Source: a virus. Taken from it: a stretch of DNA of 64,000 nucleotides. Positions 1 to 64,000 of the stretch are shown one piece after another. Location: the IMG/VR virus record IMGVR_UViG_3300003323_000567, positions 62,001 to 126,000 of that record; one strand, 5' to 3'. Every line of letters begins with the position of its first letter. The stretch's first letter is position 1. The notes beneath the pieces were generated by a model, which saw only the letters and a program-made list of their open reading frames with translations, had not been told where the DNA came from and searched no databases. The translations under genes were made by a program, and so were the position numbers.

Positions 1-1039
1 CAAAGTCTTCAAAGAGCTCATGTACATATCCAGTGTACTTTACAGCCTCTGTAGTAGGCTTCTTAACCCATTGTGTGTATTTTTCCTGTAAGCCTTGACG
101 CTTCAGGAATTTGCTCCTTACAAGGAGTGATAAAGCACGTCCATGAATTTTGCTAAAGTCTATGCGATCCATCTTCTTTTGGGAGATGAGCTTTTGCCAT
201 TCATGGGCAGTGCCTGAACTTTTTAGCTTCCTGTACTTTTTGTAGCTGCGACCATTTGTGTTATAATACTCCTTATCTGACCCAAACGTGATGGGGCTCT
301 TACCTTCCATAAAATCCTCCTTAGTTCCAAACAGCAAAGAGCATATCCACTTGGCTACCATGTTGTCAGCTTGTGCTTCCACAGTAGTACATTTTGCATT
401 TGTCTGGATACTTGGGAGATACTTTTTCACCAATTCACAGGTGTTCTTATCCCCAAGGGCAGATAGTAGGAATTTACCAATTACATCCCAAGGAAGTACT
501 CTACCATTCCATCCATGATACATCAGGTCAGTTTGGAGCATTGTAATAATGTCCTTCCATGATCCGAGTATCGGAATTATCCAAAGGTTCTCAACAAAAG
601 CCTGACGATCTTTATGAGACAGCCATAGCAACCTCATTATACCTTCATGCTTAAGCTCAGCACCCCTTTGGGTAATGGAGGTAGTTCTACCTAAAAAGTC
701 AGTTGGTCTTGTAATTGTACGTATGTAGAAGGCCATTTTAACTGCCTTCAGTGGGTCTTCAGCCCATAAAGCCTCACAGTCCCTTGCTATTTCAGCAAAG
801 GTTCTGGGTTTCTTATATTCACCCAATTTGCCAAACTGGTCCACAAAGGAATTTCCTGTTGTAGAATATTTAAGGGCATTGTTCCCAGAACGGGTCTCTG
901 CTGCCTTTTTAAGCCCAGCCTGAACAAAAGCTTGGTTTTTCTGAGCTTCTAAAGTACCATCAAGTACTTTATTAACTCCAGATGTCTTTCTGCTCCCCGA
1001 ACGTGGGGAGAATAATTGAGTCTTTTTGCTGTCAAACAT
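1..1039 (-). CDS. DUF2828-like protein, partial (runs off left edge)
   Basis: The frame is open from ATG at 1039 to the window edge (346 codons seen, C-terminus missing). The N-terminus is basic and Ser-rich. The middle holds an alpha-helical stretch with 'FYIRTITRPTDFLGRT' and 'RLLWLSHKDRQAF' followed by 'ILGSWKDIITML'. This resembles the TROVE/DUF2828 layout of a loop (xxRTxRxGxGER-like), then a helix, then 'GxWxDLL'. DUF2828 proteins are Ro60-like and usually end in a vWA domain, which would lie outside the window. A separate vWA protein is encoded at 5221-5871 on the same strand. Function in phages is not established. The family assignment is from memory of the motif layout and is moderate in confidence; the reading frame itself is secure. 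Confidence 0.7.
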   Translation of the reverse strand, partial: MFDSKKTQLFSPRSGSRKTSGVNKVLDGTLEAQKNQAFVQAGLKKAAETRSGNNALKYSTTGNSFVDQFGKLGEYKKPRTFAEIARDCEALWAEDPLKAVKMAFYIRTITRPTDFLGRTTSITQRGAELKHEGIMRLLWLSHKDRQAFVENLWIIPILGSWKDIITMLQTDLMYHGWNGRVLPWDVIGKFLLSALGDKNTCELVKKYLPSIQTNAKCTTVEAQADNMVAKWICSLLFGTKEDFMEGKSPITFGSDKEYYNTNGRSYKKYRKLKSSGTAHEWQKLISQKKMDRIDFSKIHGRALSLLVRSKFLKRQGLQEKYTQWVKKPTTEAVKYTGYVHELFEDF

Positions 1040-1048
1040 CTTCTTGGT

Positions 1049-1375
1049 TTAAAATGTCCCCAAAGTTAGGGAAACTGTTGGAATTCCTTCCAAAGATTCT
1101 TTGGCCAATCGAGATAGGCGATTTATTTCATCAGCAGGGTATCTTGAGGACATGCCTCCCCAATCCTCTATAACGTTTATATTATAACTTCTTTGATTAG
1201 GAGGAGTACCAATACTGAGCTTGTGCGAAGATACCTGTACATAGGTATCAGGAAACATTCTCATTAATGCCTGCTGAAGAACACATCCCCTTTTTCCTGT
1301 ACCGGCTCTAAAGCCATTGGGAGCATCCCTGAAATCCTCAGGGATGATCTCCACTTCTAATACATTGCTGCCCAT
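1049..1375 (-). CDS. hypothetical protein, 108 aa
   Basis: Soluble protein with no membrane segment or motif I recognise. It lies 9 nt upstream of the DUF2828-like gene and its start overlaps the end of the gene at 1357-1683 by 19 nt, which suggests translational coupling in one operon. The sequence contains several Arg/Gly-rich loops and an 'EDWGGMSSRYP' segment. I infer no function. Confidence 0.75.
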   Translation of the reverse strand: MGSNVLEVEIIPEDFRDAPNGFRAGTGKRGCVLQQALMRMFPDTYVQVSSHKLSIGTPPNQRSYNINVIEDWGGMSSRYPADEINRLSRLAKESLEGIPTVSLTLGTF

Positions 1376-1683
1376 ACCTTTTGCATTTCAGCTTGCTTAA
1401 TGCGATCTTCTTCCTTCTCTTTGAGAAGCTCTGTAAGGTCAGGTTCTCCTGCCTTCAGAACTACTGTGAAGTGCCCGGGCACAAAGGTCACTCCAGGAAT
1501 CTCTTCGAATTGCACTACGTTATAAAGTGTACAGCATACCCTCTCCTGTCCTGTCCAGCTTACTGTGAGATTTGAGGGTGCATCCGGGTATACATGCCTT
1601 ACTATCCTAGCTCCTCTTTCCCAGAAAGCAGCATTTACCAACGTATACCTTTCTCTCAGTTGAACAATGTCTCCCTTTTTCAT
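1357..1683 (-). CDS. small KG-family paralogue 1, 108 aa
   Basis: Begins MKKGDIVQLRE. It shares an outline with the proteins at 3111-3383 and 3394-3660: 'M-K-G-[SD]-[IL]-[VI]-x-L' start, a Tyr-Val strand, a Cys pair ('CCTLYNV'), then 'EE-x-PG-x-x-F-x-x-x-x-F' and an acidic Leu-rich end ('DLTELLKEKEED'). This looks like a small all-beta fold found in many phage accessory regions. The leader upstream of the ATG is A/C-rich without a Shine-Dalgarno sequence. Function unknown; the paralogy is my visual alignment. Confidence 0.8.
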   Translation of the reverse strand: MKKGDIVQLRERYTLVNAAFWERGARIVRHVYPDAPSNLTVSWTGQERVCCTLYNVVQFEEIPGVTFVPGHFTVVLKAGEPDLTELLKEKEEDRIKQAEMQKVWAAMY

Positions 1684-1715
1684 AATTGATTGATTTTGAG
1701 TGTGTTTTGATAAAT

Positions 1716-2291
1716 TTAGGCTGATCTTCTATGATCAGTAATAAGAATATCCCTAAGGGACATGAGAGATGATATAGTGCCAAAAGATAATGGGTAATAA
1801 TCCCTTATATTAATCCCCACATCAATGCTCTTCCCCCAAGGGACTTTATCAAGGGTTCCATGAGAATGCCCATGTATGTTCCAAGACCCATGAGGGGAAT
1901 TTGGCCATGCATACATTCTGCAGTGATTCAGAATGATCTTTTGCCCATCTATAACAATGGTCAGCTGTTCTCCATGGTAGATACCACATCTATGATACAA
2001 CCTTATAGTGTCTTCATGATCATGGTTACCTTTGATGAAGTGCTTTATACCATTCATATCTCTGAGCATGAGCTCAGCCTCCTTTAGATCCCCAAGGGAT
2101 AGATCTCCTAAAAACCAGAGGTGGTCGTTTGGTCTGACAATCTTATTGTGACATTCCACAATATATTTGTCGTGATCCTCAATGGTCTCAAATGGCCTGT
2201 TGTCATATTTGAGCACATTATTGTGACCCCAATGGTAATCAGAAGCAAAATAGTGCTCTACGGTCTTAGACCGAGTGAATTTTAGGCTCAT
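1716..2291 (-). CDS. calcineurin-like metallophosphoesterase, 191 aa
   Basis: Carries the ordered metal-binding motifs of the metallophosphoesterase superfamily: 'SDYHWGHNN' (D-x-H) near residue 17, 'FLGDLSLGD' (GD) near 60, 'GNHDHE' near 88, a downstream His ('LNHCRMYAW') and 'HGHSHG' near 139. These residues build a two-metal phosphoesterase site. Length and motif spacing fit the small phage/bacterial YfcE-type enzymes that hydrolyse phosphodiesters or phosphomonoesters. The end overlaps the next gene by the 4-nt ATGA type. Three copies of the CCCYNRGGG palindrome fall within the gene (1751, 1834, 2090). The substrate cannot be read from sequence. Confidence 0.92.
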   Translation of the reverse strand: MSLKFTRSKTVEHYFASDYHWGHNNVLKYDNRPFETIEDHDKYIVECHNKIVRPNDHLWFLGDLSLGDLKEAELMLRDMNGIKHFIKGNHDHEDTIRLYHRCGIYHGEQLTIVIDGQKIILNHCRMYAWPNSPHGSWNIHGHSHGTLDKVPWGKSIDVGINIRDYYPLSFGTISSLMSLRDILITDHRRSA

Positions 2292-2503
2292 TTTCTGTGT
2301 TTTAGCTTGATTTCATCACCTGTCTCGAGGAGCCAGTAAAAGATATAAGCCAAGGGTAAGCATTTTCCAAAATCAGGAATTAGGGAATGAGCAGCTGAAT
2401 AAGCTATTGCAATATTCATTATCCAAGATATCCAGGAGACTAGAATTGTAAGTCTCTCAAGTGTTTTTTCTGTCATACTAGCTCCTTTTTTGTCTGGCTT
2501 CAT
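2288..2503 (-). CDS. small membrane protein, 71 aa
   Basis: Two closely spaced hydrophobic stretches (about residues 18-36 and 47-60) suggest one or two membrane passes with a short basic tail (LKHRK). It overlaps the metallophosphoesterase start by ATGA and the NADAR gene end by 26 nt, so it is embedded in an operon. No family recognised. A later start at the internal Met (MTEKTLERL) is possible and would shorten it by 9 residues. Confidence 0.7.
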   Translation of the reverse strand: MKPDKKGASMTEKTLERLTILVSWISWIMNIAIAYSAAHSLIPDFGKCLPLAYIFYWLLETGDEIKLKHRK

Positions 2504-3017
2504 CTCTTATTTTCATAAGAATTCTGCCAAGTTTGTTTAAGCCCGTACCATTGCATGTACCCCAATAGTCATCCCTCCACCAATTGGTCTCCTCCAAGTA
2601 CTTATCTCCTGTCGAGAGGAGAAGATTTCTTAAATAAGGATTGGAGAACTTGATGACATTAAGATCATACATTATCTTATCCCTTACCTGCAATATGAGC
2701 ATCCCCTGGGAATCAGTGACCTGATCTTCCTGGGGCAACATGCTAATCCAATCAGCTCTAAGTGCAATTTGTCTACCTTTACTCTTAGCTTCACTAGGAG
2801 ATAAGTCAACAAATGATTTTCTTGCTTCAGATCTGCTGGGATGTAATTTAGCTGCCTGGTAAGCATTTTCATTTGAGGGATACAGAATCCCTTCATATTC
2901 AATGGAATGCAAATGAAAATTGGATAAGAACCTATGTTTGTCAAAAAACCCATAAACGTGGGTATCAGTGACTTTGTAAATTGCCTTTGCTTTGGTGGTT
3001 AATTCCATACTCCGCAT
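2478..3017 (-). CDS. NADAR-domain protein (YbiA/RibX-like), 179 aa
   Basis: Nearly the whole protein is one NADAR domain (DUF1768). Signature segments are 'GFFDKHRFLSNFH' (residues ~23-35), 'EGILYPSNENAYQAAK' (~42-57), and the C-terminal 'TGDKYLEETNWWRDDYWG' followed by 'GTGLNKLGRILM'. Known NADAR proteins act on N-glycosidic bonds, and some remove ADP-ribose from guanine in DNA, reversing DarT-type toxins. A phage copy could protect phage DNA from host ADP-ribosylation, or work in NAD-related metabolism; that role is inference. Start could be the first ATG (MRSMEL) or the second (MELTTK) three codons later. Confidence 0.92.
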   Translation of the reverse strand: MRSMELTTKAKAIYKVTDTHVYGFFDKHRFLSNFHLHSIEYEGILYPSNENAYQAAKLHPSRSEARKSFVDLSPSEAKSKGRQIALRADWISMLPQEDQVTDSQGMLILQVRDKIMYDLNVIKFSNPYLRNLLLSTGDKYLEETNWWRDDYWGTCNGTGLNKLGRILMKIRDEARQKRS

Positions 3018-3110
3018 TTAAAAGGTAGAGAGCCAAGTACATGACCTGGCTCTAAACCAAGTTCTGCACATGAACTGACTCTTGAAGAAGAACACTGGGA
3101 GTCAATATCT

Positions 3111-3383
3111 TTAGGCCTCTAACAATGCTTCTAGCTTTACCTCTTCAGGCTTTTGGATCTCTTTGAAATGGTTTCCATTGAATAATAGACCAGGGAATTC
3201 CTCAAGCTCTATTCCTGGATGAGGTTTTCCACAACCACTACAGATGTAATCCCGTGGGTTGTTTGACAGAGTATAAGGAGTATTGTGCAGTAACAGGGGA
3301 TATCCATTTTCTGACATTACTCTTAGTTCCTCTGCGGCAGGGAAGAATTCTTCCCTTAGTTCAACGATACTTCCCTTTTCCAT
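3111..3383 (-). CDS. small KG-family paralogue 2, 90 aa
   Basis: Starts MEKGSIVELREEF and follows the same plan as the genes at 1357 and 3394. It has a Cys motif 'CSGCGKPHPG' that could bind one metal ion, then 'ELEEFPGLLFNGNHF' and an acidic Leu-rich end. The 11-nt gap to the neighbouring paralogue suggests a tandem duplication. Function unknown. Confidence 0.8.
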   Translation of the reverse strand: MEKGSIVELREEFFPAAEELRVMSENGYPLLLHNTPYTLSNNPRDYICSGCGKPHPGIELEEFPGLLFNGNHFKEIQKPEEVKLEALLEA

Positions 3384-3393
3384 ACAGATGATT

Positions 3394-3660
3394 TTAGGTT
3401 ACCAGAATTTCATTTAGGTTGATTTGCATGGGTTCTTGCACTTCTACAAAGAAGGATGCATCAAATTCCCATTCGTCCAGCTCTTCTATCTGTATTGTAA
3501 TAGCTCCTCTTTGTGTCATGTGACAACATGTCAAAGCGGGGCCCCTTTTTACAGTATAGATCTGTCCGAAATCTGGGAGGGGGATTCCGTACATGCTTCC
3601 CAATAGCATCCATTCTACCAGAAGAGGTTTGGCAAGCGTTATTAGACTGCCTTTCTGCAT
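3394..3660 (-). CDS. small KG-family paralogue 3, 88 aa
   Basis: Starts MQKGSLITLAKPLL. It contains a 'YTVKRGPALTCCH' strand with a CC pair matching the Cys pair of the paralogue at 1357, and the shared 'ELDEWEFDASFFVEVQEP' region before a Leu-rich end. The three copies have diverged strongly, which argues for old duplications with different specificities. No domain name assigned. Confidence 0.8.
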   Translation of the reverse strand: MQKGSLITLAKPLLVEWMLLGSMYGIPLPDFGQIYTVKRGPALTCCHMTQRGAITIQIEELDEWEFDASFFVEVQEPMQINLNEILVT

Positions 3661-3666
3661 GGGCTG

Positions 3667-4113
3667 TTAGTTTGAGGGTTCTTCAGCGTTGTTCTGTTGC
3701 GTATCCTCTGCCACAGCTTCCCCGAGGGTCTGATAGTACTCACGTTCTATCTGATCCATTTGATGAATAATGGACAGAGCTGCATCAACCTTTTTAAGGA
3801 AATCCTTCTTTGCTTCGAGGATAACCTTCTTAAACTCTCTTTCTTTGTCAGCTATTGTTTTATCGACCTTTCTTTTGTCTTCAACAAGAGCTACATAGGA
3901 GTTTTCGAACTGTAGAAAGAGCTCTTCTTTTTTCTTAGTGACAATCCTATTCATTAATTCGGGAAGGTCAACTTTTTCCAGTTTTTGAGATTTGGCCCAA
4001 TTAGGATCACCTGTGAGGGCAGTCAGCTGCCTCAAAGATCGCTCATATCTAGCCTCGATCTTTTTGGCTTCTTTGCCTTGATCCTCAGTACTTTGAGATT
4101 TGTTTTCCTCCAT
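3667..4113 (-). CDS. hypothetical coiled-coil protein, 148 aa
   Basis: Highly charged and helical: residues ~10-40 and ~62-130 are Lys/Glu-rich with heptad-like Leu/Ile/Val spacing, so a long coiled coil is likely. The C-terminus is acidic and Asn/Gln-rich. The first 29 nt overlap the 3' end of the gene at 4085-4498. No enzymatic motif is visible. Confidence 0.75.
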   Translation of the reverse strand: MEENKSQSTEDQGKEAKKIEARYERSLRQLTALTGDPNWAKSQKLEKVDLPELMNRIVTKKKEELFLQFENSYVALVEDKRKVDKTIADKEREFKKVILEAKKDFLKKVDAALSIIHQMDQIEREYYQTLGEAVAEDTQQNNAEEPSN

Positions 4114-4498
4114 GGTTCAAAGATTTTTTCAGCTCTAAAATCACTTTGCTCAACTCATAAGAAAACTTGTCCTGAAATTCCATAACATCTATTTCGAGCA
4201 AAGCTCCTTCCAGACCATCCAAAATCTGGTTTCTGAAGGTGGGAGTATAAGCTTGCCTCTCTTTAACGAAAGATAGACTTGCAATAAATCCCTTAGGGGT
4301 GAAAGACATAATAATGTGATCAGGCTTAATTGCTACCCTGAGGTCTGTTGAGTCATATCCATCTCTAAGCCTGGTTATCAGCTTATTGTAGAATATACCT
4401 CTCAGCTCACTGGGAGCTATGGGTGCATTCACTTGTCTAACCACCCAATCACTGTAATCTATCAGGGCCCCGCTCAAAATAGTTGTGTGGTCAATCAT
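4085..4498 (-). CDS. hypothetical protein, 137 aa
   Basis: Mixed alpha/beta, soluble, with no motif I recognise. The C-terminal 40 residues form an amphipathic helix (FQDKFSYELSKVILELKKSL). Overlaps the downstream coiled-coil gene start by 29 nt and lies 1 nt from the gene at 4500-4715, so it belongs to the same transcript. Confidence 0.75.
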   Translation of the reverse strand: MIDHTTILSGALIDYSDWVVRQVNAPIAPSELRGIFYNKLITRLRDGYDSTDLRVAIKPDHIIMSFTPKGFIASLSFVKERQAYTPTFRNQILDGLEGALLEIDVMEFQDKFSYELSKVILELKKSLNHGGKQISKY

Positions 4499-4499
4499 T

Positions 4500-4715
4500 T
4501 TACATGTTTTTGAATGAGGTTACCCACGACGTTACATAGCCATGGTACTTATGTAAGAAGTCAATTTTACCCCTCGATTTGATACCCACATCTCCTTTGG
4601 CCAATGACCCAAAGAGCATGTAGACAATCTTTCTGTCCCGAGGGATCAGGAGATCTGACTTCTGGTTCAGCTGGTTTACAACTGTTTCCTCCTGGTAGTT
4701 TCGCTTTTTTGCCAT
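4500..4715 (-). CDS. hypothetical protein, 71 aa
   Basis: Small basic protein beginning MAKKRNYQEETVV, with a 'DRKIVYMLFGSLAKGDVGIKS' middle. No membrane segment and no recognised family. Packed directly between two minus-strand genes. Confidence 0.7.
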   Translation of the reverse strand: MAKKRNYQEETVVNQLNQKSDLLIPRDRKIVYMLFGSLAKGDVGIKSRGKIDFLHKYHGYVTSWVTSFKNM

Positions 4716-4727
4716 ATATCTTTAGCT

Positions 4728-4865
4728 CTAAACCTTAGCTTCAGAGCGTATCTTATCTCCCAGTATCTTTAACACCCTCTCATACCTCCATCTTTGCCAG
4801 TGCCAAGCGCAAAACATACCAGCACAGAAGGAGAGTCCTGAAAATAACCAGACAAGTGTTGTCAT
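4728..4865 (-). CDS. small membrane protein, 45 aa
   Basis: ATG at 4865 reads MTTLVWLFSGLSFCAGMFCA, then a Trp/Arg-rich segment and a basic helix ending SEAKV and TAG. The N-terminal 20 residues form one membrane helix. The start overlaps the stop of the gene at 4862-5080 by ATGA, a classic coupling arrangement, which supports it as real despite its size. Confidence 0.7.
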   Translation of the reverse strand: MTTLVWLFSGLSFCAGMFCAWHWQRWRYERVLKILGDKIRSEAKV

Positions 4866-5080
4866 GATTGTTTGTTTTGGTCTTCTTTGACTTTTTCAAT
4901 GTCAACCCACTTATTAGCAACAGCTATTCCAGTGAGTATTATGCCACCTACTATGCCCAATATAAGACCGAAGAAAAATCCACCCATAAGAAAAGTTTTT
5001 AATGTTAAGAAAAGATGTTCCCTGTCTGCCTTCCAGGGGCAGAGATAGTCCCAGTCAGCTATCACTGGGCGACTGTACAT
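4862..5080 (-). CDS. small membrane protein, 72 aa
   Basis: Residues ~26-52 are strongly hydrophobic with Gly repeats (FLMGGFFFGLILGIVGGIIL), giving one membrane helix, followed by a charged tail. Upstream of the ATG the minus strand has a good purine-rich site (GAAAGGAGGGTAG), unusual here because most left-arm genes lack one. A CCCTCAGGG palindrome lies in its leader at 5154. Confidence 0.75.
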   Translation of the reverse strand: MYSRPVIADWDYLCPWKADREHLFLTLKTFLMGGFFFGLILGIVGGIILTGIAVANKWVDIEKVKEDQNKQS

Positions 5081-5220
5081 TTGCTACCCTCCTTTCAGGA
5101 ATGTCTCTGGAAAAGATATGAACTCCGTTGCAAGTGTGGATCTGCCTTCATTTCCCTCAGGGAGCAGGGAACAATAATGAGAGTAGTTAGCCCTCACTAT
5201 TCCTAAACATGGAAGGATCT

Positions 5221-5871
5221 TTAATCATTTATAGCTGCCAGGAGCTTCTCAGTGATGGTTTCAGCACCCTCAAGCTTCTTGGTATCCACAATATCAAACT
5301 TGGCATTCATTTTAGGAACCAGTTCATCGTCCAATTCCTGGAGGAATGCTGCTGCACTTGAGTCATTTCCTACCTGAAGGAAGGTAATGGCAATTTCTCC
5401 ATCAGCATCTATGCTGTTGGCAGCCTTTACAAGAACATTTTTGGTGGCCTTTCTGTCACTTGGCTCACCATCGGTTATAATAGCCAGAAGTACAGGTTTG
5501 GGATTTTTACCGGCAGCCTTGTCTGTCAAATATTTATCCACTACTTTGCTGATCATTTGATCTGTGGGTGTTCCACCATCGGGTTCATTTTCTGTGAAGA
5601 TCTGATTGAGCAGTTCGTCAGTACCTGTGACGTTGTTGTACATCTTGACCATAGATCCTCCAAAGATACCTATGTCTATGCCATCAGTATCAATGGTGGC
5701 TGCCTTTCTGGCCAATGAGCCAGCTGCTTCTTTAGCAAAATCCCAGCGGGACTTTCCTCCTGTGGTGTCATCTTTAGTTCCCATTGAACCAGATCTGTCA
5801 ATTGCTACTGTAATGTCATACTTTGCGAGGTCTGCCACTGTGGCTTGTGTTGTTTCCATGTTTTTGTTCAT
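5221..5871 (-). CDS. von Willebrand factor A domain protein, 216 aa
   Basis: A single vWA domain. The metal-ion-dependent adhesion site is intact: D25-x-S27-x-S29 in 'VAIDRSGSMGTK', a Thr in 'DGGTPTDQM' near residue 98, and an Asp in 'LAIITDGEPSD' near 132. It resembles TerY/YegL-type cytoplasmic vWA proteins found in phages. The usual partner is a protein presenting an acidic ligand to the Mg2+. The DUF2828-like protein at the left edge is on the same strand and is a plausible functional companion. No signal peptide, so it acts in the cytoplasm. Start could be M1 or M5. Confidence 0.93.
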   Translation of the reverse strand: MNKNMETTQATVADLAKYDITVAIDRSGSMGTKDDTTGGKSRWDFAKEAAGSLARKAATIDTDGIDIGIFGGSMVKMYNNVTGTDELLNQIFTENEPDGGTPTDQMISKVVDKYLTDKAAGKNPKPVLLAIITDGEPSDRKATKNVLVKAANSIDADGEIAITFLQVGNDSSAAAFLQELDDELVPKMNAKFDIVDTKKLEGAETITEKLLAAIND

Positions 5872-5891
5872 GTTTTATTGTTAATAATAGA

Positions 5892-6110
5892 CTATCCTTC
5901 CTTTTGATTCAGGGTTGCATCACTAACACCATCACAGTTGTCCCCTTGGGCAGTGTGTGGGGCGAGGTGCCAAGTAGCAAGTATTCCAGCATAAATAGCT
6001 GGGTCCATTTTGCCACAAGAAAAGCCCCCTGGTCCTACTGTAAGGAATTTGCAGCATTGTGCTCCTTGGCCAATTTTACATATTTCTTGGAGCCAGTTTT
6101 CTATTTGCAT
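5892..6110 (-). CDS. small Cys-rich hypothetical protein, 72 aa
   Basis: Contains 'QCCKFLTVGPGGFSCGK' and other Cys, a pattern I have seen in short conserved phage proteins with a strand-turn-Cys element. It could bind a metal or be redox-active in the cytoplasm. Lies 1 nt from the gene at 6112. Confidence 0.7.
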   Translation of the reverse strand: MQIENWLQEICKIGQGAQCCKFLTVGPGGFSCGKMDPAIYAGILATWHLAPHTAQGDNCDGVSDATLNQKEG

Positions 6111-6111
6111 A

Positions 6112-6336
6112 TTATTTTAGGTTTGGTTCTTCTTCAGTTATTTCCCACTCAAGAGCTTCTTTCAGATCCTCTACGAATATTGGAAATATCAGACTTACTT
6201 CCCCCTCCTGAAAGTTCCCATTGGATAACCATACACCCTTGGGCCATTGAGATACCCAGTATCCAATTTGACCATCAGGGGTTTTGACTTTTATTCCTCC
6301 CAGATTGGTGCTAGGTGGCAATGCTTTTAGCTTCAT
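6112..6336 (-). CDS. conserved small phage protein, 74 aa
   Basis: Begins MKLKALPPSTNLGGIKVKTP and continues 'GYWVSQWPKGVWLSNG'. This Lys/Pro-start, Trp-rich beta profile looks like a recurrent accessory protein of Bacteroides phages, but I know no function. A terminator (6357-6386) lies directly upstream of its start. Confidence 0.75.
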   Translation of the reverse strand: MKLKALPPSTNLGGIKVKTPDGQIGYWVSQWPKGVWLSNGNFQEGEVSLIFPIFVEDLKEALEWEITEEEPNLK

Positions 6337-6356
6337 ATTGATTTACCTCCTTTTTT

Positions 6357-6386
6357 AAAAGAGAACAGGGATTTCTCCCTGTCTCG
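6357..6386 (-). terminator. factor-independent terminator
   Basis: On the minus strand, GAGACAGGGA / TCCCTGTTCTC pair around a GAAA loop and are followed by TTTT. It separates the gene at 6424 from the gene at 6112. Confidence 0.8.
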
Positions 6387-6423
6387 TGTTGTGTCAGTGT
6401 TTGGGGTAATGGACACAGTGTAA

Positions 6424-6672
6424 CTATTTGTCAAATTTCTTGTGCATTTCAAAATCCATGCTGTCCAGGGAATAATTAACTGAATGGAGTTCGCCATTGG
6501 GCCCTAAAAAGACAAGATAAGTCATCTCCCCTCTACGTTGTTCCACAGTTTGTATAGGAGGAAACTTACTAAGATATTTGGACTTTGCCCTGTCATAGAC
6601 AAAAGTGCTCCACAGGTTACAGAAGATTACTACAGTGGCCATTACGATGAATACAATATTAAATGTTCTCAT
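6424..6672 (-). CDS. small N-terminally anchored membrane protein, 82 aa
   Basis: An N-terminal hydrophobic stretch (FNIVFIVMATVVIFCNLW) precedes a 60-residue hydrophilic domain with 'MTYLVFLGPNGELHSVNYSL'. It is flanked by terminators on both sides, so it is its own transcription unit or the end of one. No family recognised. Confidence 0.75.
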   Translation of the reverse strand: MRTFNIVFIVMATVVIFCNLWSTFVYDRAKSKYLSKFPPIQTVEQRRGEMTYLVFLGPNGELHSVNYSLDSMDFEMHKKFDK

Positions 6673-6695
6673 ATGTTTCTTTATATTTCACTAGT

Positions 6696-6722
6696 TAAAA
6701 GAGGAGTGTGGAAACACCCCTC
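6696..6722 (-). terminator. factor-independent terminator (UUCC loop)
   Basis: Minus strand: GAGGGGTGT-TTCC-ACACTCCTC followed by TTTT. Strong GC stem, UUCY-type tetraloop closed by T-A, shared with other left-arm hairpins. Confidence 0.85.
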
Positions 6723-7010
6723 ATGCTTGGTTATGGCTTTCGCCTGTTACAAGAAAGACCTCAATGTTTTGGCTCCAATACTTTGAATGTTTGGATGTGG
6801 CTTTACACGAAGGAAGGAAGCACCCAAAGATTCTCCTTCTCCCGGAATTCTTCAGGTACTAAGCTTCACTTCGTGTCATCAGCTCTGCCGATGTCTACTG
6901 TATAAAACTTTCCATGTACACGCTGCTGCGGAAAGCAAGTTTGTTCAGGTTAGTCAGTATCCAGTAGTTTCTGATAGTGCTACTAATCAGAAATGCTTTG
7001 ATCATAGTGA
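6723..7010 (-). other. gene-poor stretch with possible decayed ORF
   Basis: No intact gene. On the minus strand about 6838-6940 one frame reads protein-like 'RVHGKFYTVDIGRADDTK', then TGA, then 'SLVPEEFREKENLWVLP' and TAA. It lacks an ATG and is preceded by TAA. It may be a broken small gene. Another frame gives a 36-codon ORF starting MIKAFLISST and ending in TAG. Neither is convincing as an intact gene. Confidence 0.35.
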
Positions 7011-7418
7011 TTACTCGGGAATTTTGACAGTAATTATCACATTATTATTGTCAAATCTTACCCCCTCAATTGGGAATGCAAGTTCAAGCTTTTTTGGAGA
7101 TCTGGGTAACATCTCTGCCATTGTCCTTAGATTATCCCTTGTTTCTCTATCAGTCTGTGATTCATTTTCCCTACTTGCCCTTGGGCTGTCTATATTATTA
7201 GCCTTTCTTTTACGATTGGCCATAATGTAGGCATCTACTTCTTCAGATAACCTGTTATTTTCAGCTATGAATTCATCCTTCATTTTTCTCCTTCCCCAAT
7301 GGGGCTTTTCAAGGATCATTTGCAACTGTGTCAGTTCCTTGGCATTGAAGGGTTTCATCTCAATCGAGATGCCCTTGACTTTTCTTGAAACCTTTTTCTT
7401 GGTTTGGCCTTTTGACAT
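7011..7418 (-). CDS. hypothetical protein, 135 aa
   Basis: Very basic N-terminus (MSKGQTKKKVSRKVKG), a helical middle rich in Arg/Lys/Glu, and a short C-terminal beta segment (VRFDNNNVIITVKIPE). Nucleic-acid binding is plausible from charge alone but not shown. The leader before ATG is A/C-rich. Confidence 0.75.
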   Translation of the reverse strand: MSKGQTKKKVSRKVKGISIEMKPFNAKELTQLQMILEKPHWGRRKMKDEFIAENNRLSEEVDAYIMANRKRKANNIDSPRASRENESQTDRETRDNLRTMAEMLPRSPKKLELAFPIEGVRFDNNNVIITVKIPE

Positions 7419-7467
7419 TTTGTATGTGTTTGATTAATAAGCAATTGATGAAAAGGGAGTAGGCACC

Positions 7468-7608
7468 TTATCCATTAGGATATCGTAGGCTTGTGGACTC
7501 AAGACCAAACCGCCGTCCACTCAAGCTCAATGTGTTCAGAATCACAGGGCCACATTCCCCTGCTTCCTTAGACACCAAGCGGACAAGCCCGATTATCTTG
7601 TCTGCCAT
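7468..7608 (-). CDS. possible small protein, 46 aa
   Basis: ATG at 7608 follows a purine-rich GGGGGAGT and reads MADKIIGLVRLVSKEAGECG, then a Ser/Leu-rich part, ending PNG and TAA. No motif. The surrounding DNA also contains inverted repeats (GTGGAC/GTCCAC near 7489-7525), so a structured RNA is an alternative. Weak call. Confidence 0.4.
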   Translation of the reverse strand: MADKIIGLVRLVSKEAGECGPVILNTLSLSGRRFGLESTSLRYPNG

Positions 7609-7697
7609 ACTCCCCCAGAGGGTTTCCACAGAGTGGAGAAACTTTGTTTCCCAATACCCGGATTTCTTCTTCCAACAATAAAACGTGCAGACAGATT

Positions 7698-7808
7698 TTA
7701 ATGTGCCATACTACAGGTCTTTGCAATCATAACAATAGCCAATATGGTTCCTACGATCCCCCAGAATGCGGGTTCTCGTGATTCTCTTTTCTTTTTTATA
7801 TGTTTCAT
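7698..7808 (-). CDS. small single-pass membrane protein, 36 aa
   Basis: ATG at 7808, reads MKHIKKKRESREPAFWGIVG then TILAIVMIAKTCSMAH. Basic N-terminus followed by one membrane helix: an N-in, C-out topology is expected. It sits 9 nt downstream of the DsbD-like gene (stop side), consistent with the same transcript. Similar micro-membrane genes recur on this arm. Confidence 0.65.
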   Translation of the reverse strand: MKHIKKKRESREPAFWGIVGTILAIVMIAKTCSMAH

Positions 7809-7817
7809 AAGGATTAG

Positions 7818-8660
7818 TTATGGGTATGGTTCCTTCTTTATCCATGAATGTCCGAAGGGATGTTTGATTCTATGCCAGGCTTTTCTGAAGAACCCCTTGG
7901 GGTAGGTAGTAAGGACTCTACAGCAGTCGTACATTTGTATAGCATAGGGATCCTTTTCAGCCCCAATGTTTAGTTCAAAGTTTACTGTAATAGGTGGAGT
8001 AATTATGTAATGACCTAGTGCCTGAAATGTGATCTGACCTCTAACAGTCCCAGAACTATCAATAGGCATTCTGAATAGCTGCATGAATGTCACATTACTT
8101 CTATACTGTGGTATAGGACAGGAAGGAGGTTGTAACCCCTCAGTTTCCTCATTATTTGCATATGCCAGATACTCCAGAACTACCATTTTTTCTACTGGTT
8201 TCATCACTGAAGATCTTTCGAATGTAACAATGGGAGAAAACGGGCACACATCCTGCATATTAGGTCCATATATCCACCATCCCCTGGTCACACTTGCTCT
8301 GAGTTGAAACTCAAAATGTGCTGCGTCTACTCTCACAGCTTTCCAATCCCATATTACAGGGTTGACTTGAGCTTGACCCAGTAGAGGAATCAGTGCTACG
8401 AGAGCCACTAATACCCTTCCTTTAAAGGATCTTCCTTTGAATTTGTCTTCCCTTGGGGATTTTTGAAACTCACTTTCAGGGCCAAAAAGTGCTGAGAAGT
8501 CCTGTTCATCGAAGGTTCCAATACATTTGCGACTATAGAAATTAAATACTTCCCATTGTCCATTTGATTGCTGCACAAAGACTTTGTCTCCCCGTGCAGT
8601 CAATATTCTCCGCCCATCAGGGTCAGTAGAAATAAAATCACTTTTAGCTCTGTAACGCAT
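7818..8660 (-). CDS. membrane-anchored protein with DsbD-N-like periplasmic domain, 280 aa
   Basis: Residues 1-60 are a small cytoplasmic beta-rich domain ('DKVFVQQSNGQWEVFNF'). Residues ~80-97 form an internal signal anchor (RVLVALVALIPLLGQAQ). The rest resembles the immunoglobulin-like N-terminal domain of DsbD: 'VIWDWKAVRVDAAHFEFQLR', 'RGWWIYGPNMQD', 'PFSPIVTFE'. In DsbD this domain receives electrons from the membrane core and reduces periplasmic partners. Here Cys residues occur in 'QDVCPFSP', 'PPSCPIPQ' and 'YDCCRV', but I cannot map the catalytic pair. Role in infection is unknown: envelope redox, superinfection exclusion or release are possibilities. Confidence 0.75.
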   Translation of the reverse strand: MRYRAKSDFISTDPDGRRILTARGDKVFVQQSNGQWEVFNFYSRKCIGTFDEQDFSALFGPESEFQKSPREDKFKGRSFKGRVLVALVALIPLLGQAQVNPVIWDWKAVRVDAAHFEFQLRASVTRGWWIYGPNMQDVCPFSPIVTFERSSVMKPVEKMVVLEYLAYANNEETEGLQPPSCPIPQYRSNVTFMQLFRMPIDSSGTVRGQITFQALGHYIITPPITVNFELNIGAEKDPYAIQMYDCCRVLTTYPKGFFRKAWHRIKHPFGHSWIKKEPYP

Positions 8661-8686
8661 ATTGATAAGTTGATTAATGTTAATGA

Positions 8687-8710
8687 AAAGGGAGAGTGGA
8701 AACTCCCCCT
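8687..8710 (-). terminator. factor-independent terminator (UUCC loop)
   Basis: Minus strand: GGGGGAGT-TTCC-ACTCTCCC then TTTTC. Separates the zinc-finger repeat gene from the DsbD-like gene. Confidence 0.85.
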
Positions 8711-8777
8711 ACGTAGTGTTTGATCTGCTCCTTACGGAACTAATTTTGACTTTTTACTTTGGCCTCTAAATGTTCTT

Positions 8778-9665
8778 TTATTGGTTTTGTTCTTTCTTTT
8801 TTCTAACTGCATTGTTTCTTTTTGCGTACTGAAACTTTATTCTCGCTTCAGCACTCTTTGGTTCTATATTCAACCTTTCCCTCCTCTCAAGAATTCTCTG
8901 TTTTGTCTCTTCCAGCATCTCCTCTGTTATCTGTTCCTTGGGAAGACCAGTTTTGCTACTGGCCACAAGTCTGAGGTAATTTGGAGACAATTTCTGAGAT
9001 TGAGAGGCATATTTACCGTTTTTCTTTATGTCTTCTCTTCTTTTAAGAGTTTGTGCTCTTCTTTCTTCTATCATCTCTGGAGTAATATCTTCGTTCTTTA
9101 TGCCTGAGAGCCTGAGTAATTGTCTTACATAACAATCATCCAGATTATCTCTGTTCTTTCTTGTTGATCTTTTTGGGACTGCTCCTATCTTCTTAAGAGC
9201 TGCTAGTTTCTCAAGCCTTTCTCTTTCTGCTATTATTTCGGCTCTTTTCTCATCAATCATCCATCGTTTAACATCCTTTGCTTTCATCTTCCCTCGGGCA
9301 GTGAGGAGCTTAATAATGTAGCTATCTTCGAGGTTTAATCTGGCCTTTTCAGCCTTGATTCTGGCATCTGCTCGTCTTTTACTAGCAAATACAGGATCCT
9401 CTCTTCTCTTCTGGGAGATCTTTTTGTTGGCTCTTTTTTGATAGACTCTCCTTTTGGACTTCTTGAAAGAAGGTCTATTTTTCTTAACACATTGCTTGCA
9501 CATCTTGAGAGGTTTATGTTCACCATCTTTGTTTTTAACAAGATAGAACATATTGATGGGTAATACCCCATGTTTCTTGCACTTGGCATGTCTTAAGCCT
9601 GTTAGCTCAAATTTAATCCTGGCCTCTTCCTGGACCTTTAGTAGCTTTTCTTCTGCTGTGGGCAT
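8778..9665 (-). CDS. zinc-finger protein with three helical repeats, 295 aa
   Basis: The open frame extends further upstream (to 9875), but a terminator hairpin lies at 9691-9720, so I start at MPTAEEKLLK (9665). Residues ~25-60 form a C-x2-H...C-x2-C finger ('AKCKKHG' and 'KMCKQCVKK'). Then come basic helices and three copies of a ~40-residue unit of the form 'L-x-D-x-Y-[IV]-x-x-LL...-M-I-[DE]-E-x-R-x-x-x-L-x-x-R-E' (around residues 118-160, 176-217, 227-268). Such units accompany phage HNH-type or DNA-binding proteins; no HNH catalytic site is visible. Strong positive charge suggests DNA binding. Confidence 0.8.
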   Translation of the reverse strand: MPTAEEKLLKVQEEARIKFELTGLRHAKCKKHGVLPINMFYLVKNKDGEHKPLKMCKQCVKKNRPSFKKSKRRVYQKRANKKISQKRREDPVFASKRRADARIKAEKARLNLEDSYIIKLLTARGKMKAKDVKRWMIDEKRAEIIAERERLEKLAALKKIGAVPKRSTRKNRDNLDDCYVRQLLRLSGIKNEDITPEMIEERRAQTLKRREDIKKNGKYASQSQKLSPNYLRLVASSKTGLPKEQITEEMLEETKQRILERRERLNIEPKSAEARIKFQYAKRNNAVRKKKEQNQ

Positions 9666-9690
9666 GACTGGAGTTTTTGGAGTTAAATTA

Positions 9691-9720
9691 AAAAATGCCC
9701 CCATGTAGAAACACAGGGGC
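9691..9720 (-). terminator. factor-independent terminator (UUCU loop)
   Basis: Minus strand: GCCCCTGTG-TTTCTA-CATGGGGGC then ATTTTTTAA. It lies just upstream of the zinc-finger gene, which helps decide that gene's start. Confidence 0.85.
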
Positions 9721-10044
9721 TCTAACGATTGCTTGCCATATGAAAAAAGTGTACTGGAACCAAATGGAGGGAAATTGTTGTCCACAAATAACGGCCTCCT
9801 ATTGGGCACTCTATCAAGCTGTATTTCAACAACTTGAAACGTACATAAGCGCTCTTGGGGGATATGTTGAAACAACCCCCGCTTGGTTGGTATTCAATCG
9901 TGCAAAATATAATCTCTCTTAGTAGGGTCGGTACTTCCTTCCAACTTCACTGAAAGAAGGAGATTTTGAACATTGACCGTTGCCCTGAGAGATTTGGTAC
10001 ATTTTACACTAATCAAACACCATTAACCATTAAACCTTATCCTG
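9721..10044. other. non-coding stretch between terminator and tRNA-like gene
   Basis: No gene with convincing coding character. On the minus strand there is a weak hairpin near 9935-9965 (CCTTCTTTCA...GAAGG) and an AT-rich TTATATTTTGC near 9903-9913. Open frames here are short or overlap structured RNA. I see nothing else. Confidence 0.4.
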
Positions 10045-10152
10045 TCATCTCTAAGGGGGTCGAACCCTTACCTTGCCTTGACACTGAGAAACAAGACTCT
10101 TTAAGAAAAACCAGCCTACAAGGACAATGCACTACCCTTATGCAAAGAGACG
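10045..10152 (-). tRNA. tRNA-Thr(TGT)-like with 38-nt insertion in the anticodon loop
   Basis: Cloverleaf on the minus strand: acceptor CGTCTCT/AGAGATG (one G-T), D-arm GCA...TGC, anticodon stem TTGTC/GGCAA, T-arm AAGGG-TTCGACC-CCCTT, discriminator A. The anticodon loop is 45 nt instead of 7. Removing 38 nt after CTTGTA restores a normal CTTGTAA loop with anticodon TGT. The insertion would then sit at 37/38, the canonical intron position of archaeal and eukaryotic tRNAs. A normal Thr(TGT) tRNA is present at 23773. Whether this RNA is spliced, decayed or functional as is cannot be seen. Confidence 0.6.
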
Positions 10153-10158
10153 AAAGAA

Positions 10159-10174
10159 GGAAGTAGAAACTTCC
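10159..10174 (-). terminator. small hairpin (UUCU loop)
   Basis: Minus strand: GGAAGT-TTCT-ACTTCC followed by TTC. A weak terminator or processing hairpin upstream of the tRNA-like gene. Confidence 0.4.
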
Positions 10175-10259
10175 CTCAATGAGATTCCCGTGCCTCTCCG
10201 TACAAAGAGGGCTTGGAATGAAATAAATGATGACCCAACCAAAGTCACATGATATTCCG

Positions 10260-10320
10260 ATATTATGTAAGGATTCGGACCTTACTATCCCCTTAGGGAA
10301 TACACAAGCCAGTGTAATAT
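10260..10320 (-). ncRNA. compact 61-nt cloverleaf-like RNA
   Basis: Minus strand folds as: closing stem ATATTA/TAATAT, D-like arm CAC-TGGCTT-GTG, anticodon-like arm TATTC-CCTAAGG-GGATA, and a T-like arm GTAAGG-TCCGAAT-CCTTAC. The T-loop TCCGAAT is close to canonical TTCGAAT. The anticodon-like arm is one of the CCCYNRGGG palindromes (10290). It is about 10 nt shorter than a tRNA. It could be a degenerate Leu(TAA)-type tRNA or a tRNA-like processing signal. Confidence 0.5.
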
Positions 10321-10324
10321 AAGA

Positions 10325-10344
10325 AGGAGGGATAAGCCCCTCCT
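10325..10344. terminator. bidirectional hairpin
   Basis: AGGAGGG-ataag-CCCCTCCT, followed on the plus strand by cccTTTTA and on the minus strand by TCTT. It lies just downstream of the gene at 10368 on its strand, so it probably ends that transcript. Confidence 0.55.
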
Positions 10345-10367
10345 CCCTTTTAGTTAACACTTTGTAA

Positions 10368-10910
10368 TTAAGCCTGACCCCTCATATCTGACATGTCTTG
10401 ATCAGATATGGCGGGACTTGTCGCTCTTCTGATGGTTCTAACCTGTGTTGCTCTCAGGGTTCTTGTAGCCTGATTTAACAGATCTTTTGGTACCATTTCT
10501 TCGACAGGCACTGCTATTGTCCTGAAGTCTTTATCATCTTCAGGAATCTTAGACAGAGTTGTCTTGAAATAAGTAACTTTCCCATCAATAATTCGAGGAG
10601 CTTTGTCCTCCTGATTTGCCATCTGTGGGAGTGACCACATCTCCCTGTTTATGTGGAGATTAGGTATCTCTTGTCCCACAGGGAACTGAGCAACAGTGCT
10701 GCTTCTCACGGGTTGAGTATGAGTCCTGGTATTGTCAAGACCAGTCTCTGCCCCAATTAGCTCGCCAAGAAGCTTTGAGCTCTCAGACAGGGTTTTATTA
10801 ACCCCATCTCTTCCCTTTTCAATGAAGACTACATTTGTCATCTCAGTCCATGCACCTGTGGATGGATCCTGAGTCTCAAATGTGTCCCCGTGCCTTATTA
10901 CTGTTATCAT
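10368..10910 (-). CDS. hypothetical protein, 180 aa
   Basis: Starts MITVIRHGDTFETQDPSTGA. The N-terminal 35 residues look like a small beta unit; the remainder is low in hydrophobics with Thr/Arg-rich stretches ('LRATQVRTIRRATSP'), probably partly disordered. It is not a phosphoglycerate mutase despite 'IRHGD': no second catalytic His motif follows. Function unknown. Confidence 0.75.
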   Translation of the reverse strand: MITVIRHGDTFETQDPSTGAWTEMTNVVFIEKGRDGVNKTLSESSKLLGELIGAETGLDNTRTHTQPVRSSTVAQFPVGQEIPNLHINREMWSLPQMANQEDKAPRIIDGKVTYFKTTLSKIPEDDKDFRTIAVPVEEMVPKDLLNQATRTLRATQVRTIRRATSPAISDQDMSDMRGQA

Positions 10911-10928
10911 TACAATGCTACAAGTGAA

Positions 10929-11076
10929 TCAGGATTTAAAGTGTTTATAATGAACGCTGTAAACCTGACCTTCCAAGGTAGTTCGAACTATAGAGATCTC
11001 CTTCAGTTCAGATGTGTATACCCATCTTCCCCGAGGGAGAATAAGAGACAATGAAAATAGGGGCCCGGATAGACAT
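10929..11076 (-). pseudogene. small ORF with apparent -1 frame break
   Basis: ATG at 11076 reads MSIRAPIFIVSYSPSGKMG and soon stops. The -1 frame from the same place continues protein-like 'WVYTSELKEISIVRTTLEG' and 'VYSVHYKHFKS' to TGA at 10929. The break coincides with the CCCCGAGGG palindrome at 11029. It may be a frameshifted gene, a programmed -1 shift, or chance. A longer open frame in the second phase (to 11315) exists but its upstream part is Cys/Phe-rich and unconvincing. Confidence 0.35.
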
Positions 11077-11369
11077 CCAGCCCCTGGATTTGTTAAATAA
11101 TAATCTTTGAAAAACAAAAGGAAGGGAGGTAAAAACCTCTCTTCGTATTTGATTGTATTATGGTTTTCCCATTTTACAAACAAAAACTGTAGAAAAACTT
11201 CAACAAAAATATAATTACGACAGACAAACCAACATAAAATGAGTCCCCTATGAGAACATAGAGGACTTGATTGGAAGGGATTGGGCCTTTGTTGAGCTTT
11301 TGACAGACTCCCCAACCCCTCTCAATGGCTCAATGAGAAGATTGTAGCATGCTTATCTCCGCAGGGGGA
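11077..11369. other. gene-poor stretch
   Basis: Contains a weak minus-strand terminator-like hairpin at about 11118-11147 (GAGAGGT-ttt-ACCTCCC then TTCCTTTTG) and AT-rich DNA. I see no supported gene. Confidence 0.4.
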
Positions 11370-11654
11370 TTAGCTTCTTTTACGTGGAATAAAAGTAACA
11401 ACATACACGTTGTTCCTTCCAACCAACTGACCCGAAGTATAAACTTTGCAGGATTTCCAATCTATGAAACCCTGTCTATGGCATTCCACATAATAAGCAT
11501 CGTCTTTGGGCAAGGTTTCTCCTTGATGTAGGGGAATCCAACGGTGCATAAGGTCGTGTAATTCTACCTTTCTCACAAACAACTTCTCTGCCTGCGCCAC
11601 ATGGTAGCATCCTATCTGGAGCTGGGGCTGAAAGCTGTAAGCCTTGGACTTCAT
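11370..11654 (-). CDS. hypothetical protein, 94 aa
   Basis: Soluble, beta-rich protein starting MKSKAYSFQPQLQIGCYHVA; 'AYYVECHRQGFIDWKS' and 'NNVYVVTFIPRKRS' look like strands of a small domain. No family recognised. It is an isolated gene flanked by non-coding DNA. Confidence 0.65.
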   Translation of the reverse strand: MKSKAYSFQPQLQIGCYHVAQAEKLFVRKVELHDLMHRWIPLHQGETLPKDDAYYVECHRQGFIDWKSCKVYTSGQLVGRNNVYVVTFIPRKRS

Positions 11655-11686
11655 ATATCTGAGGTATTGATTACAGAAAAAAGCAC

Positions 11687-11728
11687 AGCCTCATTAGGAC
11701 AAGATTATCCAGGTTTTGGCTGTGTGAT
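11687..11728 (-). ncRNA. 41-nt hairpin-closed element
   Basis: A 7-bp closing stem CACAGCC/GGCTGTG surrounds an inner GGAC...TCC hairpin. Size and layout resemble the other compact structures in this genome, but there is no T-loop. Low-confidence structural call. Confidence 0.3.
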
Positions 11729-11894
11729 ATTTAATGACACATTCTATGAGAACTAATTGTGAGCTGAGACAAAGCATACCCACTTTTACATGGATATGCT
11801 TGATAACCAAAACAATGTAAATTAAAGCAGGGAGCATAGAAATGCCCCCTCGATTGGTGATTGAAATAGTCCCATCTTTAACAGAAGGGGCCAT
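11694..11894 (-). CDS. doubtful small membrane ORF, 66 aa
   Basis: Open frame with one hydrophobic stretch (MLPALIYIVLVIKHIHV). It overlaps a terminator-like hairpin at 11829-11850 and the element at 11687-11728, which argues against a gene. Listed because the ATG follows directly after the tRNA-like gene and a membrane peptide is possible. Confidence 0.25.
   Translation of the reverse strand: MAPSVKDGTISITNRGGISMLPALIYIVLVIKHIHVKVGMLCLSSQLVLIECVIKYHTAKTWIILS
11829..11850 (-). terminator. hairpin with UUCU loop
   Basis: Minus strand GGGGGCAT-TTCT-ATGCTCCC, then TGCTTTAAT. Same loop and closing pair as other left-arm terminators, with a poor T-run. Confidence 0.5.
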
Positions 11895-11896
11895 GG

Positions 11897-12001
11897 TTGT
11901 TCCTGCCTGAATCGAACAGACATCCTATATTGATGAAAAAGGGTTCATGTTTAAAAATACCCTTGCACCTCTATAGCGCTCTACCGTTGAGCTAAGGAAC
12001 A
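11897..12001 (-). tRNA. tRNA-like gene with ~34 extra nt in the anticodon loop
   Basis: Minus strand: perfect acceptor TGTTCCT/AGGAACA, D-arm GCTC-AACGGTA-GAGC, anticodon stem CTATA/TATAG, T-arm GTCTG-TTCGATT-CAGGC, discriminator A. Total 104 nt: the excess lies inside the anticodon loop and itself contains a hairpin AAGGGT...ACCC followed by TTTTT. I cannot name the anticodon. The conserved arms argue against random decay. It could be an intron-bearing, insertion-bearing or decoy tRNA. Confidence 0.6.
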
Positions 12002-12008
12002 GTATAAA

Positions 12009-12043
12009 AGGAGAAGGAGGCCGTGGATTTAACCTCCTTTCCT
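12009..12043 (-). terminator. factor-independent terminator
   Basis: Minus strand GGAAAGGAGG...CCTCCTTCTCC then TTTTA, located between the 35-aa membrane gene and the tRNA-like gene. Confidence 0.7.
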
Positions 12044-12087
12044 AGTATGTAGTAGAAGCGTTATCCCATTAAAGAGGGTTAAAACTA

Positions 12088-12195
12088 CTACAACCATCTT
12101 GAGAAGATAGCATAGAAAAAGAGTATGAATATGATGGCTCCTGTTATAAGGCCACTCAAATCAGTCTTCTTCTTGTATCTACGACCGTAGTTCAT
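12088..12195 (-). CDS. small single-pass membrane protein, 35 aa
   Basis: ATG at 12195: basic start MNYGRRYKKKTDLSG, then LITGAIIFILFFYAIFSRWL and TAG. One clear membrane helix with a positively charged cytoplasmic N-terminus. Coding character is good despite the size. Confidence 0.65.
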   Translation of the reverse strand: MNYGRRYKKKTDLSGLITGAIIFILFFYAIFSRWL

Positions 12196-12227
12196 ATTAT
12201 TGATTTAGGGGATACATTTTGAAAAAG

Positions 12228-12262
12228 GGCAGGTCAACTCCCGGCACCTCCCCCTTACTTTT
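12228..12262 (-). terminator. factor-independent terminator
   Basis: Minus strand GGGGGAGGT...ACCTGCCC followed by TTTTTC. It precedes the 35-aa membrane gene. Confidence 0.7.
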
Positions 12263-12353
12263 AAGTGTTCGGAAAATTACCAATTAACTGTACTGTACAA
12301 ATGAGAGCGTCGGTTATCTGCATATGATGGGAGCTGTTCCCGACTTATCAACA
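12263..12353. other. structured non-coding DNA
   Basis: Contains GTCGG...CCGAC and GGGA-acagc-TCCC pairings at about 12309-12348. It could be another tRNA-like element, but no T-loop is recognisable. Nothing firmer can be said. Confidence 0.25.
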
Positions 12354-12393
12354 GAGAAAAGAGTTAAACATGGGCCTTAGGGTTGCCCATGTT
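12354..12393 (-). terminator. terminator-like hairpin
   Basis: Perfect 9-bp stem AACATGGGC/GCCCATGTT, then TAACTCTTTTC on the minus strand, just downstream of the lipoprotein gene. Confidence 0.6.
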
Positions 12394-12396
12394 GGA

Positions 12397-12516
12397 TTAA
12401 TGATACCCTACGTATCCCTTGGTGCCATAACAGCCACTTTTAGGACCAGTACAGGAACTCATAATCATCATACCAAGAACCAGTGCTAGGATTGCTACCA
12501 TCCATTTCTTTATCAT
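12397..12516 (-). CDS. small lipoprotein, 39 aa
   Basis: ATG at 12516: MIKKWMVAILALVLGMMIMS, then SC, then TGPKSGCYGTKGYVGYH. A type II signal peptide with lipobox 'IMSSC' predicts a lipidated Cys at about residue 22 and a mature peptide of only ~18 residues. Tiny lipoproteins ending in GC-Y-x-x-K-x-x-x-G-Y are, from memory, common in Bacteroides phages. Surface exclusion or envelope modification are possible roles, not shown. A terminator follows. Confidence 0.75.
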   Translation of the reverse strand: MIKKWMVAILALVLGMMIMSSCTGPKSGCYGTKGYVGYH

Positions 12517-12555
12517 AATATCTATTTATAGGGGTTCAAATTCTGTAGTTAAGAA

Positions 12556-12583
12556 GGAGAGAGAAGAATTACTCCCCTCTCCT
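12556..12583 (-). terminator. terminator-like hairpin
   Basis: Minus strand GGAGAGGGGAG-taattc-TTCTCTCTCC then TTCTT. Stem is imperfect. Confidence 0.5.
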
Positions 12584-12784
12584 ATATTCAGAGTTATCTG
12601 GAGCACAGGATTAATCATGACATCTTCATAATGCAATTATTTCATTAGTGGAATGCCACAAGATCAGCCTTATCAGAGCGTTTTCATAGGTGGTAATTTT
12701 AGTTCTATGAGGCTCCTTTATCCCAGGTTTTCTGAGACACTCCTGTAATATCTTTACTTGTTTGTGTGACAAGGGCTAATTTGA
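12584..12784. other. gene-free stretch
   Basis: No open frame above about 30 codons with an ATG on the minus strand, and no clear RNA gene. I see nothing supportable in it. Confidence 0.4.
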
Positions 12785-12871
12785 GAAAAAACCACCCCAG
12801 GAATGAGGTGGTGAGCGTACCTATGAGAAAAAACTGGTGAGCGTGAGGATGAGTAGGGGTTCGCCCACCAG
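12785..12871 (-). terminator. two tandem terminators in a direct repeat
   Basis: Minus strand: ACCACC...GGTGGT followed by TTTTTTCTC (12785-12812), and CTGGTG...CACCAG followed by TTTTTTCTC (12826-12871). On the plus strand both copies begin GA-GAAAAAAC and contain GGTGAGCGT, so the unit is duplicated. They insulate the gene at 12927 from the region to its left. Confidence 0.8.
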
Positions 12872-12881
12872 AAAGAGTTTT

Positions 12882-12903
12882 CCCAAGGATAGAAATCCTC
12901 GGG
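12882..12903 (-). terminator. hairpin with UUCU loop
   Basis: CCCGAGGAT-TTCT-ATCCTTGGG on the minus strand, without a T-run. Likely a 3'-end stabilising hairpin of the gene at 12927. Confidence 0.5.
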
Positions 12904-12926
12904 CTTGTGATTGAATTGATACACCT

Positions 12927-13238
12927 TTAAACACTCTTCAGTACTTTACATACCACTATATCTTCCAGCATTATTGATTCTACCATTTCCCCCAGGGGGA
13001 TAGGACAATCAACAGCATTGAAAAACAGGGTGACACGTTTATCTTTTATTAATTGAGCAAACTTAGTAGCTGCTCTTTCATGCTGATGTTGAACAAGATA
13101 GGCTATATCTATGAGATCTTCTTGTTGTCCGATGCTGACAACACTCTTAACATGTTGAATATCAAGGAGTGAGAGTAATTCCACAACAGATCTCTTAGTT
13201 ATTTTTGCTTTGAGTCTTCTTTTCGTAAGTACGCTCAT
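12927..13238 (-). CDS. hypothetical protein, 103 aa
   Basis: I use the ATG at 13238 (MSVLTKRRLKAKITKR). The longer frame to 13343 would overlap the small coiled-coil gene at 13291 and has an unnatural Ser/Leu-rich start. Basic N-terminus followed by a helical, then beta-rich domain ('VTLFFNAVDCPIPLGEMVE'). Not recognised. Confidence 0.7.
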   Translation of the reverse strand: MSVLTKRRLKAKITKRSVVELLSLLDIQHVKSVVSIGQQEDLIDIAYLVQHQHERAATKFAQLIKDKRVTLFFNAVDCPIPLGEMVESIMLEDIVVCKVLKSV

Positions 13239-13290
13239 AGGAATAATTTGGGAGAGGACTAAATATCCTCTCCTGATTAGATAGTGTGGT

Positions 13291-13464
13291 TTACTTAGTG
13301 AACTGTTGGAGCTCAATCTTGAGAGCATTAATCTCTGTAACAAGATCCTGTATCATCTGGGGGGCACCGTTCCCAGAAACCTGACCTTTGGCAACCTTTT
13401 CCTTCAGCTGCTCAAGTTGTCTTTCTTTCTCCGCTAGTTCTGCCTTTTTTTGATTGTATGTCAT
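13291..13464 (-). CDS. small coiled-coil protein, 57 aa
   Basis: ATG at 13464, MTYNQKKAELAEKERQLEQL then KEKVAKGQVSGNG, ending in a second helix to TAA at 13291. Heptad-like Leu spacing predicts a coiled coil. Its ATG overlaps the TAA of the gene at 13464 by one base (TAATG), which supports it. Confidence 0.75.
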   Translation of the reverse strand: MTYNQKKAELAEKERQLEQLKEKVAKGQVSGNGAPQMIQDLVTEINALKIELQQFTK

Positions 13465-13853
13465 TATAAACTAATAATTATCATACCTGAGTCAGTTTGC
13501 CTTACACTGGGCCCTCCTGAGCCAAACCCGAAGCTGAACACTCCTTCCTTCTCGCTCTTTTCTCTCCTTTCCTTCCTGGCTTTACAATCAGGACAGGTTT
13601 CTTCATAGAGCTCTTTGTATGCTTCTTCTTTGATCGAGGCTGCATTTACTATTAGGAGAGTATACTCCTGAATGTCCTGACTAATAGAAGCACAATACTG
13701 TGCAAAGGTGAGAATGTCAGCTTTTTTATCATTAGCTTTGACTAGGGATTTTACCAAGTCTTTTGCTGATTTAATAAGCTGGTCATATCTTTCCTGTGAC
13801 AAGCCGAGACCTTCTGTGAAGGTATTTCTTGGTTCGTTTAATTTCAGTTCCAT
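13464..13853 (-). CDS. hypothetical protein with CxxC, 129 aa
   Basis: Mostly helical; near the C-terminus 'EETCPDCKARKERREK' provides a C-x2-C that could bind metal if the protein dimerises. The tail is Gly/Ser-rich and ends in a short strand. The leader before the ATG is A/C-rich. No family recognised. Confidence 0.75.
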   Translation of the reverse strand: MELKLNEPRNTFTEGLGLSQERYDQLIKSAKDLVKSLVKANDKKADILTFAQYCASISQDIQEYTLLIVNAASIKEEAYKELYEETCPDCKARKERREKSEKEGVFSFGFGSGGPSVRQTDSGMIIISL

Positions 13854-13881
13854 GGTGAGATTATTGTTTGATGTTTAAAAA

Positions 13882-14256
13882 TTATTGGTCTCTGTTTACC
13901 ATATCATCAATGGAGTTTGTCTCCCACTCACCCTTCTTTCCCTCCTTCTCCTTCTTCTTTGCCTCATATTGAGCAAGGTCATATGCCTTTAAGTTGGCAT
14001 GTAGCTCCAGCATAGAGAGGTCATATGCAAGAATTTGCTTATATTCCTCTATTTTATCACAGTTAGTGATCTTTTCAATGATCTGCTCCTTCAGCTCCCT
14101 TAGGGATACTTTGGTAGCATGTGCATTGAGAAGTTCCTTCATTAGATCCAGGCTTACTAGGGCCAGTTCTCCATTAGGAACTAATCCCGGACTGCTGAGC
14201 TGAAGTGCTGATATTTGCTTCTCTTCAGCCTTGACTGTTAATTGAGATTTTTGCAT
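13882..14256 (-). CDS. hypothetical helical protein, 124 aa
   Basis: I choose the ATG at 14256 (MQKSQLTVKAEEKQIS) because the DNA before it, CAAACCAAATATAAGCCAC, is the A/C-rich G-poor leader typical of this arm. An upstream in-frame ATG at 14301 adds 15 residues of unlikely composition. The protein is Leu/Glu/Lys-rich and helical, with a very charged C-terminal third. Confidence 0.7.
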   Translation of the reverse strand: MQKSQLTVKAEEKQISALQLSSPGLVPNGELALVSLDLMKELLNAHATKVSLRELKEQIIEKITNCDKIEEYKQILAYDLSMLELHANLKAYDLAQYEAKKKEKEGKKGEWETNSIDDMVNRDQ

Positions 14257-14382
14257 GTGGCTTATATTTGGTTTGGTAATACACATAAAAATGCCAGCCA
14301 TCCAGGATAAACAGTACCCCTTTAGCTTTTCAGCTGTCCCTAACCCTAATTTAGATCATGCTTTATTGTTAATAAATTATGA

Positions 14383-14544
14383 TTAAATATAGATTACAGC
14401 CAAAAGCAATGATAGCTGGCAAAGAATTAGTGGACCGCCCATGTATGGTAAACACTCACAGAATAGCACGGACAATCCACCAAAGAGATCACTGAGGATG
14501 GAAATCCCCAGTCTAAACCCTAACCTAATAGGCTTTGTAGCCAC
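14383..14544 (-). CDS. possible membrane ORF with GTG start, 53 aa
   Basis: Open frame from GTG (14544) to TAA with hydrophobic content ('LGISILSDLFGGLSVLF' and 'LILCQLSLLLAVIYI'), which would give two membrane helices. There is no ATG and no ribosome-binding site, so this is doubtful. Otherwise the 14302-14633 stretch holds no gene. Confidence 0.3.
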   Translation of the reverse strand: MATKPIRLGFRLGISILSDLFGGLSVLFCECLPYMGGPLILCQLSLLLAVIYI

Positions 14545-14633
14545 ATGAAAAGGTTGTAGTATAATGACAGGAAATAAATCTAAGTAAAGAGTAGCCCAGT
14601 GTCAGTAGGCTACTCAGCCAGACAATCAGAGGA

Positions 14634-14996
14634 TCAATCAGTGGCTTGCTCTGCGCTTTCCAATTTCTTCAGGATGTTTATTTGCTCTTCTACACAGTTT
14701 TTGATAGTGGATTCACGTACAAATCTGTATAGGTTAGAGTTCCAGTAGCTTTTGTACAAGGGCTTGTCATAAACAGGGATAATGATGGGCCAACCATGGT
14801 CTATACGTATAAATACAGCATATAGAGCATGTTCAAGCTCATCCTCATCAGCGTCAGTATATTCCCCTTGGGAGTCTGTGACTCTGTAGACATTACCATC
14901 TTTGCCTACCTCTGTTACATTATAGAGCCCTCTGATTGTTTCGTATCCTTCTCCCTTATGGAATACAGGATCTCCTTTTTGGAATTTATGCGCCAT
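14634..14996 (-). CDS. hypothetical protein, 120 aa
   Basis: Start placed at MAHKFQKGDPVFHKGEGYET (14996), because the longer frame to 15029 lies inside the preceding gene and the ATG overlaps that gene's end by 11 nt. The first ~60 residues look like an SH3-like beta barrel ('KGDPVFHKGEG', 'GLYNVTEVGKDGNVYRVTD'); the remainder is helical. Not assigned to a family. Confidence 0.75.
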   Translation of the reverse strand: MAHKFQKGDPVFHKGEGYETIRGLYNVTEVGKDGNVYRVTDSQGEYTDADEDELEHALYAVFIRIDHGWPIIIPVYDKPLYKSYWNSNLYRFVRESTIKNCVEEQINILKKLESAEQATD

Positions 14997-15165
14997 GTTG
15001 TTGTGTTTCCTCCTGGAAAAATCTACCATGAACCCCTGCCTCGTTGGCTCTCAACTTCTTGCAATACCATACCTCTGTGCTCTCTTTTAGGGAGATCATG
15101 TACAGCCCTTCTGCTGTTACTTCAATTGTAAATACTTCGTCCTTTGGAATAAACTTCTTTTTCAT
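14986..15165 (-). CDS. hypothetical protein, 59 aa
   Basis: ATG at 15165, MKKKFIPKDEVFTIEVTAEG, continuing as a small beta-sheet protein ('LYMISLKESTEVWYCKKL') and ending QQHGA, TAA. The upstream leader ATTAACCCCAAAACAC is typical for this arm. It overlaps the following gene by 11 nt, so translation is probably coupled. Confidence 0.75.
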   Translation of the reverse strand: MKKKFIPKDEVFTIEVTAEGLYMISLKESTEVWYCKKLRANEAGVHGRFFQEETQQHGA

Positions 15166-15244
15166 GTGTTTTGGGGTTAATGTTTAATTTCCTTCTTTAA
15201 ATAGGGACCATCCTTTGTTCTAGGACAGTCCCATATACAACCAA

Positions 15245-15676
15245 TTAAACCTTAACCCATTTTGTATTAGGTGTACCTTCAACTGTGATCTTGCCATTGG
15301 CACAGAGGATTACATTCTTCAGGTTATACAATCCGCTTTTCTTTTTGAACCTGAGATTTGGAGCACTAATGGTTTTTAGCCCAGCCTCTAAATGAGAAGG
15401 GATTCCTTCTCTGTCTCCTGGCTCAAGGATCTTTTTTACTACTACTTGTTCAATAGGGCAAAAGAACAAAGTCATTGAGCTAGGTATCTGATCGTCCTCT
15501 AATTTACCCTCCACAACTCTGACACTGATAATGTCTGCCAGTACCTTTTCGTTGTGAGTTATACCAGCCTCACTCATTCTGTAGGCTAGTACATGTGGTT
15601 GTGATGCACTTGTGACCTGAATAGGTTCGGATCCCCCGAATAGTCTTTTCAGGATTTGTTTTGACTTTTCGAACAT
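15245..15676 (-). CDS. hypothetical protein, 143 aa
   Basis: Basic N-terminus (KSKQILKRLFGGSEP), then an alpha/beta domain with 'FFCPIEQVVVKKI' and a C-terminal beta hairpin ('NLKNVILCANGKITVEGTP'). No motif recognised. Confidence 0.7.
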   Translation of the reverse strand: MFEKSKQILKRLFGGSEPIQVTSASQPHVLAYRMSEAGITHNEKVLADIISVRVVEGKLEDDQIPSSMTLFFCPIEQVVVKKILEPGDREGIPSHLEAGLKTISAPNLRFKKKSGLYNLKNVILCANGKITVEGTPNTKWVKV

Positions 15677-15690
15677 ATGATAATTGATGA

Positions 15691-16176
15691 TTAAGCGTTC
15701 TTCTTGTGTTTATCAATGTGTTCTGTGAGTATAAGGGCCTCTACAGTCTCTCCGAAATTGTCTACCCTTAGGGGACATATAGAGATTACTCTCCTGCCAT
15801 CCATTCTTAACTGGTCTATTCTGCTCTCTAATGAGCCATGAATACCCTTCTTTTTCCACGGATGAGTGATTGCAATCCTTACCCCATCTCTTTTGAGATG
15901 CTCCAAGCCTTTTACGAATATCTTAGAAGTCTCATAGAGCTCCAGATTCTTCTCAAATAGTTCTCTGTTTTTACCCCTGAGATCTTCAAGCTGTTCTTGG
16001 TAGAACTCATCCATATTTCTCAATGCTCTTTCATGTTGCTTTAACAGCTTTTTAACTTCTGAACTGTGTTCATCCCTGAACTTGGTCAGTTGTCTCTTTA
16101 GCTTTGTATTCTCTTTCTTGAGTTCATGCTCATCAGGGAATAGCTCATCTGGTGGCAAGTCTTCGAACTCATCCAT
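15691..16176 (-). CDS. coiled-coil protein, 161 aa
   Basis: Start taken as MDEFEDLPPDELFPDEHELK (16176), avoiding a 20-nt overlap that a further upstream ATG would need. Residues ~15-90 form a long coiled coil rich in Lys/Glu/Leu. The C-terminal ~60 residues are a small alpha/beta domain with 'GVRIAITHPWKKKGIHG' and 'RRVISICPLRVDNFGETVEA'. Unknown function. Confidence 0.75.
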   Translation of the reverse strand: MDEFEDLPPDELFPDEHELKKENTKLKRQLTKFRDEHSSEVKKLLKQHERALRNMDEFYQEQLEDLRGKNRELFEKNLELYETSKIFVKGLEHLKRDGVRIAITHPWKKKGIHGSLESRIDQLRMDGRRVISICPLRVDNFGETVEALILTEHIDKHKKNA

Positions 16177-16204
16177 AGGTAGAGTTTTTTGGTGATAAAT
16201 ATAG

Positions 16205-16471
16205 TTACAAATCGGAAACCCCATTTATGTTGAGGACAGGATCATTACTGGCTATTATTTTGGCTGATCTTCTTTGATATAAGGGCTTCTTATGCTCTAC
16301 ATTGATAAGCTCAGCAAATCGCTCACTGTCACACCTGACTATAGGATCACGACCTAAATTACCAGAGACAAAATCATATATGTAGTCTCCTACTGTAACC
16401 AGATCTTCCTGTATTGTTAGCCTGTATATGAAGTGTTTGTATGTCCTGTTTAGGAGAAGTTCTTCTTTCAT
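16205..16471 (-). CDS. hypothetical protein, 88 aa
   Basis: Soluble protein of mixed structure. Start overlaps the stop of the gene at 16468 by the ATGA type. No motif. Confidence 0.7.
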   Translation of the reverse strand: MKEELLLNRTYKHFIYRLTIQEDLVTVGDYIYDFVSGNLGRDPIVRCDSERFAELINVEHKKPLYQRRSAKIIASNDPVLNINGVSDL

Positions 16472-16803
16472 GAGATGTGCAATTTACCCTTATCAGGTCG
16501 TAATGCTACTATAAATGCATGTAGAGCTGCTCCAGTATCATCATATTCTGTGACTGTGACAGAGACTATCGTGTATTTCTCCTTAATAGCCTGTGTCACA
16601 AGCTCTAGCAGACTTATTGGCCTGGATCTTCCCTCGGGGAATTCAAATAGCTGATCCCAGTCCCATTTTATGATGCACTGGTTAAGAGCAGAATAGTTGT
16701 TTCCAGCTATTTTTATGGCATTCTTTGCAATCTCTTTAAGAGAATGCAGTTCCTCCTGGAGTAGAATTACATAGTTTTCACTATATTTTTTTTCTTCTGC
16801 CAT
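16468..16803 (-). CDS. hypothetical protein, 111 aa
   Basis: Start at MAEEKKYSENYVILLQEELH (16803), preceded by the A/C-rich leader CAATTAAAACCAAGTATA. An upstream ATG at 16851 adds 16 residues. N-terminal helix followed by an alpha/beta segment ('KYTIVSVTVTEYDDTGAALH'). Not recognised. Confidence 0.7.
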   Translation of the reverse strand: MAEEKKYSENYVILLQEELHSLKEIAKNAIKIAGNNYSALNQCIIKWDWDQLFEFPEGRSRPISLLELVTQAIKEKYTIVSVTVTEYDDTGAALHAFIVALRPDKGKLHIS

Positions 16804-16897
16804 TATACTTGGTTTTAATTGTGGTGTTTGTGTTAGGATACTACTACCCAAAGAATCTATAGTTCTCTAGGTAGTAGTTTTGGATCGTTTTTCGGGG

Positions 16898-17026
16898 CTA
16901 TCCTGTGTGTTTGGTCTTATTTCTTCTTTTATTTTGTCTTGCCTTTTCTCTCCTTTCCATTATATGGCATAACCACATAATTACAGAGATAGCCAGGATA
17001 TTTATATTCTCAAGCCATCTCTTCAT
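16898..17026 (-). CDS. small membrane protein with basic tail, 42 aa
   Basis: ATG at 17026: MKRWLENINILAISVIMWLC, then HIMERREKARQNKRRNKTKH, TG, TAG. One membrane helix followed by a strongly basic cytoplasmic tail that could touch DNA or RNA at the membrane. Lies 9 nt from the gene at 17036. Confidence 0.65.
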   Translation of the reverse strand: MKRWLENINILAISVIMWLCHIMERREKARQNKRRNKTKHTG

Positions 17027-17035
17027 GGTTTGGAT

Positions 17036-17233
17036 TTAGCTTAGGCAATAGTATAGTATCATCTTAGCTCTGTGCATCCTTGCTATGTCATTAGTTGCAG
17101 CACCTGCTCTTATTTCTTCTGAATAGAGCTTAGCTACTCCTATTGACCCCAGGGGAAGTCTAGGATAACCATTGATCTTGGTATGGAACTTAACTCTCTT
17201 AAGTTCTTCATTATCAAGTCGTTGTACTATCAT
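17036..17233 (-). CDS. hypothetical protein, 65 aa
   Basis: Small soluble protein starting MIVQRLDNEELKRVKFHTKI. No motif. It lies 3 nt after the gene at 17237 on the same strand. Confidence 0.65.
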   Translation of the reverse strand: MIVQRLDNEELKRVKFHTKINGYPRLPLGSIGVAKLYSEEIRAGAATNDIARMHRAKMILYYCLS

Positions 17234-17236
17234 AGC

Positions 17237-17653
17237 TTAGAATTTTATTTGTACAGGTCGATAACCTTTGTTGGACCAATGATCTATTAATCCAAAATAG
17301 GGCTTCAGGAAGTCTCTAATGCTCTCAAGTCTGTTTTGAAGGTGATTATTGGTATAAACACTGCTACCTTCCCACAGGATGTTATGAAGATCTCTGGATT
17401 GTATTATCCAAAGTATTCCTTTTACCTCTTCCCAGCCTGATTTTGCATTGTTAAATTCGTTAAGGTGCTCAATAGCCCATCCAATGGTATCATACCAGCT
17501 GTTTGTCCACTCTTTGGGCAATGGTGGATGGGCATAAAATGTTTGTGGTTCAACTTTCCAGAACTCACAAGCTTGTTTATCCAGCTCTCCATGAGCTATA
17601 TTCTTCCCTTGGGGATCAGTGATTTCAAATAGTCTTTGATGTCTTGGTGGCAT
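17237..17653 (-). CDS. hypothetical protein, 138 aa
   Basis: Trp/Asn/His-rich, with a beta-strand opening ('QRLFEITDPQGKNIAHGEL') and helical remainder. I favour the ATG at 17653 (MPPRHQRLF) after an A/C-rich leader; the ATG at 17680 would overlap the gene at 17673 by 8 nt. No family recognised. Confidence 0.7.
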   Translation of the reverse strand: MPPRHQRLFEITDPQGKNIAHGELDKQACEFWKVEPQTFYAHPPLPKEWTNSWYDTIGWAIEHLNEFNNAKSGWEEVKGILWIIQSRDLHNILWEGSSVYTNNHLQNRLESIRDFLKPYFGLIDHWSNKGYRPVQIKF

Positions 17654-17672
17654 ATAATGTGGGTTTATATGG

Positions 17673-17873
17673 TTAATCAAACTCTTTGTTCATCTGTTCC
17701 CATTCTTCAGGAGTAATGCCACTAAGGATGAATTCCCTCATTGCAGCAGGTACATTGGGCATAGCACGCTGTATTGCCATGCCATCTTCCCAGACTTTTA
17801 GCTGCTCTTCTGTGACATCAATGTCTAATGTATGGACTTTCCCACTGTACTGGGATGTTCTAGTTATTTGCAT
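17673..17873 (-). CDS. conserved small phage protein, 66 aa
   Basis: Reads MQITRTSQYSGKVHTLDIDV, then 'TEEQLKVWEDGMAIQRAMP', then 'AAMREFILSGITPEEWE'. This pattern (beta hairpin, helix with W-x-x-G-x-x-x-Q-x-x-M-P, then REF-x-x-[ST]G-x-T-x-EEW) occurs, from memory, in many phage hypothetical proteins across hosts. Function unknown. Confidence 0.8.
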   Translation of the reverse strand: MQITRTSQYSGKVHTLDIDVTEEQLKVWEDGMAIQRAMPNVPAAMREFILSGITPEEWEQMNKEFD

Positions 17874-17890
17874 GTGGCTAGTTTTAAGGT

Positions 17891-18082
17891 TTACAATTTG
17901 TCAAAGAGGACTAATACGGTGATAAGGAGTGCAATAATGAAGAATATTCTTACTACAGCCTCAGCCCATGTCATTCTCTCATCTATCACTATTCCTCGTC
18001 CCTTTAGGTCATTTATTTCCTCCCTAAGGGAATCTATTTCCTCCATAATATCTTCATAGTCAATTTCATGTGATTCGGACAT
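17891..18082 (-). CDS. tail-anchored membrane protein, 63 aa
   Basis: Acidic coiled-coil N-terminus (EIDYEDIMEEIDSLREEIND) and a C-terminal membrane helix (VVRIFFIIALLITVLVLF). A C-tail-anchored topology is expected, with the coiled coil in the cytoplasm. Confidence 0.75.
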   Translation of the reverse strand: MSESHEIDYEDIMEEIDSLREEINDLKGRGIVIDERMTWAEAVVRIFFIIALLITVLVLFDKL

Positions 18083-18112
18083 ATGACTTGTATTTTTAAT
18101 GTGGTTTGTGAC

Positions 18113-18241
18113 TCATTTGCCTAGTTCTTTGGCTAGTTTTTCCCTCTCCTTCAAGAGTTTTATTCTTTCCTCCAATAGCCTTATGACTTCTTTGCACTCT
18201 GCAAGGTTTAGGTATATTAGGTTGTCGAGGATTTCATGCAT
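18113..18241 (-). CDS. small coiled-coil protein, 42 aa
   Basis: ATG at 18241: MHEILDNLIYLNLAECKEVI, then a Leu/Glu/Lys helix ending KELGK, TGA. Leucine spacing suggests a dimeric coiled coil. Leader AACCACATAACCTTTAAAC is typical of the arm. Confidence 0.65.
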   Translation of the reverse strand: MHEILDNLIYLNLAECKEVIRLLEERIKLLKEREKLAKELGK

Positions 18242-18365
18242 ATAATCTGTGTTTAAAGGTTATGTGGTTTATGAACGGTTTGTATTTTGGGACTTATGAC
18301 TCAGGGAAGAACGGTTTGTGTGATAGAATATCATGAATATCAAACAGTTATGTGGTATTACCAGC

Positions 18366-18396
18366 AAAAGAAAAAGCAAGGGCCGTAGCCCCTGCT
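18366..18396 (-). terminator. factor-independent terminator
   Basis: Minus strand AGCAGGGGC-tac-GGCCCTTGCT then TTTTTC. It terminates transcription of the gene at 18436. The rest of 18242-18435 shows no gene. Confidence 0.8.
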
Positions 18397-18435
18397 CTGT
18401 TTAAATCATCAAGCTATCTCGTGTTCTTCCATGTA

Positions 18436-18996
18436 CTAAGCTCCAGCATCTGCCATGAGCAACTTCATGTCTTCATCACTGATCAACTTGCTCAGATCTG
18501 TGGCTTCCAACAGCTCCAGTTTCTTAGTGTCAATCTTCTGCTGCTTCAGGATCTCAAATTCCACGTTAGATGCTGCTTTCAAGGCTGCCTGAGCTTTCTT
18601 ACGTTTACTTAAGTCACTGAAGCTCAAGCTCCAACCGTATCCTATCACCTGCATGGTCTTACCAGCATTGTTGGGATCAGGTCTGTCCTGGGCAAATACT
18701 GTTGGTGTTGCTGTTAATCCCAATAGTGTACCTTCATCAAAAGCTTTCTTGAACTCAGGAGTGACGGTACAAATAGCACCCCTGAACTTAAATGTGAAGT
18801 ATTCCTGACCTTCTAAGTTTCCTCTTGTATACACACTTGCTTCACTGCCAAATTGCTCAAGTTCATCATAAGCCTGTATGGCATTTAAGGTAATAGCTTG
18901 TCTGGTATCAGCTGCTCTTGCTTTTTCAAGGGCTGATAATTCTTGTTGCAATGGCTGTGCAACCTGTTCTACTGTTGTGTTTGTTAAGTCTGCCAT
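18436..18996 (-). CDS. hypothetical protein, 186 aa
   Basis: N- and C-terminal helices flank a beta-rich middle ('YFTFKFRGAICTVTPEFKKA', 'GYGWSLSFSDLSKRKKA'). It ends with an acidic tail. Its own terminator and an A/C-rich leader make it a separate unit at the start of the left arm, often the place of highly expressed early genes. Not recognised. Confidence 0.75.
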   Translation of the reverse strand: MADLTNTTVEQVAQPLQQELSALEKARAADTRQAITLNAIQAYDELEQFGSEASVYTRGNLEGQEYFTFKFRGAICTVTPEFKKAFDEGTLLGLTATPTVFAQDRPDPNNAGKTMQVIGYGWSLSFSDLSKRKKAQAALKAASNVEFEILKQQKIDTKKLELLEATDLSKLISDEDMKLLMADAGA

Positions 18997-19090
18997 GATT
19001 TAGTTGTTTTATTGTTGAAGAAATTTAATTCGAACGTAAGAGCACCACAGATAAGACTATCTCAGTGCTCTTTATATCCCTGTAATATCT

Positions 19091-19291
19091 TTAGGCTGAT
19101 TTTAGGTCTGCCTTTTCAATTGTGTAACCTGCTTCCTTCCATATTTGAGTCATATACATCCAACCCTCTTCAGTAGCTTTAATTGTATATGACCAATTAG
19201 CTTGTTGTGGAAATGTTACAAAATATGTATACATGTAAGCTCCTATTGTGGTCTCTGTTATTGAGCTCATTCTGTAGATAATCCTTTTCAT
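19091..19291 (-). CDS. hypothetical protein, 66 aa
   Basis: Tyr/Thr/Trp-rich beta protein ('TTIGAYMYTYFVTFPQQANW'). First gene of the minus-strand arm next to the divergent region. No family. Confidence 0.65.
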   Translation of the reverse strand: MKRIIYRMSSITETTIGAYMYTYFVTFPQQANWSYTIKATEEGWMYMTQIWKEAGYTIEKADLKSA

Positions 19292-19540
19292 ATGCTGAGT
19301 TTAATGTGGCATTTTGATCTGTAGCTCAACAGGTTATCATATCCCCCAAGGGGATGCTAGAGCTTGCACTCTCTAGCTAGTCTCATTGCAAGTGTATAAC
19401 CACTTTCAGTGCATTAGTCAAATAAATGACAAGTCTTGAGACTGGATGATTAGGTCACAACTCCGTGCCTTTTTATACTGCCATACAACAGTCTTATGCC
19501 ATATAATATATCATAATGATATCATATAACATAAAGTAAT

Positions 19541-19581
19541 GAGAGCTGCAATACTGTACTTTATATAGTACTACAGCTCTC
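19541..19581. repeat. nested inverted repeat
   Basis: GAGAGCTG and CAGCTCTC pair around a second inverted pair, AGTAC-type arms flanking ttatat. It would form a cruciform or RNA hairpin of about 41 nt. Confidence 0.7.
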
Positions 19582-19588
19582 TATCATG

Positions 19589-19676
19589 TTGATAATCAAT
19601 GAGTTAGATCATAGTTTGTCTAGTCACATTGGCAACTAGCTCAGGGACTCATGCATTCTAGCTCATTGATAATCAA
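19589..19676. repeat. 15-bp inverted repeat
   Basis: TTGATAATCAATGAG at 19589-19603 and CTCATTGATAATCAA at 19662-19676 match as inverted copies with one mismatch, 58 bp apart. Confidence 0.7.
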
Positions 19677-20060
19677 GGACTTATAAGCTTACGAAGTGAC
19701 CAATATTTCAGTTGGGATTAACGCTTAGCAATTATAAATCCTTGAAAATCAAGCAAGTGTGAGACATATTTAAATCTCATGTGCCCCAAAGGGTCATGGG
19801 GGGATACCCCCGACACTGCGATTTTACCAAGGGGTCAAGGGACGGTGTCCCCTTATTACTCATGTATATATAATAGATTTAGGGTAGCATGTATATGCGA
19901 AGTCAAAAAGTAAAACACTTGATATCACTGCATTTGGTTTGAGTTGCTCCCACGGTGAGATACAACTTTAGACCGTTAGTAAGGAGGGGGGGCTCTTATT
20001 CTATTACCTACAGTTCCCCCTGGGCATATATAGACCCATGTTATACAGGTTTCTCTCACA

Positions 20061-20092
20061 TATTTGGAAATTAAAGGGGAACACATTACCTT
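20061..20092 (+). promoter_or_regulatory. Bacteroidetes-type promoter P1
   Basis: TTTG (20061), 20 nt, then TACCTTTG (20085-20092), an exact TTTG-N20-TAnnTTTG. Predicted start of transcription is about 20097-20100. It decides the start codon of the next gene. Confidence 0.8.
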
Positions 20093-20109
20093 TGGAGAAA
20101 TATAAGGAC

Positions 20110-20514
20110 ATGAGTAAATTCACAGATGACTTTTTTGCCTTTCCTATTAAGGTGTATGATGGCTTCTCTCTGAAGAAGGCCATGGATGAAGAGGATAAGG
20201 TAGGGACTGAAGCTCCTGTGCCAATTGACTGGGTAGCTGGATGGGTGAGGATACCTGTAAAGGATTTACCTAAGATGATGTGGCATGAGGGCTTTTCCAG
20301 GGAGAGAAGTGTAAAGGATGTGGCTGAGGAAGGCTTTGATCTGACTATTGTTATTACTGATAGTTATGGAGAGTTTGTGAGTACATGGCCAAGGAAGAAG
20401 TTCGAAGCTAAGCTGGATGACTTCATGGCTAAGTATCAGACCAGGGCAAAGGACTATCTATCAAGCCCGAACCCCCATATTCTCGTTCAATCTATATCCC
20501 CTGAGGGACAATAG
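20110..20514 (+). CDS. hypothetical protein, 134 aa
   Basis: Start at the ATG at 20110 (MSKFTDDFFAFPIKVYDGFS), which follows TATAAGGAC and lies about 10 nt after the predicted transcript start. An upstream ATG at 20038 precedes the promoter and is rejected. The protein has 'PIDWVAGWVRIPVKDLPKMM' and a helical C-terminus. First gene of the plus-strand arm. No family recognised. Confidence 0.75.
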   Translation: MSKFTDDFFAFPIKVYDGFSLKKAMDEEDKVGTEAPVPIDWVAGWVRIPVKDLPKMMWHEGFSRERSVKDVAEEGFDLTIVITDSYGEFVSTWPRKKFEAKLDDFMAKYQTRAKDYLSSPNPHILVQSISPEGQ

Positions 20515-20524
20515 AGAAAATAAA

Positions 20525-20556
20525 TTTGGAGAATTGAAATCTTGGATCTATATTTG
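20525..20556 (+). promoter_or_regulatory. Bacteroidetes-type promoter P2
   Basis: TTTG (20525), exactly 20 nt, TATATTTG (20549-20556). It would drive the hairpin RNA at 20635 and the first tRNAs of the cluster. Confidence 0.85.
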
Positions 20557-20583
20557 CAGGATAAAATCTAAACAAAGAAGAAA

Positions 20584-20664
20584 ATGTACTATTCAATAGT
20601 GGATAATGGGATCATGAGAGGCGCAGAGAAATCTGCTCCAGGGGTCTCTTTGTCTACTATGTAA
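20584..20664 (+). CDS. possible leader peptide, 26 aa
   Basis: ATG about 22 nt after the predicted P2 start, preceded by AAAGAAGAAA; reads MYYSIVDNGIMRGAEKSAPG then VSLSTM, TAA. It runs into the 5' half of the large hairpin, so ribosomes on it could influence folding. No independent coding evidence. Confidence 0.35.
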   Translation: MYYSIVDNGIMRGAEKSAPGVSLSTM

Positions 20665-20699
20665 TTGATAAACAAGTAGTTAACCAAGATCCCTGGAGC
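20635..20699 (+). ncRNA. large hairpin RNA element
   Basis: A 13-bp stem (GCTCCAGGGGTCT with AGATCCCTGGAGC, one G-T) encloses an inner CTACT...AGTAG hairpin. It lies between P2 and the first tRNA. It could be a stable small RNA, a processing site or an attenuator; TTTTTGCTTT at about 20718 may end it. Confidence 0.5.
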
Positions 20700-20729
20700 A
20701 CCAAAGAGCTCTGGGGATTTTTGCTTTAT

Positions 20730-20800
20730 GCCCTCATAGCTTAATGGTAGAGCTCGAACCTTTTAAGTTTGAGATCCAAGTTCGATCCTTGGTGGGGGTA
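20730..20800 (+). tRNA. tRNA-Lys(TTT)
   Basis: Acceptor GCCCTCA/TGGGGGT, anticodon loop CTTTTAA, T-arm CCAAG-TTCGATC-CTTGG. Regular cloverleaf. Confidence 0.9.
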
Positions 20801-20809
20801 CAGAAATAT

Positions 20810-20880
20810 TCCCTTGTAGCTCTAAGGTAGAGTAGATGACTCTTAATCATCGGGCGAAGGTTCGATTCCTTCCAGGGGAA
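20810..20880 (+). tRNA. tRNA-Lys(CTT)
   Basis: Acceptor TCCCTTG/CAGGGGA, anticodon stem GATGA/TCATC with loop CTCTTAA, T-arm GAAGG-TTCGATT-CCTTC. Confidence 0.9.
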
Positions 20881-20881
20881 C

Positions 20882-21058
20882 ATGGCAACTAAAGATAAGA
20901 AAATCAGGAAGCTGAAGGACAGGATAGAGAAGATGGAAGCAGATATGTATAAAGAGTTGAGACAAAAGACATCTTCAACTGCAGAGATCAGCGTACATAA
21001 GTATCAAGCCAGATTGGCTCAAATGCATCTGGAGCTTCGGGAACTCGAAAAGAAATAG
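20882..21058 (+). CDS. small coiled-coil protein, 58 aa
   Basis: ATG directly after tRNA-Lys(CTT): MATKDKKIRKLKDRIEKMEA, continuing as a Lys/Glu/Leu helix and ending ELRELEKK, TAG. A single long helix or coiled coil is expected. The next ATG follows one nucleotide after the stop. Confidence 0.7.
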   Translation: MATKDKKIRKLKDRIEKMEADMYKELRQKTSSTAEISVHKYQARLAQMHLELRELEKK

Positions 21059-21059
21059 T

Positions 21060-21266
21060 ATGAAGATTACGTTTCAAGAGATGGCTCTAAGGGGTAAAGA
21101 GATCTTGTCTAGGCAGGGGCCTGTTACATTAGAGCAGGCTAGGGAGCAAGTAGAAAGACTTAAGAAGAATTCAAAATGCTCCATAGCACAGGGGTTGAGT
21201 GCATCTGCCTTACAAGCAGTCGACCTTGGTTCGAGTCCAAGTGGAGCAACCCAAAAGGAGTTATAG
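21060..21266 (+). CDS. small protein whose 3' end runs through tRNA-Val, 68 aa
   Basis: MKITFQEMALRGKEILSRQG then 'PVTLEQAREQVERLKKNSK' looks like a genuine helical protein. From about residue 39 the codons are the tRNA-Val gene itself and run into tRNA-Arg. Either the tRNA sequence was inserted or recruited into the 3' end of the gene, or the true gene has been truncated by it. Unknown function. Confidence 0.5.
   Translation: MKITFQEMALRGKEILSRQGPVTLEQAREQVERLKKNSKCSIAQGLSASALQAVDLGSSPSGATQKEL
21177..21249 (+). tRNA. tRNA-Val(TAC)
   Basis: Perfect acceptor TGCTCCA/TGGAGCA, anticodon stem TCTGC/GCAGT with loop CTTACAA, T-arm CTTGG-TTCGAGT-CCAAG. Overlaps the coding frame at 21060-21266. Confidence 0.9.
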
Positions 21267-21328
21267 CTCAATGAATAGAGCCTCTGCCTTCTAAGCAGAT
21301 TATCAAGGTTTGATTCCTTGTAACTCCT
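21257..21328 (+). tRNA. tRNA-Arg(TCT)
   Basis: Acceptor GGAGTTA/TAACTCC, anticodon loop CTTCTAA, T-arm CAAGG-TTTGATT-CCTTG. Confidence 0.9.
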
Positions 21329-21417
21329 CAGGTCTGTTTCCAGCTTCAGCGTGGAGTACAAAAGTTGGGGTTTTCAACTGCAGTGTATTACTTTCCATAA
21401 AGTGATCTCCTGCAGCC
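21329..21417 (+). other. spacer with hairpin
   Basis: Contains AGTTG-gggttt-CAACT (about 21363-21379). No gene; possibly a processing element between tRNA-Arg and tRNA-Asn. Confidence 0.3.
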
Positions 21418-21491
21418 AGGACAGTTAGCTCAGAGGAAGAGCAAAGAGCTGTTAACTCTTAGGCCGGGATTTCGAAATTCCCACTGTCCTC
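21418..21491 (+). tRNA. tRNA-Asn(GTT)
   Basis: Acceptor AGGACAG/CTGTCCT, anticodon loop CTGTTAA, T-arm with TTCGAAA-type loop. The next gene's ATG follows immediately. Confidence 0.88.
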
Positions 21492-21779
21492 ATGAAAGAA
21501 TATCTGTTGAGTATAGGTTTTGAACAGAAGTTACCTTGGCAGTTTCACACTGATTCTTACATGGTAACTGAACTTGAAGAAGATTCCAACTCCATACCCC
21601 TCTGGAGCATCACAAATAAGAGGTATGATGAAAAAGTTTTCAGAGGAAGAATAAGGAGTGTTGAAGAGTTTAAGCAGATCTTTATGCTTGTGAAAGAGGA
21701 TTATGACTTGACACAGGATGAAATAAGTTGGGCAACAGCTATAAGAGGTAATGAAGAATTAAATAAGATTGCGGGGTAG
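21492..21779 (+). CDS. hypothetical protein, 95 aa
   Basis: ATG immediately after tRNA-Asn; starts MKEYLLSIGFEQKLPWQFHT. Acidic, alpha/beta, ending with a helix ('EISWATAIRGNEELNKIAG'). The stop codon TAG lies inside the acceptor/D region of tRNA-Met, a 10-nt overlap. No family recognised. Confidence 0.75.
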   Translation: MKEYLLSIGFEQKLPWQFHTDSYMVTELEEDSNSIPLWSITNKRYDEKVFRGRIRSVEEFKQIFMLVKEDYDLTQDEISWATAIRGNEELNKIAG

Positions 21780-21843
21780 ACTGGAGAGGTGCCAGCTCAG
21801 TCTCATAAGCTGAATGACATGGGTTCGATTCCCATCCCCGCAA
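21770..21843 (+). tRNA. tRNA-Met(CAT)
   Basis: Acceptor TGCGGGG/CCCCGCA, anticodon loop CTCATAA, T-arm ATGGG-TTCGATT-CCCAT. A second CAT tRNA at 22480 means one may be an initiator or a tRNA-Ile2; I cannot tell which. Confidence 0.88.
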
Positions 21844-21846
21844 CTA

Positions 21847-21909
21847 ATCAGGTCTCCCACCCTGGTCCAGAGGGAGAGCAATGGGGCACTTGGGGACTGC
21901 CTACCTGAT
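21847..21909 (+). ncRNA. 63-nt tRNA-like element without T-arm
   Basis: A 7-bp closing stem ATCAGGT/ACCTGAT encloses a CTCCC...GGGAG arm and a GCA...TGC arm. No TTCGA T-loop. It fills the space exactly between tRNA-Met and tRNA-Gly. Confidence 0.4.
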
Positions 21910-21911
21910 AT

Positions 21912-21982
21912 GCATCACAAGCATTGTGACGATGCTCCATCCTTCCAAGTTGGAGAGCAGGGTTTGATTCCCTGGTGGTGCT
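21912..21982 (+). tRNA. tRNA-Gly(TCC)
   Basis: Acceptor GCATCAC/GTGGTGC, anticodon stem CCATC/GTTGG (one T-T mismatch) with loop CTTCCAA, T-arm CAGGG-TTTGATT-CCCTG. Confidence 0.85.
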
Positions 21983-21983
21983 C

Positions 21984-22211
21984 ATGGATAAGAATGAAGT
22001 AAAGAAGAGATTATATAAGGAAAACCCAGGTGCAATCTTACTGGAGGTAAGAGCAGATGGTATGTTATACCAAGCTCTCTTTAAAGGGGATGATGGGTTA
22101 CCTGATATAAACCAAAAAGTAAAATTCCTTGTTCCCTTAGGGGAAATAGGAGAAGTAGTATGGAATAGGATAATGGATGCTAAATTATTAATAAGATGGT
22201 TACAAGATTAA
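21984..22211 (+). CDS. hypothetical protein, 75 aa
   Basis: Start at the ATG at 21984 (MDKNEVKKRLYKENPGAILL); an in-frame GTG further upstream lies in tRNA-Gly. Alpha/beta with 'VRADGMLYQALFKGDDGLP' and 'KVKFLVPLGEIGEVVWNRI'. The CCCTTAGGG palindrome occurs in it (22134). Not recognised. Confidence 0.75.
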   Translation: MDKNEVKKRLYKENPGAILLEVRADGMLYQALFKGDDGLPDINQKVKFLVPLGEIGEVVWNRIMDAKLLIRWLQD

Positions 22212-22229
22212 AAGAAGGTGAGGAGCTAT

Positions 22230-22302
22230 GCTCCCATCGTCTAATCGGTTAGGACGTTACTCTTTCAAGGTAAAAACGAGGGATCATAACCCTCTGGGAG
22301 TA
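22230..22302 (+). tRNA. tRNA-Glu(TTC)
   Basis: Acceptor GCTCCCA/TGGGAGT, anticodon stem TTACT/GGTAA with loop CTTTCAA. The T-arm GAGGG-ATCATAA-CCCTC has an unusual loop in place of TTCGAAA. Confidence 0.85.
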
Positions 22303-22322
22303 CAACATATTTAAGCTACATT

Positions 22323-22387
22323 GCGGACAAATGCTCTTAACTGAGCTGAGACCTGATAGGTTTCATACAGCAATTTGTCTGTCCGCC
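22323..22387 (+). tRNA. degenerate tRNA-Ile(GAT)-like gene lacking a normal T-arm
   Basis: Perfect acceptor GCGGACA/TGTCCGC, D-arm GCTC...GAGC, anticodon stem GAGAC/GTTTC with loop CTGATAG. In place of the T-arm is only a short ACA...TGT pairing; total 65 nt. An intact Ile(GAT) gene is at 22637. Confidence 0.5.
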
Positions 22388-22399
22388 ATGTGGCTAGTT

Positions 22400-22471
22400 C
22401 GAGGGTGTGGTGTAATGGTTGCATAACATCTTGTCACGGTGCAGGTTGGGGTTCGAGCCCCCCACTCTCGA
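22400..22471 (+). tRNA. tRNA-Asp(GTC)
   Basis: Acceptor CGAGGGT/ACTCTCG, anticodon loop TTGTCAC, T-arm with GGTTCGAGCC. Confidence 0.88.
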
Positions 22472-22479
22472 CTTAAATC

Positions 22480-22550
22480 GGCTCATAGTTTAAGAGGTCA
22501 AAACTCCCGACTCATAATCGGATGTTCCCAGATCATGGCTGGGTGAGCCA
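22480..22550 (+). tRNA. tRNA-Met(CAT), second copy (or Ile2)
   Basis: Acceptor GGCTCAT/GTGAGCC, anticodon stem CCCGA/TCGGA with loop CTCATAA. T-loop ATCATGG is atypical, like that of tRNA-Glu. Followed by AACCA. Confidence 0.8.
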
Positions 22551-22597
22551 ACCAATCTTGAGGGTGCATGTCCCTCAGGGACAACTAGAGGATAAAG

Positions 22598-22632
22598 TGG
22601 GGGAGGGTAAGAACCCCCTCTCCCCCTTTATC
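22598..22632 (+). terminator. factor-independent terminator
   Basis: GGGGGAGGG-taagaa-CCCCCTCTCCCCC followed by TTTA. It divides the tRNA cluster after tRNA-Met. Confidence 0.75.
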
Positions 22633-22636
22633 AAAT

Positions 22637-22708
22637 TGCCTGGTAACTCAGTGGTAGAGTGCCTCTCTGATACGGAGTGAGTGGATAGTTCGATTCTATC
22701 TCAGGCAA
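22637..22708 (+). tRNA. tRNA-Ile(GAT)
   Basis: Acceptor TGCCTGG/TCAGGCA, anticodon loop CTGATAC, T-arm GATAG-TTCGATT-CTATC. Confidence 0.9.
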
Positions 22709-22712
22709 CAGT

Positions 22713-22766
22713 AGGGACAGCTAAGTAACTGGAAGGGATGAAAGTTAGCCTTCGGGTTCTGTCCAA
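22713..22766 (+). ncRNA. compact structured element with UUCG hairpin
   Basis: GGACAG/CTGTCC closes a structure holding a CTAA...TTAG arm and a CC-TTCG-GG hairpin. It fills the spacer between tRNA-Ile and tRNA-Ala and lacks a T-arm. Confidence 0.4.
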
Positions 22767-22772
22767 ACACCA

Positions 22773-22846
22773 GGGGTTACATGTACCAAGGTTGGCGAGG
22801 GATCCTTGCAAGATCTCTGAGAAGAGTTCGATTCTCTTTAGCTCCA
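22773..22846 (+). tRNA. tRNA-Ala(TGC)
   Basis: Acceptor GGGGTTA/TAGCTCC, anticodon stem GGATC/GATCT with loop CTTGCAA, T-arm AAGAG-TTCGATT-CTCTT. Confidence 0.85.
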
Positions 22847-22854
22847 CAGATTTA

Positions 22855-22886
22855 TTTGGAAATCTCAAAAAGACTTCCTACATTTG
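22855..22886 (+). promoter_or_regulatory. Bacteroidetes-type promoter P3
   Basis: TTTG (22855), 20 nt, TACATTTG (22879-22886). Nearly duplicates P4 at 23519, including flanks and the start of the following micro-ORF. Confidence 0.85.
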
Positions 22887-22893
22887 CAACATC

Positions 22894-22962
22894 ATGACAA
22901 AAGTATTATCATATTCCAGTCTATATCTCTTGATCAAAGATCGAGCTGGGATGGTTATATAG
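22894..22962 (+). CDS. leaderless micro-ORF, 22 aa
   Basis: ATG lies 7 nt after the -7 box, so it is at or within a few bases of the predicted transcript start. Reads MTKVLSYSSLYLLIKDRAGM, VI, TAG. Its first codons match those of the micro-ORF at 23555 (M-x-K-V). A terminator follows at 22986. Confidence 0.4.
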   Translation: MTKVLSYSSLYLLIKDRAGMVI

Positions 22963-22985
22963 TTTTTTTTGAAACCGTGGAGGTG

Positions 22986-23013
22986 CCCCAGCTTTTCTAG
23001 GCTGGGGTTTTTT
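22986..23013 (+). terminator. factor-independent terminator
   Basis: CCCCAGC-ttttctag-GCTGGGG followed by TTTTTT. It ends a transcript of only about 120 nt from P3, or attenuates transcription into tRNA-Leu. Confidence 0.9.
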
Positions 23014-23021
23014 GTTTTTAT

Positions 23022-23094
23022 ACCTTGGTAGCCCAACGGAAGAGGCAGTAGTCTTAGGAACTACACAGTGTGGGTTCGAATCCCACCCTCGGTA
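23022..23094 (+). tRNA. tRNA-Leu(TAG)
   Basis: Anticodon stem GTAGT/ACTAC with loop CTTAGGA, T-arm GTGGG-TTCGAAT-CCCAC. The acceptor ACCTTGG/CCTCGGT has two mismatches in the middle, and the variable loop is short for a tRNA-Leu. Anticodon TAG reads CTA; it is not an amber suppressor. Confidence 0.8.
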
Positions 23095-23179
23095 CATGTT
23101 TATAATTTGTTTTGGAGAGTGTATGTGGCTAGTAGAGTTCAATGGACTGACTACTAATTGGTTATGCAGATTGGTATAA
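23095..23179 (+). other. spacer with nested hairpin
   Basis: AGTAG-AGTTC-aatg-GACTga-CTACT forms a nested hairpin at about 23130-23156. No gene seen. Confidence 0.35.
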
Positions 23180-23254
23180 GTCCCTGTGATGTAATTAGGT
23201 AACCATACCAGACTTAAAATCTGGGTTTTGTAGGTTCAAGTCCTACCAGGGATA
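23180..23254 (+). tRNA. tRNA-Leu(TAA)
   Basis: Acceptor GTCCCTG/CAGGGAT, anticodon stem CCAGA/TCTGG with loop CTTAAAA, T-arm GTAGG-TTCAAGT-CCTAC. Confidence 0.85.
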
Positions 23255-23259
23255 CATAA

Positions 23260-23345
23260 GGAAGGTAGCACGGGATGCTCTGTAACTAGTCTTGAAAACT
23301 AGGCCAACGTGAAGAGCGTTGATGGTTGGACTCCATTACCTTCCT
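23260..23345 (+). tRNA. tRNA-Ser(TGA)
   Basis: Class II tRNA: acceptor GGAAGGT/ACCTTCC, anticodon stem CTAGT/ACTAG with loop CTTGAAA, long variable arm CAACG...CGTTG. Confidence 0.88.
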
Positions 23346-23352
23346 CATATAA

Positions 23353-23436
23353 GGAGAGCAAACCTAAGAAGCCTTAGGAGCAGACTGCTAATCTGACTGT
23401 CCCTTAGGGGATGTGGATCGAGACCACTACTCTCCT
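23353..23436 (+). tRNA. tRNA-Ser(GCT) with palindrome as variable arm
   Basis: Acceptor GGAGAGC/ACTCTCC (last pair mismatched), anticodon AGACT/TGACT-type stem with loop containing GCT, T-arm GTGG-ATCGAGA-CCAC. The long variable arm is GTCCCTTAGGGGAT, i.e. one CCCYNRGGG palindrome (23401). Confidence 0.82.
23401..23409. repeat. example of the dispersed palindrome CCCYNRGGG (47 perfect copies)
   Basis: Perfect copies by eye start at: 1751, 1834, 2090, 3720, 4290, 5154, 7894, 8450, 10290, 11029, 12990, 14097, 15765, 16631, 17147, 17606, 18022, 19344, 20499, 22134, 22572, 23401, 25347, 25915, 27817, 29395, 31836, 37519, 38842, 40230, 41066, 42782, 43938, 45709, 46257, 47159, 47611, 48094, 48513, 49471, 50908, 51811, 52983, 53681, 58422, 61028, 63649. 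About 20 more sites have one mismatch. Flanks are often T/A (TTCCC...GGGAA). Present in coding and non-coding DNA on both arms. Confidence 0.9.
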
Positions 23437-23441
23437 CATAT

Positions 23442-23512
23442 TGAGTGGATGCCAGGGCAGCAGGCAATGTCTGTAAAACATAGGCACTAGGGTTCGAGTC
23501 CCTACCACTCAA
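23442..23512 (+). tRNA. tRNA-Tyr(GTA)
   Basis: Acceptor TGAGTGG/CCACTCA, anticodon loop CTGTAAA, T-arm TAGGG-TTCGAGT-CCCTA. Short variable loop, unusual for a bacterial tRNA-Tyr. Confidence 0.85.
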
Positions 23513-23518
23513 CTTTTA

Positions 23519-23550
23519 TTTGGTAGTCTCAAATAACTACCATATATTTG
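23519..23550 (+). promoter_or_regulatory. Bacteroidetes-type promoter P4
   Basis: TTTG (23519), 20 nt, TATATTTG (23543-23550). Sequence around it duplicates P3. Confidence 0.85.
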
Positions 23551-23554
23551 CATC

Positions 23555-23635
23555 ATGAATAAAGTATTTCGTCATACGTGGTTTACCTGTCAGCCTACTC
23601 AACCAGTGGGAAGGGGTGATGTCATGTATGATTAG
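23555..23635 (+). CDS. leaderless micro-ORF, 26 aa
   Basis: ATG 5 nt after the -7 box. Reads MNKVFRHTWFTCQPTQPVGR then GDVMYD, TAG. Its start (ATCATGA-AAAGTATT) parallels the micro-ORF at 22894. A terminator follows at 23657. Confidence 0.4.
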   Translation: MNKVFRHTWFTCQPTQPVGRGDVMYD

Positions 23636-23656
23636 AATATAAAGTTCTTGCATGCC

Positions 23657-23687
23657 AACCCCCTTTCTAACCAGATTGGGGGTTTTT
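23657..23687 (+). terminator. factor-independent terminator
   Basis: AACCCCC...GGGGGTT followed by TTTCTTTTT. Second member of the duplicated promoter/micro-ORF/terminator module. Confidence 0.85.
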
Positions 23688-23695
23688 CTTTTTAT

Positions 23696-23767
23696 CTAGT
23701 TGTAGCCTAGAGGCCAGGCACTTGCTTTGGGAGCAAGATGACGCTAGTTCGATCCTAGCCAGCTAGA
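23696..23767 (+). tRNA. tRNA-Pro(TGG)
   Basis: Acceptor CTAGTTG/CAGCTAG, anticodon stem CTTGC/GCAAG with loop TTTGGGA, T-arm GCTAG-TTCGATC-CTAGC. Confidence 0.9.
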
Positions 23768-23772
23768 CATAC

Positions 23773-23846
23773 TCCAGATATGCTTTGATGGTGAAGCGCC
23801 TGTCTTGTAAACAGGAATAGAGAGTGTTCGAGTCACTCATCTGGAT
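23773..23846 (+). tRNA. tRNA-Thr(TGT)
   Basis: Acceptor TCCAGAT/ATCTGGA, anticodon stem CCTGT/ACAGG with loop CTTGTAA, T-arm GAGTG-TTCGAGT-CACTC. Normal counterpart of the interrupted tRNA at 10045. Confidence 0.9.
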
Positions 23847-23851
23847 CATTT

Positions 23852-23924
23852 GGTGCTCAAGCAATTGTGGTCAATGCACCTGTCTGAAGAGCAGGCAAAC
23901 TCAGTTCGATCCTGAGGGGTACCA
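23852..23924 (+). tRNA. tRNA-Phe(GAA)
   Basis: Acceptor GGTGCTC/GGGTACC, anticodon stem CCTGT/GCAGG with loop CTGAAGA, T-arm CTCAG-TTCGATC-CTGAG. Confidence 0.9.
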
Positions 23925-23931
23925 CTTATAA

Positions 23932-24003
23932 TGCCCTTTAGCACAATGGTAGTGCGTGAGTCTTTGGTCCTCATTATGTAAGGTTCGATTCCTACAGGGG
24001 CAT
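23932..24003 (+). tRNA. tRNA-Gln(TTG)
   Basis: Acceptor TGCCCTT/AGGGGCA, anticodon loop CTTTGGT, T-loop TTCGATT. Confidence 0.87.
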
Positions 24004-24005
24004 CT

Positions 24006-24075
24006 GTGGAGATACCAATTCGGTGAATGGGCTTGGCTGTGAACCAGGTAAGGCAGTTCGACTCTGCACTCCACC
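24006..24075 (+). tRNA. tRNA-His(GTG)
   Basis: Acceptor GTGGAG/CTCCAC, anticodon stem CTTGG/CCAGG with loop CTGTGAA, T-arm GCAG-TTCGACT-CTGC. Confidence 0.87.
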
Positions 24076-24078
24076 CCA

Positions 24079-24149
24079 CTACCCTTCGTTCAAAGGAAGG
24101 ACTTGAAGCTACGAACTTCAGGATATAGGTTCGAATCCTATAGGGTAGT
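24079..24149 (+). tRNA. tRNA-Arg(ACG)
   Basis: Acceptor CTACCCT/AGGGTAG, anticodon stem TGAAG/CTTCA with loop CTACGAA, T-arm ATAGG-TTCGAAT-CCTAT. ACG needs A34-to-I editing by host TadA to read CGN codons fully. Confidence 0.87.
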
Positions 24150-24154
24150 CATAC

Positions 24155-24223
24155 ATCTCTCAGGCCATGGGGGCCAAACAGTCTCCAAAACTGCAGGATA
24201 AGGTTCGATTCCTTAGAGGGGTG
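24155..24223 (+). tRNA. tRNA-Trp(CCA)
   Basis: Acceptor ATCTCTC/GAGGGGT with discriminator G, anticodon stem ACAGT/ACTGC-type with loop CTCCAAA, T-arm TAAGG-TTCGATT-CCTTA. Confidence 0.88.
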
Positions 24224-24230
24224 CCGATAA

Positions 24231-24301
24231 GGCCAATTCGCCAAGTGGCAAGGCCGAGGCTTGCAAACCCTCTATCACCTGTTCGATTCAGGTATTGGCC
24301 T
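24231..24301 (+). tRNA. tRNA-Cys(GCA)
   Basis: Acceptor GGCCAAT/ATTGGCC, D-arm GCC...GGC, loop TTGCAAA with a C-C mismatch closing the anticodon stem, T-arm ACCTG-TTCGATT-CAGGT. A TGC (Ala) reading is possible if the stem is shifted, but the D-arm is Cys-like. Confidence 0.78.
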
Positions 24302-24306
24302 CCAGG

Positions 24307-24332
24307 ATCCTCTCTAATGAGAGGATTTTTGC
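24307..24332 (+). terminator. factor-independent terminator ending the tRNA cluster
   Basis: ATCCTCTC-TAAT-GAGAGGAT followed by TTTTGCTTTTT. Confidence 0.9.
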
Positions 24333-24360
24333 TTTTTATGGCATTAAGTCCCAGATACTT

Positions 24361-24392
24361 ACATATTACTTCAAAAAAGGTCGTTAACTTTG
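24361..24392 (+). promoter_or_regulatory. possible promoter of the structural operon
   Basis: TAACTTTG (24385-24392) matches the -7 box TAnnTTTG, 20 nt before the first structural gene. No TTTG occurs at the expected upstream position (acat is there), so it may need an activator or be a late variant. Confidence 0.45.
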
Positions 24393-24411
24393 TAAAAGAA
24401 AACCAAGCTAC

Positions 24412-24771
24412 ATGAAGGTAATTGTGCAGAAAATACGGAGAGAGGTAGCTTCTGACGTGGAAAAGGCAATAAGGTATTATTCTGTACTCCTTGCTCTGAA
24501 TCAAGTTAAGCTTCCACAGAAGCAGCTATATCTATTGGCATTCACTGCAGCCCGAGGGAGTATAACATCTCCTGCTGCAAGAAAGGAATTTGTAGAGATG
24601 TTTGATAGTTCCCTGGCATCTTTGGAGAACATGAAGCAAGAACTTGTTAAGTCTGGTTTTCTGGTCCAAACTGACATGAAGTATAGAGTTAATCCAAGCA
24701 TTGCTCTGGATTTCTCAAAGGATATACAATTACAGATAAACCTAAAGGGAAGTGAAAAAGACCCAAGATAG
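24412..24771 (+). CDS. hypothetical protein, 119 aa (small terminase candidate)
   Basis: Helical N-terminal two thirds with Lys/Arg-rich helices ('KIRREVASDVEKAIRYYSVL') and a winged-helix-like end ('ELVKSGFLVQTDMKYRVNPS'). First gene of the packaging/structural operon, eight genes upstream of the large terminase. A DNA-binding packaging role such as small terminase is possible from position only. Overlaps the next gene by 20 nt. Confidence 0.75.
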   Translation: MKVIVQKIRREVASDVEKAIRYYSVLLALNQVKLPQKQLYLLAFTAARGSITSPAARKEFVEMFDSSLASLENMKQELVKSGFLVQTDMKYRVNPSIALDFSKDIQLQINLKGSEKDPR

Positions 24772-25132
24772 TATAGCAACAGACAAGCTGAAAGCTGTAT
24801 TAGTTACAAGGACTGCTATAAAGACTCTTGTTCCAGAAGACATAGTAGAGAAAGTTATAATGTTCCAGTTCAAGGATGCAAGAGATGCAATGACAGAACA
24901 TGAGCAGGTGGAGATAACAGGCTTTGGAAAATTTATGACCTCCCCTAATAAGCTCAAAAACCAAATACACAAACTGGAAGAGACACTCAAAAGCATGGAG
25001 GCAAAGTTCAGAGATAGGCCTAATGAAATCCCGGCAAGAAGATTAGCAGTCTGGGAAAAGCTCACAGAAGCCATAGAAGTTGAACTTGCTTGCCTAAAAA
25101 CCAAAAAGGGGGGATATGAAAGTAAGCCTTAA
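24752..25132 (+). CDS. IHF/HU-like DNA-binding protein, 126 aa
   Basis: Residues ~27-62 read 'EDIVEKVIMFQFKDARDAM' and 'EQVEITGFGKFMTSPNKLKN', matching the helix plus 'VEIxGFGxF' arm of HU/IHF-type proteins. The C-terminal ~60 residues are an extra helical region. crAss-like phages carry such IHF-like proteins near the packaging genes. It probably binds and bends phage DNA; partner and role are not known. Confidence 0.75.
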   Translation: MKKTQDSIATDKLKAVLVTRTAIKTLVPEDIVEKVIMFQFKDARDAMTEHEQVEITGFGKFMTSPNKLKNQIHKLEETLKSMEAKFRDRPNEIPARRLAVWEKLTEAIEVELACLKTKKGGYESKP

Positions 25133-25436
25133 AGGAATATTGGAGGGAATATGGAACTCAGTATTCATAAAGAAAGAAATAGAAAAGATTGCCAAGGAGA
25201 GAGAGGATATCTGCAGAAATCATTGCCTCATGAACTCCGATGCTCAGAAGGAAATGAACAACTATAAAACCTTCAGACCAGATTTCCATTGCACAGTCTG
25301 TGGATGCGACTTACATCTGAAGACCAGAGCCCTCTCTCAAGAATGCCCCTTAGGGAAATGGAAGGCCCAGATGTCACAGGAGGAGGAGCTTGAAGTAATT
25401 AAAAAGCTGGAAGATGAAGATAGCAAGACTAAGTAA
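25116..25436 (+). CDS. small zinc-ribbon-like protein, 106 aa
   Basis: Cys pattern 'CRNHCLM' and 'FHCTVCGCDLHLKTRALSQECPLG' (split here as separate pieces) gives at least four Cys able to bind Zn2+. Flanks are charged helices. Overlaps its neighbours on both sides by 17-23 nt. Such small Zn proteins are common upstream of terminase in Bacteroides phages; function unknown. Confidence 0.75.
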   Translation: MKVSLKGILEGIWNSVFIKKEIEKIAKEREDICRNHCLMNSDAQKEMNNYKTFRPDFHCTVCGCDLHLKTRALSQECPLGKWKAQMSQEEELEVIKKLEDEDSKTK

Positions 25437-25602
25437 TGTTCCTATTAGAGACCTGCTGATAATCCTTACCAGACTGTCAATGCAGTATGATGCTGTAGAT
25501 GTCATAATAGACATAGAAGGAAATAAGATCATCCTAGATCCTATAGATAGAATTCAGGATGATTCACAGATTACTGACGAAAATATTTATACACTTATTT
25601 AA
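25414..25602 (+). CDS. hypothetical protein, 62 aa
   Basis: Small alpha/beta protein (MKIARLSNVPIRDLLIILTR; 'AVDVIIDIEGNKIILDPI'). Overlaps the previous gene by 23 nt. No family. Confidence 0.7.
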   Translation: MKIARLSNVPIRDLLIILTRLSMQYDAVDVIIDIEGNKIILDPIDRIQDDSQITDENIYTLI

Positions 25603-25617
25603 ACCAAAAACTACAAG

Positions 25618-25809
25618 ATGGGAGCACCAATCAATTCATTCGAGATAGTCGAGTCAATCAGGTTCTTTGCACAACTAGTTGCAACAGAAGGAATAGACGA
25701 CACTACAAAGTTCAAAGTAAACCAGTACATATCCAGATTGGTAGATGCACTAGAACCTAGTGTAGCCGACACTACAGCCAAAGCATCTGGTCTGACAATC
25801 GTAAACTAA
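25618..25809 (+). CDS. hypothetical protein, 63 aa
   Basis: Helical, soluble, acidic (MGAPINSFEIVESIRFFAQL). Part of the compact pre-terminase block. Not recognised. Confidence 0.7.
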   Translation: MGAPINSFEIVESIRFFAQLVATEGIDDTTKFKVNQYISRLVDALEPSVADTTAKASGLTIVN

Positions 25810-25814
25810 AGAGT

Positions 25815-26093
25815 ATGGGAAAGAAAGCTACGCCTTATAATCAGGCAGTGCAAATACTGCTTGACCTTAAACGGGAATATCCCACTAATACTCTGGGACA
25901 ACACATCGCCACTGCCCTTGGGGACTATGGGGATATATGGGGGTTGACAGATAAAGAATTTTTATTTGCCCTGGAGAAGTATAAAACTGAAATGGAACTA
26001 AACATTGTCTCTGACTCGGAAGTAGACAAGATAGTAAGGGACGCAGAAAACCTGGATACATTGTTCCAGGATGAGGAGGAAGATGGCTACTAA
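25815..26093 (+). CDS. hypothetical protein, 92 aa
   Basis: Helical with an acidic tail ('TLFQDEEEDGY'). The 'GQHIATALGDYGDIWGLTD' and 'EFLFALEKYKTEMEL' helices look like a small structural or packaging accessory protein. Its end contains the GGAGGA ribosome-binding site of the next gene. Confidence 0.7.
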   Translation: MGKKATPYNQAVQILLDLKREYPTNTLGQHIATALGDYGDIWGLTDKEFLFALEKYKTEMELNIVSDSEVDKIVRDAENLDTLFQDEEEDGY

Positions 26094-26379
26094 GAAACAG
26101 GAAAACAGCTATATAGGAATGGAGCTCGAGTGGCTTGACAAGAAGGCCACTGAGATCCGTGAATACTGTAATCAACCTATCCATCAGATAACTGACCGTA
26201 AAGACGGACAAAAAGTCATAGCAAAAAAAGAGGATATAATCAAGTCCATAAGAGAAACTCTAAAGGACTACATCCAGATTATAGCAGCCCTCGATACTCT
26301 AAGGGAGAAAGAAGCATCTAAGACACCTTCAGTAAGGGGTGATCAGGAACTTTCCCCTCTTGAAAAAGGTGAGATCTAA
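26083..26379 (+). CDS. hypothetical protein, 98 aa
   Basis: Start at 26083 (MATKKQENSYIGMELEWLDK), preceded by a real Shine-Dalgarno-like GAGGAGGAAG, in preference to the ATG four codons upstream. Two helical segments. Stop overlaps the terminase ATG (TAATG). Small terminase candidate by position, but it shows no helix-turn-helix I can identify. Confidence 0.7.
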   Translation: MATKKQENSYIGMELEWLDKKATEIREYCNQPIHQITDRKDGQKVIAKKEDIIKSIRETLKDYIQIIAALDTLREKEASKTPSVRGDQELSPLEKGEI

Positions 26380-28481
26380 TGATAGACACTAAGTATACTC
26401 GACCAACTAAAAACATCTGGTTCCCAGATCAGGTAGAACCAGAGTATGATCCTGCAGATGAAGCTGTCATGGAAGTCTTTAAGGCTTACTGGGCAGAAGA
26501 GAAGCGCAGAATGAAGGAAGGCTTCTATCTAGCTGACGGTCAGGTTTTTATCTCAGGTTGGCTATATTGGCATACAGTATACTGGAATATCGCCATGTAT
26601 ATTGAAAATGAAAAGCTTGGTAAAAAAATCAGGGTAATAAAAACACCCTATCTCAGGGATATAGAATGGATCATAGCTAATGACTTTGTTCAATGTGAGA
26701 AGCTCGGGAAATTCTATCCATTAGTTGGATCTCGTGACTTCGGGAAATCTATTATAGCAGGATCCAGAGCTGGATATAATTATACCCTATTTGACAAATC
26801 AGAATCCATAATTAGTGCAGGGAATGCTACTTATATCAAACTAGCCACTGATAAAGTTGAAGATGGGCTCATTAATTTACATCCAATTCTAGCAAAGCAA
26901 AGGATAATAAATGACTGGAAGAAGGAAGTAAAGGCAGGATGGAAAGATAAGAAGACTGGAATAACTCATCCTAATTCTTCTCAATCCTCTATCCAGATAA
27001 GAAACTTTGAAGAAGGATCAAAGACAGATGCTGCTGTAGGAGCCAGACCTGGCTTTCATCTCATAGATGAAATTGGTACAATCAAAAACTTCATTGCCTG
27101 TTTAAAGGACTCTGAAGGAGCATGGTGGTCAGGTGTTACTGAAGGGGAGGTAGACAAACCCTCTTGTCTGGCAATGATAACTGGAACAGGAGGAGACATG
27201 GAAAAAGGAAAGGAGGCTGCAGAAGTCTTCACTCATCCTGAAGCATATAACATGCTGGCATTTGACAACCCTGAGATCCCTGGTACCAAGATGGGAAGAT
27301 TCATCAATGCTCTGATGGCAAAGATGAAGTACAAGGATCCAATGAAACTTTCAGATTATCTCGGGATACAACATCCTGATTTAGAGAAGATTGAGATTCT
27401 TGTTACTAATGAACAGAAGGCAAGAGAATGGTGGGATAGAGAACACTCCAGAGCCTTAAAGTCAAACAACCAGAAGACCTTATTAAAATTCAAGGCTTTT
27501 TGGCCACTTGTACCATCAGATAGCTTCCTGGTTCTCACTAAGAATGACTTCAATATAGAAGCTGCCAAGGCCCAGAAATCAAAACTAGCTGCCCTTGGGA
27601 AGACAGGAACTCCGGTTGAACTATATCATGACGGTGAGAAGATCTGTCATAAGTTCACTGATAAATTTCCAATATCAGAATTCCCAGCCAAAACTCTCGG
27701 CACTCTGGATGCTCCGGTAGTCATCTGGGAGTTTCCTATAGAAGATGAGCCCCCATTTGGCTTGTATATAGCCGGGGTTGACCCCTATAGACAAGGTAGG
27801 GCTGAGTATTCAGATTCCCTGGGGGCAGTATACATCTTTAAGAGAATTCATGACATACAATCGGACAAATATCAGAACCTATTTGTAGCCTCATATGTAG
27901 CAAGGCCTGATAGCAAAGATAAGTGGAATGAGACAGCCAGACTTCTGATCAAATATTATAATGCTTATACTCTTTGTGAGAATGATGAGTATAGCTTTAT
28001 AGACTACATGGTAAAGAAAGGGGATGCTGCCAGATATCTGGCCCCTCAGCCAAGCTGGCTTAGGGAGATTGTACCAAATACTTCAGTTAGAAGGGATTAT
28101 GGAATTCACAGATCTAGTGACAGGATTAGAAATCACCTGGATGGCTTACTAAAATCCTACCTGGATGATGTGATATATAGAGATGAAGAGAAAGGATATG
28201 AAACCCTAGGAGTAACAAGGGTATTTGATCCAATGCTTCTGGAAGAGATTATTCACTTCAATTCAGAGGAAGGAAACTATGACCGCGTAGTAGCAGCTGA
28301 GCTTGCCATTGCCCTGGCGGACCATTTGAATCCTCAGTTCGTAGTAGCCTCAGATAAGAAGGATCCAAGATTTGAGGCATATTTCTCAGGAAAAAAGAGC
28401 TCCAATAAGGTAATAGATTTTTCAACATCAACACCTATGATTTCCACAAGGGGAAGGTTAAGATCAAAATTATTTATATAG
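26379..28481 (+). CDS. terL: terminase large subunit, 700 aa
   Basis: The packaging motor ATPase and nuclease. Walker A is 'VGSRDFGKS' (residues ~116-124). Walker B is 'HLIDEIG' (~227-233), followed by the coupling motif 'MITGTGGD' (~265). The C-terminal RNase H-like nuclease begins with 'YIAGVDPYRQG' (~462), whose Asp binds metal; later acidic residues (CENDEYSF, ~535) fit the second site. Size and motif layout fit crAss-like terminases. It docks on the portal encoded next. Preceded by a one-base stop/start overlap, followed by the portal after 3 nt. Confidence 0.95.
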   Translation: MIDTKYTRPTKNIWFPDQVEPEYDPADEAVMEVFKAYWAEEKRRMKEGFYLADGQVFISGWLYWHTVYWNIAMYIENEKLGKKIRVIKTPYLRDIEWIIANDFVQCEKLGKFYPLVGSRDFGKSIIAGSRAGYNYTLFDKSESIISAGNATYIKLATDKVEDGLINLHPILAKQRIINDWKKEVKAGWKDKKTGITHPNSSQSSIQIRNFEEGSKTDAAVGARPGFHLIDEIGTIKNFIACLKDSEGAWWSGVTEGEVDKPSCLAMITGTGGDMEKGKEAAEVFTHPEAYNMLAFDNPEIPGTKMGRFINALMAKMKYKDPMKLSDYLGIQHPDLEKIEILVTNEQKAREWWDREHSRALKSNNQKTLLKFKAFWPLVPSDSFLVLTKNDFNIEAAKAQKSKLAALGKTGTPVELYHDGEKICHKFTDKFPISEFPAKTLGTLDAPVVIWEFPIEDEPPFGLYIAGVDPYRQGRAEYSDSLGAVYIFKRIHDIQSDKYQNLFVASYVARPDSKDKWNETARLLIKYYNAYTLCENDEYSFIDYMVKKGDAARYLAPQPSWLREIVPNTSVRRDYGIHRSSDRIRNHLDGLLKSYLDDVIYRDEEKGYETLGVTRVFDPMLLEEIIHFNSEEGNYDRVVAAELAIALADHLNPQFVVASDKKDPRFEAYFSGKKSSNKVIDFSTSTPMISTRGRLRSKLFI

Positions 28482-28484
28482 CAG

Positions 28485-31073
28485 ATGCCTATAATCATAC
28501 ATTCAAAGGATCAGAATCTTGACTGGGCAAGATGGAATATTTACCCAGATCAGTTCGTCCCAGAGGCTGAGAAAAGAACAGATGATTGGATGAAATCCAA
28601 TATGGACTATTTTGCCAATGTGGCTTATTCACAGTTCATTAAAGGTAAGGACACTTTCGTAAACAACTATAATCTGGTTAAAGGAATCCTAAGACCACAG
28701 GATTTTTATATCTCAGATACTGATGATCCTGAATTAAGATCATTTGCTGACACAGTGGTCAGGGATGTGGAGTTACCAAACTATGTAAAGCACTATCCAA
28801 TCCTGAATCCTCCTTTAAACACCATGTTAGGAGAATTATCAAGAAGACCAGATGTAGCTAGGGTAAAAGCTTTTGATGAAGACTCAAAGAACGAGGAACT
28901 TCAATTTAAAACGGAGATTCTCCAACAGTTCATCCTGGAACAGGCCAAGTCTAAAATGACCACGCAGCTTGGAATACAGGGACAGGCTAATATGAGTGAG
29001 CAAGATCAGGAGCAGCTTACTATGGAAAAGGTGGCTGAGTACATGACTGATTATACCTCCCTGGCAGAGAAATGGGGAAATCACGTCCTGGAAGCTATGA
29101 AGATGCAGATGAACTTAAAGGAGATCTCAGAAGATTGTTTTAGAGATCTACTGATTTGTTCAAGGGAGTTCTATCATATATATGAAGCTAATACTAAGCT
29201 CGGGGTAGCAGTAGAAAACCTGAACCCAAAGAATGTATGGTTTCTCACACTGCCAGACAAGAAGTACATAAAGAATGCTTTCGCAGCAGGGACAGTACAT
29301 GTAATGGAGCTATCTGAAATTCTTGAGAGGTTCGATCTTTCCAAGAAGGAAGTTGACCACTTGAGGAAAGGAGTAAGAGAACTTTCCCTATTCTCCCCAA
29401 GGGAATCGAACTTTGAAAACCCTAATGTATCTGGTTGGGAATCAATCAAATACGATACTTATTCTCCATACATAGTCCAGCAGAGACTTCTGGTTGAATC
29501 TATGCTTAAAGAGAACGTGGATCCCCTGAATGATTTCCTGGGTTTATCTTCGAACGTAAACACCTTTGGTAATAAATATGTGGTTGTACAAGCTTATTGG
29601 TGTTCTAAGAAGAAGGTCGGTAAACTTACTTTTACAGATGAGGAAGGAGTAGAGCAAACAACGCTGGTAGATGAATCCTATAAGAAGATTCCAAATGAAG
29701 TATCAATTGAATGGAACTATGTGAATCAATGGTTTAAGGGGTACAAAATTGGATCTGATGTGTATAATGTAGAACCTTTCGACCTCCTGGAGTACTGCCC
29801 TATTATAGGAGTAGTGCATGAGATAAAGAACATCAACGAAGCTAAGAGCCTTGTAGATCTGATAAAGCCCTACCAGATCCTCTATAATGTTTGCATGAAC
29901 CAGCTCTACAAATTGCTGGAAAAGGAAATAGGTAATGTGTATCTGATGTCCATGAGACATATTCCTATCCCCAAGGATGGCGATGCTCAAGATGCATTGG
30001 AGATCTGGGAACAGGAAGCCAGAAAAAGAGGTGTGGTAATAGTAGATGATTCTCCAGAAAACCTGAAGAGCCCATCTAACTTTAACATGTTCAAGAACAT
30101 AGATTGGACAAGGACAGCTGAAATACAATCAAGGTACACTCTGGCTATGCAACTTAAGCAGGAAGCTTGGGAACTCGTGGGGATTACCAGAGAGAGAACT
30201 GGTGGAGTAGCAGCCACTCAAACAGCTACAGGTACTAATACAGCTCTATCTCAATCCTATGCCCAGACAGAACCCTACTTTGCACAGCATGAGTATGTAT
30301 TAAATGATGTGTATCAGGCAGTTCTGGATGCAGTTCAGAGTATTGAGGTAAAGAAACCATGGTCAACAATCTCCTATATTAATACAGAAGGAGAACAAGC
30401 CTTCATTAGAGTAAACTCCCAAGACATCACCCTCAGGGATCTGCAAGTATTTGTTACTACTAGGGCAAATGATCAAAGGGCTTTCGAAGAGTTGAAACAG
30501 CTGGCCCAACCTATGTTACAGAATGGAGCTACTCCATATGAAATATCTGTTCTATATACTACCAACTCTATAAGGCAGATGAAGCAGGTCTTCAAGTCTC
30601 TCAAGGATAAGATAGACCAAATGCAACAACAAGAGCAACAGATCAAACAACAAGAGCTTCAACAGCAACAAGCTATGTTCCAGCATGAACAAGAGCAGGC
30701 TGCAATTCAAGATCAGCTAGATAAAGAGTTCGAACATGGTGAAAATGAGCTGGATAGGTTGAATAAGAAAGAGGTTGCTCTGATAGCAGCTGCAGCTAAA
30801 GAAAGAAGTGCATTCAAGCCAGAACCAAATGCAGGAGATGAAGATATGGCTCTTGCAGCTGAAGCAGCTCAGGAAGGAATGTATAAAGATAGAGATTATC
30901 AGCTGAAGCTTTCCCAAATCCAGCAGAAAGCAAAAGAGTCAAATGACTATGTTGCAATGGAACTTAAGAAGATAGCTCTGGATAGAGAAAAGATACAGGC
31001 TCAGCTTCAGATGAAGAGAATGGATATCAAAGCCAAAAAGGCACAGGCAAAAGCCAAACCAAAATCTAAATAA
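28485..31073 (+). CDS. portal protein, 862 aa
   Basis: Position directly after terL, length, and composition fit the large portal of crAss-like phages: an N-terminal wing/stem domain (to ~600) with 'GITRERTGGVAATQTATG', a typical portal segment preceding the channel helix. Then comes a long helical barrel, Gln/Lys-rich from ~690 to the end ('QQEQQIKQQELQQQQ', 'KKAQAKAKPKSK'). Twelve copies would form the DNA channel at the capsid vertex. The Gln-rich region is long for a portal. Confidence 0.9.
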   Translation: MPIIIHSKDQNLDWARWNIYPDQFVPEAEKRTDDWMKSNMDYFANVAYSQFIKGKDTFVNNYNLVKGILRPQDFYISDTDDPELRSFADTVVRDVELPNYVKHYPILNPPLNTMLGELSRRPDVARVKAFDEDSKNEELQFKTEILQQFILEQAKSKMTTQLGIQGQANMSEQDQEQLTMEKVAEYMTDYTSLAEKWGNHVLEAMKMQMNLKEISEDCFRDLLICSREFYHIYEANTKLGVAVENLNPKNVWFLTLPDKKYIKNAFAAGTVHVMELSEILERFDLSKKEVDHLRKGVRELSLFSPRESNFENPNVSGWESIKYDTYSPYIVQQRLLVESMLKENVDPLNDFLGLSSNVNTFGNKYVVVQAYWCSKKKVGKLTFTDEEGVEQTTLVDESYKKIPNEVSIEWNYVNQWFKGYKIGSDVYNVEPFDLLEYCPIIGVVHEIKNINEAKSLVDLIKPYQILYNVCMNQLYKLLEKEIGNVYLMSMRHIPIPKDGDAQDALEIWEQEARKRGVVIVDDSPENLKSPSNFNMFKNIDWTRTAEIQSRYTLAMQLKQEAWELVGITRERTGGVAATQTATGTNTALSQSYAQTEPYFAQHEYVLNDVYQAVLDAVQSIEVKKPWSTISYINTEGEQAFIRVNSQDITLRDLQVFVTTRANDQRAFEELKQLAQPMLQNGATPYEISVLYTTNSIRQMKQVFKSLKDKIDQMQQQEQQIKQQELQQQQAMFQHEQEQAAIQDQLDKEFEHGENELDRLNKKEVALIAAAAKERSAFKPEPNAGDEDMALAAEAAQEGMYKDRDYQLKLSQIQQKAKESNDYVAMELKKIALDREKIQAQLQMKRMDIKAKKAQAKAKPKSK

Positions 31074-31405
31074 TGAGTCTATTAAAGTTAAAGGCAAAAG
31101 TAAAGCTAGTATCCGAAGAAGATATGGAGCTTGAAGAGATGGATATGGGGATTATAGCCAAGTCCAAAGAGTGGGTATGGAGAGCTATAGCAGTACAAGT
31201 AATAGAAGTCTATAAGGTAATAGCCTATACCTCTACCAAAAGTATTCTACAGATGTATGATGGAGAAAAGATTCTGGTAGCAGAATCATTTGAAGAACTC
31301 TGTGAAAGATGGGAAAAGGCAATCACTGAGCTAAGGTTAGGTGAGGGGGATTGGCCAGTCTATAACCAAACAGGTGAATCTTTCGATTCAGATGAGGAAT
31401 CCTAA
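31073..31405 (+). CDS. hypothetical protein, 110 aa
   Basis: Begins inside the portal stop (TAATG). Small alpha/beta protein with an acidic end (SFDSDEES); 'AYTSTKSILQMYDGEKILVA' looks like strands. Lies between portal and scaffold candidate, so a head-assembly role is plausible but not shown. Confidence 0.75.
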   Translation: MSLLKLKAKVKLVSEEDMELEEMDMGIIAKSKEWVWRAIAVQVIEVYKVIAYTSTKSILQMYDGEKILVAESFEELCERWEKAITELRLGEGDWPVYNQTGESFDSDEES

Positions 31406-31448
31406 TGCTATATTAGGCAATATTACTCAGCGTTTTAGAGCTAAACTC

Positions 31449-31479
31449 TTTGACAGTATAATAATTAGACATAATTTTA
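31449..31479 (+). promoter_or_regulatory. promoter candidate before scaffold/capsid genes
   Basis: TTTG (31449), 19 nt, TAATTTTA (31472-31479). One mismatch in the -7 box and N19 spacing. It would boost expression of the scaffold candidate and capsid protein. Confidence 0.55.
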
Positions 31480-31512
31480 CACCTTGTTGAAAACCAATAA
31501 AATCAACTAAAT

Positions 31513-32754
31513 ATGGCGGACAGAGAACAATTCTCTTTCTCTGTAAGTGATCTTGGGATAATGTCTACTCAGGAGATTCAAGCAGAAGATTTCTTAAATT
31601 CTGATCCTGAGGACATTAAGGTAATCCAACCAAAGACAGATACAGTTGTAGAGACTGAAGAATCTCAAAAGAAAGCAGTAAAGAAACAACCTCTTAAGAA
31701 ACAACCTATAGAAGAAGAGACTGAAGAGGAGGAAGATAAACCTGAGCCAAAGAAAGAGCTTAAGGATAAACATCTTTATGACGTTCTTGAGGAAAAGGGA
31801 GATGAAGAAACTGAGGAAGCAGATTCTAAAGAAGCCCCCAAGGGAGCAGAGGAGAATGCTGAAGAAGGTGACGAGAACCCATTTGGTACTATAGCTCAAG
31901 AGCTGGTAAACCATGGGATCTTTACTCTCGATGAAGATGAGGAAGGGATTGAACTATCTACCCCCGAGGAGCTACTCGAAAGATTCCAATACGAATCAAG
32001 GAAACAGGCGTCTATGGTAATAGACAAGTTCCTGAGTAGATTCGGAGACAATTATAGGGACATGTTTGAAAATGTCTTTGTAAAAGGAATAAATCCTGTA
32101 GATTATCTGAACCGCTATACTAAAGTAGAAGGAATTAAAGATCTTGATTTGACCGACGAGGCCAATCAGGAAAGAATAGTAAGAGAACTGTACAGATCAG
32201 AGGGTAGGTCTTCTGAATATATCGAGAAAAAGGTCACACAACTTAAAAATTATAATGATCTTCTCGATGAAGCTACAGAGGCTCAAAAGATCCTTGTCAC
32301 AAGAGAACAGCAACAAATTGATGATGCTGCAGCCAAGAAGCAAGAGGAGCTTACAAGAAGACAGCAGATTAGAACTGAATATGTCAATAATGTAGGTAAG
32401 ATCTTAAATGACAAGATAAAGGCAAAAGACTTCGATGGAATTCCTGTAGACAGAAAGTTCGCTGAGAATATTTATGGCTACTTAACTCAAGAAAGATTCC
32501 AAACCGCTGATGGAGAGCTACTTACAACTTTTGATAAGGATATCCTGGATCTAAAGAGACCAGAGAATCATGAAACCAGAGTTAAGATAGCAATGCTCCT
32601 TCAACTTCTGAAAGAAGATCCCCAATTAACTAAGCTGGCCAAAAAGGCCGTTTCTAAAGAAAGTAACACTCTTTTCCAAGGTCTGAAGAAAACAGCTATG
32701 AAGTCTGGAAAAAAAGAGACTGAGAAAGAGCCTGAAGTTAAATCTTGGTTTTAA
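31513..32754 (+). CDS. scaffolding protein candidate, 413 aa
   Basis: Highly acidic, low-complexity N-terminal ~130 residues (runs of Glu/Lys/Asp), then long helices (LLDEATEAQKILVTREQQQI) and a helical C-terminus. Position immediately upstream of the major capsid protein, solubility and coiled-coil character fit a scaffold. No protease motif seen. The A/C-rich leader AAAACCAATAAAATCAACTAA precedes the ATG. Confidence 0.75.
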   Translation: MADREQFSFSVSDLGIMSTQEIQAEDFLNSDPEDIKVIQPKTDTVVETEESQKKAVKKQPLKKQPIEEETEEEEDKPEPKKELKDKHLYDVLEEKGDEETEEADSKEAPKGAEENAEEGDENPFGTIAQELVNHGIFTLDEDEEGIELSTPEELLERFQYESRKQASMVIDKFLSRFGDNYRDMFENVFVKGINPVDYLNRYTKVEGIKDLDLTDEANQERIVRELYRSEGRSSEYIEKKVTQLKNYNDLLDEATEAQKILVTREQQQIDDAAAKKQEELTRRQQIRTEYVNNVGKILNDKIKAKDFDGIPVDRKFAENIYGYLTQERFQTADGELLTTFDKDILDLKRPENHETRVKIAMLLQLLKEDPQLTKLAKKAVSKESNTLFQGLKKTAMKSGKKETEKEPEVKSWF

Positions 32755-32780
32755 TCCTATAACAAAATAATAGAGCAAAG

Positions 32781-34325
32781 ATGGCTTTACAAACAATACC
32801 TGGTTTTACCGGTTTTGCCTATGCCAGGGTAGCATCAATGGATAAGCGTGCGATTGGTAAACTCACAGACACAAACCACCTGGAGTCTTTCCACACCACT
32901 GATCCTGCGGACTACGACAAAAAGATCATATCCATCTACACACAGAGTTCATTGTATGCCAATGACTTCTTGGACATGATCAACAAGTCTACTCCGTTCT
33001 ACATTGACACTAACTCTGACGCATGGCAATGGGAGGTAGAAGTACCATATAAATTCCCAAAGATCATCGAGATTCCTACTTCAACCGTGAATTTAACAAC
33101 TCCGGGTATTGATGGTCAAGAGTTTCAATTCGTGATGGATTCAGCTGAGTTTACTCAGAACATGATCATCACTCCACACAAAATCTACGGTCAACAATTC
33201 GCAATTATCAGAGATCCACAACCTTATAATGCTGGATTCCTGTACACTGCAACTCTGGTATCTGCCAATCCAAAAGCAGAGTTCGTTGATCCAACCTTCT
33301 TACAGCCTGGTATAGAGTTCTCTCTTGTGAGCCAGTCTATTGGAGAGTTCGATGAAGATCTACCTGGTCTTCCTCGTATGGCTGAAAAGATTACTATGTA
33401 TGAGTCTCTTGGTTCAGCTGTGGGTTACAAGCACACTATTACTGGTTGGGCTGATGACAGAATGCTCAAGAATAGTGATGGTATGCCTCTCGATCTGATG
33501 GTATACATTAATGGTAAGAGAAACGAAAAGCCAGTTACAAGACATGATGTTCGTTGGGAACCTTTCATCGAGTTCTGGATGAGAAAAGCAATGCTTGATC
33601 TGAAGGTTCAGAAGATGATCTGGGGTAAACCAGGTATCGTGAAGACAAGAGGTTCTAAGCAGGAAGTTAAGAAAGTATCTGCTGGTGTGTACTATAGAAT
33701 GAGAAACAATGGTAACCTCGTTCAATATAACAGAGGTGAATTCTCTACAAATATCTTCCGTGCTGTGTTTGGAGACCTGTTCTACAGACGTGTGGACGTG
33801 AAAGACAGAAGAGTTAAGATCTACACAAATGAAGCAGGATTTGATGTATTCGACCAAGCTCTTAAAGATGATGCTCTGAACAGTGGTCTGACAATTATTG
33901 CAGACACAAGGTTCATCCAAGGCGCAGAGCAAAAGCTGACCCTGAACTATGCCTTCTCAAGCATGGTAACTCGTGAAACAGGTAGGATTGAGCTGGTTCA
34001 CTTAAAAGAACTAGATTTACCTCAAAACAACCTGGAGTTCGGTCAGAACAAGAAGTCAACCCCATTATTCCTCGTGTTTGACGTATCTCCCGAAGGGGAT
34101 GGATCTCTGAGAAACAATATCAGAGAGGTTAGAATGAAGGGAAGACCTTCAATGACATGGGGATACATTGATGGACGTAGGCACCACCTTGGTTTTGCAA
34201 GATCTCAAGGTCACTCAGCTGCTAACATGTTTGATGGTTATACCATCTTCATGGATGACAGATATGATGTGTTCATCGAAGATTTATCACGTTGCGTCGT
34301 AATAGAAGAAGTACCTCAATTCTAG
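32781..34325 (+). CDS. major capsid protein, 514 aa
   Basis: HK97-fold capsid protein by position, length (crAss-like capsid proteins are about 500 aa) and composition. It is rich in beta segments with Tyr/Phe/Asn/Gly and few Cys. Starts MALQTIPGFTGFAYARVASM; 'YKHTITGWADDRMLKNSDG' and 'MKGRPSMTWGYIDGRRHHLG' are characteristic-looking core segments. Codon use is cleaner (more GGT, CGT, AAC) than neighbours, as expected for the most abundant virion protein. It is followed by RNA hairpins rather than directly by the next gene. Confidence 0.88.
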   Translation: MALQTIPGFTGFAYARVASMDKRAIGKLTDTNHLESFHTTDPADYDKKIISIYTQSSLYANDFLDMINKSTPFYIDTNSDAWQWEVEVPYKFPKIIEIPTSTVNLTTPGIDGQEFQFVMDSAEFTQNMIITPHKIYGQQFAIIRDPQPYNAGFLYTATLVSANPKAEFVDPTFLQPGIEFSLVSQSIGEFDEDLPGLPRMAEKITMYESLGSAVGYKHTITGWADDRMLKNSDGMPLDLMVYINGKRNEKPVTRHDVRWEPFIEFWMRKAMLDLKVQKMIWGKPGIVKTRGSKQEVKKVSAGVYYRMRNNGNLVQYNRGEFSTNIFRAVFGDLFYRRVDVKDRRVKIYTNEAGFDVFDQALKDDALNSGLTIIADTRFIQGAEQKLTLNYAFSSMVTRETGRIELVHLKELDLPQNNLEFGQNKKSTPLFLVFDVSPEGDGSLRNNIREVRMKGRPSMTWGYIDGRRHHLGFARSQGHSAANMFDGYTIFMDDRYDVFIEDLSRCVVIEEVPQF

Positions 34326-34337
34326 TGAGGAAACCTT

Positions 34338-34385
34338 CCGAGAAGAGAGCCCTGAAACTTCCCGCCTACAGGGCCTCTCCTCTCA
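34338..34385 (+). other. RNA hairpin after the capsid gene
   Basis: GAGAGCCCTG...CAGGGCCTCTC pair around 14 nt. No T-run, so it is more likely a 3'-end stabiliser or processing site than a terminator. Confidence 0.5.
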
Positions 34386-34387
34386 AA

Positions 34388-34432
34388 TACCCCTACCTGC
34401 AGAAGGCATTTGGCTCGAGACCATAGGGGGTA
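34388..34432 (+). ncRNA. 45-nt tRNA-like element
   Basis: Closing stem TACCCCT/AGGGGGTA (7 pairs plus), a small CCT-gcaga-AGG arm, and a T-like arm TGG-CTCGAGA-CCA. It looks like a tRNA without anticodon arm and sits between capsid and next structural gene, where cleavage would separate the transcripts. Confidence 0.45.
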
Positions 34433-34459
34433 CAGAATAAACCAAACAAAACTACATCA

Positions 34460-35413
34460 ATGGGTAAGATCGGTAAAATTAGTGTAATACCTAAGGACTA
34501 TGATGGTGCATTCCCTACTATGGAAAAATCCCTTAGACAAAGGGGAATGAGTAGAGCTCCTGGTACTACCAAATTGATGCTTCCTTATAAGGAGCTCAGT
34601 GGTAAATACAGAACAGGCTTAGATATCAATGCCAAACATATCCTAAAAATAGAAGATCCTTCTTTAAGAAAGTTAGAGCAGGATAGAATAGCAGCTCTCA
34701 AAAAGAAGCTAGAGGAATTGACTGGAGTTGACCTTGGGCCTAACTCTGAGTATTACAACTATGTTTCTAAAAAGCCTGGTGTCCACGTAGAGCCTGTAAA
34801 GCTTGCGGACGGAGAAAACCTCTTCAACTTGGATGATCCTTGGCAGCATATTACATACCTGTGGCTATCAGTAGACCCTCGTATTGCCTCTTCTTTGGCA
34901 GCTTACGAAAGAGGAGAATATCCACACGATACACAGTACTATGTGAATGACGAGGATGTAGAAAGTTCTCTACAGTACAAAAAGAAGAAGACTGCTAATG
35001 ATGCTATCATTAAATTCGATAGTTGGTCTTTAGAAAAACGCAAGAAGGTTGCCAGACTGCTTGATCTGCCCGTGGGTGAAGGAACAAGAGAAGAAGTGGT
35101 TTATAATCTAGTAGATAACTTCCTGAAAACCAACCAGGTATCTGGTGGAGTACACAAAGGAAAAGATCCAATTAAAGTATTCACTTTGTATGCTGATCTG
35201 AAGGATGATATCCTTTATGTGAAAGATCTGGTTGAACAAGCTTTCAAACACCAGTTGTACAAGGAGAAGAAAGGTGGAAGAGTGTATGAAGGAGAACTGG
35301 AAGTCTACAGAGATAAAGAAGAATTAATTGAACACCTAATGGATGAAAATAACCAGGAAGATTTACTCGAACTGGAAAAAAAGTTAAAAGTGAAAAAACT
35401 TGCTAGTGTATGA
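34460..35413 (+). CDS. structural/head-completion protein, 317 aa
   Basis: Follows the capsid gene and overlaps the adaptor-type gene by 4 nt. Mostly helical with a SAP-like segment 'WSLEKRKKVARLLDLPVGEG' near residues 195-215 ('REEVVYNLVDNF'), which in other proteins binds DNA. A virion or assembly role is inferred from position. Confidence 0.75.
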   Translation: MGKIGKISVIPKDYDGAFPTMEKSLRQRGMSRAPGTTKLMLPYKELSGKYRTGLDINAKHILKIEDPSLRKLEQDRIAALKKKLEELTGVDLGPNSEYYNYVSKKPGVHVEPVKLADGENLFNLDDPWQHITYLWLSVDPRIASSLAAYERGEYPHDTQYYVNDEDVESSLQYKKKKTANDAIIKFDSWSLEKRKKVARLLDLPVGEGTREEVVYNLVDNFLKTNQVSGGVHKGKDPIKVFTLYADLKDDILYVKDLVEQAFKHQLYKEKKGGRVYEGELEVYRDKEELIEHLMDENNQEDLLELEKKLKVKKLASV

Positions 35414-36138
35414 TCCCAGTAGAGAGCTTACTATACAAAATAGACCTTAAATTAAACAAGGTTGCAGCTCTCGAACATCAGATTATACCTCTGGAAAACA
35501 AGATCCTCGCTCTCAATGAAGCCCAGCTAAAGCTGGTTAAACTAAAGATGGACTCAAATAACACTTTGGGTCTCGGACTGGATAGCTTCAAAAAGAGATA
35601 TGAGGATCTTGAAGTTTTAATAGAGCCCATGAGAGAGCACCCATTAGATCTTACTCTTACAGACCCAGATCTGAATAAGTGGACTGCTGATCTAACTCTC
35701 TTGTCTCCTGAGTACATGTTCTACATAGATTCTTACATCATAGCCTCCAAGGGAGGATGTAAAGACAAAGTGATCTACGTAAACAAAGATCTGGTAAAAC
35801 ACTCAGATGTGATAAGTCTGCTGATAAATACGAATTACAGACCTTCCTTTGAGTACGAAGAAACTTTTAGTTCAATAGCTCAATTCAACTTAAGTATCTA
35901 CACAGATGGAACCTTTACACCAAAGACCATTTATGTTAGCTACATAAGATACCCACAAAAAATAGACTTCCCAGGATACATAAAGTTCGATGGTACTGCA
36001 TCCACCCGAATGGACAGTGAGCTACCCGAATATCTTGAGGATGAATTACTTAACCTTACAATACAGGAACTAGCTATGGATACAGAAAATAATCCAGCAG
36101 TCCAGTATACTCAGGAGAGAATAAGAACATCTGAATAA
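35410..36138 (+). CDS. head-tail adaptor/ring-type protein, 242 aa
   Basis: Helical N-terminus, then beta-rich segments. The C-terminal third has 'YVSYIRYPQKIDFPGYIKFD' followed by 'SELPEYLEDELLNLTIQELA', a pattern typical of podoviral adaptor/tail-tube proteins whose C-terminal helix docks on the ring below. Assigned by context and motif look, not by search. Confidence 0.7.
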   Translation: MIPVESLLYKIDLKLNKVAALEHQIIPLENKILALNEAQLKLVKLKMDSNNTLGLGLDSFKKRYEDLEVLIEPMREHPLDLTLTDPDLNKWTADLTLLSPEYMFYIDSYIIASKGGCKDKVIYVNKDLVKHSDVISLLINTNYRPSFEYEETFSSIAQFNLSIYTDGTFTPKTIYVSYIRYPQKIDFPGYIKFDGTASTRMDSELPEYLEDELLNLTIQELAMDTENNPAVQYTQERIRTSE

Positions 36139-36160
36139 ATAACATAAAATCTATATCTAA

Positions 36161-37324
36161 ATGGATTTCTCACTAACAACGTTGTTTGTTGCTACATCTG
36201 GAACTCTCGCTTCAAGTGGATCTACCCAAGACCTTACACCAGGTCAGATAGGTCTATTCCGCCCAGACTATTCTATTGCAACATCTGGTAACATTGCAGC
36301 AGCAAAATACTTCTATATCGCCCAAGGGAGAATAGAAACACTTCCTTCTAACAATGCAGCAGGACTGCTTCCAGCAGGAAGTACCAATCAGCTTGGAAGC
36401 AAAAGATCTGACAAGATCGCTGCAACCAAAGTTATTGAGTGGTATAAAGTTTGTGCCATCTCAAATGTCCCAACACAAGTTCAGTCAATAAGCAGCTGGA
36501 ATCTCGAGTGTAGTGAGCAAATCACATTTGCTTTCAGACTCCACTCAAGCTACATTGACACAGGGTTCTTCAATGGACTATCAAAATCATTTGTAGTAAA
36601 TACTCCATGTTGCTCTTGTGGAGCCAATCCGTGCTCTGATGTGACAGGTACTGCTCTACAGAACTTCGTAGATCAGGTAGTTGCAAAGGGTAATGCAGAT
36701 CCTCAATTGTCAGTATTCCTGACTTTCTCAAGATTCGGAACAGGATCAAGCTCTCAGCTGTATATCACTGAGAAACCTCTGACAGTGTATGGAAATGCTT
36801 GTGACTTCGAGGCATACCCATGGGAATATGACAGACTATGGTTCAGAGCATTCGTGATCAAAGGCCCTGTTACAACTCAGGACTTTATAGTGAACAATGC
36901 CTGTGACATAGTAGCTACTTCTACAGTAGTTCAAAGATCAGACTATGGTACTGGATCTTCTGCAGAAATCAAGCAATTAGAAAAGAACCTTTGGAGCTAT
37001 CAGGTTAATCAGTTCAAACACCAATACAAGTACAACAGCTGGAACCAGCTATTTACCAGCTATGTAACTGATGGAACTTACTATGATACATATTATATTA
37101 AATTCTATCCGTATGATGAGTATCTTGATACCTGGAACCCTGGAGTCCCACAGGATTCTACAGTAATCGTGGCTTTCCCAACAGGAACTGGTGGAACTTT
37201 CGAAACAGCTATTACAGCTGCATTAGGAGCAGTAACTGATGTATGCGCAACTAACCCAACAACCACAACAACAACTTCAACAACATCTACTTCAACAACA
37301 AGTACTACAACCCTAATCCCATAA
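36161..37324 (+). CDS. virion protein with Thr-rich C-terminal tail, 387 aa
   Basis: Beta-rich, Ser/Thr/Ala-rich protein (MDFSLTTLFVATSGTLASSG) with a Cys cluster 'TPCCSCGANPCSD' near residue 147. The last ~20 residues are a T/S tract ending TTLIP. Similar tracts end or interrupt the neighbouring fibre genes. Probably a head decoration or fibre-base protein. It is followed by a terminator, so it closes the head operon. Confidence 0.75.
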   Translation: MDFSLTTLFVATSGTLASSGSTQDLTPGQIGLFRPDYSIATSGNIAAAKYFYIAQGRIETLPSNNAAGLLPAGSTNQLGSKRSDKIAATKVIEWYKVCAISNVPTQVQSISSWNLECSEQITFAFRLHSSYIDTGFFNGLSKSFVVNTPCCSCGANPCSDVTGTALQNFVDQVVAKGNADPQLSVFLTFSRFGTGSSSQLYITEKPLTVYGNACDFEAYPWEYDRLWFRAFVIKGPVTTQDFIVNNACDIVATSTVVQRSDYGTGSSAEIKQLEKNLWSYQVNQFKHQYKYNSWNQLFTSYVTDGTYYDTYYIKFYPYDEYLDTWNPGVPQDSTVIVAFPTGTGGTFETAITAALGAVTDVCATNPTTTTTTSTTSTSTTSTTTLIP

Positions 37325-37345
37325 TAATCTGAACCAGGAAGTTAA

Positions 37346-37386
37346 GGAGAGCAGAGCAATTCAAGGCTCTCTCTCCTTTTTTATTT
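37346..37386 (+). terminator. factor-independent terminator
   Basis: GGAGAGCAGAGC-aattcaag-GCTCTCTCTCC followed by TTTTTTATTTT. Confidence 0.9.
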
Positions 37387-37399
37387 TAAAAAACCACTA

Positions 37400-37912
37400 A
37401 TGAGACATAAGAAATCAGAAGAAAGAGTAAAGCTCTTACATCCCAAGATAAGAGATGAGGTGAAGAGCCTGATAGAAAAAGCAGAAGTGCTTCTTCCCAA
37501 GAACGTAGCTATAGCTGTCCCTCAGGGGTTAAGGACAATAAATGAGCAAAATGCGCTATATGCTCAGGGAAGGACAACTCCAGGACAGATTGTCACAAAT
37601 GCCCGTGGTGGCAGTAGCTATCATAACTACGGACTTGCTTTTGACTTTTGCTTAGTTATAGATACTAATGGCGATGGAGTATATGACGAAACTTCTTGGG
37701 ATATCAAGAAAGATAATGATAAAGACGGCACAGCAGACTGGTTAGAAGTTGTAAAAGTATTTGAAGCTGCAGGTTGGGAATGGGGAGGAAAATGGTCTTC
37801 TATCAAAGATTATCCTCATCTTCAGAAAACATTTGGTTACACCTGGCAGAGACTTCTTGAGAAGTACAATAAAGAGGATTTTATCCCAGGAACAAAATAT
37901 GTAAATATCTAA
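37400..37912 (+). CDS. VanY/CwlK-type peptidase endolysin, 170 aa
   Basis: Cell-wall peptidase of the M15 family that cuts the peptide side chains of peptidoglycan. Zn-binding and catalytic segments: 'GLRTINEQNALYAQGRT' (residues ~45-61), 'SYHNYGLAFDF' (S-x-H-x-x-G-x-A-x-D, ~74-84), and 'DYPHLQ' (~139). An EF-hand-like 'DTNGDGVYDE' insert occurs near 89-98. No signal peptide, so it needs a holin or another route, which I do not identify here. It overlaps the next gene by one base. Confidence 0.92.
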   Translation: MRHKKSEERVKLLHPKIRDEVKSLIEKAEVLLPKNVAIAVPQGLRTINEQNALYAQGRTTPGQIVTNARGGSSYHNYGLAFDFCLVIDTNGDGVYDETSWDIKKDNDKDGTADWLEVVKVFEAAGWEWGGKWSSIKDYPHLQKTFGYTWQRLLEKYNKEDFIPGTKYVNI

Positions 37913-38484
37913 TGGCTATTCCAGAAACTTCACCAATATTGGACTTTACAGTAGTTGATACCCATAATACCCTAACTCTGGGGATTGCGGATATATCATT
38001 CTATCCAACCAACTTTGCAGTGACTAATGCTACTTATGAAATAACCCCACCTGGTTTTATTAAGGCCACTGTAGATTATGCAAAAAGTGAAGTTCTGTTC
38101 CTGAATAGTAACACACTAAACATAACTTGTGTTGCTGACCCAAGCATGCTTACCCCACTTCCCGATGGGATATGGACAATAAAACAATCTATAAGTCCTG
38201 CCATAGATTTCAATGTTGAAAAGACTTTCCTGAGAACCACTCAAATAGAACAGAAGTTTGGGAAGGCATTTCTGAAGACAGATCTAATAGAATGTAATCA
38301 GGATGTAAGAGTAGAACAGATGAAAGTCTTAGATGAGATCTGGTTCTATATCCAAGCAGCCATATCAGCTTCGAATCAATGTAACAACATACTGGCCATG
38401 AAGCTTTATAGTAATGCAAATACCATGTTAGATAACTTTATCAGAGGTAGATGTAGAGGAACTACGAATACTCTCTGGTGCTAA
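37912..38484 (+). CDS. virion/tail-associated protein, 190 aa
   Basis: N-terminal beta domain ('DFTVVDTHNTLTLGIADISF', 'ITPPGFIKATVDYAKSEVLF') and a helical C-terminal part with Cys/Arg end (RGRCRGTTNTLWC). In the fibre/adaptor block; function unknown. Confidence 0.75.
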   Translation: MAIPETSPILDFTVVDTHNTLTLGIADISFYPTNFAVTNATYEITPPGFIKATVDYAKSEVLFLNSNTLNITCVADPSMLTPLPDGIWTIKQSISPAIDFNVEKTFLRTTQIEQKFGKAFLKTDLIECNQDVRVEQMKVLDEIWFYIQAAISASNQCNNILAMKLYSNANTMLDNFIRGRCRGTTNTLWC

Positions 38485-38495
38485 AACCAAGAATT

Positions 38496-38648
38496 ATGGG
38501 ATGCCAATCAACAAAATGCAAGAACCCAGAATGCAACACTTATATGGCAGCTTGCCAGCTTATAAATGGCTACTGCAGAGATTGCTGGGAAAAGATGCAA
38601 CAAAAAAGCACCTACAAACTATTAATTAGATGTTTAGCTTTCTTCTAA
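38496..38648 (+). CDS. tiny Cys-rich protein, 50 aa
   Basis: MGCQSTKCKNPECNTYMAAC then 'QLINGYCRDCWEKMQQ' holds seven Cys, including C-x4-C-x4-C and C-x2-C pairs, so it could fold around one or two Zn ions. Ends inside the first codons of the next gene (19-nt overlap), which supports translation. Confidence 0.7.
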   Translation: MGCQSTKCKNPECNTYMAACQLINGYCRDCWEKMQQKSTYKLLIRCLAFF

Positions 38649-39526
38649 AGACCTGTACAGACTGTGACAACCTTGAGGATGCTATATGTTCCATTGATGC
38701 AGTTCTTGCTCAGTATGGTAAAAATGCCTGGCAGAACACTGCTTTCATGACCATAAAGCCAACCCCCCATGTAAGGATGAGGCAGCTCCTGTATTATAAG
38801 GAGATTCTAAACAACCTAAGGTGGAATCAGGATTTTTACTGCCCCTGGGGGTTTCCTCAGATAGTCTCTAGGGTGAAAGCATTAACTGGAGGAGAATTCA
38901 GAATAGCAAGAAGGATGAAAGTGGGACCATTTACCACAACTACTTCTACTACAAGTACCTCCACAACTAGTACAACAAGTACTACTACGTCTACTACTAC
39001 TTCTACCACTACAAGTACAACTACTTCTACTACGACATCTACTACTACTAGCACTACAACAAGTACTACGACAAGTACCAGCACAAGTAGTACTACTAGC
39101 ACTACTACAACAACTACTACAACTACTCTACCACAATTAGTAGTAACTAACAACGCTACAACAGGTGGAGTTGCTCTCTTAGCCATTACTTACGATAACT
39201 ATCCTCCTAATAATCCACAATTTGCAGTAGGAGCTTATCCTGTTCTGGCAGGTGATTCTAAAACTACAGGTATACAGCCTAGCTTTATACCAGGTTCATT
39301 CTCTATTTCAGTAGATGGAGACCCATTTGGAACAATAACTGTAACAGGAAGTAATGGAGTAGCTCAGTGCCAGAATTACAATGGTCTCAGTCTATACACT
39401 TTTACAGGGGTAGTCGTAAATTTAAGCAATCCTGTAACCATCATTATATCTGACACAGGCACAGTTTGCACAACTACTACAACAACCACATCTAGTACTA
39501 CCACAACAACAACAACAACACCATAA
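38630..39526 (+). CDS. tail fibre-type protein with long Thr/Ser tract, 298 aa
   Basis: Residues 1-100 are a helical anchor domain ('CDNLEDAICSIDAVLAQYGK'). Residues ~101-168 are almost pure Thr/Ser, a stiff, possibly O-glycosylated stalk. Residues ~170-280 are a beta domain, and the protein ends with a second Thr tract (...TTTTP). Layout fits a fibre with anchor, stalk and distal domain. One-base overlap with the next gene. Confidence 0.75.
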   Translation: MFSFLLKTCTDCDNLEDAICSIDAVLAQYGKNAWQNTAFMTIKPTPHVRMRQLLYYKEILNNLRWNQDFYCPWGFPQIVSRVKALTGGEFRIARRMKVGPFTTTTSTTSTSTTSTTSTTTSTTTSTTTSTTTSTTTSTTTSTTTSTTTSTSTSSTTSTTTTTTTTTLPQLVVTNNATTGGVALLAITYDNYPPNNPQFAVGAYPVLAGDSKTTGIQPSFIPGSFSISVDGDPFGTITVTGSNGVAQCQNYNGLSLYTFTGVVVNLSNPVTIIISDTGTVCTTTTTTTSSTTTTTTTTP

Positions 39527-40572
39527 TGGCTTGTAAAGATTGTCTAATTAATTGTCCTGATATAGTCTCAGACCAGTGTGTTCAATATACTGGGCCTGCA
39601 ATCCCTCTTTTAGGGATTTGTCCAGGAGATCCTTTATCAAACTTTGAAGCAGCAATAGCAGCTGAGGTAATAGGAATCTTGGACGGAACAGGAATTGAGC
39701 CTGCAAATGTAACCATAAGTTGTACTTTCTTACAAGATATCATTGGGGTAGCTTCACCTACTCTGAGTAATATCTTACAGATGCTCATTACAGCTTCCTG
39801 TACTCTTAAGCAGCTTGTAGATACTATAAATGATCAGATAGCAGACAATCCTGTTTTTAACACGAGCTGTTTAACTGGACTTCCGGCAAATCCTACAAGA
39901 GATGATATTCTTCAGGCTACAGTTAATCTTGTATGCTCTATCAAGAGTACTGTTGATGCTATCCCAACAACATATGTTAAAAATTCTGATCTAACAACCC
40001 TTGTTACTCAGATAATTAACAACATTAATGGAGGTGGAGGAACTGTTGTCCAGAACAGTACCAAGATGATTCCTTATACTGTTGTAGCCTACTTTGGTCC
40101 GCTGTCAAACTTTGATGCTGGTGGTATAGGTATAGCTTCTCTTGGGTTTGATAAAATCTATATCTGTAATGGTGATAATGGTACTCCTGACCTTAGGGGT
40201 AGGGCTATAGTGGGCGCCGTTAGAGGTGTCCCTGGGGGAGTATTGGATTCAGCTGTTGATCCAGCAAATGGTAATCCCAACTGGGCTCTGAATGACAGAT
40301 TAGGAGAGAATACACATACTCTGACAGTTGCAGAGATGCCAACCCACACTCACGGAGTAACTGACCCTGGACACAAACACCAATCAAGATATAGACAAAA
40401 CATGGCTCCTCAGTCAGGTAGTTCTACTCAATGCTGGGCTAACTTAAATGACCAGTTTGTGGATACAACTACTACCTTTACAGGAATTACCCTGCAGACT
40501 ACAGGTGGAAGTCAGCCTCACAACAACATTCAACCTTCTTATGGTGCTTACTACATCATGTACATTCCATAA
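39526..40572 (+). CDS. tail fibre/collar-domain protein, 348 aa
   Basis: N-terminal ~170 residues resemble the anchor of the next gene (Cys-rich start MACKDCLINCPDI; 'VYTGP'-like motif). The C-terminal part is a phage tail-collar domain: 'GTPDLRGRAIVGAV' (~222-235), 'HTLTVAEMPTHTHG' (~265-278), an H-x-H pair in 'PGHKHQ', and the terminal 'HNNIQPSYGAYYIMYIP'. Such domains bind metal in a trimeric tip and contact the host surface. Confidence 0.85.
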   Translation: MACKDCLINCPDIVSDQCVQYTGPAIPLLGICPGDPLSNFEAAIAAEVIGILDGTGIEPANVTISCTFLQDIIGVASPTLSNILQMLITASCTLKQLVDTINDQIADNPVFNTSCLTGLPANPTRDDILQATVNLVCSIKSTVDAIPTTYVKNSDLTTLVTQIINNINGGGGTVVQNSTKMIPYTVVAYFGPLSNFDAGGIGIASLGFDKIYICNGDNGTPDLRGRAIVGAVRGVPGGVLDSAVDPANGNPNWALNDRLGENTHTLTVAEMPTHTHGVTDPGHKHQSRYRQNMAPQSGSSTQCWANLNDQFVDTTTTFTGITLQTTGGSQPHNNIQPSYGAYYIMYIP

Positions 40573-40582
40573 ACCCTTATAA

Positions 40583-41983
40583 ATGGCTTGCACTAATTGC
40601 ACACAATCATCTCCTTCTGTAACGGGCTTTTTACCAAACACTTGCCTGGAGCAAAACCCTTGTTTCCTGGATGCAGGTTGTGTGGTATACACAGGGCCTA
40701 CACTGAGCTGTTCTGGGATCGTTCCTAATACCAATCTGGAGACTATTCTTCAGACAATAGATCCTTTGCTTTGTGCAGCCACTGGAGACTATTCTACATA
40801 CAATACTTATTGTTTAGCTCCCATAACCACTCAGAAAGAGTTTGTAGAGACTATATCAAATTATGTATGTACTCTAAATACAACTGTAAGTACTTTTATA
40901 GAAACAACTTATGTTACTGACCAGAATGCCTTAAAAGCAAGAGTTGCTGCTCTTGAGGTTCCTGGAATCACTTGTGGATCTGCAGGGGTAACAAACACAG
41001 ACACTCTCCAGCAGGTTCTGAGCAAGTATTGTACAAAATTTGGCACTATAGATGCTGCTCTTAACCCCTCAGGGGCTAACTGGGGCAGTTGCTACACTGT
41101 AAGTCCTGCTCCTACAACAATCGTGGGTGGCTTCAATACTCTTATTTCTCAAATCTGTATTCTAAAGGGTCTTGTAGAGAGTGGAACTTCTTCTCTTCCC
41201 ACCTTTAATAATGTAGGGAGCTGTTTACCTGCACCCCTTACAGCAGCAGATACTCTTGTAGATACTGTAAATAAGATCAAGGTAAGGCTTTGCCAGACAG
41301 GTACAATTGATACCACAAGCTTGACATTTGGTTGCGTAAGTAACTCAGTATCAGGAGGTCAGGATCTTCAAGGAACTCTTCAAAATATTCTTACAAAGGT
41401 TACTCAGATTGCTCAAACTCTTCCTACGACATGGTCAGCTGACTTTAATGTGACAAACGTTAATAATGGAAACCTTTGTCTAGGTAAATCAGTTCAACTT
41501 GCAACTCCCTCTACTCAGGATAGATTTGTGGCAGCAACTGCTTCTGACATGTCTCCAGGGACTCTCCAACAAAAGTTGGTTCCAGGCACTGGGGTAACTC
41601 TTGATTACATATCTTCCCCTGGGTTTGTGGTAATCAGCAGTTCTGGAGGATCAGGTTCTGGAGACCATAAAGTAGCAGTAAATTCTACTGATCCAAGTCC
41701 AGATTATCTTGGAGTAAAGATAGTCACAGGAGGAGCTGTGAATGGCATACAGGTAACCCCTTCAGTAGATACTATTAATAATGTAGTTCTACTAAATGTT
41801 AGTGTAAATCTGGTTACTTTGTTCCAATCTTTGATTGATTCTCTGACCAGTGATTCTGGACTATATGCAAACTTCTGTGCTGCTGTGTCTGGATGTCCTT
41901 CTCCTTGTGATGCTCCAACAAATGTTACTGTGACTTATCAGAGCGGCACTACATCTACCACTACAACCACAACTACTACGTAA
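40583..41983 (+). CDS. tail fibre protein with Thr-rich tail, 466 aa
   Basis: Starts MACTNCTQSSPSVTGFLPNT and repeats a unit with 'DTLxxxLxxxC' and 'TxVxxFxTL...CxLKxLV' several times (about residues 120-290), so it is built from internal repeats forming a trimeric shaft. A Gly-rich C-terminal part ('VVISSSGGSGSGDHKVAVN') precedes a short domain and a Thr tract. Its N-terminal Cys/Pro motif is shared with the gene at 39526. Confidence 0.8.
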   Translation: MACTNCTQSSPSVTGFLPNTCLEQNPCFLDAGCVVYTGPTLSCSGIVPNTNLETILQTIDPLLCAATGDYSTYNTYCLAPITTQKEFVETISNYVCTLNTTVSTFIETTYVTDQNALKARVAALEVPGITCGSAGVTNTDTLQQVLSKYCTKFGTIDAALNPSGANWGSCYTVSPAPTTIVGGFNTLISQICILKGLVESGTSSLPTFNNVGSCLPAPLTAADTLVDTVNKIKVRLCQTGTIDTTSLTFGCVSNSVSGGQDLQGTLQNILTKVTQIAQTLPTTWSADFNVTNVNNGNLCLGKSVQLATPSTQDRFVAATASDMSPGTLQQKLVPGTGVTLDYISSPGFVVISSSGGSGSGDHKVAVNSTDPSPDYLGVKIVTGGAVNGIQVTPSVDTINNVVLLNVSVNLVTLFQSLIDSLTSDSGLYANFCAAVSGCPSPCDAPTNVTVTYQSGTTSTTTTTTTT

Positions 41984-41988
41984 AAACC

Positions 41989-43074
41989 ATGAGTAGCATA
42001 GCAAACATATGCTGGGATTTTGTACCTGGTTCATTAAGTACACTGATCGAATATAGGGTGAGTGGAGATACTACATGGATTCAACCAAGCTCTCCAAACA
42101 ATCCTACCACGAATAATTGTTATCCTATAACAATCGAGGATAATGTTTATTATGATGTTAGGCTGACAACCAATGGAATAAGATGTGCCTCCAAATCAAG
42201 GACCATTCAGATTGTAAGACCTCTAGGATGTTGCCCTTCTGGATACGTGCTATCTCCTGATGGTACTTTTTGTCAGCAAACAAATGAGACTGATGCTACA
42301 CCACCAAGTTCTCCAGAGGCTACAGTAGCAAAAACCAGTAGTTTCTATTCAGACTGTGGAACTTATATATATTCTCCAGGATATTCTTCGAATGGTACGG
42401 GAACTTCTACCCAGATTTCAACAAGTAACAGTTTCTGGAAGAATGGTTCAGGTACATGTGCTGCAGATGGGAATACTTCTGATGGTCCAATGAATAGATG
42501 TGCCCTATGGGCGACGACTACTCTTAGTAACCAGGACATTGGATTCTCGATTTGTGTGAACATAACCACTCCCCAAACCTACTATATAGCCTTTGGGTGT
42601 GATAATTATGGAATCCTGAGAATAGATGGGAATACTATAATACAACAGGACGCATCAGCCCTTGACATCCAATATGGTATAGTAGGAGCACCTTTCCACG
42701 TATGGCATATTTATCCAGTGGATCTTACAGTAGGACAGCATATAATAGAAATGGTTGGTCATAATGTTGCTCCCCCCGCAGCCCTTGGGGCAGAAATATA
42801 TCAGAATACCCCAGCAGAGATAATAGCTGCTACCTCCTATGGTATGCTAAATGTTGTGTTTTCAACCAAGGATTATGTAGGACAAGACGTACAGCTAGGT
42901 ACAGATGGTGTAGGCTATACTTGCCCCTCTGGATATTCTCTGGTATTCTGTGAAGGACCAGCTTTCTGTAGACAAGTTCTTACAACAGCACTTGTACCCT
43001 GCACTACTACCACCACAACGACAACCACTACTAGTACTACATCTAGCACTACTACAACCACAACCACTCCATAA
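41989..43074 (+). CDS. surface-binding fibre protein with Fn3-like and carbohydrate-binding-like domains, 361 aa
   Basis: Residues ~1-85 look like a fibronectin-III-type domain ('LIEYRVSGDTTWIQPSSP', 'YYDVRLTTNGIRC'). Residues ~115-300 resemble a jelly-roll or PA14-like carbohydrate-binding fold ('YYIAFGCDNYGILRIDGN', 'VDLTVGQHIIEMVGHNV'). The C-terminus is a Thr/Ser tract ending TTTTP. It probably helps the virion bind polysaccharide; ligand unknown. Confidence 0.75.
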   Translation: MSSIANICWDFVPGSLSTLIEYRVSGDTTWIQPSSPNNPTTNNCYPITIEDNVYYDVRLTTNGIRCASKSRTIQIVRPLGCCPSGYVLSPDGTFCQQTNETDATPPSSPEATVAKTSSFYSDCGTYIYSPGYSSNGTGTSTQISTSNSFWKNGSGTCAADGNTSDGPMNRCALWATTTLSNQDIGFSICVNITTPQTYYIAFGCDNYGILRIDGNTIIQQDASALDIQYGIVGAPFHVWHIYPVDLTVGQHIIEMVGHNVAPPAALGAEIYQNTPAEIIAATSYGMLNVVFSTKDYVGQDVQLGTDGVGYTCPSGYSLVFCEGPAFCRQVLTTALVPCTTTTTTTTTTSTTSSTTTTTTTP

Positions 43075-43316
43075 TGGCTAGCATAGTAATAAATTATACA
43101 ATCCCCTTTGGGGCAAGCATCAGGATAGGCTACAGGATTCAGAGTTCTTCTGCAGCCTTTACCTACCTTACTACTTTCCCCACATATAATCAATCCCCCT
43201 ACACCATCTCAGGTTTACCTATAGGGAACTATGAGGTTGAACTGACCACAATTTGTCCTAACTGTACGGGGGGGATATTTGCAGAACCTGCAGTATATCC
43301 AGCAACGAGTCAGTAA
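43074..43316 (+). CDS. single Fn3-like domain protein, 80 aa
   Basis: One fibronectin-III-like domain: 'INYTIPFGASIRIGYRIQSS', 'YTISGLPIGNYEVELTTICP' with CP-x-C near the end. One-base overlap with the preceding fibre gene. It may be a detachable decoration of the fibre. Confidence 0.75.
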   Translation: MASIVINYTIPFGASIRIGYRIQSSSAAFTYLTTFPTYNQSPYTISGLPIGNYEVELTTICPNCTGGIFAEPAVYPATSQ

Positions 43317-43345
43317 TACCCTTGTTTTTTGGTTTTTCAGGGGTA

Positions 43346-43380
43346 GCCCGGTAGTGTCTACTACTGGGCAATTCTTTTTT
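43346..43380 (+). terminator. factor-independent terminator ending the fibre cassette
   Basis: 10-bp stem GCCCGGTAGT/ACTACTGGGC (one G-T) with GTCT loop, followed by AATTCTTTTTT. Confidence 0.9.
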
Positions 43381-43412
43381 AATGGGGTAGGTTTAAACAT
43401 AGAAGGTTAACT

Positions 43413-43444
43413 ATTGGAAATCTCGGGAATATTATCTAACTTTA
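43413..43444 (+). promoter_or_regulatory. promoter candidate for the tail-tube operon
   Basis: ATTG (43413), 20 nt, TAACTTTA (43437-43444): one mismatch in each box relative to TTTG-N20-TAnnTTTG. Directly after a terminator and before the gene at 43482. Confidence 0.6.
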
Positions 43445-43481
43445 CATCCCGTATAGTATTCATAACGAGTAAATTACGCAA

Positions 43482-44696
43482 ATGACTGAAAACCAAGCTC
43501 TTATTGAGCAACTAAAAAAACTTATAGGCCAGAAGAAGTCAAAAGACTTCTATGCTAAGAGATTAGGATTGACCTCTGAAGAGGTAGGAAAACTTATGGA
43601 TGAGATAAAAGCCGGAAAAACTCCAGAGAAGACAGGTAACAAATTCACTATCCTGAGTTTCAATGAGGATCTAAAAGAGAATAATGCTCAGGTAATAGGA
43701 AAATCAGATGAACAGATAAAAAGTCTGGAAGAGCTGATTGAGAAGTGTAAGATTGATACAAAAGTGTGGAACATTGACAGATATGTACAGAATATATGGG
43801 CAGGAAACTGGCAGGTTAAAGCATGGTTGACAAGGAAAACCCAAGGAGAAAACTTCCAGAAAAACTTCGTCGAGTTTCTAAAATCCTATACTCCTAAGGT
43901 ATTCCAACAACCCGCCCCAGCAATATCCCACTCTCTTCCCCGAGGGTGCCTAGTGATAAATAAGCAAGACCAGCATATTAATAAGTACGATATCTTGGGA
44001 GGAAATTCGATAGGAAAAAGGTTTAATGCAATCTATGATAAAGTTAGAAAGATTCTAACACAGGGAACTACCTCCAATAAGCTTGACAAAATTTACTACA
44101 TTATAGGAAGTGATCAGTTCAACTCAGAATGGACAGGGACTACAACCAGGGGAACTAAGATGGAGAATCTGTCCACATATCATCAGACTTTTGAGAGCAT
44201 ATGCAATCATGAGATCAATATGATCAATCTACTTTTAGCTTACTCAAGTGATGTAGAAATCTTATATGTCTCTGGAAATCACGATGAATATGCAGGATGG
44301 CACCTGATAACCTGGTTAAAAGCTTACTACAATGGAGCTACAGACATCACATTTGATACATCTCCCCGTTATAGGAAATATGCTAGGTATGGGAAAAATG
44401 CTCTCATGTTTAACCACGGGGATGCTATTAAACCCCCTAAGCTGGCAAATATGTTCCCCATTGAGTTTAAGCATGAATGGTCTAGCTGCGATAATTACTA
44501 TATATTTACAGGAGACAAACACCATGAGATAACTATGGACTTCAATGGCATCATGTTCTATCAACTACCTGCATTATCCAAGGCAAAGTCTTTCTGGGAT
44601 GACAAGCAGGGGCATACTTGTACAAAGGCCGAGCTTCAAGCCTTCCTGATAGATGAGAATGATGGGATAACAGGAATATTGAAACAGAAAGTATAA
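43482..44696 (+). CDS. metallophosphoesterase, 404 aa
   Basis: N-terminal ~75 residues form a helical, possibly DNA-binding region (FYAKRLGLTSEEVGKLMDEI). The rest is a calcineurin-like phosphoesterase: 'NKQDQHINKY' (D-x-H, ~160), 'IIGSDQFNSE' (~207), 'SGNHDEYAG' (~268), 'LMFNHGDAIKP' (~308) and 'FTGDKHHE' (~345). Similar genes, from memory, sit among tail genes in Bacteroides podoviruses. Substrate unknown. The different length and N-terminus distinguish it from the enzyme at 1716. Confidence 0.88.
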   Translation: MTENQALIEQLKKLIGQKKSKDFYAKRLGLTSEEVGKLMDEIKAGKTPEKTGNKFTILSFNEDLKENNAQVIGKSDEQIKSLEELIEKCKIDTKVWNIDRYVQNIWAGNWQVKAWLTRKTQGENFQKNFVEFLKSYTPKVFQQPAPAISHSLPRGCLVINKQDQHINKYDILGGNSIGKRFNAIYDKVRKILTQGTTSNKLDKIYYIIGSDQFNSEWTGTTTRGTKMENLSTYHQTFESICNHEINMINLLLAYSSDVEILYVSGNHDEYAGWHLITWLKAYYNGATDITFDTSPRYRKYARYGKNALMFNHGDAIKPPKLANMFPIEFKHEWSSCDNYYIFTGDKHHEITMDFNGIMFYQLPALSKAKSFWDDKQGHTCTKAELQAFLIDENDGITGILKQKV

Positions 44697-45394
44697 TGAG
44701 CACAGTAAGACAAATGGTCTCAAGAGTCAGATCTCTGAACAAGATGCTAAATGCAGATAATACAGTGACTGACAGAGTCGTAGCAAGCGAACTGAAAAGC
44801 AAGGCTACCTTCTATATCAGAAGAGAAACTGATAAAAGGAAGCTTTGGAACACTGCTACCATCTTCACCAATATTCCTTGCGTGGAGATGGTACAGGTTC
44901 CTACAGCGGACTGCTGTGATTATGTCTCAGATCAGTTTGTTGCAAGGAGCAAGTTTAGACTACCAAAGATTTCTGATGGGATATATGGCCTTCTAATACA
45001 TGGAGTTTTCTCAGTAGATAGCTCAAGAAGGCTAAAGGAGATTACCCTAAGCAGATATATAAACCTCCTTAAGCTTGGGCTCCCGACCAATGATATATAC
45101 TACTGGATATATGATAGATACCTTTATATATCTTCTCCAAAAGTCGAAGTAGCTAGTATATGGGCTTATTTCGAGGAAGATGTTCCAAATGAGCTTCTCT
45201 ACCCAAGCTGCCCTTGCACAAACCAAGATAAGCCTAATCCATGCATGAATCCTCTGGATCTGGAGTTTAAATGTCCTGGTTACCTTGAGGATGTTGTGGT
45301 GAAAGATGTCCTGCAAGTTCTACTCCAGACTTATTATAGAATCCCTGTCGATCAAACATCAGATAATAAAGACGATCAAGTAAACAAAGTTTAA
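44696..45394 (+). CDS. ring/tail-tube family protein, 232 aa
   Basis: Starts inside the previous stop (TAATG). Segments 'YIRRETDKRKLWNTATIFTN' and 'NDIYYWIYDRYLYISSPKVE' with a Cys/Pro-rich 'SCPCTNQDKPNPC' are followed by a C-terminal helix 'VVVKDVLQVLLQTYYRIPVD'. The pattern fits the ring proteins stacked under the portal in crAss-like virions. Assigned by context. Confidence 0.7.
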   Translation: MSTVRQMVSRVRSLNKMLNADNTVTDRVVASELKSKATFYIRRETDKRKLWNTATIFTNIPCVEMVQVPTADCCDYVSDQFVARSKFRLPKISDGIYGLLIHGVFSVDSSRRLKEITLSRYINLLKLGLPTNDIYYWIYDRYLYISSPKVEVASIWAYFEEDVPNELLYPSCPCTNQDKPNPCMNPLDLEFKCPGYLEDVVVKDVLQVLLQTYYRIPVDQTSDNKDDQVNKV

Positions 45395-45576
45395 TGGATA
45401 GTTTGGACGTTCTAATGAGAAAGGGGTACAGGATCTACAAGGTAGATATGAAAATTACCCAAAATGTAAAGAACTACTTTAGGTCCAGAAAGAGGCTTCT
45501 AGTAGAATATCATGAAGTTCTAAAAGTAATTACAGTCAGAGATGCGCGTGAAAGTGAGTTACAGAACGGGATCTAA
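45394..45576 (+). CDS. small hypothetical protein, 60 aa
   Basis: Basic protein (MDSLDVLMRKGYRIYKVDMK) starting within the stop codon of the previous gene and overlapping the next by 35 nt. Beta/alpha; unknown. Confidence 0.65.
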   Translation: MDSLDVLMRKGYRIYKVDMKITQNVKNYFRSRKRLLVEYHEVLKVITVRDARESELQNGI

Positions 45577-46027
45577 GGAGGCATACAAGAAGTTCTGTGC
45601 TGCCAATCCTTCTATAAACCTCCCCTTCGAAAAATGGAGTGAGATTATTTATACTTTCAATCACAATTTCAGAGATCACATTCTTGAGACGGGAGATAGA
45701 TGCAAGCTCCCTTGGGGATTTGGGACATTCACAGTTAGCAAGAAGAAAAGCAAGAAGTTCGTTACTATAAATGGTAAGGAATATATAAACCTCGCTGTAG
45801 ATTGGGTCAAAACTAACAAGGTTGGCAAGAAGGTATACCATCTGAACACTCATACAGATGGATATAGATATAAATGGATCTGGTTTAACTGTGATGCCAG
45901 ATTCCAATACTCAAAAGTATGGGTCTGGAAAGCCTCCAGATCTACCTCCAGAAAACTTGCAGAATATCTGAAACGCCCCAACTCTCATTTTCCCCAGATC
46001 TACAGGGAGTGGGATAGGAGAAAATAA
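45542..46027 (+). CDS. basic structural-block protein, 161 aa
   Basis: Lys/Trp/Tyr-rich, with 'ILETGDRCKLPWGFGTFTVS', 'KKSKKFVTINGKEYINLAVD' and 'GYRYKWIWFNCDARFQYSKV'. The beta-rich core with 'PWGFGTF' recalls the DNA-binding arm of HU-type proteins fused to an extra domain, as in some crAss-like IHF-related proteins. That is a tentative reading; conserved in position between ring proteins. Confidence 0.65.
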   Translation: MRVKVSYRTGSKEAYKKFCAANPSINLPFEKWSEIIYTFNHNFRDHILETGDRCKLPWGFGTFTVSKKKSKKFVTINGKEYINLAVDWVKTNKVGKKVYHLNTHTDGYRYKWIWFNCDARFQYSKVWVWKASRSTSRKLAEYLKRPNSHFPQIYREWDRRK

Positions 46028-46033
46028 CACAAA

Positions 46034-46978
46034 ATGTCATACTACTACAAGTATAAGTTCACATCTCCAGATTCTTTATATGCACGGGTGAAAGAAGAAA
46101 TGAAGAGTTATTTTGATGCCAATGCTGTAGATGATCTGATGTTTCCAATATGGACTTCAAAATGTCTTCAAAAGCTGGGAAGGTCTTCCTATAAGATCAT
46201 TCCAGCATTGTTATTTATGGATAACTTCGAAGCCAAGCTACCTCCTGATTTCATTGCCCCAAGGGAAGTATGGTTAACGGCTCAAATATTATCTCCTGAG
46301 TTTAGAAAACCGGGAGCCTACTACACTCAAATAACTACCACTCTAAATAGGCCATATGATCCCTGTAATCCCGAAACGAATTGTGATCCTTGTAATCCTG
46401 ACATTACTACTGTTGTAACAAAGACTCAGACAGAAGTAACCCAGCCTATAAGACTGAAATACCTTCTAAAGCCAGGAAATATTCATGCAAAAGAGAATTG
46501 CCAACATCTAGGATGTATGAATGTGAATGCAAGGACATTCGGAATGTGTCATGATGAACTTACTTTTGATATAAGAGATGGTAAGCTTATAACAAACTTC
46601 AGGCAAGGAGATGTCTTCTTGATCTACTATGCAGATGAGAGAGATGAGTCTGGTCAACAGCTTATTCCAGACAACTACAGGATCATGGAATTCATAGAAG
46701 CTTTCCTGAAACAGAAGATATTTGAACAGCTCTACAATCAGATTACTGATGAGACTTTCAACCAAATTGAGAAGAAGTACTTGTTTTATAAACAATTGGC
46801 AGACGAGGCTTACATTCTTGCAGATATCGAAATAAAAAAGAAGACTATATATGAAAAAGCCATGGAAATTAGGAAAGACAGACATAGATTTGACCCTTAT
46901 ACAGCTCAAATGTATGGCAATTCCTGGAGATGGAGGGGCGGAACTTGGCCAGCAAGCTCATGGGGACTAAACAATTAG
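46034..46978 (+). CDS. tail tubular/adaptor protein, 314 aa
   Basis: MSYYYKYKFTSPDSLYARVK begins a helical N-terminus with 'FPIWTSKCLQKLGRSSYKII', typical of gp4-like adaptor proteins, and 'EAKLPPDFIAPREVWL'. A Cys-rich 'YDPCNPETNCDPCNPD' loop and 'CQHLGCMN' follow. The C-terminal ~90 residues are helices that could insert between portal subunits. It directly precedes the giant muzzle-type gene. Confidence 0.72.
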   Translation: MSYYYKYKFTSPDSLYARVKEEMKSYFDANAVDDLMFPIWTSKCLQKLGRSSYKIIPALLFMDNFEAKLPPDFIAPREVWLTAQILSPEFRKPGAYYTQITTTLNRPYDPCNPETNCDPCNPDITTVVTKTQTEVTQPIRLKYLLKPGNIHAKENCQHLGCMNVNARTFGMCHDELTFDIRDGKLITNFRQGDVFLIYYADERDESGQQLIPDNYRIMEFIEAFLKQKIFEQLYNQITDETFNQIEKKYLFYKQLADEAYILADIEIKKKTIYEKAMEIRKDRHRFDPYTAQMYGNSWRWRGGTWPASSWGLNN

Positions 46979-46988
46979 TTAATCAAGA

Positions 46989-49900
46989 ATGGGAGAAATC
47001 AGACCAAATAATGCATATCTGGGGCTAAACCTAGATTCAATAATAAGCCAGGTAAAGCCAGGACAGGTTACTTATGCTCAAAATGCACAGACTACAGGTA
47101 TAGAGGGGAATTCGATAATCTATCAAAATGAGCAGTCTAATGAGCTTTGCATCACTATCCCCGAGGGATTTAGGGTGATCGGTACTCATAATATTGTAGA
47201 GAGAGATCTGATTATTCTCTTTCTTGTCAATCCTAGCACAGGTGATTCTGAGATAGGGAAGGTAGTAGGCTGTACTTACAGTACTATTATAAATGCTAAA
47301 TGCCTGAACTTCAATTTGAACAATCCTATCCAGAAAGTTGTTCACAAGATCACAAATTGTAGCCTGGAAATATACTGGGCAGATGGACTTAATAAGATGA
47401 GATTCATCGACTTAAGTAACCTTCCCTTTAAAGAAGTTGTTCAGGGAACAGGATCTAATCCTTGTGATGTTGTAACTACTTCAGAAATAGATTGTAATAA
47501 GCTGAATGTGAGACCAAACTTCTCCATTCCAACAATCACCTATAGAAGTGTTCAGTCTGAAGGACAGACCATCTCAGGAACATATCAGTTTGCAATTCAA
47601 TATACCAACTCCCTCGGGGAAGCCTATACATCTTATTTTGGAGTATCTGATCCTCTTCCTATCTATAATCCTTTTATAGTCACTCCTAACTTCAACTACC
47701 CAGTAGGAAAATCAATAATATTTGATATTGAGAATATTGACACTTCTGGAGTATTTGATTTTATCAATGTAGCTGTAATTAAGACTATCAATGATATCTC
47801 GTCTGTGGATATTGTTGGAACCTTTCAGATTCAAGGAAGCAAAAGGACTATCACCTATACAGGACAGTCAAAGAGTGGGGTTACCGGTACAATAGAAGAG
47901 ATATTTGAGAAGTTCCCTGTATATGATACTGCTGGAGATGTGACTACTATTCAAGATGTTATTGTATGGGCAGACCTAACTTCCACAGAGAGAATAAGCT
48001 ACCAAAAAATAGCCAACCAAATTAAGCTTCAATGGGTTAGCTGGAAACTCCCTCCAACCAAGAACCAATATGCAGACGAGATAAATGCTGCCACCCTTAG
48101 GGGGTACATGAGAGATGAGGTCTACGCATTTGATATAGTATTTATCCTTAAAAATGGATATCAAACAGATAGATTTCACATTCCAGGAAGGAAAGCTCTT
48201 CCCTCAGACTTAGTGATAGTAGATAACCCTGACTCAAACTTTGGAACAGATGTATGCAGCACAGAGCCAGGAAAGCCTAGATGGCAGGTCTATAACACAG
48301 CAGGCCTTAGTGGAACAGATCCATCATTTGATCCAAGCGACCCTTGTTACCAGGGCCCTTATCAATTCGGTACTTTTGCCTATTGGGAATCCACAGAGAC
48401 ATATCCTTGCAATGTAGATGTATGGGGAGATCTGCAGGGTACTCCAATCAGGCACCACAAGTTTCCAGATAGCTCTGTAACCCATCATCACGATGGTAAT
48501 GGCAATATATTCCCCCTAGGGGTTAGGGTAGATATTGGTTCTATCTTAAAGCTCATAAATGATTCTGATCTTACCCAGGAGCAAAAAGATAACATTGCTG
48601 CTTACAAGATAATAAGATCCAATAGAGCAGCATCTAAATCAGTGATAGCCAAAGGGTTATTATACAATGTTGGTAGATATGCCAAGCAAGACAGTGTATA
48701 TTTCTATCCAAACTACCCTTTCAATGATCTTAGAGAAGATCCATTTATCCTGAATGCATCTAATAATGATATAGGAGCCCAGATTTTCTCCTCTTTCGAT
48801 ACAATTCAGAGCATAGATGGAACCAATACTCTGATGTATAGCGCTCCTATAGTAGCAGATCAATGGAGAAATACTGGAGATCTAGTGACATTTATATATC
48901 AAGGATCCTTTGGGGGAACCACTCAAGTACCAAAGGTGCTTTCCATTAGGTTTGATGGAAATCAGGTATATAGCAGTGGTAATCTGAATGTTGCATCTAC
49001 TGATCAGTTTAATCTGACTATTGGACTGAAGAGAAATGGTAATGATAGAATTGACCTGAAGGCTAGATTGCAGGTGTTTGGACAAAACACACTGGACAGA
49101 ACCACAACTTTCCCTATAACTTCAGTTAATTTTGGAGCTGCTCACACGGTAGATTTCTATGCACAATCCCTACCTGGGTTTGGGATTCCTCCTGTAAGTC
49201 CACAGGATGGAGATGTGACTGCTACAAATGGAGTTGCAGGATTTAAAGCTGCTCCTGTAAATGGAACAAGTGATCTTCTAAATGGATTCAGCACAGCAGA
49301 AAGCCAAAACAGGTTTACTTTCCACTCTCCTGACACCAGTTTCTACCAACCTTTTCTAGGAACCCAGCTGAAGCTTGAGAGTGTGGAATATGGTACCACA
49401 AGATCTCACTTTGTACAAGTAGACAAGCATGCAAGGTACAGATTCCCATCCCTGGAATCCTTCCTAACCGCCCTTGGGGTAGGTATAGCCATTGGGTTTG
49501 CATCAGGTACCTATGGTGTATCTACTAACCCATTCAATGGTTCTGCTGCCTTCACAGCCTTCCAGGTATTCAATGATGTAGTATTCAGGCTTCTTCCAAA
49601 GAAGAACATGGCCTATTCATTTAATTCTCTAGGAAACTATACCACACCTAAAGTGCTTCCTAATGATACTGGAAACAAGATCAGAATGCTTGATATTGCC
49701 AGTTATCTAATCAGTGGGATCCAGGGAGTTGGAGATACTCATACTGTAAACAACTTCCAAAGGGAGTCATCAGTTTATCTAAGGTCTACAGGCACACTTC
49801 CTTTCCCAAGTAGCATTGCAGGGGTTCCGGTAGACAATTCAAGGTTTACCCTAGGGCAAGTAGGGTGTGTAGAGAACTTCTATACAAGGCAAATATCATC

Positions 49901-51917
49901 ATATTATGCTTCAATTAAAAACGTAGTACCGGATCAATATGGACAAATATTCTCATATGAGTCCCTGGACACAGCGTTTCAGGTACAGGTTGACCTCACT
50001 GCTCAGCTCGCTACTAACACTTTTAGAGACGTATTTGGAGGTGACACCTTTATTAATAAATTTGCTTTCAAGAGGAAACTTCCTTTCTTCATAGACAATA
50101 GAGTGAATTTTCCAGATGATTCTGACGTATTCTATGATGAGCTAGGAAATATAGGTTTCCCAAAGTACTGGTTCTCAACAGATGTGAGGAAAGGAGACGG
50201 GGGGGCCTTTAATGTAGGATCTCTATTTGGGGTTAAGGTAAATAACTTCGATTGTGAGAATTCAGCCTTCTTCTATGATGCAGGTAAGATCTATCTGTTT
50301 GCTTATGGGATTGTAAACTTCTTTGTGGAAAGCCAGATCAATGTGAGCCTGAGACAGGCTTATAATAACAAAGAAGGAGATTACTGGCCACATGTAAGTG
50401 GGGATGTACCTGATCAGTGGCTACAAGAGGCTTATGTATCAATAGCTTATGATAATACATATACTTATAATGCAACTTTCTCAAAACAGAACAAGGAGAA
50501 TACCTTCACTACCTTACCTGTAGATTTCGACCCAACTCAAAAATGTGTGTTCAGCTTCCCCAATAGGGCTATTTATTCAGAGAGACAGGAGGAAGTAGTA
50601 TACTATAAGAAAAATAACTGGAGAATATATAGACCAGCAGCTTTCTATGATTTTCCACTAACCTATGGAAAGCTGACATCAGTAGATGGGATAGAAACAA
50701 GACAACTTCTGGCACGTTTTGAGACTCAATCTCAACTCTATAATTCCCTTCTAACAGCCAATTCTACTATAGGAGAAGTATATTTGGGACAACAGATTTT
50801 CAATAGGAATGTCCCACCAGTAGACTTCTTCCAGACAGATTTGGGATATTCAGGAAGCCAGCACAAGTTCCTCTTAGCAACAGAATTTGGTCATGTTTGG
50901 GTAGACGCCCTAAGGGGAGATGTGTTCATGTTGACAGGGCAAGGAGTTACTAATATATCAGATGAGGGGTGCAGACTCTTTTTGACAAACAATCTTCCAT
51001 TCCAGATTCTGGAAGCATTCCCTAACTACCCTGTTGACAACAACTTTAAAGGAATAGGTTTACATGGAGTCTTTGACAACAAGTATAACAGGATCATCAT
51101 TACCAAGCTTGATTTCAAGCCTACTGTTAGTGGAATTACGTATAATAGCACAACAGATAGTTTCTCCCTGGACGGAGAAGCAATTCAGCTTGGCGACCCA
51201 GCGTACTTTTGCGATGTATCCTTTACTATTTCATATTCTCTTATGTCGAAATCATGGATTTCATTCCATAGTTACCTGCCCAATTTCTACATTGGAGGAA
51301 TCAGTAAGTTCTACACAGGAAGAAGTGATCTTGAATCAATATGGCTCCACAATACCGTAGAAAACTCATATAATGGATTCTATGGGCAGACAGAACCCTA
51401 TATCATAGAAAGTCCCTTTGCTTATAAGTATCAAGATGAGATATTGCAGTCCGTGAAAGACTACAGCAAAGTGAATCTGATGACCAACACACAGACCTTT
51501 GTGCAGACCAATAGGGATTTCTTCAATAAGGCAATCATCTATAATGATCAACAGTGTACAGGGATTCTGAATCTGGTTCCAAAGCCTCTGAATAATCTAT
51601 CATCATATCTGCAATATCCTAAATATAATACAGACAGCAGAGATATTCTGTTTGTGAAATCAGATAATTTCTACAACTATAATGGCTTCTGGGACATTGT
51701 AAAGGATTACACAGAGCCCATTTGGTTACCTGATTGTACTGCTAACACAGAAAATAAAGTTCTGAATACTTCAAATCTGGATTATGCAAGTAGATCCTTT
51801 AAGAAATACCCCCTAAGGGCTAAGGATTGCAGGATAAGGCATATCTTGGATAATAGGACTGATATAAGAATAACTTCTCAATTCATTGCAACAGAAACTC
51901 AAATCTCCTACAAGTAA
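46989..51917 (+). CDS. giant tail stabilization/muzzle candidate, 1642 aa
   Basis: Starts MGEIRPNNAYLGLNLDSIIS. Almost wholly beta-strand: repeated Asn/Thr/Tyr/Phe-rich segments and Pro/Gly turns across 1600 residues suggest beta-propeller and jelly-roll modules. In P22 the comparable needle-end protein (gp10) and in crAss001 the muzzle protein follow the adaptor gene and close the tail tube. Length, position after a gp4-like adaptor and before cargo-type proteins support that role. Seven perfect or near-perfect CCCYNRGGG sites fall within it. No enzymatic motif noticed. Confidence 0.75.
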   Translation: MGEIRPNNAYLGLNLDSIISQVKPGQVTYAQNAQTTGIEGNSIIYQNEQSNELCITIPEGFRVIGTHNIVERDLIILFLVNPSTGDSEIGKVVGCTYSTIINAKCLNFNLNNPIQKVVHKITNCSLEIYWADGLNKMRFIDLSNLPFKEVVQGTGSNPCDVVTTSEIDCNKLNVRPNFSIPTITYRSVQSEGQTISGTYQFAIQYTNSLGEAYTSYFGVSDPLPIYNPFIVTPNFNYPVGKSIIFDIENIDTSGVFDFINVAVIKTINDISSVDIVGTFQIQGSKRTITYTGQSKSGVTGTIEEIFEKFPVYDTAGDVTTIQDVIVWADLTSTERISYQKIANQIKLQWVSWKLPPTKNQYADEINAATLRGYMRDEVYAFDIVFILKNGYQTDRFHIPGRKALPSDLVIVDNPDSNFGTDVCSTEPGKPRWQVYNTAGLSGTDPSFDPSDPCYQGPYQFGTFAYWESTETYPCNVDVWGDLQGTPIRHHKFPDSSVTHHHDGNGNIFPLGVRVDIGSILKLINDSDLTQEQKDNIAAYKIIRSNRAASKSVIAKGLLYNVGRYAKQDSVYFYPNYPFNDLREDPFILNASNNDIGAQIFSSFDTIQSIDGTNTLMYSAPIVADQWRNTGDLVTFIYQGSFGGTTQVPKVLSIRFDGNQVYSSGNLNVASTDQFNLTIGLKRNGNDRIDLKARLQVFGQNTLDRTTTFPITSVNFGAAHTVDFYAQSLPGFGIPPVSPQDGDVTATNGVAGFKAAPVNGTSDLLNGFSTAESQNRFTFHSPDTSFYQPFLGTQLKLESVEYGTTRSHFVQVDKHARYRFPSLESFLTALGVGIAIGFASGTYGVSTNPFNGSAAFTAFQVFNDVVFRLLPKKNMAYSFNSLGNYTTPKVLPNDTGNKIRMLDIASYLISGIQGVGDTHTVNNFQRESSVYLRSTGTLPFPSSIAGVPVDNSRFTLGQVGCVENFYTRQISSYYASIKNVVPDQYGQIFSYESLDTAFQVQVDLTAQLATNTFRDVFGGDTFINKFAFKRKLPFFIDNRVNFPDDSDVFYDELGNIGFPKYWFSTDVRKGDGGAFNVGSLFGVKVNNFDCENSAFFYDAGKIYLFAYGIVNFFVESQINVSLRQAYNNKEGDYWPHVSGDVPDQWLQEAYVSIAYDNTYTYNATFSKQNKENTFTTLPVDFDPTQKCVFSFPNRAIYSERQEEVVYYKKNNWRIYRPAAFYDFPLTYGKLTSVDGIETRQLLARFETQSQLYNSLLTANSTIGEVYLGQQIFNRNVPPVDFFQTDLGYSGSQHKFLLATEFGHVWVDALRGDVFMLTGQGVTNISDEGCRLFLTNNLPFQILEAFPNYPVDNNFKGIGLHGVFDNKYNRIIITKLDFKPTVSGITYNSTTDSFSLDGEAIQLGDPAYFCDVSFTISYSLMSKSWISFHSYLPNFYIGGISKFYTGRSDLESIWLHNTVENSYNGFYGQTEPYIIESPFAYKYQDEILQSVKDYSKVNLMTNTQTFVQTNRDFFNKAIIYNDQQCTGILNLVPKPLNNLSSYLQYPKYNTDSRDILFVKSDNFYNYNGFWDIVKDYTEPIWLPDCTANTENKVLNTSNLDYASRSFKKYPLRAKDCRIRHILDNRTDIRITSQFIATETQISYK

Positions 51918-54900
51918 TGGCTAAAAAGATCAATAAAAAGAAAGCTCCCAAAGCAAAAGCAGGATATTGGCTGCAGGTAAATCCTGAAAAACTTACGTAT
52001 GAAAATTTGCCATGTGTAGGTTGCAAAGATAAGCTGATGGCAGCAGCAGGAATGTATATGGATCCTGGTCCTAAAATACCTGGACTTGCTCAAAGTATAT
52101 CAGATTATTATGGAGGATATCCAGAATCAGACCTTTCTCCCTCGAGAGTACAGGGCCCTGTTCCTATTGGAACACCACCAGACACCTCCAAGGTAAAGCC
52201 AGGAAAGCCTCTTGGACCAGAAGCTTTGCAATCGCCTGCTAAAAAACAGGGACAAGGATACAACGCAGGTAATATGGCCTTAGCTGCCATGACTGCTTTT
52301 GATGCCATTCTTCCAAATAGAGTATCAAAACAACAGGTTGTTCAACCCCAAATGGCATATAACCCCATGCCTTATGGATATGGCTCTCAAGCTCTTATGC
52401 AAGATGGAGGCTCTGTTCCAATGCCAAAAACTACCCTAAAACCTGAACAAGAAAAGAGTTATCAGGAATGGAGAACAAAGCTTCCAAAGAATCTTCAAAG
52501 TGAAGACAACTATAACCTTAGACAGTTATGGCTTGAGAATCCTGGAATAAAGCCATCTGCTAACATGCACTTTCCAGATAAGTATAAATTACCAAATCAT
52601 CCTACCTTTTCTAGTGAGAGCATGTATTTCAATCCAACAAATCAATACATGGCAGGGCGCTGGAATGAGACAGATAGTTCATGGAACTACATACCATACA
52701 ATAGTCAATTTAAGCAGCCTGTTGTAGAAATGAAGAAAAACGGAGGATTTGTTCCAAAGGCAGATCAAGGATACTATATGGGAGAAGATGAAAATAACAG
52801 TCCGAGTGCTAAAAATGGTAAAACAATGAAGTCAAAAAAGACTAAAAAATATGATGATGGGGGAGTAGCACCAGCTCTCTTCGGTCTAATGGACACCTTT
52901 TACGGAGAACTTGGAAATGCAAAACAAGGACTCCTAAATGCCTTTACAGGAGGAGCTGGAGGAGGCCTGCCAATTCCTATGGCCCTTGGGGGTACTTTGG
53001 AAGATAAGCTTATGGAGGCAAAGGATGGTCACTGGATCCAGAAGGCAGTGAATCCTGCACACAAGGGATATTGTACTCCTATGACAAAGTCTACATGTAC
53101 ACCTCGTAGGAAAGCTCTTGCTAAGACATTCAAGAAGATGGCTAGAAATAGAAAGAAAGATGAAGGGGGATTCATACAGCCAGGTTATGATCAGTATAAA
53201 GAGGGGGGAATCATTCCTGATAATATGAGCATATTTAGCCCTCACGATTATGAGAATGGGGGGAATGTAAATGGAGGAGCAAAGATCAATATGGTTGATG
53301 CAAAATACCCTAATACTGATCTAATGGAACAGTGGTTGCTTTACGAGCAAGGAGGGAATGTTAATGGGGGAGCCAAGCTTAGAGAAGTGGGAGCCACCTA
53401 CCCAAATGCCGATTTGTTAGAACAATGGCTACTCTATGCTAATGGTGGAGACTTGAAGCCTAGTGCTGTAAAGGATAGTGATAATAGAATGAGCCTTGGA
53501 GGCAAGAAAGTTAAAGTATACAATACTGCTCGGGAAAGGGACGTAAAATACCGTGATGATGGAAGTGCTCTGGCACCAATGAGTTTAGTAGAATATAATC
53601 CTGGCTATAATGCAAACATTCCTGAACCAGGATATAATCCGGCAAACTTAAACCCTAAGACAGACTACTCTGTTACGTTCCCCCAGGGGTCGTCTCAGCA
53701 GACTTCCTATTTCCCCAACTACTCAGCATGGAACTCCTTTGTAAACAATAATTCTAACTTGCTGATCAGCTCACAGGAAAGACCAGGAAGTGGTTCTGCT
53801 GCGTTTAAAAACAGGCCAATGGAACAAGGTGGAAATGTAAATGGTGGTGCTGATATAAGGGAGGTTGGGGCTAATTATCCTAATACAGACCTCATGGAAC
53901 AATGGCTTCTGTACAAAGATGGTGGAACTCTGAGTTCAGATAAAGCTAAGGAAATGCTGAGAGATGGTACAGCTCATGGAAAGAAGCTTACCAAGAAGCA
54001 GAAGCAGTACTTTGGTATGGTAGCTGCTGGAAAGGCTCCTACAGGAACCACTCTCTTTGGAAGTGGGGATCCAAAGCCTGCAAGCCCACAGGTAGATCAA
54101 TCTCACTTTAGCTTTGGCAACACACCAATTGATAGAGATGCTCTTTTAGCAGATAGAATTGGTGAAATTATAGGAAATGCCTATGATCCATATAGCAAGG
54201 AAGGTAGAGCAGTTTTGAGTCAGATTCAGACAGGATGGAATAATCCTCAATTTGCTTCTGATTTAGGAGTCAGAATTAAGTCACTTCAAATGGATCCCAC
54301 TTTTCAGAAGCTCACGCCAGAACAAAGGATAACCAGGTTTTATGAAACTGGAGCTACTGGAACAAGTGGGCTAGATGATTTCATAAGAAGAAGCAAGCAT
54401 ATAGGAGGAAACCCTGCTGCATATTGGCAAGGAAATTTTGCCAACAAGCAAAGGATGAATAGAGCAATACCTACTGTAACATTTGAACAAGGTGGAGTAA
54501 TGTATGATGATGGTGGTCAAATAGACACAATGTGGGGGGGATCTGCAGACCTGGAGAGCTACAATCCTTATGATGGGGGAACTGTGGAGTTCAACGGGGA
54601 CTCACATGCCCAGGGGGGTATAGGAATGGCCTATAATGGAAATCCGGTTGAAGTTGAAGGGGGAGAATATGCCTCAAAAGATGGAGATGGAAATCTCACA
54701 ATTTATGGTAATATGTTAATACCAGGAACAAAAACAAAGTTCAAGAAAGCAGCTAGTGCAATAGCTGATAGAGAAAAAAGGTACGACAGACTGGTTACCA
54801 AAGGTTCAGACCTTGTAAATGGAGCTAATCCTGCAAGCAAATTTGAGCAGCTCAAATTCAATGCTGGAAAAGTAATGATGCAGGGGGGACAAATGGGAAT

Positions 54901-56335
54901 GGCTGATCTTGCCTCAAAGAAAGAGAAGCTTGCTTCCCTACAAAGAGCTATGCTTGATATGGCTGAGCAGCATGGTCTTGATCCAAATGCAATGTCACAG
55001 GGAAAGATGAAGAAAGCCAAGGGAGGTGCTTCAATCCCTTTTTATCAAAATGGAGGGGATCCAGATCAAAATGATCCTACCAGAGCAGATAGAAATATGA
55101 ATCCTGGTAATATCAAATATGGAACCTTTGCTAAGAAATATGGAGCCAAAAAAGACAAGGATGGGTTCGCCATATTTCCTTCGAAAGAAGTGGGAGAAAA
55201 GGCTATGAGAGATCTTTTTACTGGGGAGAACTACAAGAATATGTCAGTTAGTGAGGCTATTAAAAAGTGGACTGGTGGACATCCTTATAGGTATGACTTA
55301 GGGCCTCTGACTGACAAAAAGGTGGCAGAACTAGGACCAGATGAACTGGATATAGTTATGTCAACAATGCAGAAAGGAGAAGGAACAAGATATGGAATTG
55401 GTCCTAGACCTCTTCCCGGAACTCCAAAAAATACTCCAATTCCAGAGATATCTAACCCAGGACCATTTACTCCCTACACAATACCTGAAATGAGTGTGAC
55501 TCCAGAGATTCCACAGACCAAACCTGTGAACCCTGAAGCTCCTTATGACAGGCTAAATGTGCCAAATAGAGGGAAGCTCCCAAGTAATGTGGAGGGCCTG
55601 AAGTTCAATCAGATCCTTCCTGAACTGTATGCAATGGCAACCAACAAAGTTGAGCCAGTACCTGCACAAAGGTATGAGCCTCAATTATATACACCTTATC
55701 AGGTTAGTTTCCAGGATAGACTGAACCAAAATCAGGCAGCTTTCAACGCTCAAATGAGAGCCCTTGGGCCTTATAACCCTTCAGCAATGGGAACTTTGGC
55801 AGCTCAGAAATACCAGGCAGACCAGGCAGTTCTTGGAGACCAATTCAGAACAAATCAATCAATAGCCAATGATATTACTAACAAGAATATCGCTCTGGTA
55901 AATGATGCTAATCTGAAGAACTTAGGTTTAGCTGATACTCAAATGGTTAGACAATCTCAGGCAAGATCCAATACCAAGGCTCTCAATCAAACAATTCTCA
56001 ATAGCTTATCGAGCAAATATGCTCAAAATGATCTTGAGAATAAGAGACTTGCTGCCTATGAAAATCTGTATGATTACAGATTTGTACCAACAGAGGATGG
56101 TGGTCAACAAGCCACTTATTTCGGACCTAATGCAATGTTCAACTATAGTGGTAGGAACACTACGGGACAGAAGGCTCAGGATGTCAGAACCATCAGTAGA
56201 TATGATGCCCAGGGGAACCTAAAGGGATATAATGAGTACGATGAATCTGACCTAAGGGAGATGCAAAGAATCCTGGATATCCGTAATAAGCAGAACAAGA
56301 TGGCTCTCACGCCACAGCTCTCTCCACTAAAATAA
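51917..56335 (+). CDS. giant virion protein with GG-motif repeats and NPGNI domain, 1472 aa
   Basis: Starts in the previous stop (TAATG) with MAKKINKKKAPKAKAGYWLQ. About twenty [charged/polar]-x-GG sites (QDGGSV, KNGGFV, DDGGVA, EQGGVM, YDGGTV, MQGGQM, QNGGDP) punctuate residues ~170-1050. A ~37-residue unit 'GGNVNGGA...YPN-x-DL[ML]EQWLLY' occurs three times (about 448-483, 484-520, 636-670). A Bacteroidetes-phage-type segment 'GNPVEVEGGEYASKDGDGN' follows at ~915. Residues ~1060-1160 carry 'RNMNPGNIKYG' and 'GFAIFPSKEVGEKAMRDLF', as in phage virion-associated murein-active domains. The C-terminus is Gln/Asn-rich and helical. By position it corresponds to the cargo proteins of crAss001. GG sites may be proteolytic processing points. 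Confidence 0.75.
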   Translation: MAKKINKKKAPKAKAGYWLQVNPEKLTYENLPCVGCKDKLMAAAGMYMDPGPKIPGLAQSISDYYGGYPESDLSPSRVQGPVPIGTPPDTSKVKPGKPLGPEALQSPAKKQGQGYNAGNMALAAMTAFDAILPNRVSKQQVVQPQMAYNPMPYGYGSQALMQDGGSVPMPKTTLKPEQEKSYQEWRTKLPKNLQSEDNYNLRQLWLENPGIKPSANMHFPDKYKLPNHPTFSSESMYFNPTNQYMAGRWNETDSSWNYIPYNSQFKQPVVEMKKNGGFVPKADQGYYMGEDENNSPSAKNGKTMKSKKTKKYDDGGVAPALFGLMDTFYGELGNAKQGLLNAFTGGAGGGLPIPMALGGTLEDKLMEAKDGHWIQKAVNPAHKGYCTPMTKSTCTPRRKALAKTFKKMARNRKKDEGGFIQPGYDQYKEGGIIPDNMSIFSPHDYENGGNVNGGAKINMVDAKYPNTDLMEQWLLYEQGGNVNGGAKLREVGATYPNADLLEQWLLYANGGDLKPSAVKDSDNRMSLGGKKVKVYNTARERDVKYRDDGSALAPMSLVEYNPGYNANIPEPGYNPANLNPKTDYSVTFPQGSSQQTSYFPNYSAWNSFVNNNSNLLISSQERPGSGSAAFKNRPMEQGGNVNGGADIREVGANYPNTDLMEQWLLYKDGGTLSSDKAKEMLRDGTAHGKKLTKKQKQYFGMVAAGKAPTGTTLFGSGDPKPASPQVDQSHFSFGNTPIDRDALLADRIGEIIGNAYDPYSKEGRAVLSQIQTGWNNPQFASDLGVRIKSLQMDPTFQKLTPEQRITRFYETGATGTSGLDDFIRRSKHIGGNPAAYWQGNFANKQRMNRAIPTVTFEQGGVMYDDGGQIDTMWGGSADLESYNPYDGGTVEFNGDSHAQGGIGMAYNGNPVEVEGGEYASKDGDGNLTIYGNMLIPGTKTKFKKAASAIADREKRYDRLVTKGSDLVNGANPASKFEQLKFNAGKVMMQGGQMGMADLASKKEKLASLQRAMLDMAEQHGLDPNAMSQGKMKKAKGGASIPFYQNGGDPDQNDPTRADRNMNPGNIKYGTFAKKYGAKKDKDGFAIFPSKEVGEKAMRDLFTGENYKNMSVSEAIKKWTGGHPYRYDLGPLTDKKVAELGPDELDIVMSTMQKGEGTRYGIGPRPLPGTPKNTPIPEISNPGPFTPYTIPEMSVTPEIPQTKPVNPEAPYDRLNVPNRGKLPSNVEGLKFNQILPELYAMATNKVEPVPAQRYEPQLYTPYQVSFQDRLNQNQAAFNAQMRALGPYNPSAMGTLAAQKYQADQAVLGDQFRTNQSIANDITNKNIALVNDANLKNLGLADTQMVRQSQARSNTKALNQTILNSLSSKYAQNDLENKRLAAYENLYDYRFVPTEDGGQQATYFGPNAMFNYSGRNTTGQKAQDVRTISRYDAQGNLKGYNEYDESDLREMQRILDIRNKQNKMALTPQLSPLK

Positions 56336-56365
56336 ACCCATCTGGTTTAACAACTCTGCTAAACC

Positions 56366-56396
56366 CTTGATTTATAACGAAAAAGGTGTATATTTG
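56366..56396 (+). promoter_or_regulatory. promoter of the homing endonuclease gene
   Basis: CTTG (56366), 19 nt, TATATTTG (56389-56396). The ATG at 56400 begins 4 nt after the -7 box, so the transcript would be leaderless or nearly so. Confidence 0.7.
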
Positions 56397-56399
56397 CAA

Positions 56400-57134
56400 A
56401 TGGCTTGTATTTACAAGATAGTTAATCTCATTAATGGTCATCTTTATATAGGATCTACAAGCAGATCCCTAAAGAAGAGAAAGGTAGATCATCTTTATCA
56501 TCTCAGAAGAAATTCCCACCATTGTGCTCATCTTCAGAATGCTTGGAACAAATATGGGGAGGAGAGCTTTTCATTTGAAATTGTTGAGGATCTTTTATTC
56601 CCAAGTGACAGCTCTAAAGATTATATAAATGAATATCTTATAAATCAAGAAATTTATTATATCACTTCCCTTGAAGCAGAGTACAATACTTGCAGAGAAA
56701 TAAACAGAGGAAGGCTTGGTAGAGAAAAAAGCCTTGAAGAGATACAAAAGTGGAGAGATAGTAGAGGAGAAACAAAAGAAGAAACAAGAAGAAGGATAAG
56801 AGAAGCCAGATCAAAACAAACTATCACCTCGGAGCATAAACAAGCCATTTCAAGAGCCCTGAAAGGGAGATGTACAAAACCTGGTGGGTGGAAGCACTCC
56901 AGTGAGACGATAGCTAAAATGGTTTCTTCAACTTTAGCCTCGAAAAAAGCTAATCCAAAGCGCCCTTTTGAGGTATATACATCTGATGGAAAAACTCTTT
57001 TGTACCAATTTGACTTACTACCCGAAGCAGAGGTAGCATTAAATATGGACAGAAGAATAATATGGAGAGTGTTAAATAATAGCAAATCTCATATTACCAG
57101 AGGATATTTTTTCAAATATAAAGAGAAAATATAG
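56400..57134 (+). CDS. GIY-YIG homing endonuclease, 244 aa
   Basis: Starts MACIYKIVNLINGHLYIGST: the 'IYKI...LYIGST' pair is the GIY-YIG motif, followed by conserved R ('SLKKRKVDHLYHLRR'), H/Y and an E-containing helix ('ESFSFEIVE'), all in the first 90 residues. C-terminal DNA-binding modules include a NUMOD3-type 'SEHKQAISRALKGRC' (~150) and a NUMOD1-like end ('VYTSDGKTLLYQF', 'AEVALNMDRRIIWRVLNN'). It is a free-standing mobile gene lodged between two virion genes. I prefer ATG 56400 to the one at 56367, because the promoter lies between them. Confidence 0.93.
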   Translation: MACIYKIVNLINGHLYIGSTSRSLKKRKVDHLYHLRRNSHHCAHLQNAWNKYGEESFSFEIVEDLLFPSDSSKDYINEYLINQEIYYITSLEAEYNTCREINRGRLGREKSLEEIQKWRDSRGETKEETRRRIREARSKQTITSEHKQAISRALKGRCTKPGGWKHSSETIAKMVSSTLASKKANPKRPFEVYTSDGKTLLYQFDLLPEAEVALNMDRRIIWRVLNNSKSHITRGYFFKYKEKI

Positions 57135-59810
57135 ATGGCCTCGTTTACAGATACTTTGGTGGGATTTAATCCATACATCGCTCAGATACCTGTGGATGAT
57201 TATGTCCGCGTTTCGATGATCAAGCAACAGCAATACAACCAGGGGGTTGAAAAGGTACAGGGATACATAGATTCAGTAGCCGGACTTGAGGTTATTAAGC
57301 CGGAGCAGAAGAGCTATCTTCAGCAGAGAATAAACAATTTGCAGCAAGAGGTTGGAAGAGTAGTGCAATCTGACTTTTCCAACCAACAGCTGGTTAATTC
57401 TGTTGGAGCACTAACAAATAAGATAGCAAGTGATCCTATCATACAGACTTCTGTAGCCTCTACTCAGACATACAAGACAGGACTAGCTGAAATGAAGGAA
57501 GCCAGAGAGAAGGGGAAATCTTCAGTCTCAAATGAATGGGATTTTACTAGTCAGTTTCAAAAATGGTATAGTGATGGAGATGTAACTACCAGATTTACAG
57601 GCACTTATACTCCCTATACTGATGTTACAAGCAAGATTAGCAAGATTATAAAGGATTTGGAACCAAACTCTCAGGTTGAGGACAATCCTTTCAAAAGGGG
57701 AACTGATGGAAAAATACTGATGGATAAGGATGGGCTTCCTCAGATCGACTTTGCAATGATTGAAAAGGGCTCAAAGACTCTAACTCCAGAAAGGATTAGG
57801 ATGGCTATTCAAGCTAACCTGGATTCAAATGACATAAACCAGCTAAAGATTGATGGTAGATACAGTTACAGGGCACAGGATGCTGCAGGAATGAAGTCTA
57901 TCACTGATCAGACTTATCAATACAAACTTGACCAAATCAATGATGTCATTCAAGGACTAATGGTTGAAAGAGGAACTGTTAACAATGACCCCCAAAGGGC
58001 ATCTCAGATAGACGCACAGATACAAGCATATAAGGACAAAGCAGTAGCTTATCAGAATGCCTATGGTCAAGATATAGCATCCATAAATAATAATCTGGAA
58101 GGCTATAAGGGTCAGATGTATATGCAGAACTGGCTTAATAGATTTGGGGATGGATATGCTTATGCTCAGAATTCTTTAACATATAAGGAAAATCCCTATT
58201 TCATGGCTGCTGAAAGAAGAAGGGAGAATGATATTAAATTCCAGGAATTCCTGGTGGATAGGCAATTCAAAGCAGCAAGTCTTGGTATTGAAGAAGCCAA
58301 ACTTCAAGTTGAAAGGGAGAAGCTAGAAGCCTACAAAATGGCTTTACAAATAAAAGCTGGAAAGACTGCAAAAGGTGCTCTGGAAGGCATACCTCTTTCT
58401 GATGCAGTCCTTGAGCCTATCCCCCAAGGGGGCTTAGAGGATATAAATGTGTCGTCCTTCTTAACTGAAACTAATGATATTGGAAAACAAATAGACGATC
58501 AGAAAATGGCTATCCTAGCACAAAATACTGATCTTGTGATTGTGAAAAGAGATCCCAATGGACAGAATCCAAGATACGAATATAATGTAGCAGGAAAAGA
58601 TCCCCAAACAGTTATAGATGCAGCCAATGCTGCAATGAATAAGCTTAAAGATGCTTATGATAAAGATCCTAGTAGTGTGGATGATGGAACCAGAACCTAC
58701 TTTAGGAACATGGCTAATGCTGATCAGGTAATTCAGAACAGAAAGTTTGCTATAGGAAACATTGAGAGTCAAGCATCTAAAGATGGATGGGGGACAGAAG
58801 AAATAATTGGCAGAATTTCCCCTCTAAAAGTAACTACCAAGGGAGGTCAGGTATACCAAATGACTGGTAAAGAACAATATCAATTTAACCAGAAAATAGC
58901 TGCCCTGTCATATACTCCTCCTTCATATGGTAGTGCTCCCTCACATGCCACACTTGATGATGAGAAGGCTAAAAATTTGTTGACAAGCCCTGCAGAGAGG
59001 TATTTTTATAATATTGCCAAGAAAAATATCGAAGGGAAACCCTTGAATCCAGAAGAAACAATGATAATTTCTAAGTTTGGAGAGGTTAGCAGGGCTGCAA
59101 ATATTCCAGCTCTCGCTATTGAGAGGGGCAAGGGCAAATATATGAACAATGCAATCAGAGACATAGTTGGAGTTGAGCAACCAGTCTCATTCACCCTTGA
59201 AGCTTTCAAAGCAGAAGATAGAAAGAGAGCTCAGGCTGTGGCAAGCAGGCTTGTAAATACAATTATAGCAGAAGATAAATCCAATCCTAATCCGAGATAT
59301 GATAAAGGAGACATAGTAAAGATGCTTGGAAAGGAATCTGGCAACACCACATATTCTCTTGTATCAAAAGGTAGAGGAAAATATGCTCTAGCTATGAGCA
59401 ATACAGAGGTCACAGGAGAGCCAGTAGAGATGGATATATCAAGACAGCAGGCAGAAGAGCTTTTCGGACAAGGAAAGTTCTTAGATGATTTTTATAATAT
59501 CAGGCAAAGTCTCCAGCTGACTAAGGGGACAGGGAAATGGACTACTGATGTGAGGGGGCTTGGAAAAGAAGGAGCTTTTAATCTGGAAAATGGACTTCTG
59601 AATAAGTACAGTGTGAAATATCATGTGGAAGATCCACTAAAAAATGGTGGATTGCAAGTAAGGATGTATATTTATGATAAAAAAGCTAATCAGTGGTTGC
59701 CAGAGAGAACAGCTTCCTTTGGTCAACTACTCAACGAAGCTCAGGTAACCAAGTTCCTATCGCAAGTAGGAGATCAATATATAGACGCAACATTACAGCA
59801 AAACCCATAA
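57135..59810 (+). CDS. large virion/cargo-type protein, 891 aa
   Basis: Starts MASFTDTLVGFNPYIAQIPV right after the endonuclease stop. Largely helical with many Gln/Lys/Asp, e.g. 'YLQQRINNLQQEVGRVVQSD' and 'LGIEEAKLQVEREKLEAYKM'. The opening 'FNPYIAQIPVDDYVRV..KQQQYNQGVEKVQGYIDS' pattern is one I associate with Bacteroides-phage virion proteins. Likely ejected with the DNA, inferred from neighbours. No catalytic motif noticed. Confidence 0.75.
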   Translation: MASFTDTLVGFNPYIAQIPVDDYVRVSMIKQQQYNQGVEKVQGYIDSVAGLEVIKPEQKSYLQQRINNLQQEVGRVVQSDFSNQQLVNSVGALTNKIASDPIIQTSVASTQTYKTGLAEMKEAREKGKSSVSNEWDFTSQFQKWYSDGDVTTRFTGTYTPYTDVTSKISKIIKDLEPNSQVEDNPFKRGTDGKILMDKDGLPQIDFAMIEKGSKTLTPERIRMAIQANLDSNDINQLKIDGRYSYRAQDAAGMKSITDQTYQYKLDQINDVIQGLMVERGTVNNDPQRASQIDAQIQAYKDKAVAYQNAYGQDIASINNNLEGYKGQMYMQNWLNRFGDGYAYAQNSLTYKENPYFMAAERRRENDIKFQEFLVDRQFKAASLGIEEAKLQVEREKLEAYKMALQIKAGKTAKGALEGIPLSDAVLEPIPQGGLEDINVSSFLTETNDIGKQIDDQKMAILAQNTDLVIVKRDPNGQNPRYEYNVAGKDPQTVIDAANAAMNKLKDAYDKDPSSVDDGTRTYFRNMANADQVIQNRKFAIGNIESQASKDGWGTEEIIGRISPLKVTTKGGQVYQMTGKEQYQFNQKIAALSYTPPSYGSAPSHATLDDEKAKNLLTSPAERYFYNIAKKNIEGKPLNPEETMIISKFGEVSRAANIPALAIERGKGKYMNNAIRDIVGVEQPVSFTLEAFKAEDRKRAQAVASRLVNTIIAEDKSNPNPRYDKGDIVKMLGKESGNTTYSLVSKGRGKYALAMSNTEVTGEPVEMDISRQQAEELFGQGKFLDDFYNIRQSLQLTKGTGKWTTDVRGLGKEGAFNLENGLLNKYSVKYHVEDPLKNGGLQVRMYIYDKKANQWLPERTASFGQLLNEAQVTKFLSQVGDQYIDATLQQNP

Positions 59811-59813
59811 TAA

Positions 59814-62800
59814 ATGCCATTACCAGAACAAGATATACTGGAACAAGGTGATGTACTAGCTGCACAAAGAAACCCTGGTTTTGAAACAGAAGGGCTCCCC
59901 TCGCCTGCAGGGTTTGATACTCCTGCAATAGCTCCTATTCCAATACCTGGGACAGGATTAACAGAAGGAGAAAATAGTAATGAATCTTATCTGAATAAGT
60001 TCAATAGCTCAATTTTAGGGACTAAGGATAAACTAAGCCCTGGAAAGCTTCCTGATTTCTCAGTATCAGATGTTTATAATCCGAGATATCGCTCCATTCT
60101 CCCTGGGGAGGATAGTGAAGAGGCTTTTGGAAAGGCCCAGCCTTGGTATAAGCAGTGGGGGAATGCAGTAGCAAAGATGGTTGCCACTGCTGGTGGTACT
60201 TTTGTAAATGGATTAGCAGCTATTCCTTCATCAGTGTCAGGTAACCCATACGATACTTCTATGGGGAATTCAATAGATACGTGGCTGAAAAACCTGGAAG
60301 ATACTTTCCCAAACTATTACACAAAGTGGCAGCAAAGTCATCCATTTATGTCAGCAATTCCTTTCTCTGGGGGATTTTCTAACTTTTGGGGTGACAAATT
60401 CTTGAAGAATCTTGGGTTCACTATTGGTGCTATTGGATCTGCAGTAGCAACGGATGCTGTAGTAGGGGCAGCAACAGAGGGCCTTGGGGAAATCCCAATG
60501 GTGGCAAATCAGATTGGCAAAGCTTCCTTATGGTTAAATAAAGTATTCACAGGAACTAACAGAGCTGAAGAGTTGTTACAGCTTGGAAGAGCTGCTGGTA
60601 GAACTGGAGAGCAACTTGTTGATTTAAAGAATCTTGCGAATGCAGCTGCTGCTACAAAGGTGACTAATGGAGCAAGATATGCAATTAACCTCTATGGTGC
60701 TTCTGCTGCAGAGGCTGGAGTTGAAGCTAGAGAAGGTTATAATACAGTGAGAGAAGATCTCATAAAAGCTTATCAAAGAGAGAAAGGGTATTCTCCAACA
60801 GGGCCAGATTTAGAAGAGATTGAAAAATATGCCAGAGCCTCTGGTAATGTGAGATTTGGAGTTAACATGGCTCTTCTTTCAGTCTCAAATGCTATCCAAT
60901 TTGATGGTATTCTGAAACCATTCAAGGCTGCAAAGGCAGGTTTTAGATCCACTATGGAAAAAGAGATCAGTGAAGGAGCATCTATTGGGATGAAGGAAGG
61001 CACCTTGGATACTTTTGAGAGAGTGCTCCCTAAGGGAATATGGGGAAGAGTGAGGCCAATAGTGCCCTCTATTCTATCAGAAGGTGTATTTGAAGAGGGT
61101 GGTCAATATGCTGCTCAAGTAGGAACAGAAAATTACTATGAGAGAAAATACTTATACGATAAAGGGCTTGCTAAGTCTGGCTACAAAAAGGATGAAACTC
61201 CCTGGGATTCAAGAGATCAGGTGAAGAATGTTGTACATTCTGTTGTGACTGGTCTGAAAGATGAATTTAGTACAGATGAGGGCTTAGAGAATGTAGTTCT
61301 CGGAGCTCTTACAGGTGCTGTATTTGGTGGAGTTAAAGGTTTCCTTGACAGAGAAAAAAACAGCCAACTGGTATCAACTACCCTGAATCTATTGAATAGT
61401 CAGGGAGTAACTGGAGTTCTACAAAATCATTATGATACTACTGCCACTGCCCAAAGGATAGCAGAGGACATGAAGGAAGCTGTAAAGAACAATGACTTGT
61501 TCAAATACAAGAACTTCCAACATGAGCAATTTGTAAATTTCATCCTATCTGGAGCAAAAGCTGGAAGATTTGATGTGAGAATGGAGCAATTGAAGATGCT
61601 CAAGGAGATGGATAATGATGAGTTCAAGAAAGCATTTGGCCTGGATAAGACTGATGATAACCTGAAAACTGCTTCAGAATATGTGGATGCACTAATGCAG
61701 AAAGCAGAACAAATTAAGAAAACCTATGATCTAATAAACGATACATTCACTAACCCCTTTAGGGCAGCAGGGAAAGATTCATCCCCAGAGGCTGCTCTTG
61801 AAGATGAAAAACACAAGACATTTGAGGACTGGAAAGATAGTTTGACATTCCTTGCATCCATAGCTTCAGATGTAGATTCAAGAGTTAAATCCATCAGTGC
61901 TGATCTCAGAACTGTAAATCCAAATCTGGACCAATATCATGTAGCAAATTTCACTGACAAGAAGTACCTTACAAACTATGCTAAGTCTCTTGAGCAAGAA
62001 GCTAAGGGATTGCAAAGTCTTGTAGATCAGAAGGTTTCTGGAGATCCAGAGGCTGATAGAAAGAGGATAAAGTCCCTGGAAGCAAAGGTTCAGCTTATAA
62101 ACACCATTACAGGGGATCCTAACTTATCTGAAAAGAGGTTCGAAGGAATCTTCAAGAACCTTCTTCAATTCCATCTGAATGGACAACAAGATGACGGAAA
62201 TGTGCAGATTCCTCAAGAAGCTCTTCCAAAGCTTGTAAACTATGGAAAAGATATTCACAGACTGAGAGCTTATAGAGAAGCTGCCTACAAAGCATTTGAT
62301 AAACTATCTACCCAAGAGGGCTTTGAGAAATACTTTAGGGATGCAGCAAATGCTCAAGGTAACTATTCTGGCAAGACTCCTCCGCCTCCTCCACCTGGAA
62401 CTCCACCAGGACCACAAACTCCACCTCCAGGTGGAACTCCTCCTGTTGGACCTACTCCTACCCCTGCACCAGCGGTAGTGAAAGTGAAGGATAAGGACGG
62501 AAAAGCAAAGGATTTTGATCCAAATAAGGAATACTACCTGAATGTAGAGAAGGGTAAAGAACCTGTGAAAGGGTTTGTTATTGAGCAGAAACCTGATGGA
62601 ACTGTAGTTGTGCAAACATCTGATGGTACTCAACAAGATGTACCACAGGACATCTTTTTTGCAAAAGACAAGAATGCAGAAGAGGCAGCTAAAGAAGTGA
62701 ATGAGAATACTTCGAAAGAAGACATTCCGCCTCCTCCACCTCCTGCTGAAGGTGGGACAAAGGAAGGACCAATGAAGAAGGATATATCTTTTGGTCTGTA

Positions 62801-64000
62801 TTCAACAACTGATCCTGTATACTCAAGACAAGATATCCCATTCAATAATTTCCACAGGAGGCATCAGAACTTCCTGTTTGATATGGGATCTTCTGACCCA
62901 GATGTATTCAACCAGGACAATAAGCCGAAGCTGAGAATAATCCCAGTGACAGCTAAGACAGCAGAGAGTTTAGGGTTTCCTGCTGATTTCATAACAGACT
63001 GGGTAGCAGAGACCGACAAGGTTAATGTTGACAATGCTACTATCAGAGCTGTCTATGTAATAGATGATACTGTAGATCCTGTAAAGAGAAGAAGGCAAAG
63101 AAGCAATATTCTAAACGCTATTGCAAATAGCAAAATTATTCCTGCTCAACTAAAAGAACAGGCAAAGAACAATCCAGATCAATTTATCCAAGAGATTTAT
63201 GAGCAAGCATTAAATGCTGCTGGGGCAGAAGAACAACTAGGAGGAAAATTAGTAGACATGCTACTGGAATATGGTGGCCAGGGTCTATTTTTCACAGACG
63301 CCAAGGGGGAAAAAATGGGTAGAGTTGGATCTAAAGTGGATCCAAATGAGGCTATTTTCTCCACGTTTGCTACTACTGAGTTGAAATTCGAAGCCTCCCC
63401 TGGTGCAATTGAAGAGAGATACACAAACAAAAGTAATATTGATGAGCAAAGAGCACAGGAATGGTGGAGACAGACAAGAGCAGATATCCTGGCTGGTACT
63501 ACTGCCCAAGATGCTATGAGCAGAACTTACCAATTTGCTGTGAGCAGGGGTATTCCTCTTATTATAAATAAGGGATCAAGAAACAATGTCATAGATGTAG
63601 GCCTCATTAGAGAAAGAGATCTCGATAGTCCAGTTATTACCCTACCTACCCTTGGGGACGTAGCAGTAATGGGAGCCTTCAACCCAGAGAGGCTGGGGAT
63701 ACCTTCAACTAAGGCAGGTGTAAGTATGCCACTGGGTACTCCATTGCTGAACTTTGGTGGAAATCTGGTCTATCTGAATGCCAGAAAGTTCACGAAAGAT
63801 GAGGCAAATAATATCTTCGAGATGCTGAAGATTATCTCAGACAGAAATAGAACTGTAGATTCGGGGCCCCTGTTCAAGTATCTGCACAAGGTAATCTACA
63901 TGGCTAACCCAGAAAAGAATATTGCTCCAACAGAAAGCTCCATCACAATAGATAATTTTGGAAATCTATATCTGGGAACAAACACAAATCCAATCCAACT
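59814..64000 (+). CDS. giant virion protein, partial (runs off right edge, 1395+ aa)
   Basis: ATG at 59814 gives MPLPEQDILEQGDVLAAQRN and stays open to the window end. Residues ~120-280 contain Ala/Gly-rich hydrophobic helices ('LGFTIGAIGSAVATDAVVGA') that could cross a membrane during DNA entry. Long charged helices follow, then a Pro-rich linker (~855-885) and a second Pro run (~970). A mixed domain with 'LRIIPVTAKTAESLGFP' lies after that. In crAss-like genomes the virion RNA polymerase and its partners lie in this direction. I see no D-x-D-x-D motif in the visible part, so it is probably an upstream partner or the N-terminal half. Confidence 0.75.
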   Translation, partial: MPLPEQDILEQGDVLAAQRNPGFETEGLPSPAGFDTPAIAPIPIPGTGLTEGENSNESYLNKFNSSILGTKDKLSPGKLPDFSVSDVYNPRYRSILPGEDSEEAFGKAQPWYKQWGNAVAKMVATAGGTFVNGLAAIPSSVSGNPYDTSMGNSIDTWLKNLEDTFPNYYTKWQQSHPFMSAIPFSGGFSNFWGDKFLKNLGFTIGAIGSAVATDAVVGAATEGLGEIPMVANQIGKASLWLNKVFTGTNRAEELLQLGRAAGRTGEQLVDLKNLANAAAATKVTNGARYAINLYGASAAEAGVEAREGYNTVREDLIKAYQREKGYSPTGPDLEEIEKYARASGNVRFGVNMALLSVSNAIQFDGILKPFKAAKAGFRSTMEKEISEGASIGMKEGTLDTFERVLPKGIWGRVRPIVPSILSEGVFEEGGQYAAQVGTENYYERKYLYDKGLAKSGYKKDETPWDSRDQVKNVVHSVVTGLKDEFSTDEGLENVVLGALTGAVFGGVKGFLDREKNSQLVSTTLNLLNSQGVTGVLQNHYDTTATAQRIAEDMKEAVKNNDLFKYKNFQHEQFVNFILSGAKAGRFDVRMEQLKMLKEMDNDEFKKAFGLDKTDDNLKTASEYVDALMQKAEQIKKTYDLINDTFTNPFRAAGKDSSPEAALEDEKHKTFEDWKDSLTFLASIASDVDSRVKSISADLRTVNPNLDQYHVANFTDKKYLTNYAKSLEQEAKGLQSLVDQKVSGDPEADRKRIKSLEAKVQLINTITGDPNLSEKRFEGIFKNLLQFHLNGQQDDGNVQIPQEALPKLVNYGKDIHRLRAYREAAYKAFDKLSTQEGFEKYFRDAANAQGNYSGKTPPPPPPGTPPGPQTPPPGGTPPVGPTPTPAPAVVKVKDKDGKAKDFDPNKEYYLNVEKGKEPVKGFVIEQKPDGTVVVQTSDGTQQDVPQDIFFAKDKNAEEAAKEVNENTSKEDIPPPPPPAEGGTKEGPMKKDISFGLYSTTDPVYSRQDIPFNNFHRRHQNFLFDMGSSDPDVFNQDNKPKLRIIPVTAKTAESLGFPADFITDWVAETDKVNVDNATIRAVYVIDDTVDPVKRRRQRSNILNAIANSKIIPAQLKEQAKNNPDQFIQEIYEQALNAAGAEEQLGGKLVDMLLEYGGQGLFFTDAKGEKMGRVGSKVDPNEAIFSTFATTELKFEASPGAIEERYTNKSNIDEQRAQEWWRQTRADILAGTTAQDAMSRTYQFAVSRGIPLIINKGSRNNVIDVGLIRERDLDSPVITLPTLGDVAVMGAFNPERLGIPSTKAGVSMPLGTPLLNFGGNLVYLNARKFTKDEANNIFEMLKIISDRNRTVDSGPLFKYLHKVIYMANPEKNIAPTESSITIDNFGNLYLGTNTNPIQ

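What the first reader, a model, noticed from the sequence alone, without database searches (positions are those of the whole stretch)
10045..12001. Two tRNA-like genes carry 34-38 extra nucleotides inside the anticodon loop
At 10045-10152 and 11897-12001 (minus strand) all four arms are well paired and the T-loops are canonical, but the anticodon loops are about 41-45 nt. In the first, removing 38 nt after CTTGTA gives a normal Thr(TGT) loop, so the insertion sits at 37/38, the canonical intron site of archaeal and eukaryotic tRNAs. Each insertion contains its own hairpin. Bacterial and phage tRNA introns known to me are large self-splicing ones, not 38 nt. Possibilities are a new small-intron splicing system, decoy tRNAs that resist or titrate anticodon nucleases, or insertion-damaged relics.
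Basis: partly seen in the sequence, partly recalled or inferred. Interest (0 to 1): 0.72.

Follow-up and report, generated by a model that had tools for sequence, protein, structure and literature searches.

The report
Phage tRNA-like RNAs with swapped anticodon arms
A crAss-like bacteriophage carries conserved RNAs that keep the tRNA body but have lost the part that reads codons, replaced by a long hairpin arm; similar non-decoding tRNA look-alikes turn up in dozens of other phages, so phages appear to use the tRNA shape for something other than decoding.

Summary
In detail: window 10045-10152(-) (A) and 11897-12001(-) (B) have intact acceptor, D and T arms but anticodon domains of 52-55 nt instead of 17. 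They are not intron-bearing tRNAs: the anticodon arm is an extended helix with a large apical loop, and no 7-nt anticodon loop can be restored in B or in A's ortholog. The one divergent relative found (about 77% DNA identity) has orthologs of both. B: 10 substitutions in 26 stem pairs, all pairing-preserving, 4 pairs compensatory. A: 9 in 16, 3 compensatory, and its extended stem is rewritten but still paired. Chance of this under neutral decay is about 1e-4 or less. They are therefore selected, non-decoding, tRNA-shaped RNAs. The same strand carries two more: C (long variable arm) and D (no anticodon arm). Pattern scans find both kinds in dozens of other phages, with covarying acceptor stems and Levitt pairs. 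Anticodon-arm-less forms often lie 4-13 nt from the gene of an undescribed small basic Cys-rich protein. The phage lacks RtcB, RNA ligase and tRNA endonuclease. Most likely these are tRNA-scaffold ncRNAs cut out by host tRNA-maturation enzymes, comparable to T4 RNA C/D. Expression and molecular target are unknown.

The parts
10045..10152 (-). Element A: whole tRNA-like RNA, nucleotide 1 at 10152, discriminator at 10045
   Evidence: RF00005 34.3 bits; ortholog G001:59239-59344
10146..10152 (-). A acceptor stem, 5' strand CGUCUCU (pairs with 10046-10052 AGAGAUG, 7/7)
10129..10143 (-). A D arm GCAU-AAGGGUA-GUGC
10073..10127 (-). A swapped anticodon arm: extended stem UUG(u)CCUUG (10119-10127) / CAAGGCAA (10073-10080) closing a 38-nt apical loop (10081-10118) with conserved GGCyG, UUUUUCU and AAGAGU
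   Evidence: A' stem UUACUUCUC/GAGAAGUAA is 9/9 paired
10053..10069 (-). A T arm AAGGG-UUCGACC-CCCUU
10156..10177 (-). Terminator-like hairpin with U tract ending 3 nt before A
   Evidence: equivalent hairpin before A' in the relative
11897..12001 (-). Element B: whole tRNA-like RNA, nucleotide 1 at 12001, discriminator at 11897; CCA encoded at 11894-11896
   Evidence: RF00005 41.3 bits; fold z -3.2; ortholog G001:57521-57628
11995..12001 (-). B acceptor stem, 5' strand UGUUCCU (pairs with 11898-11904 AGGAACA, 7/7)
11978..11992 (-). B D arm GCUC-AACGGUA-GAGC
   Evidence: 10:25 G-C to A-U in the relative
11925..11976 (-). B swapped anticodon arm: CUAUA/UAUAG, GGUG/CAUC, C/UUU internal loop, AAGGGU/ACCCUU, 14-nt apical loop
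11905..11921 (-). B T arm GUCUG-UUCGAUU-CAGGC
12014..12039 (-). Terminator-like hairpin with pyrimidine tract 12 nt before B
10260..10320 (-). Element E: possible further tRNA-like element (T arm GUAAGG-UCCGAAU-CCUUAC at 10267-10285, 5-6-bp acceptor, no clear D arm)
   Evidence: T-arm scan; this stretch is conserved in the relative; tentative
20730..24304 (+). Ordinary cluster of 23 canonical tRNA genes, for contrast

Best explanation
A and B are genes for small non-decoding RNAs built on a tRNA body. The acceptor stem, D arm, T arm and elbow are kept; the codon-reading arm is replaced by a longer hairpin arm with its own conserved motif. Proposed mechanism: the RNA is cut out of the minus-strand transcript by host tRNA-maturation enzymes that read the elbow and acceptor (RNase P at the 5' end, RNase Z or exonucleases and CCA addition at the 3' end). 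This gives a stable RNA that host machinery handles like a tRNA but that cannot decode; the swapped arm does the specific work, most likely by binding a protein or RNA during infection. Shown: the structure, selection on the structure of both elements, conserved arm motifs, recurrence of the type in many phages. Inferred: processing, stability, action in trans. Unknown: the molecular target.
For: Complete cloverleaf bodies. In the divergent relative all stem substitutions preserve pairing: B 10/10 with 4 double changes, p 3.5e-5; A 9/9 with 3 double changes, p 1.2e-4. Extended arm stems are rewritten but re-paired; arm motifs are conserved. B and B' fold into the same cloverleaf with a long arm, z -3.2 and -3.1. 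Same design elsewhere in viruses: at least 119 long-domain stretches, 56 of 73 distinct hits with >=6/7 acceptor pairs, Levitt pair correct in 50/53. Cultured Aeromonas phages keep the inserted domain better than the T stem. Established knowledge: RNase P, RNase Z and CCA enzymes recognise acceptor, T arm and elbow, not the anticodon. T4 makes stable RNAs C and D of unknown function from its tRNA region (PMC3014915, PMC9697503).
Against: No expression or processing data. Only one relative carries A and B, so covariation rests on two sequences. CCA is encoded only in B of this phage. The discriminator base differs between the phages (A versus G) in both elements. A alone folds no better than shuffles (z -1.0). 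A terminator-like hairpin sits just upstream of each element, so how they are transcribed is unclear.
Confidence: 0.6

Rival explanations
1. Cis-acting punctuation: the tRNA-like folds are cut in cis by RNase P and RNase Z to separate phage mRNAs or set their ends; the RNA has no further job and the distal arm is free to vary or vanish.
For: All elements lie between same-strand genes, several within 0-30 nt of a start codon or 4-13 nt after a stop codon. Arm-less elements keep just what RNase P needs. A, B and C each follow a hairpin with a U tract that would make a protected 3' end.
Against: Arm motifs are conserved in A, B and C and in the Aeromonas array, not expected of a free arm. A and B are not directly abutted by a conserved downstream gene; the ATG after B is absent in the relative.
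Confidence: 0.2
2. Decoy or sponge: the RNAs titrate host defence or toxin enzymes that attack tRNA at the elbow or the CCA end, or occupy tRNA-binding sites.
For: Elbow and acceptor are kept while the anticodon loop is missing; such RNAs are enriched in viral contigs over prokaryote genomes for the arm-less type.
Against: Does not explain conserved motifs in the swapped arm; no defence target known; anticodon nucleases would not recognise these RNAs.
Confidence: 0.13
3. Insertion-damaged tRNA relics kept by chance.
For: The anticodon domain is the part most altered; the relative has a normal tRNA-Arg(TCG) in A's flanking context; neighbours such as E and L029 look degenerate.
Against: Every stem substitution between orthologs keeps pairing, with 7 double changes over A and B; B folds better than all of 200 shuffles.
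Confidence: 0.04
4. Small introns at tRNA position 37/38 removed by a new splicing system.
For: In A alone, removing 38 nt leaves CUUGUAA, a plausible Thr loop. B has a 4-bp helix between two internal loops that superficially recalls the archaeal bulge-helix-bulge.
Against: A' and B have no restorable loop; the bulge order in B is the reverse of the archaeal one (own knowledge); no RtcB, RNA_ligase or tRNA_int_endo match in either phage; the arm-less element D has nothing to splice.
Confidence: 0.03

Closest known systems
Phage T4 stable RNAs C and D (rnaC, rnaD; species 1 and 2)
   Same: Phage RNAs of 119-139 nt from the tRNA region, not tRNAs, function unknown (PMC3014915, PMC9697503); rnaC ends in a canonical T arm CCGGG-UUCGAAU-CCCGG
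   Different: T4 RNAs score no tRNA match, rnaC has only a partial acceptor helix, and no sequence similarity to A or B was seen
Insert-type 'tRNA-Val/Leu/OTHER' array of Aeromonas T4-like phages (Aeh1 and relatives) and 'tRNA-Phe' of Pectobacterium phage CBB
   Same: tRNA body with a long conserved non-anticodon domain
   Different: Another inserted domain (hairpin with CUG loop followed by CnGCAA); likeness to A and B is in architecture only
tmRNA (RF00023) with SmpB
   Same: tRNA-like RNA without a decoding arm; a small basic protein lies next to the arm-less relatives and a subset of those has G3:U70
   Different: A and B have a full D arm, no tag reading frame, no pseudoknots and no RF00023 match
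Intron-containing pre-tRNAs of archaea and eukaryotes
   Same: Extra sequence in the anticodon domain
   Different: No restorable anticodon loop, no splicing enzymes, extended stem re-paired in the ortholog

Membership tests
Functional decoding tRNA | Acceptor, D and T stems with elbow nucleotides | tested here: met
Functional decoding tRNA | 7-nt anticodon loop with U33 and an anticodon | tested here: not met
   extended arm helix in A, A', B and B'
Intron-containing tRNA (protein-spliced) | Removal of the insert restores a normal anticodon loop, conserved between orthologs | tested here: not met
   only nominally in A; not in A', B or B'
Intron-containing tRNA (protein-spliced) | Splicing endonuclease and ligase available | tested here: inconclusive
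   none of RtcB, RNA_ligase, tRNA_int_endo in the phage or its relative; host unknown
Group I intron in a tRNA gene | Catalytic core of the intron | tested here: not met
   no Rfam intron match in the window; extra sequence is too short
tmRNA | RF00023 match, tag reading frame, pseudoknots | tested here: not met
tRNA pseudogene or relic | Stems decay without compensation | tested here: not met
T4-type stable phage RNA (RNA C/D) | Discrete stable RNA made in infection | not testable with these tools
   needs RNA from infected cells
Phage tRNA-like RNA with a replaced anticodon domain (as in Aeh1) | tRNA body under compensatory selection with a conserved non-anticodon domain | tested here: met

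The most novel reading that the evidence does not exclude
Phages widely encode an undescribed class of non-decoding tRNAs (anticodon arm replaced or deleted) that work as dedicated RNPs in infection; the arm-less members pair with a new small basic Cys-rich protein, and a subset carries alanine identity (G3:U70, A73), in effect a miniature alanyl carrier reminiscent of tmRNA and SmpB.
Probability: 0.3. Interest if true: 0.92.

Novelty: new variant of a known kind. Interest (0 to 1): 0.72.

Why it matters
Phage tRNA genes are counted by programs and read as codon supply. If part of them are tRNA-shaped RNAs that cannot decode, their role is something else, and present annotation (Val, Leu, Phe, or nothing) hides it. 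The finding gives defined, conserved RNAs, including in cultured Aeromonas T4-like phages, with which the old question of what stable non-tRNA phage RNAs such as T4 RNA C and D do can be tested directly.

Tried and rejected
Intron reading: rejected by the extended stems, the orthologs and the absent enzymes. Relic reading: rejected by compensatory changes. Class II (long variable arm) tRNAs: explain roughly 13 of 53 distinct long-domain hits elsewhere, and perhaps C in part, not A or B. tmRNA or another Rfam family: none. Close named relatives by DNA: none. Homologs of A, B and C by specific patterns virus-wide: only the one relative. tblastn for the small Cys-rich protein in named phages: none. 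Pfam/PHROGs for it and Pfam for ten genes around A and B: nothing convincing. AlphaFold of that protein: low confidence (pLDDT 68, pTM 0.35), so no fold search. My first pair count for B/B' used a misregistered structure and is disregarded; the hand-registered count is. ARAGORN's intron calls for A and B were discarded because they break the anticodon stem. Literature searches for phage tRNAs lacking or replacing the anticodon arm found no description; the library is open-access only and holds no preprints.

Full report
SETTING. The window is bases 62001-126000 of a 126-kb virus record. TerL, portal and capsid match PHROGs families; portal relatives are crAss-like phages, the nearest named one being Leptolyngbya phage Lbo-JY46 at 31%. 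An ordinary cluster of 23 tRNA genes lies on the plus strand at 20730-24304. A and B lie apart from it on the minus strand, in a gene-poor stretch.

OBSERVATION. Both elements match the tRNA model over its full length: A 34.3 bits, B 41.3 bits. Acceptor, D and T stems are completely paired, and U8, A14, GG18-19 and TTCGA are present; the Levitt pair 15:48 reads A-U in both (sequence). A scan for T arm + 7-bp acceptor + U8 finds four such elements on this strand of the genome (A, B, C at G000:55542-55636, D at 51961-52018) and none in ten randomised genomes. All four have an abnormal anticodon region. C has a long variable arm and an odd anticodon loop; D has no anticodon arm, only the 9-nt linker ATTCTTGTC.

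STRUCTURE OF THE EXTRA SEQUENCE. B's minimum-energy fold is a cloverleaf in which the anticodon arm is a long composite hairpin: CUAUA/UAUAG, GGUG/CAUC, C/UUU, AAGGGU/ACCCUU, then a 14-nt loop. A's arm is UUG(u)CCUUG/CAAGGCAA closing a 38-nt loop.

SELECTION. One divergent relative was found in IMG/VR (3300025914_000009 = G001; about 77% DNA identity over long stretches, portal 91%). It has all four elements: B' 57521-57628, A' 59239-59344, C' 76009-76102, D' 81196-81253. B versus B': 26 stem pairs, 10 substitutions, none breaks a pair, 4 pairs changed on both sides; random substitution keeps all pairs with probability 3.5e-5. A versus A': 16 acceptor, D and T pairs, 9 substitutions, none breaks a pair, 3 double; probability 1.2e-4. 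The extended stem of A is rewritten (UUACUUCUC/GAGAAGUAA in A', 9 of 9 paired) while the loop motifs GGCyG, UUUUUCU and AAGAGU stay. In B the inner stem covaries while C/UUU and AAGGGU/ACCCUU are invariant. In C the variable-arm stem changes but the loop TAAATTCTGGGTA stays. D and D' share 54 of 57 bases; the differences are a U-A to A-U swap at 1:72 and a G-U to G-C change. These tests assume independent substitutions and rest on one pair of genomes.

NOT INTRONS. A' has no TGT and no U33 at the corresponding place; B and B' have no possible 7-nt loop. Searches for tRNA endonuclease, RtcB and RNA_ligase families are negative in both phages and positive in controls.

WIDER OCCURRENCE. Two pattern scans of the viral collection fixed only D- and T-arm consensus letters. 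(i) Spacing too short for an anticodon arm: 39 stretches. (ii) Spacing far too long: at least 119 stretches, 80 read. Without any filter on the acceptor, 27 of 35 and 56 of 73 distinct hits pair at least 6 of 7 acceptor positions; mean pairs are 6.03 and 6.05 of 7 against 3.35 and 3.09 with shuffled partners. In hits kept for acceptor pairing, the tertiary Levitt pair, which was not selected for, is G15-C48 or A15-U48 in 22 of 24 and 50 of 53. Thirty aligned arm-less elements have 98% of cells paired and a covariation score of 0.83 against 0.21 in shuffles (the acceptor part is partly selected, and the rows are related to an unknown degree). Roughly 13 long-domain hits are class II tRNAs; others have extended anticodon stems of 7-10 bp like A' (L160, L106, L093, L166). 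In prokaryote genomes the arm-less pattern gives only 19 stretches over 84,980 species, about 4 convincing. In Aeromonas T4-like phages an insert-type array is conserved in 13 records under inconsistent annotation (tRNA-Val, tRNA-Leu, tRNA-OTHER, tRNA-Ala, none); the inserted domain of its second element is more conserved than its T stem. Pectobacterium phage CBB has one annotated tRNA-Phe.

NEIGHBOURS. Arm-less elements in at least 11 phages sit 4-13 nt after (in one case 8 nt before) a gene for a 58-84-aa protein with a basic N-terminus and a Cys-rich C-terminus. The same motif search finds no such protein in the long-domain loci. A search by protein alone brought a new locus, L231, with an arm-less element 12 nt downstream, and paralogs (L234; L236/L237) without one. 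Nine of 33 arm-less elements carry G3:U70 against 26 of 728 ordinary tRNAs, of which 23 are tRNA-Ala; the arm-less D of this phage does not. No protein partner was found for A or B. Their discriminator base differs between the two phages, which speaks against a fixed amino-acid identity. A, B and C are each preceded within about 21 nt by a terminator-like hairpin with a U or pyrimidine tract in both phages.

INTERPRETATION. Shown: A and B are tRNA-shaped, non-decoding and under selection for structure. Inferred: they mature through tRNA-processing enzymes and act through the swapped arm. Cis punctuation and elbow/acceptor decoys remain open. No published description was found in the open-access library. 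T4 RNA C and D are the closest precedent for unexplained stable phage RNAs, but homology could not be shown.

Noticed in passing
G000:51961-52018(-), outside the window (L009 1961-2019 -); L030, L051-L089, L231: Anticodon-arm-less 'mini-tRNAs' next to an undescribed small basic Cys-rich protein gene in at least 11 phages; in this phage the element sits between that gene and a putative DNA polymerase/exonuclease gene whose ATG follows within a few nt.
   Followed up: partly
L051, L053, L056, L060, L069, L077, L080, L088, L231: Nine arm-less elements carry the alanine identity pair G3:U70, mostly with A73; another group starts UGCG with a U-U or U-A first pair (L052, L054, L062, L066, L072, L087, L219).
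   Followed up: partly
G000:55542-55636(-) and L040: tRNA-like element C with an unusual long variable arm: the stem changes between the two phages, the loop TAAATTCTGGGTA is conserved.
   Followed up: partly
L211, L213-L216, L221, L222, L227, L229: Bacteroidota genomes with chains of tRNA-like units in which the 3' acceptor strand of one unit seems to pair with the 5' acceptor strand of the next: hybrid or permuted arrays, unexplained.
   Followed up: no
L099, L104, L122, L129, L144, L148, L157: A recurrent inserted domain in long-domain tRNA-likes, around CGCU...GCAnA...GUUCCUA, in phages with contigs of different size.
   Followed up: no
L238 (Aeromonas phage Aeh1) 240-646: Three consecutive odd tRNA-like elements; the first seems to contain a second T arm inside its variable region.
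   Followed up: partly
window 9400-13500: 13 terminator-like hairpins where 3.2 are expected; A, B and E each follow one directly.
   Followed up: partly
L029 (G001:71558-71618): tRNA-Ile(GAT)-like sequence with good D, anticodon and T arms but no paired acceptor stem.
   Followed up: no
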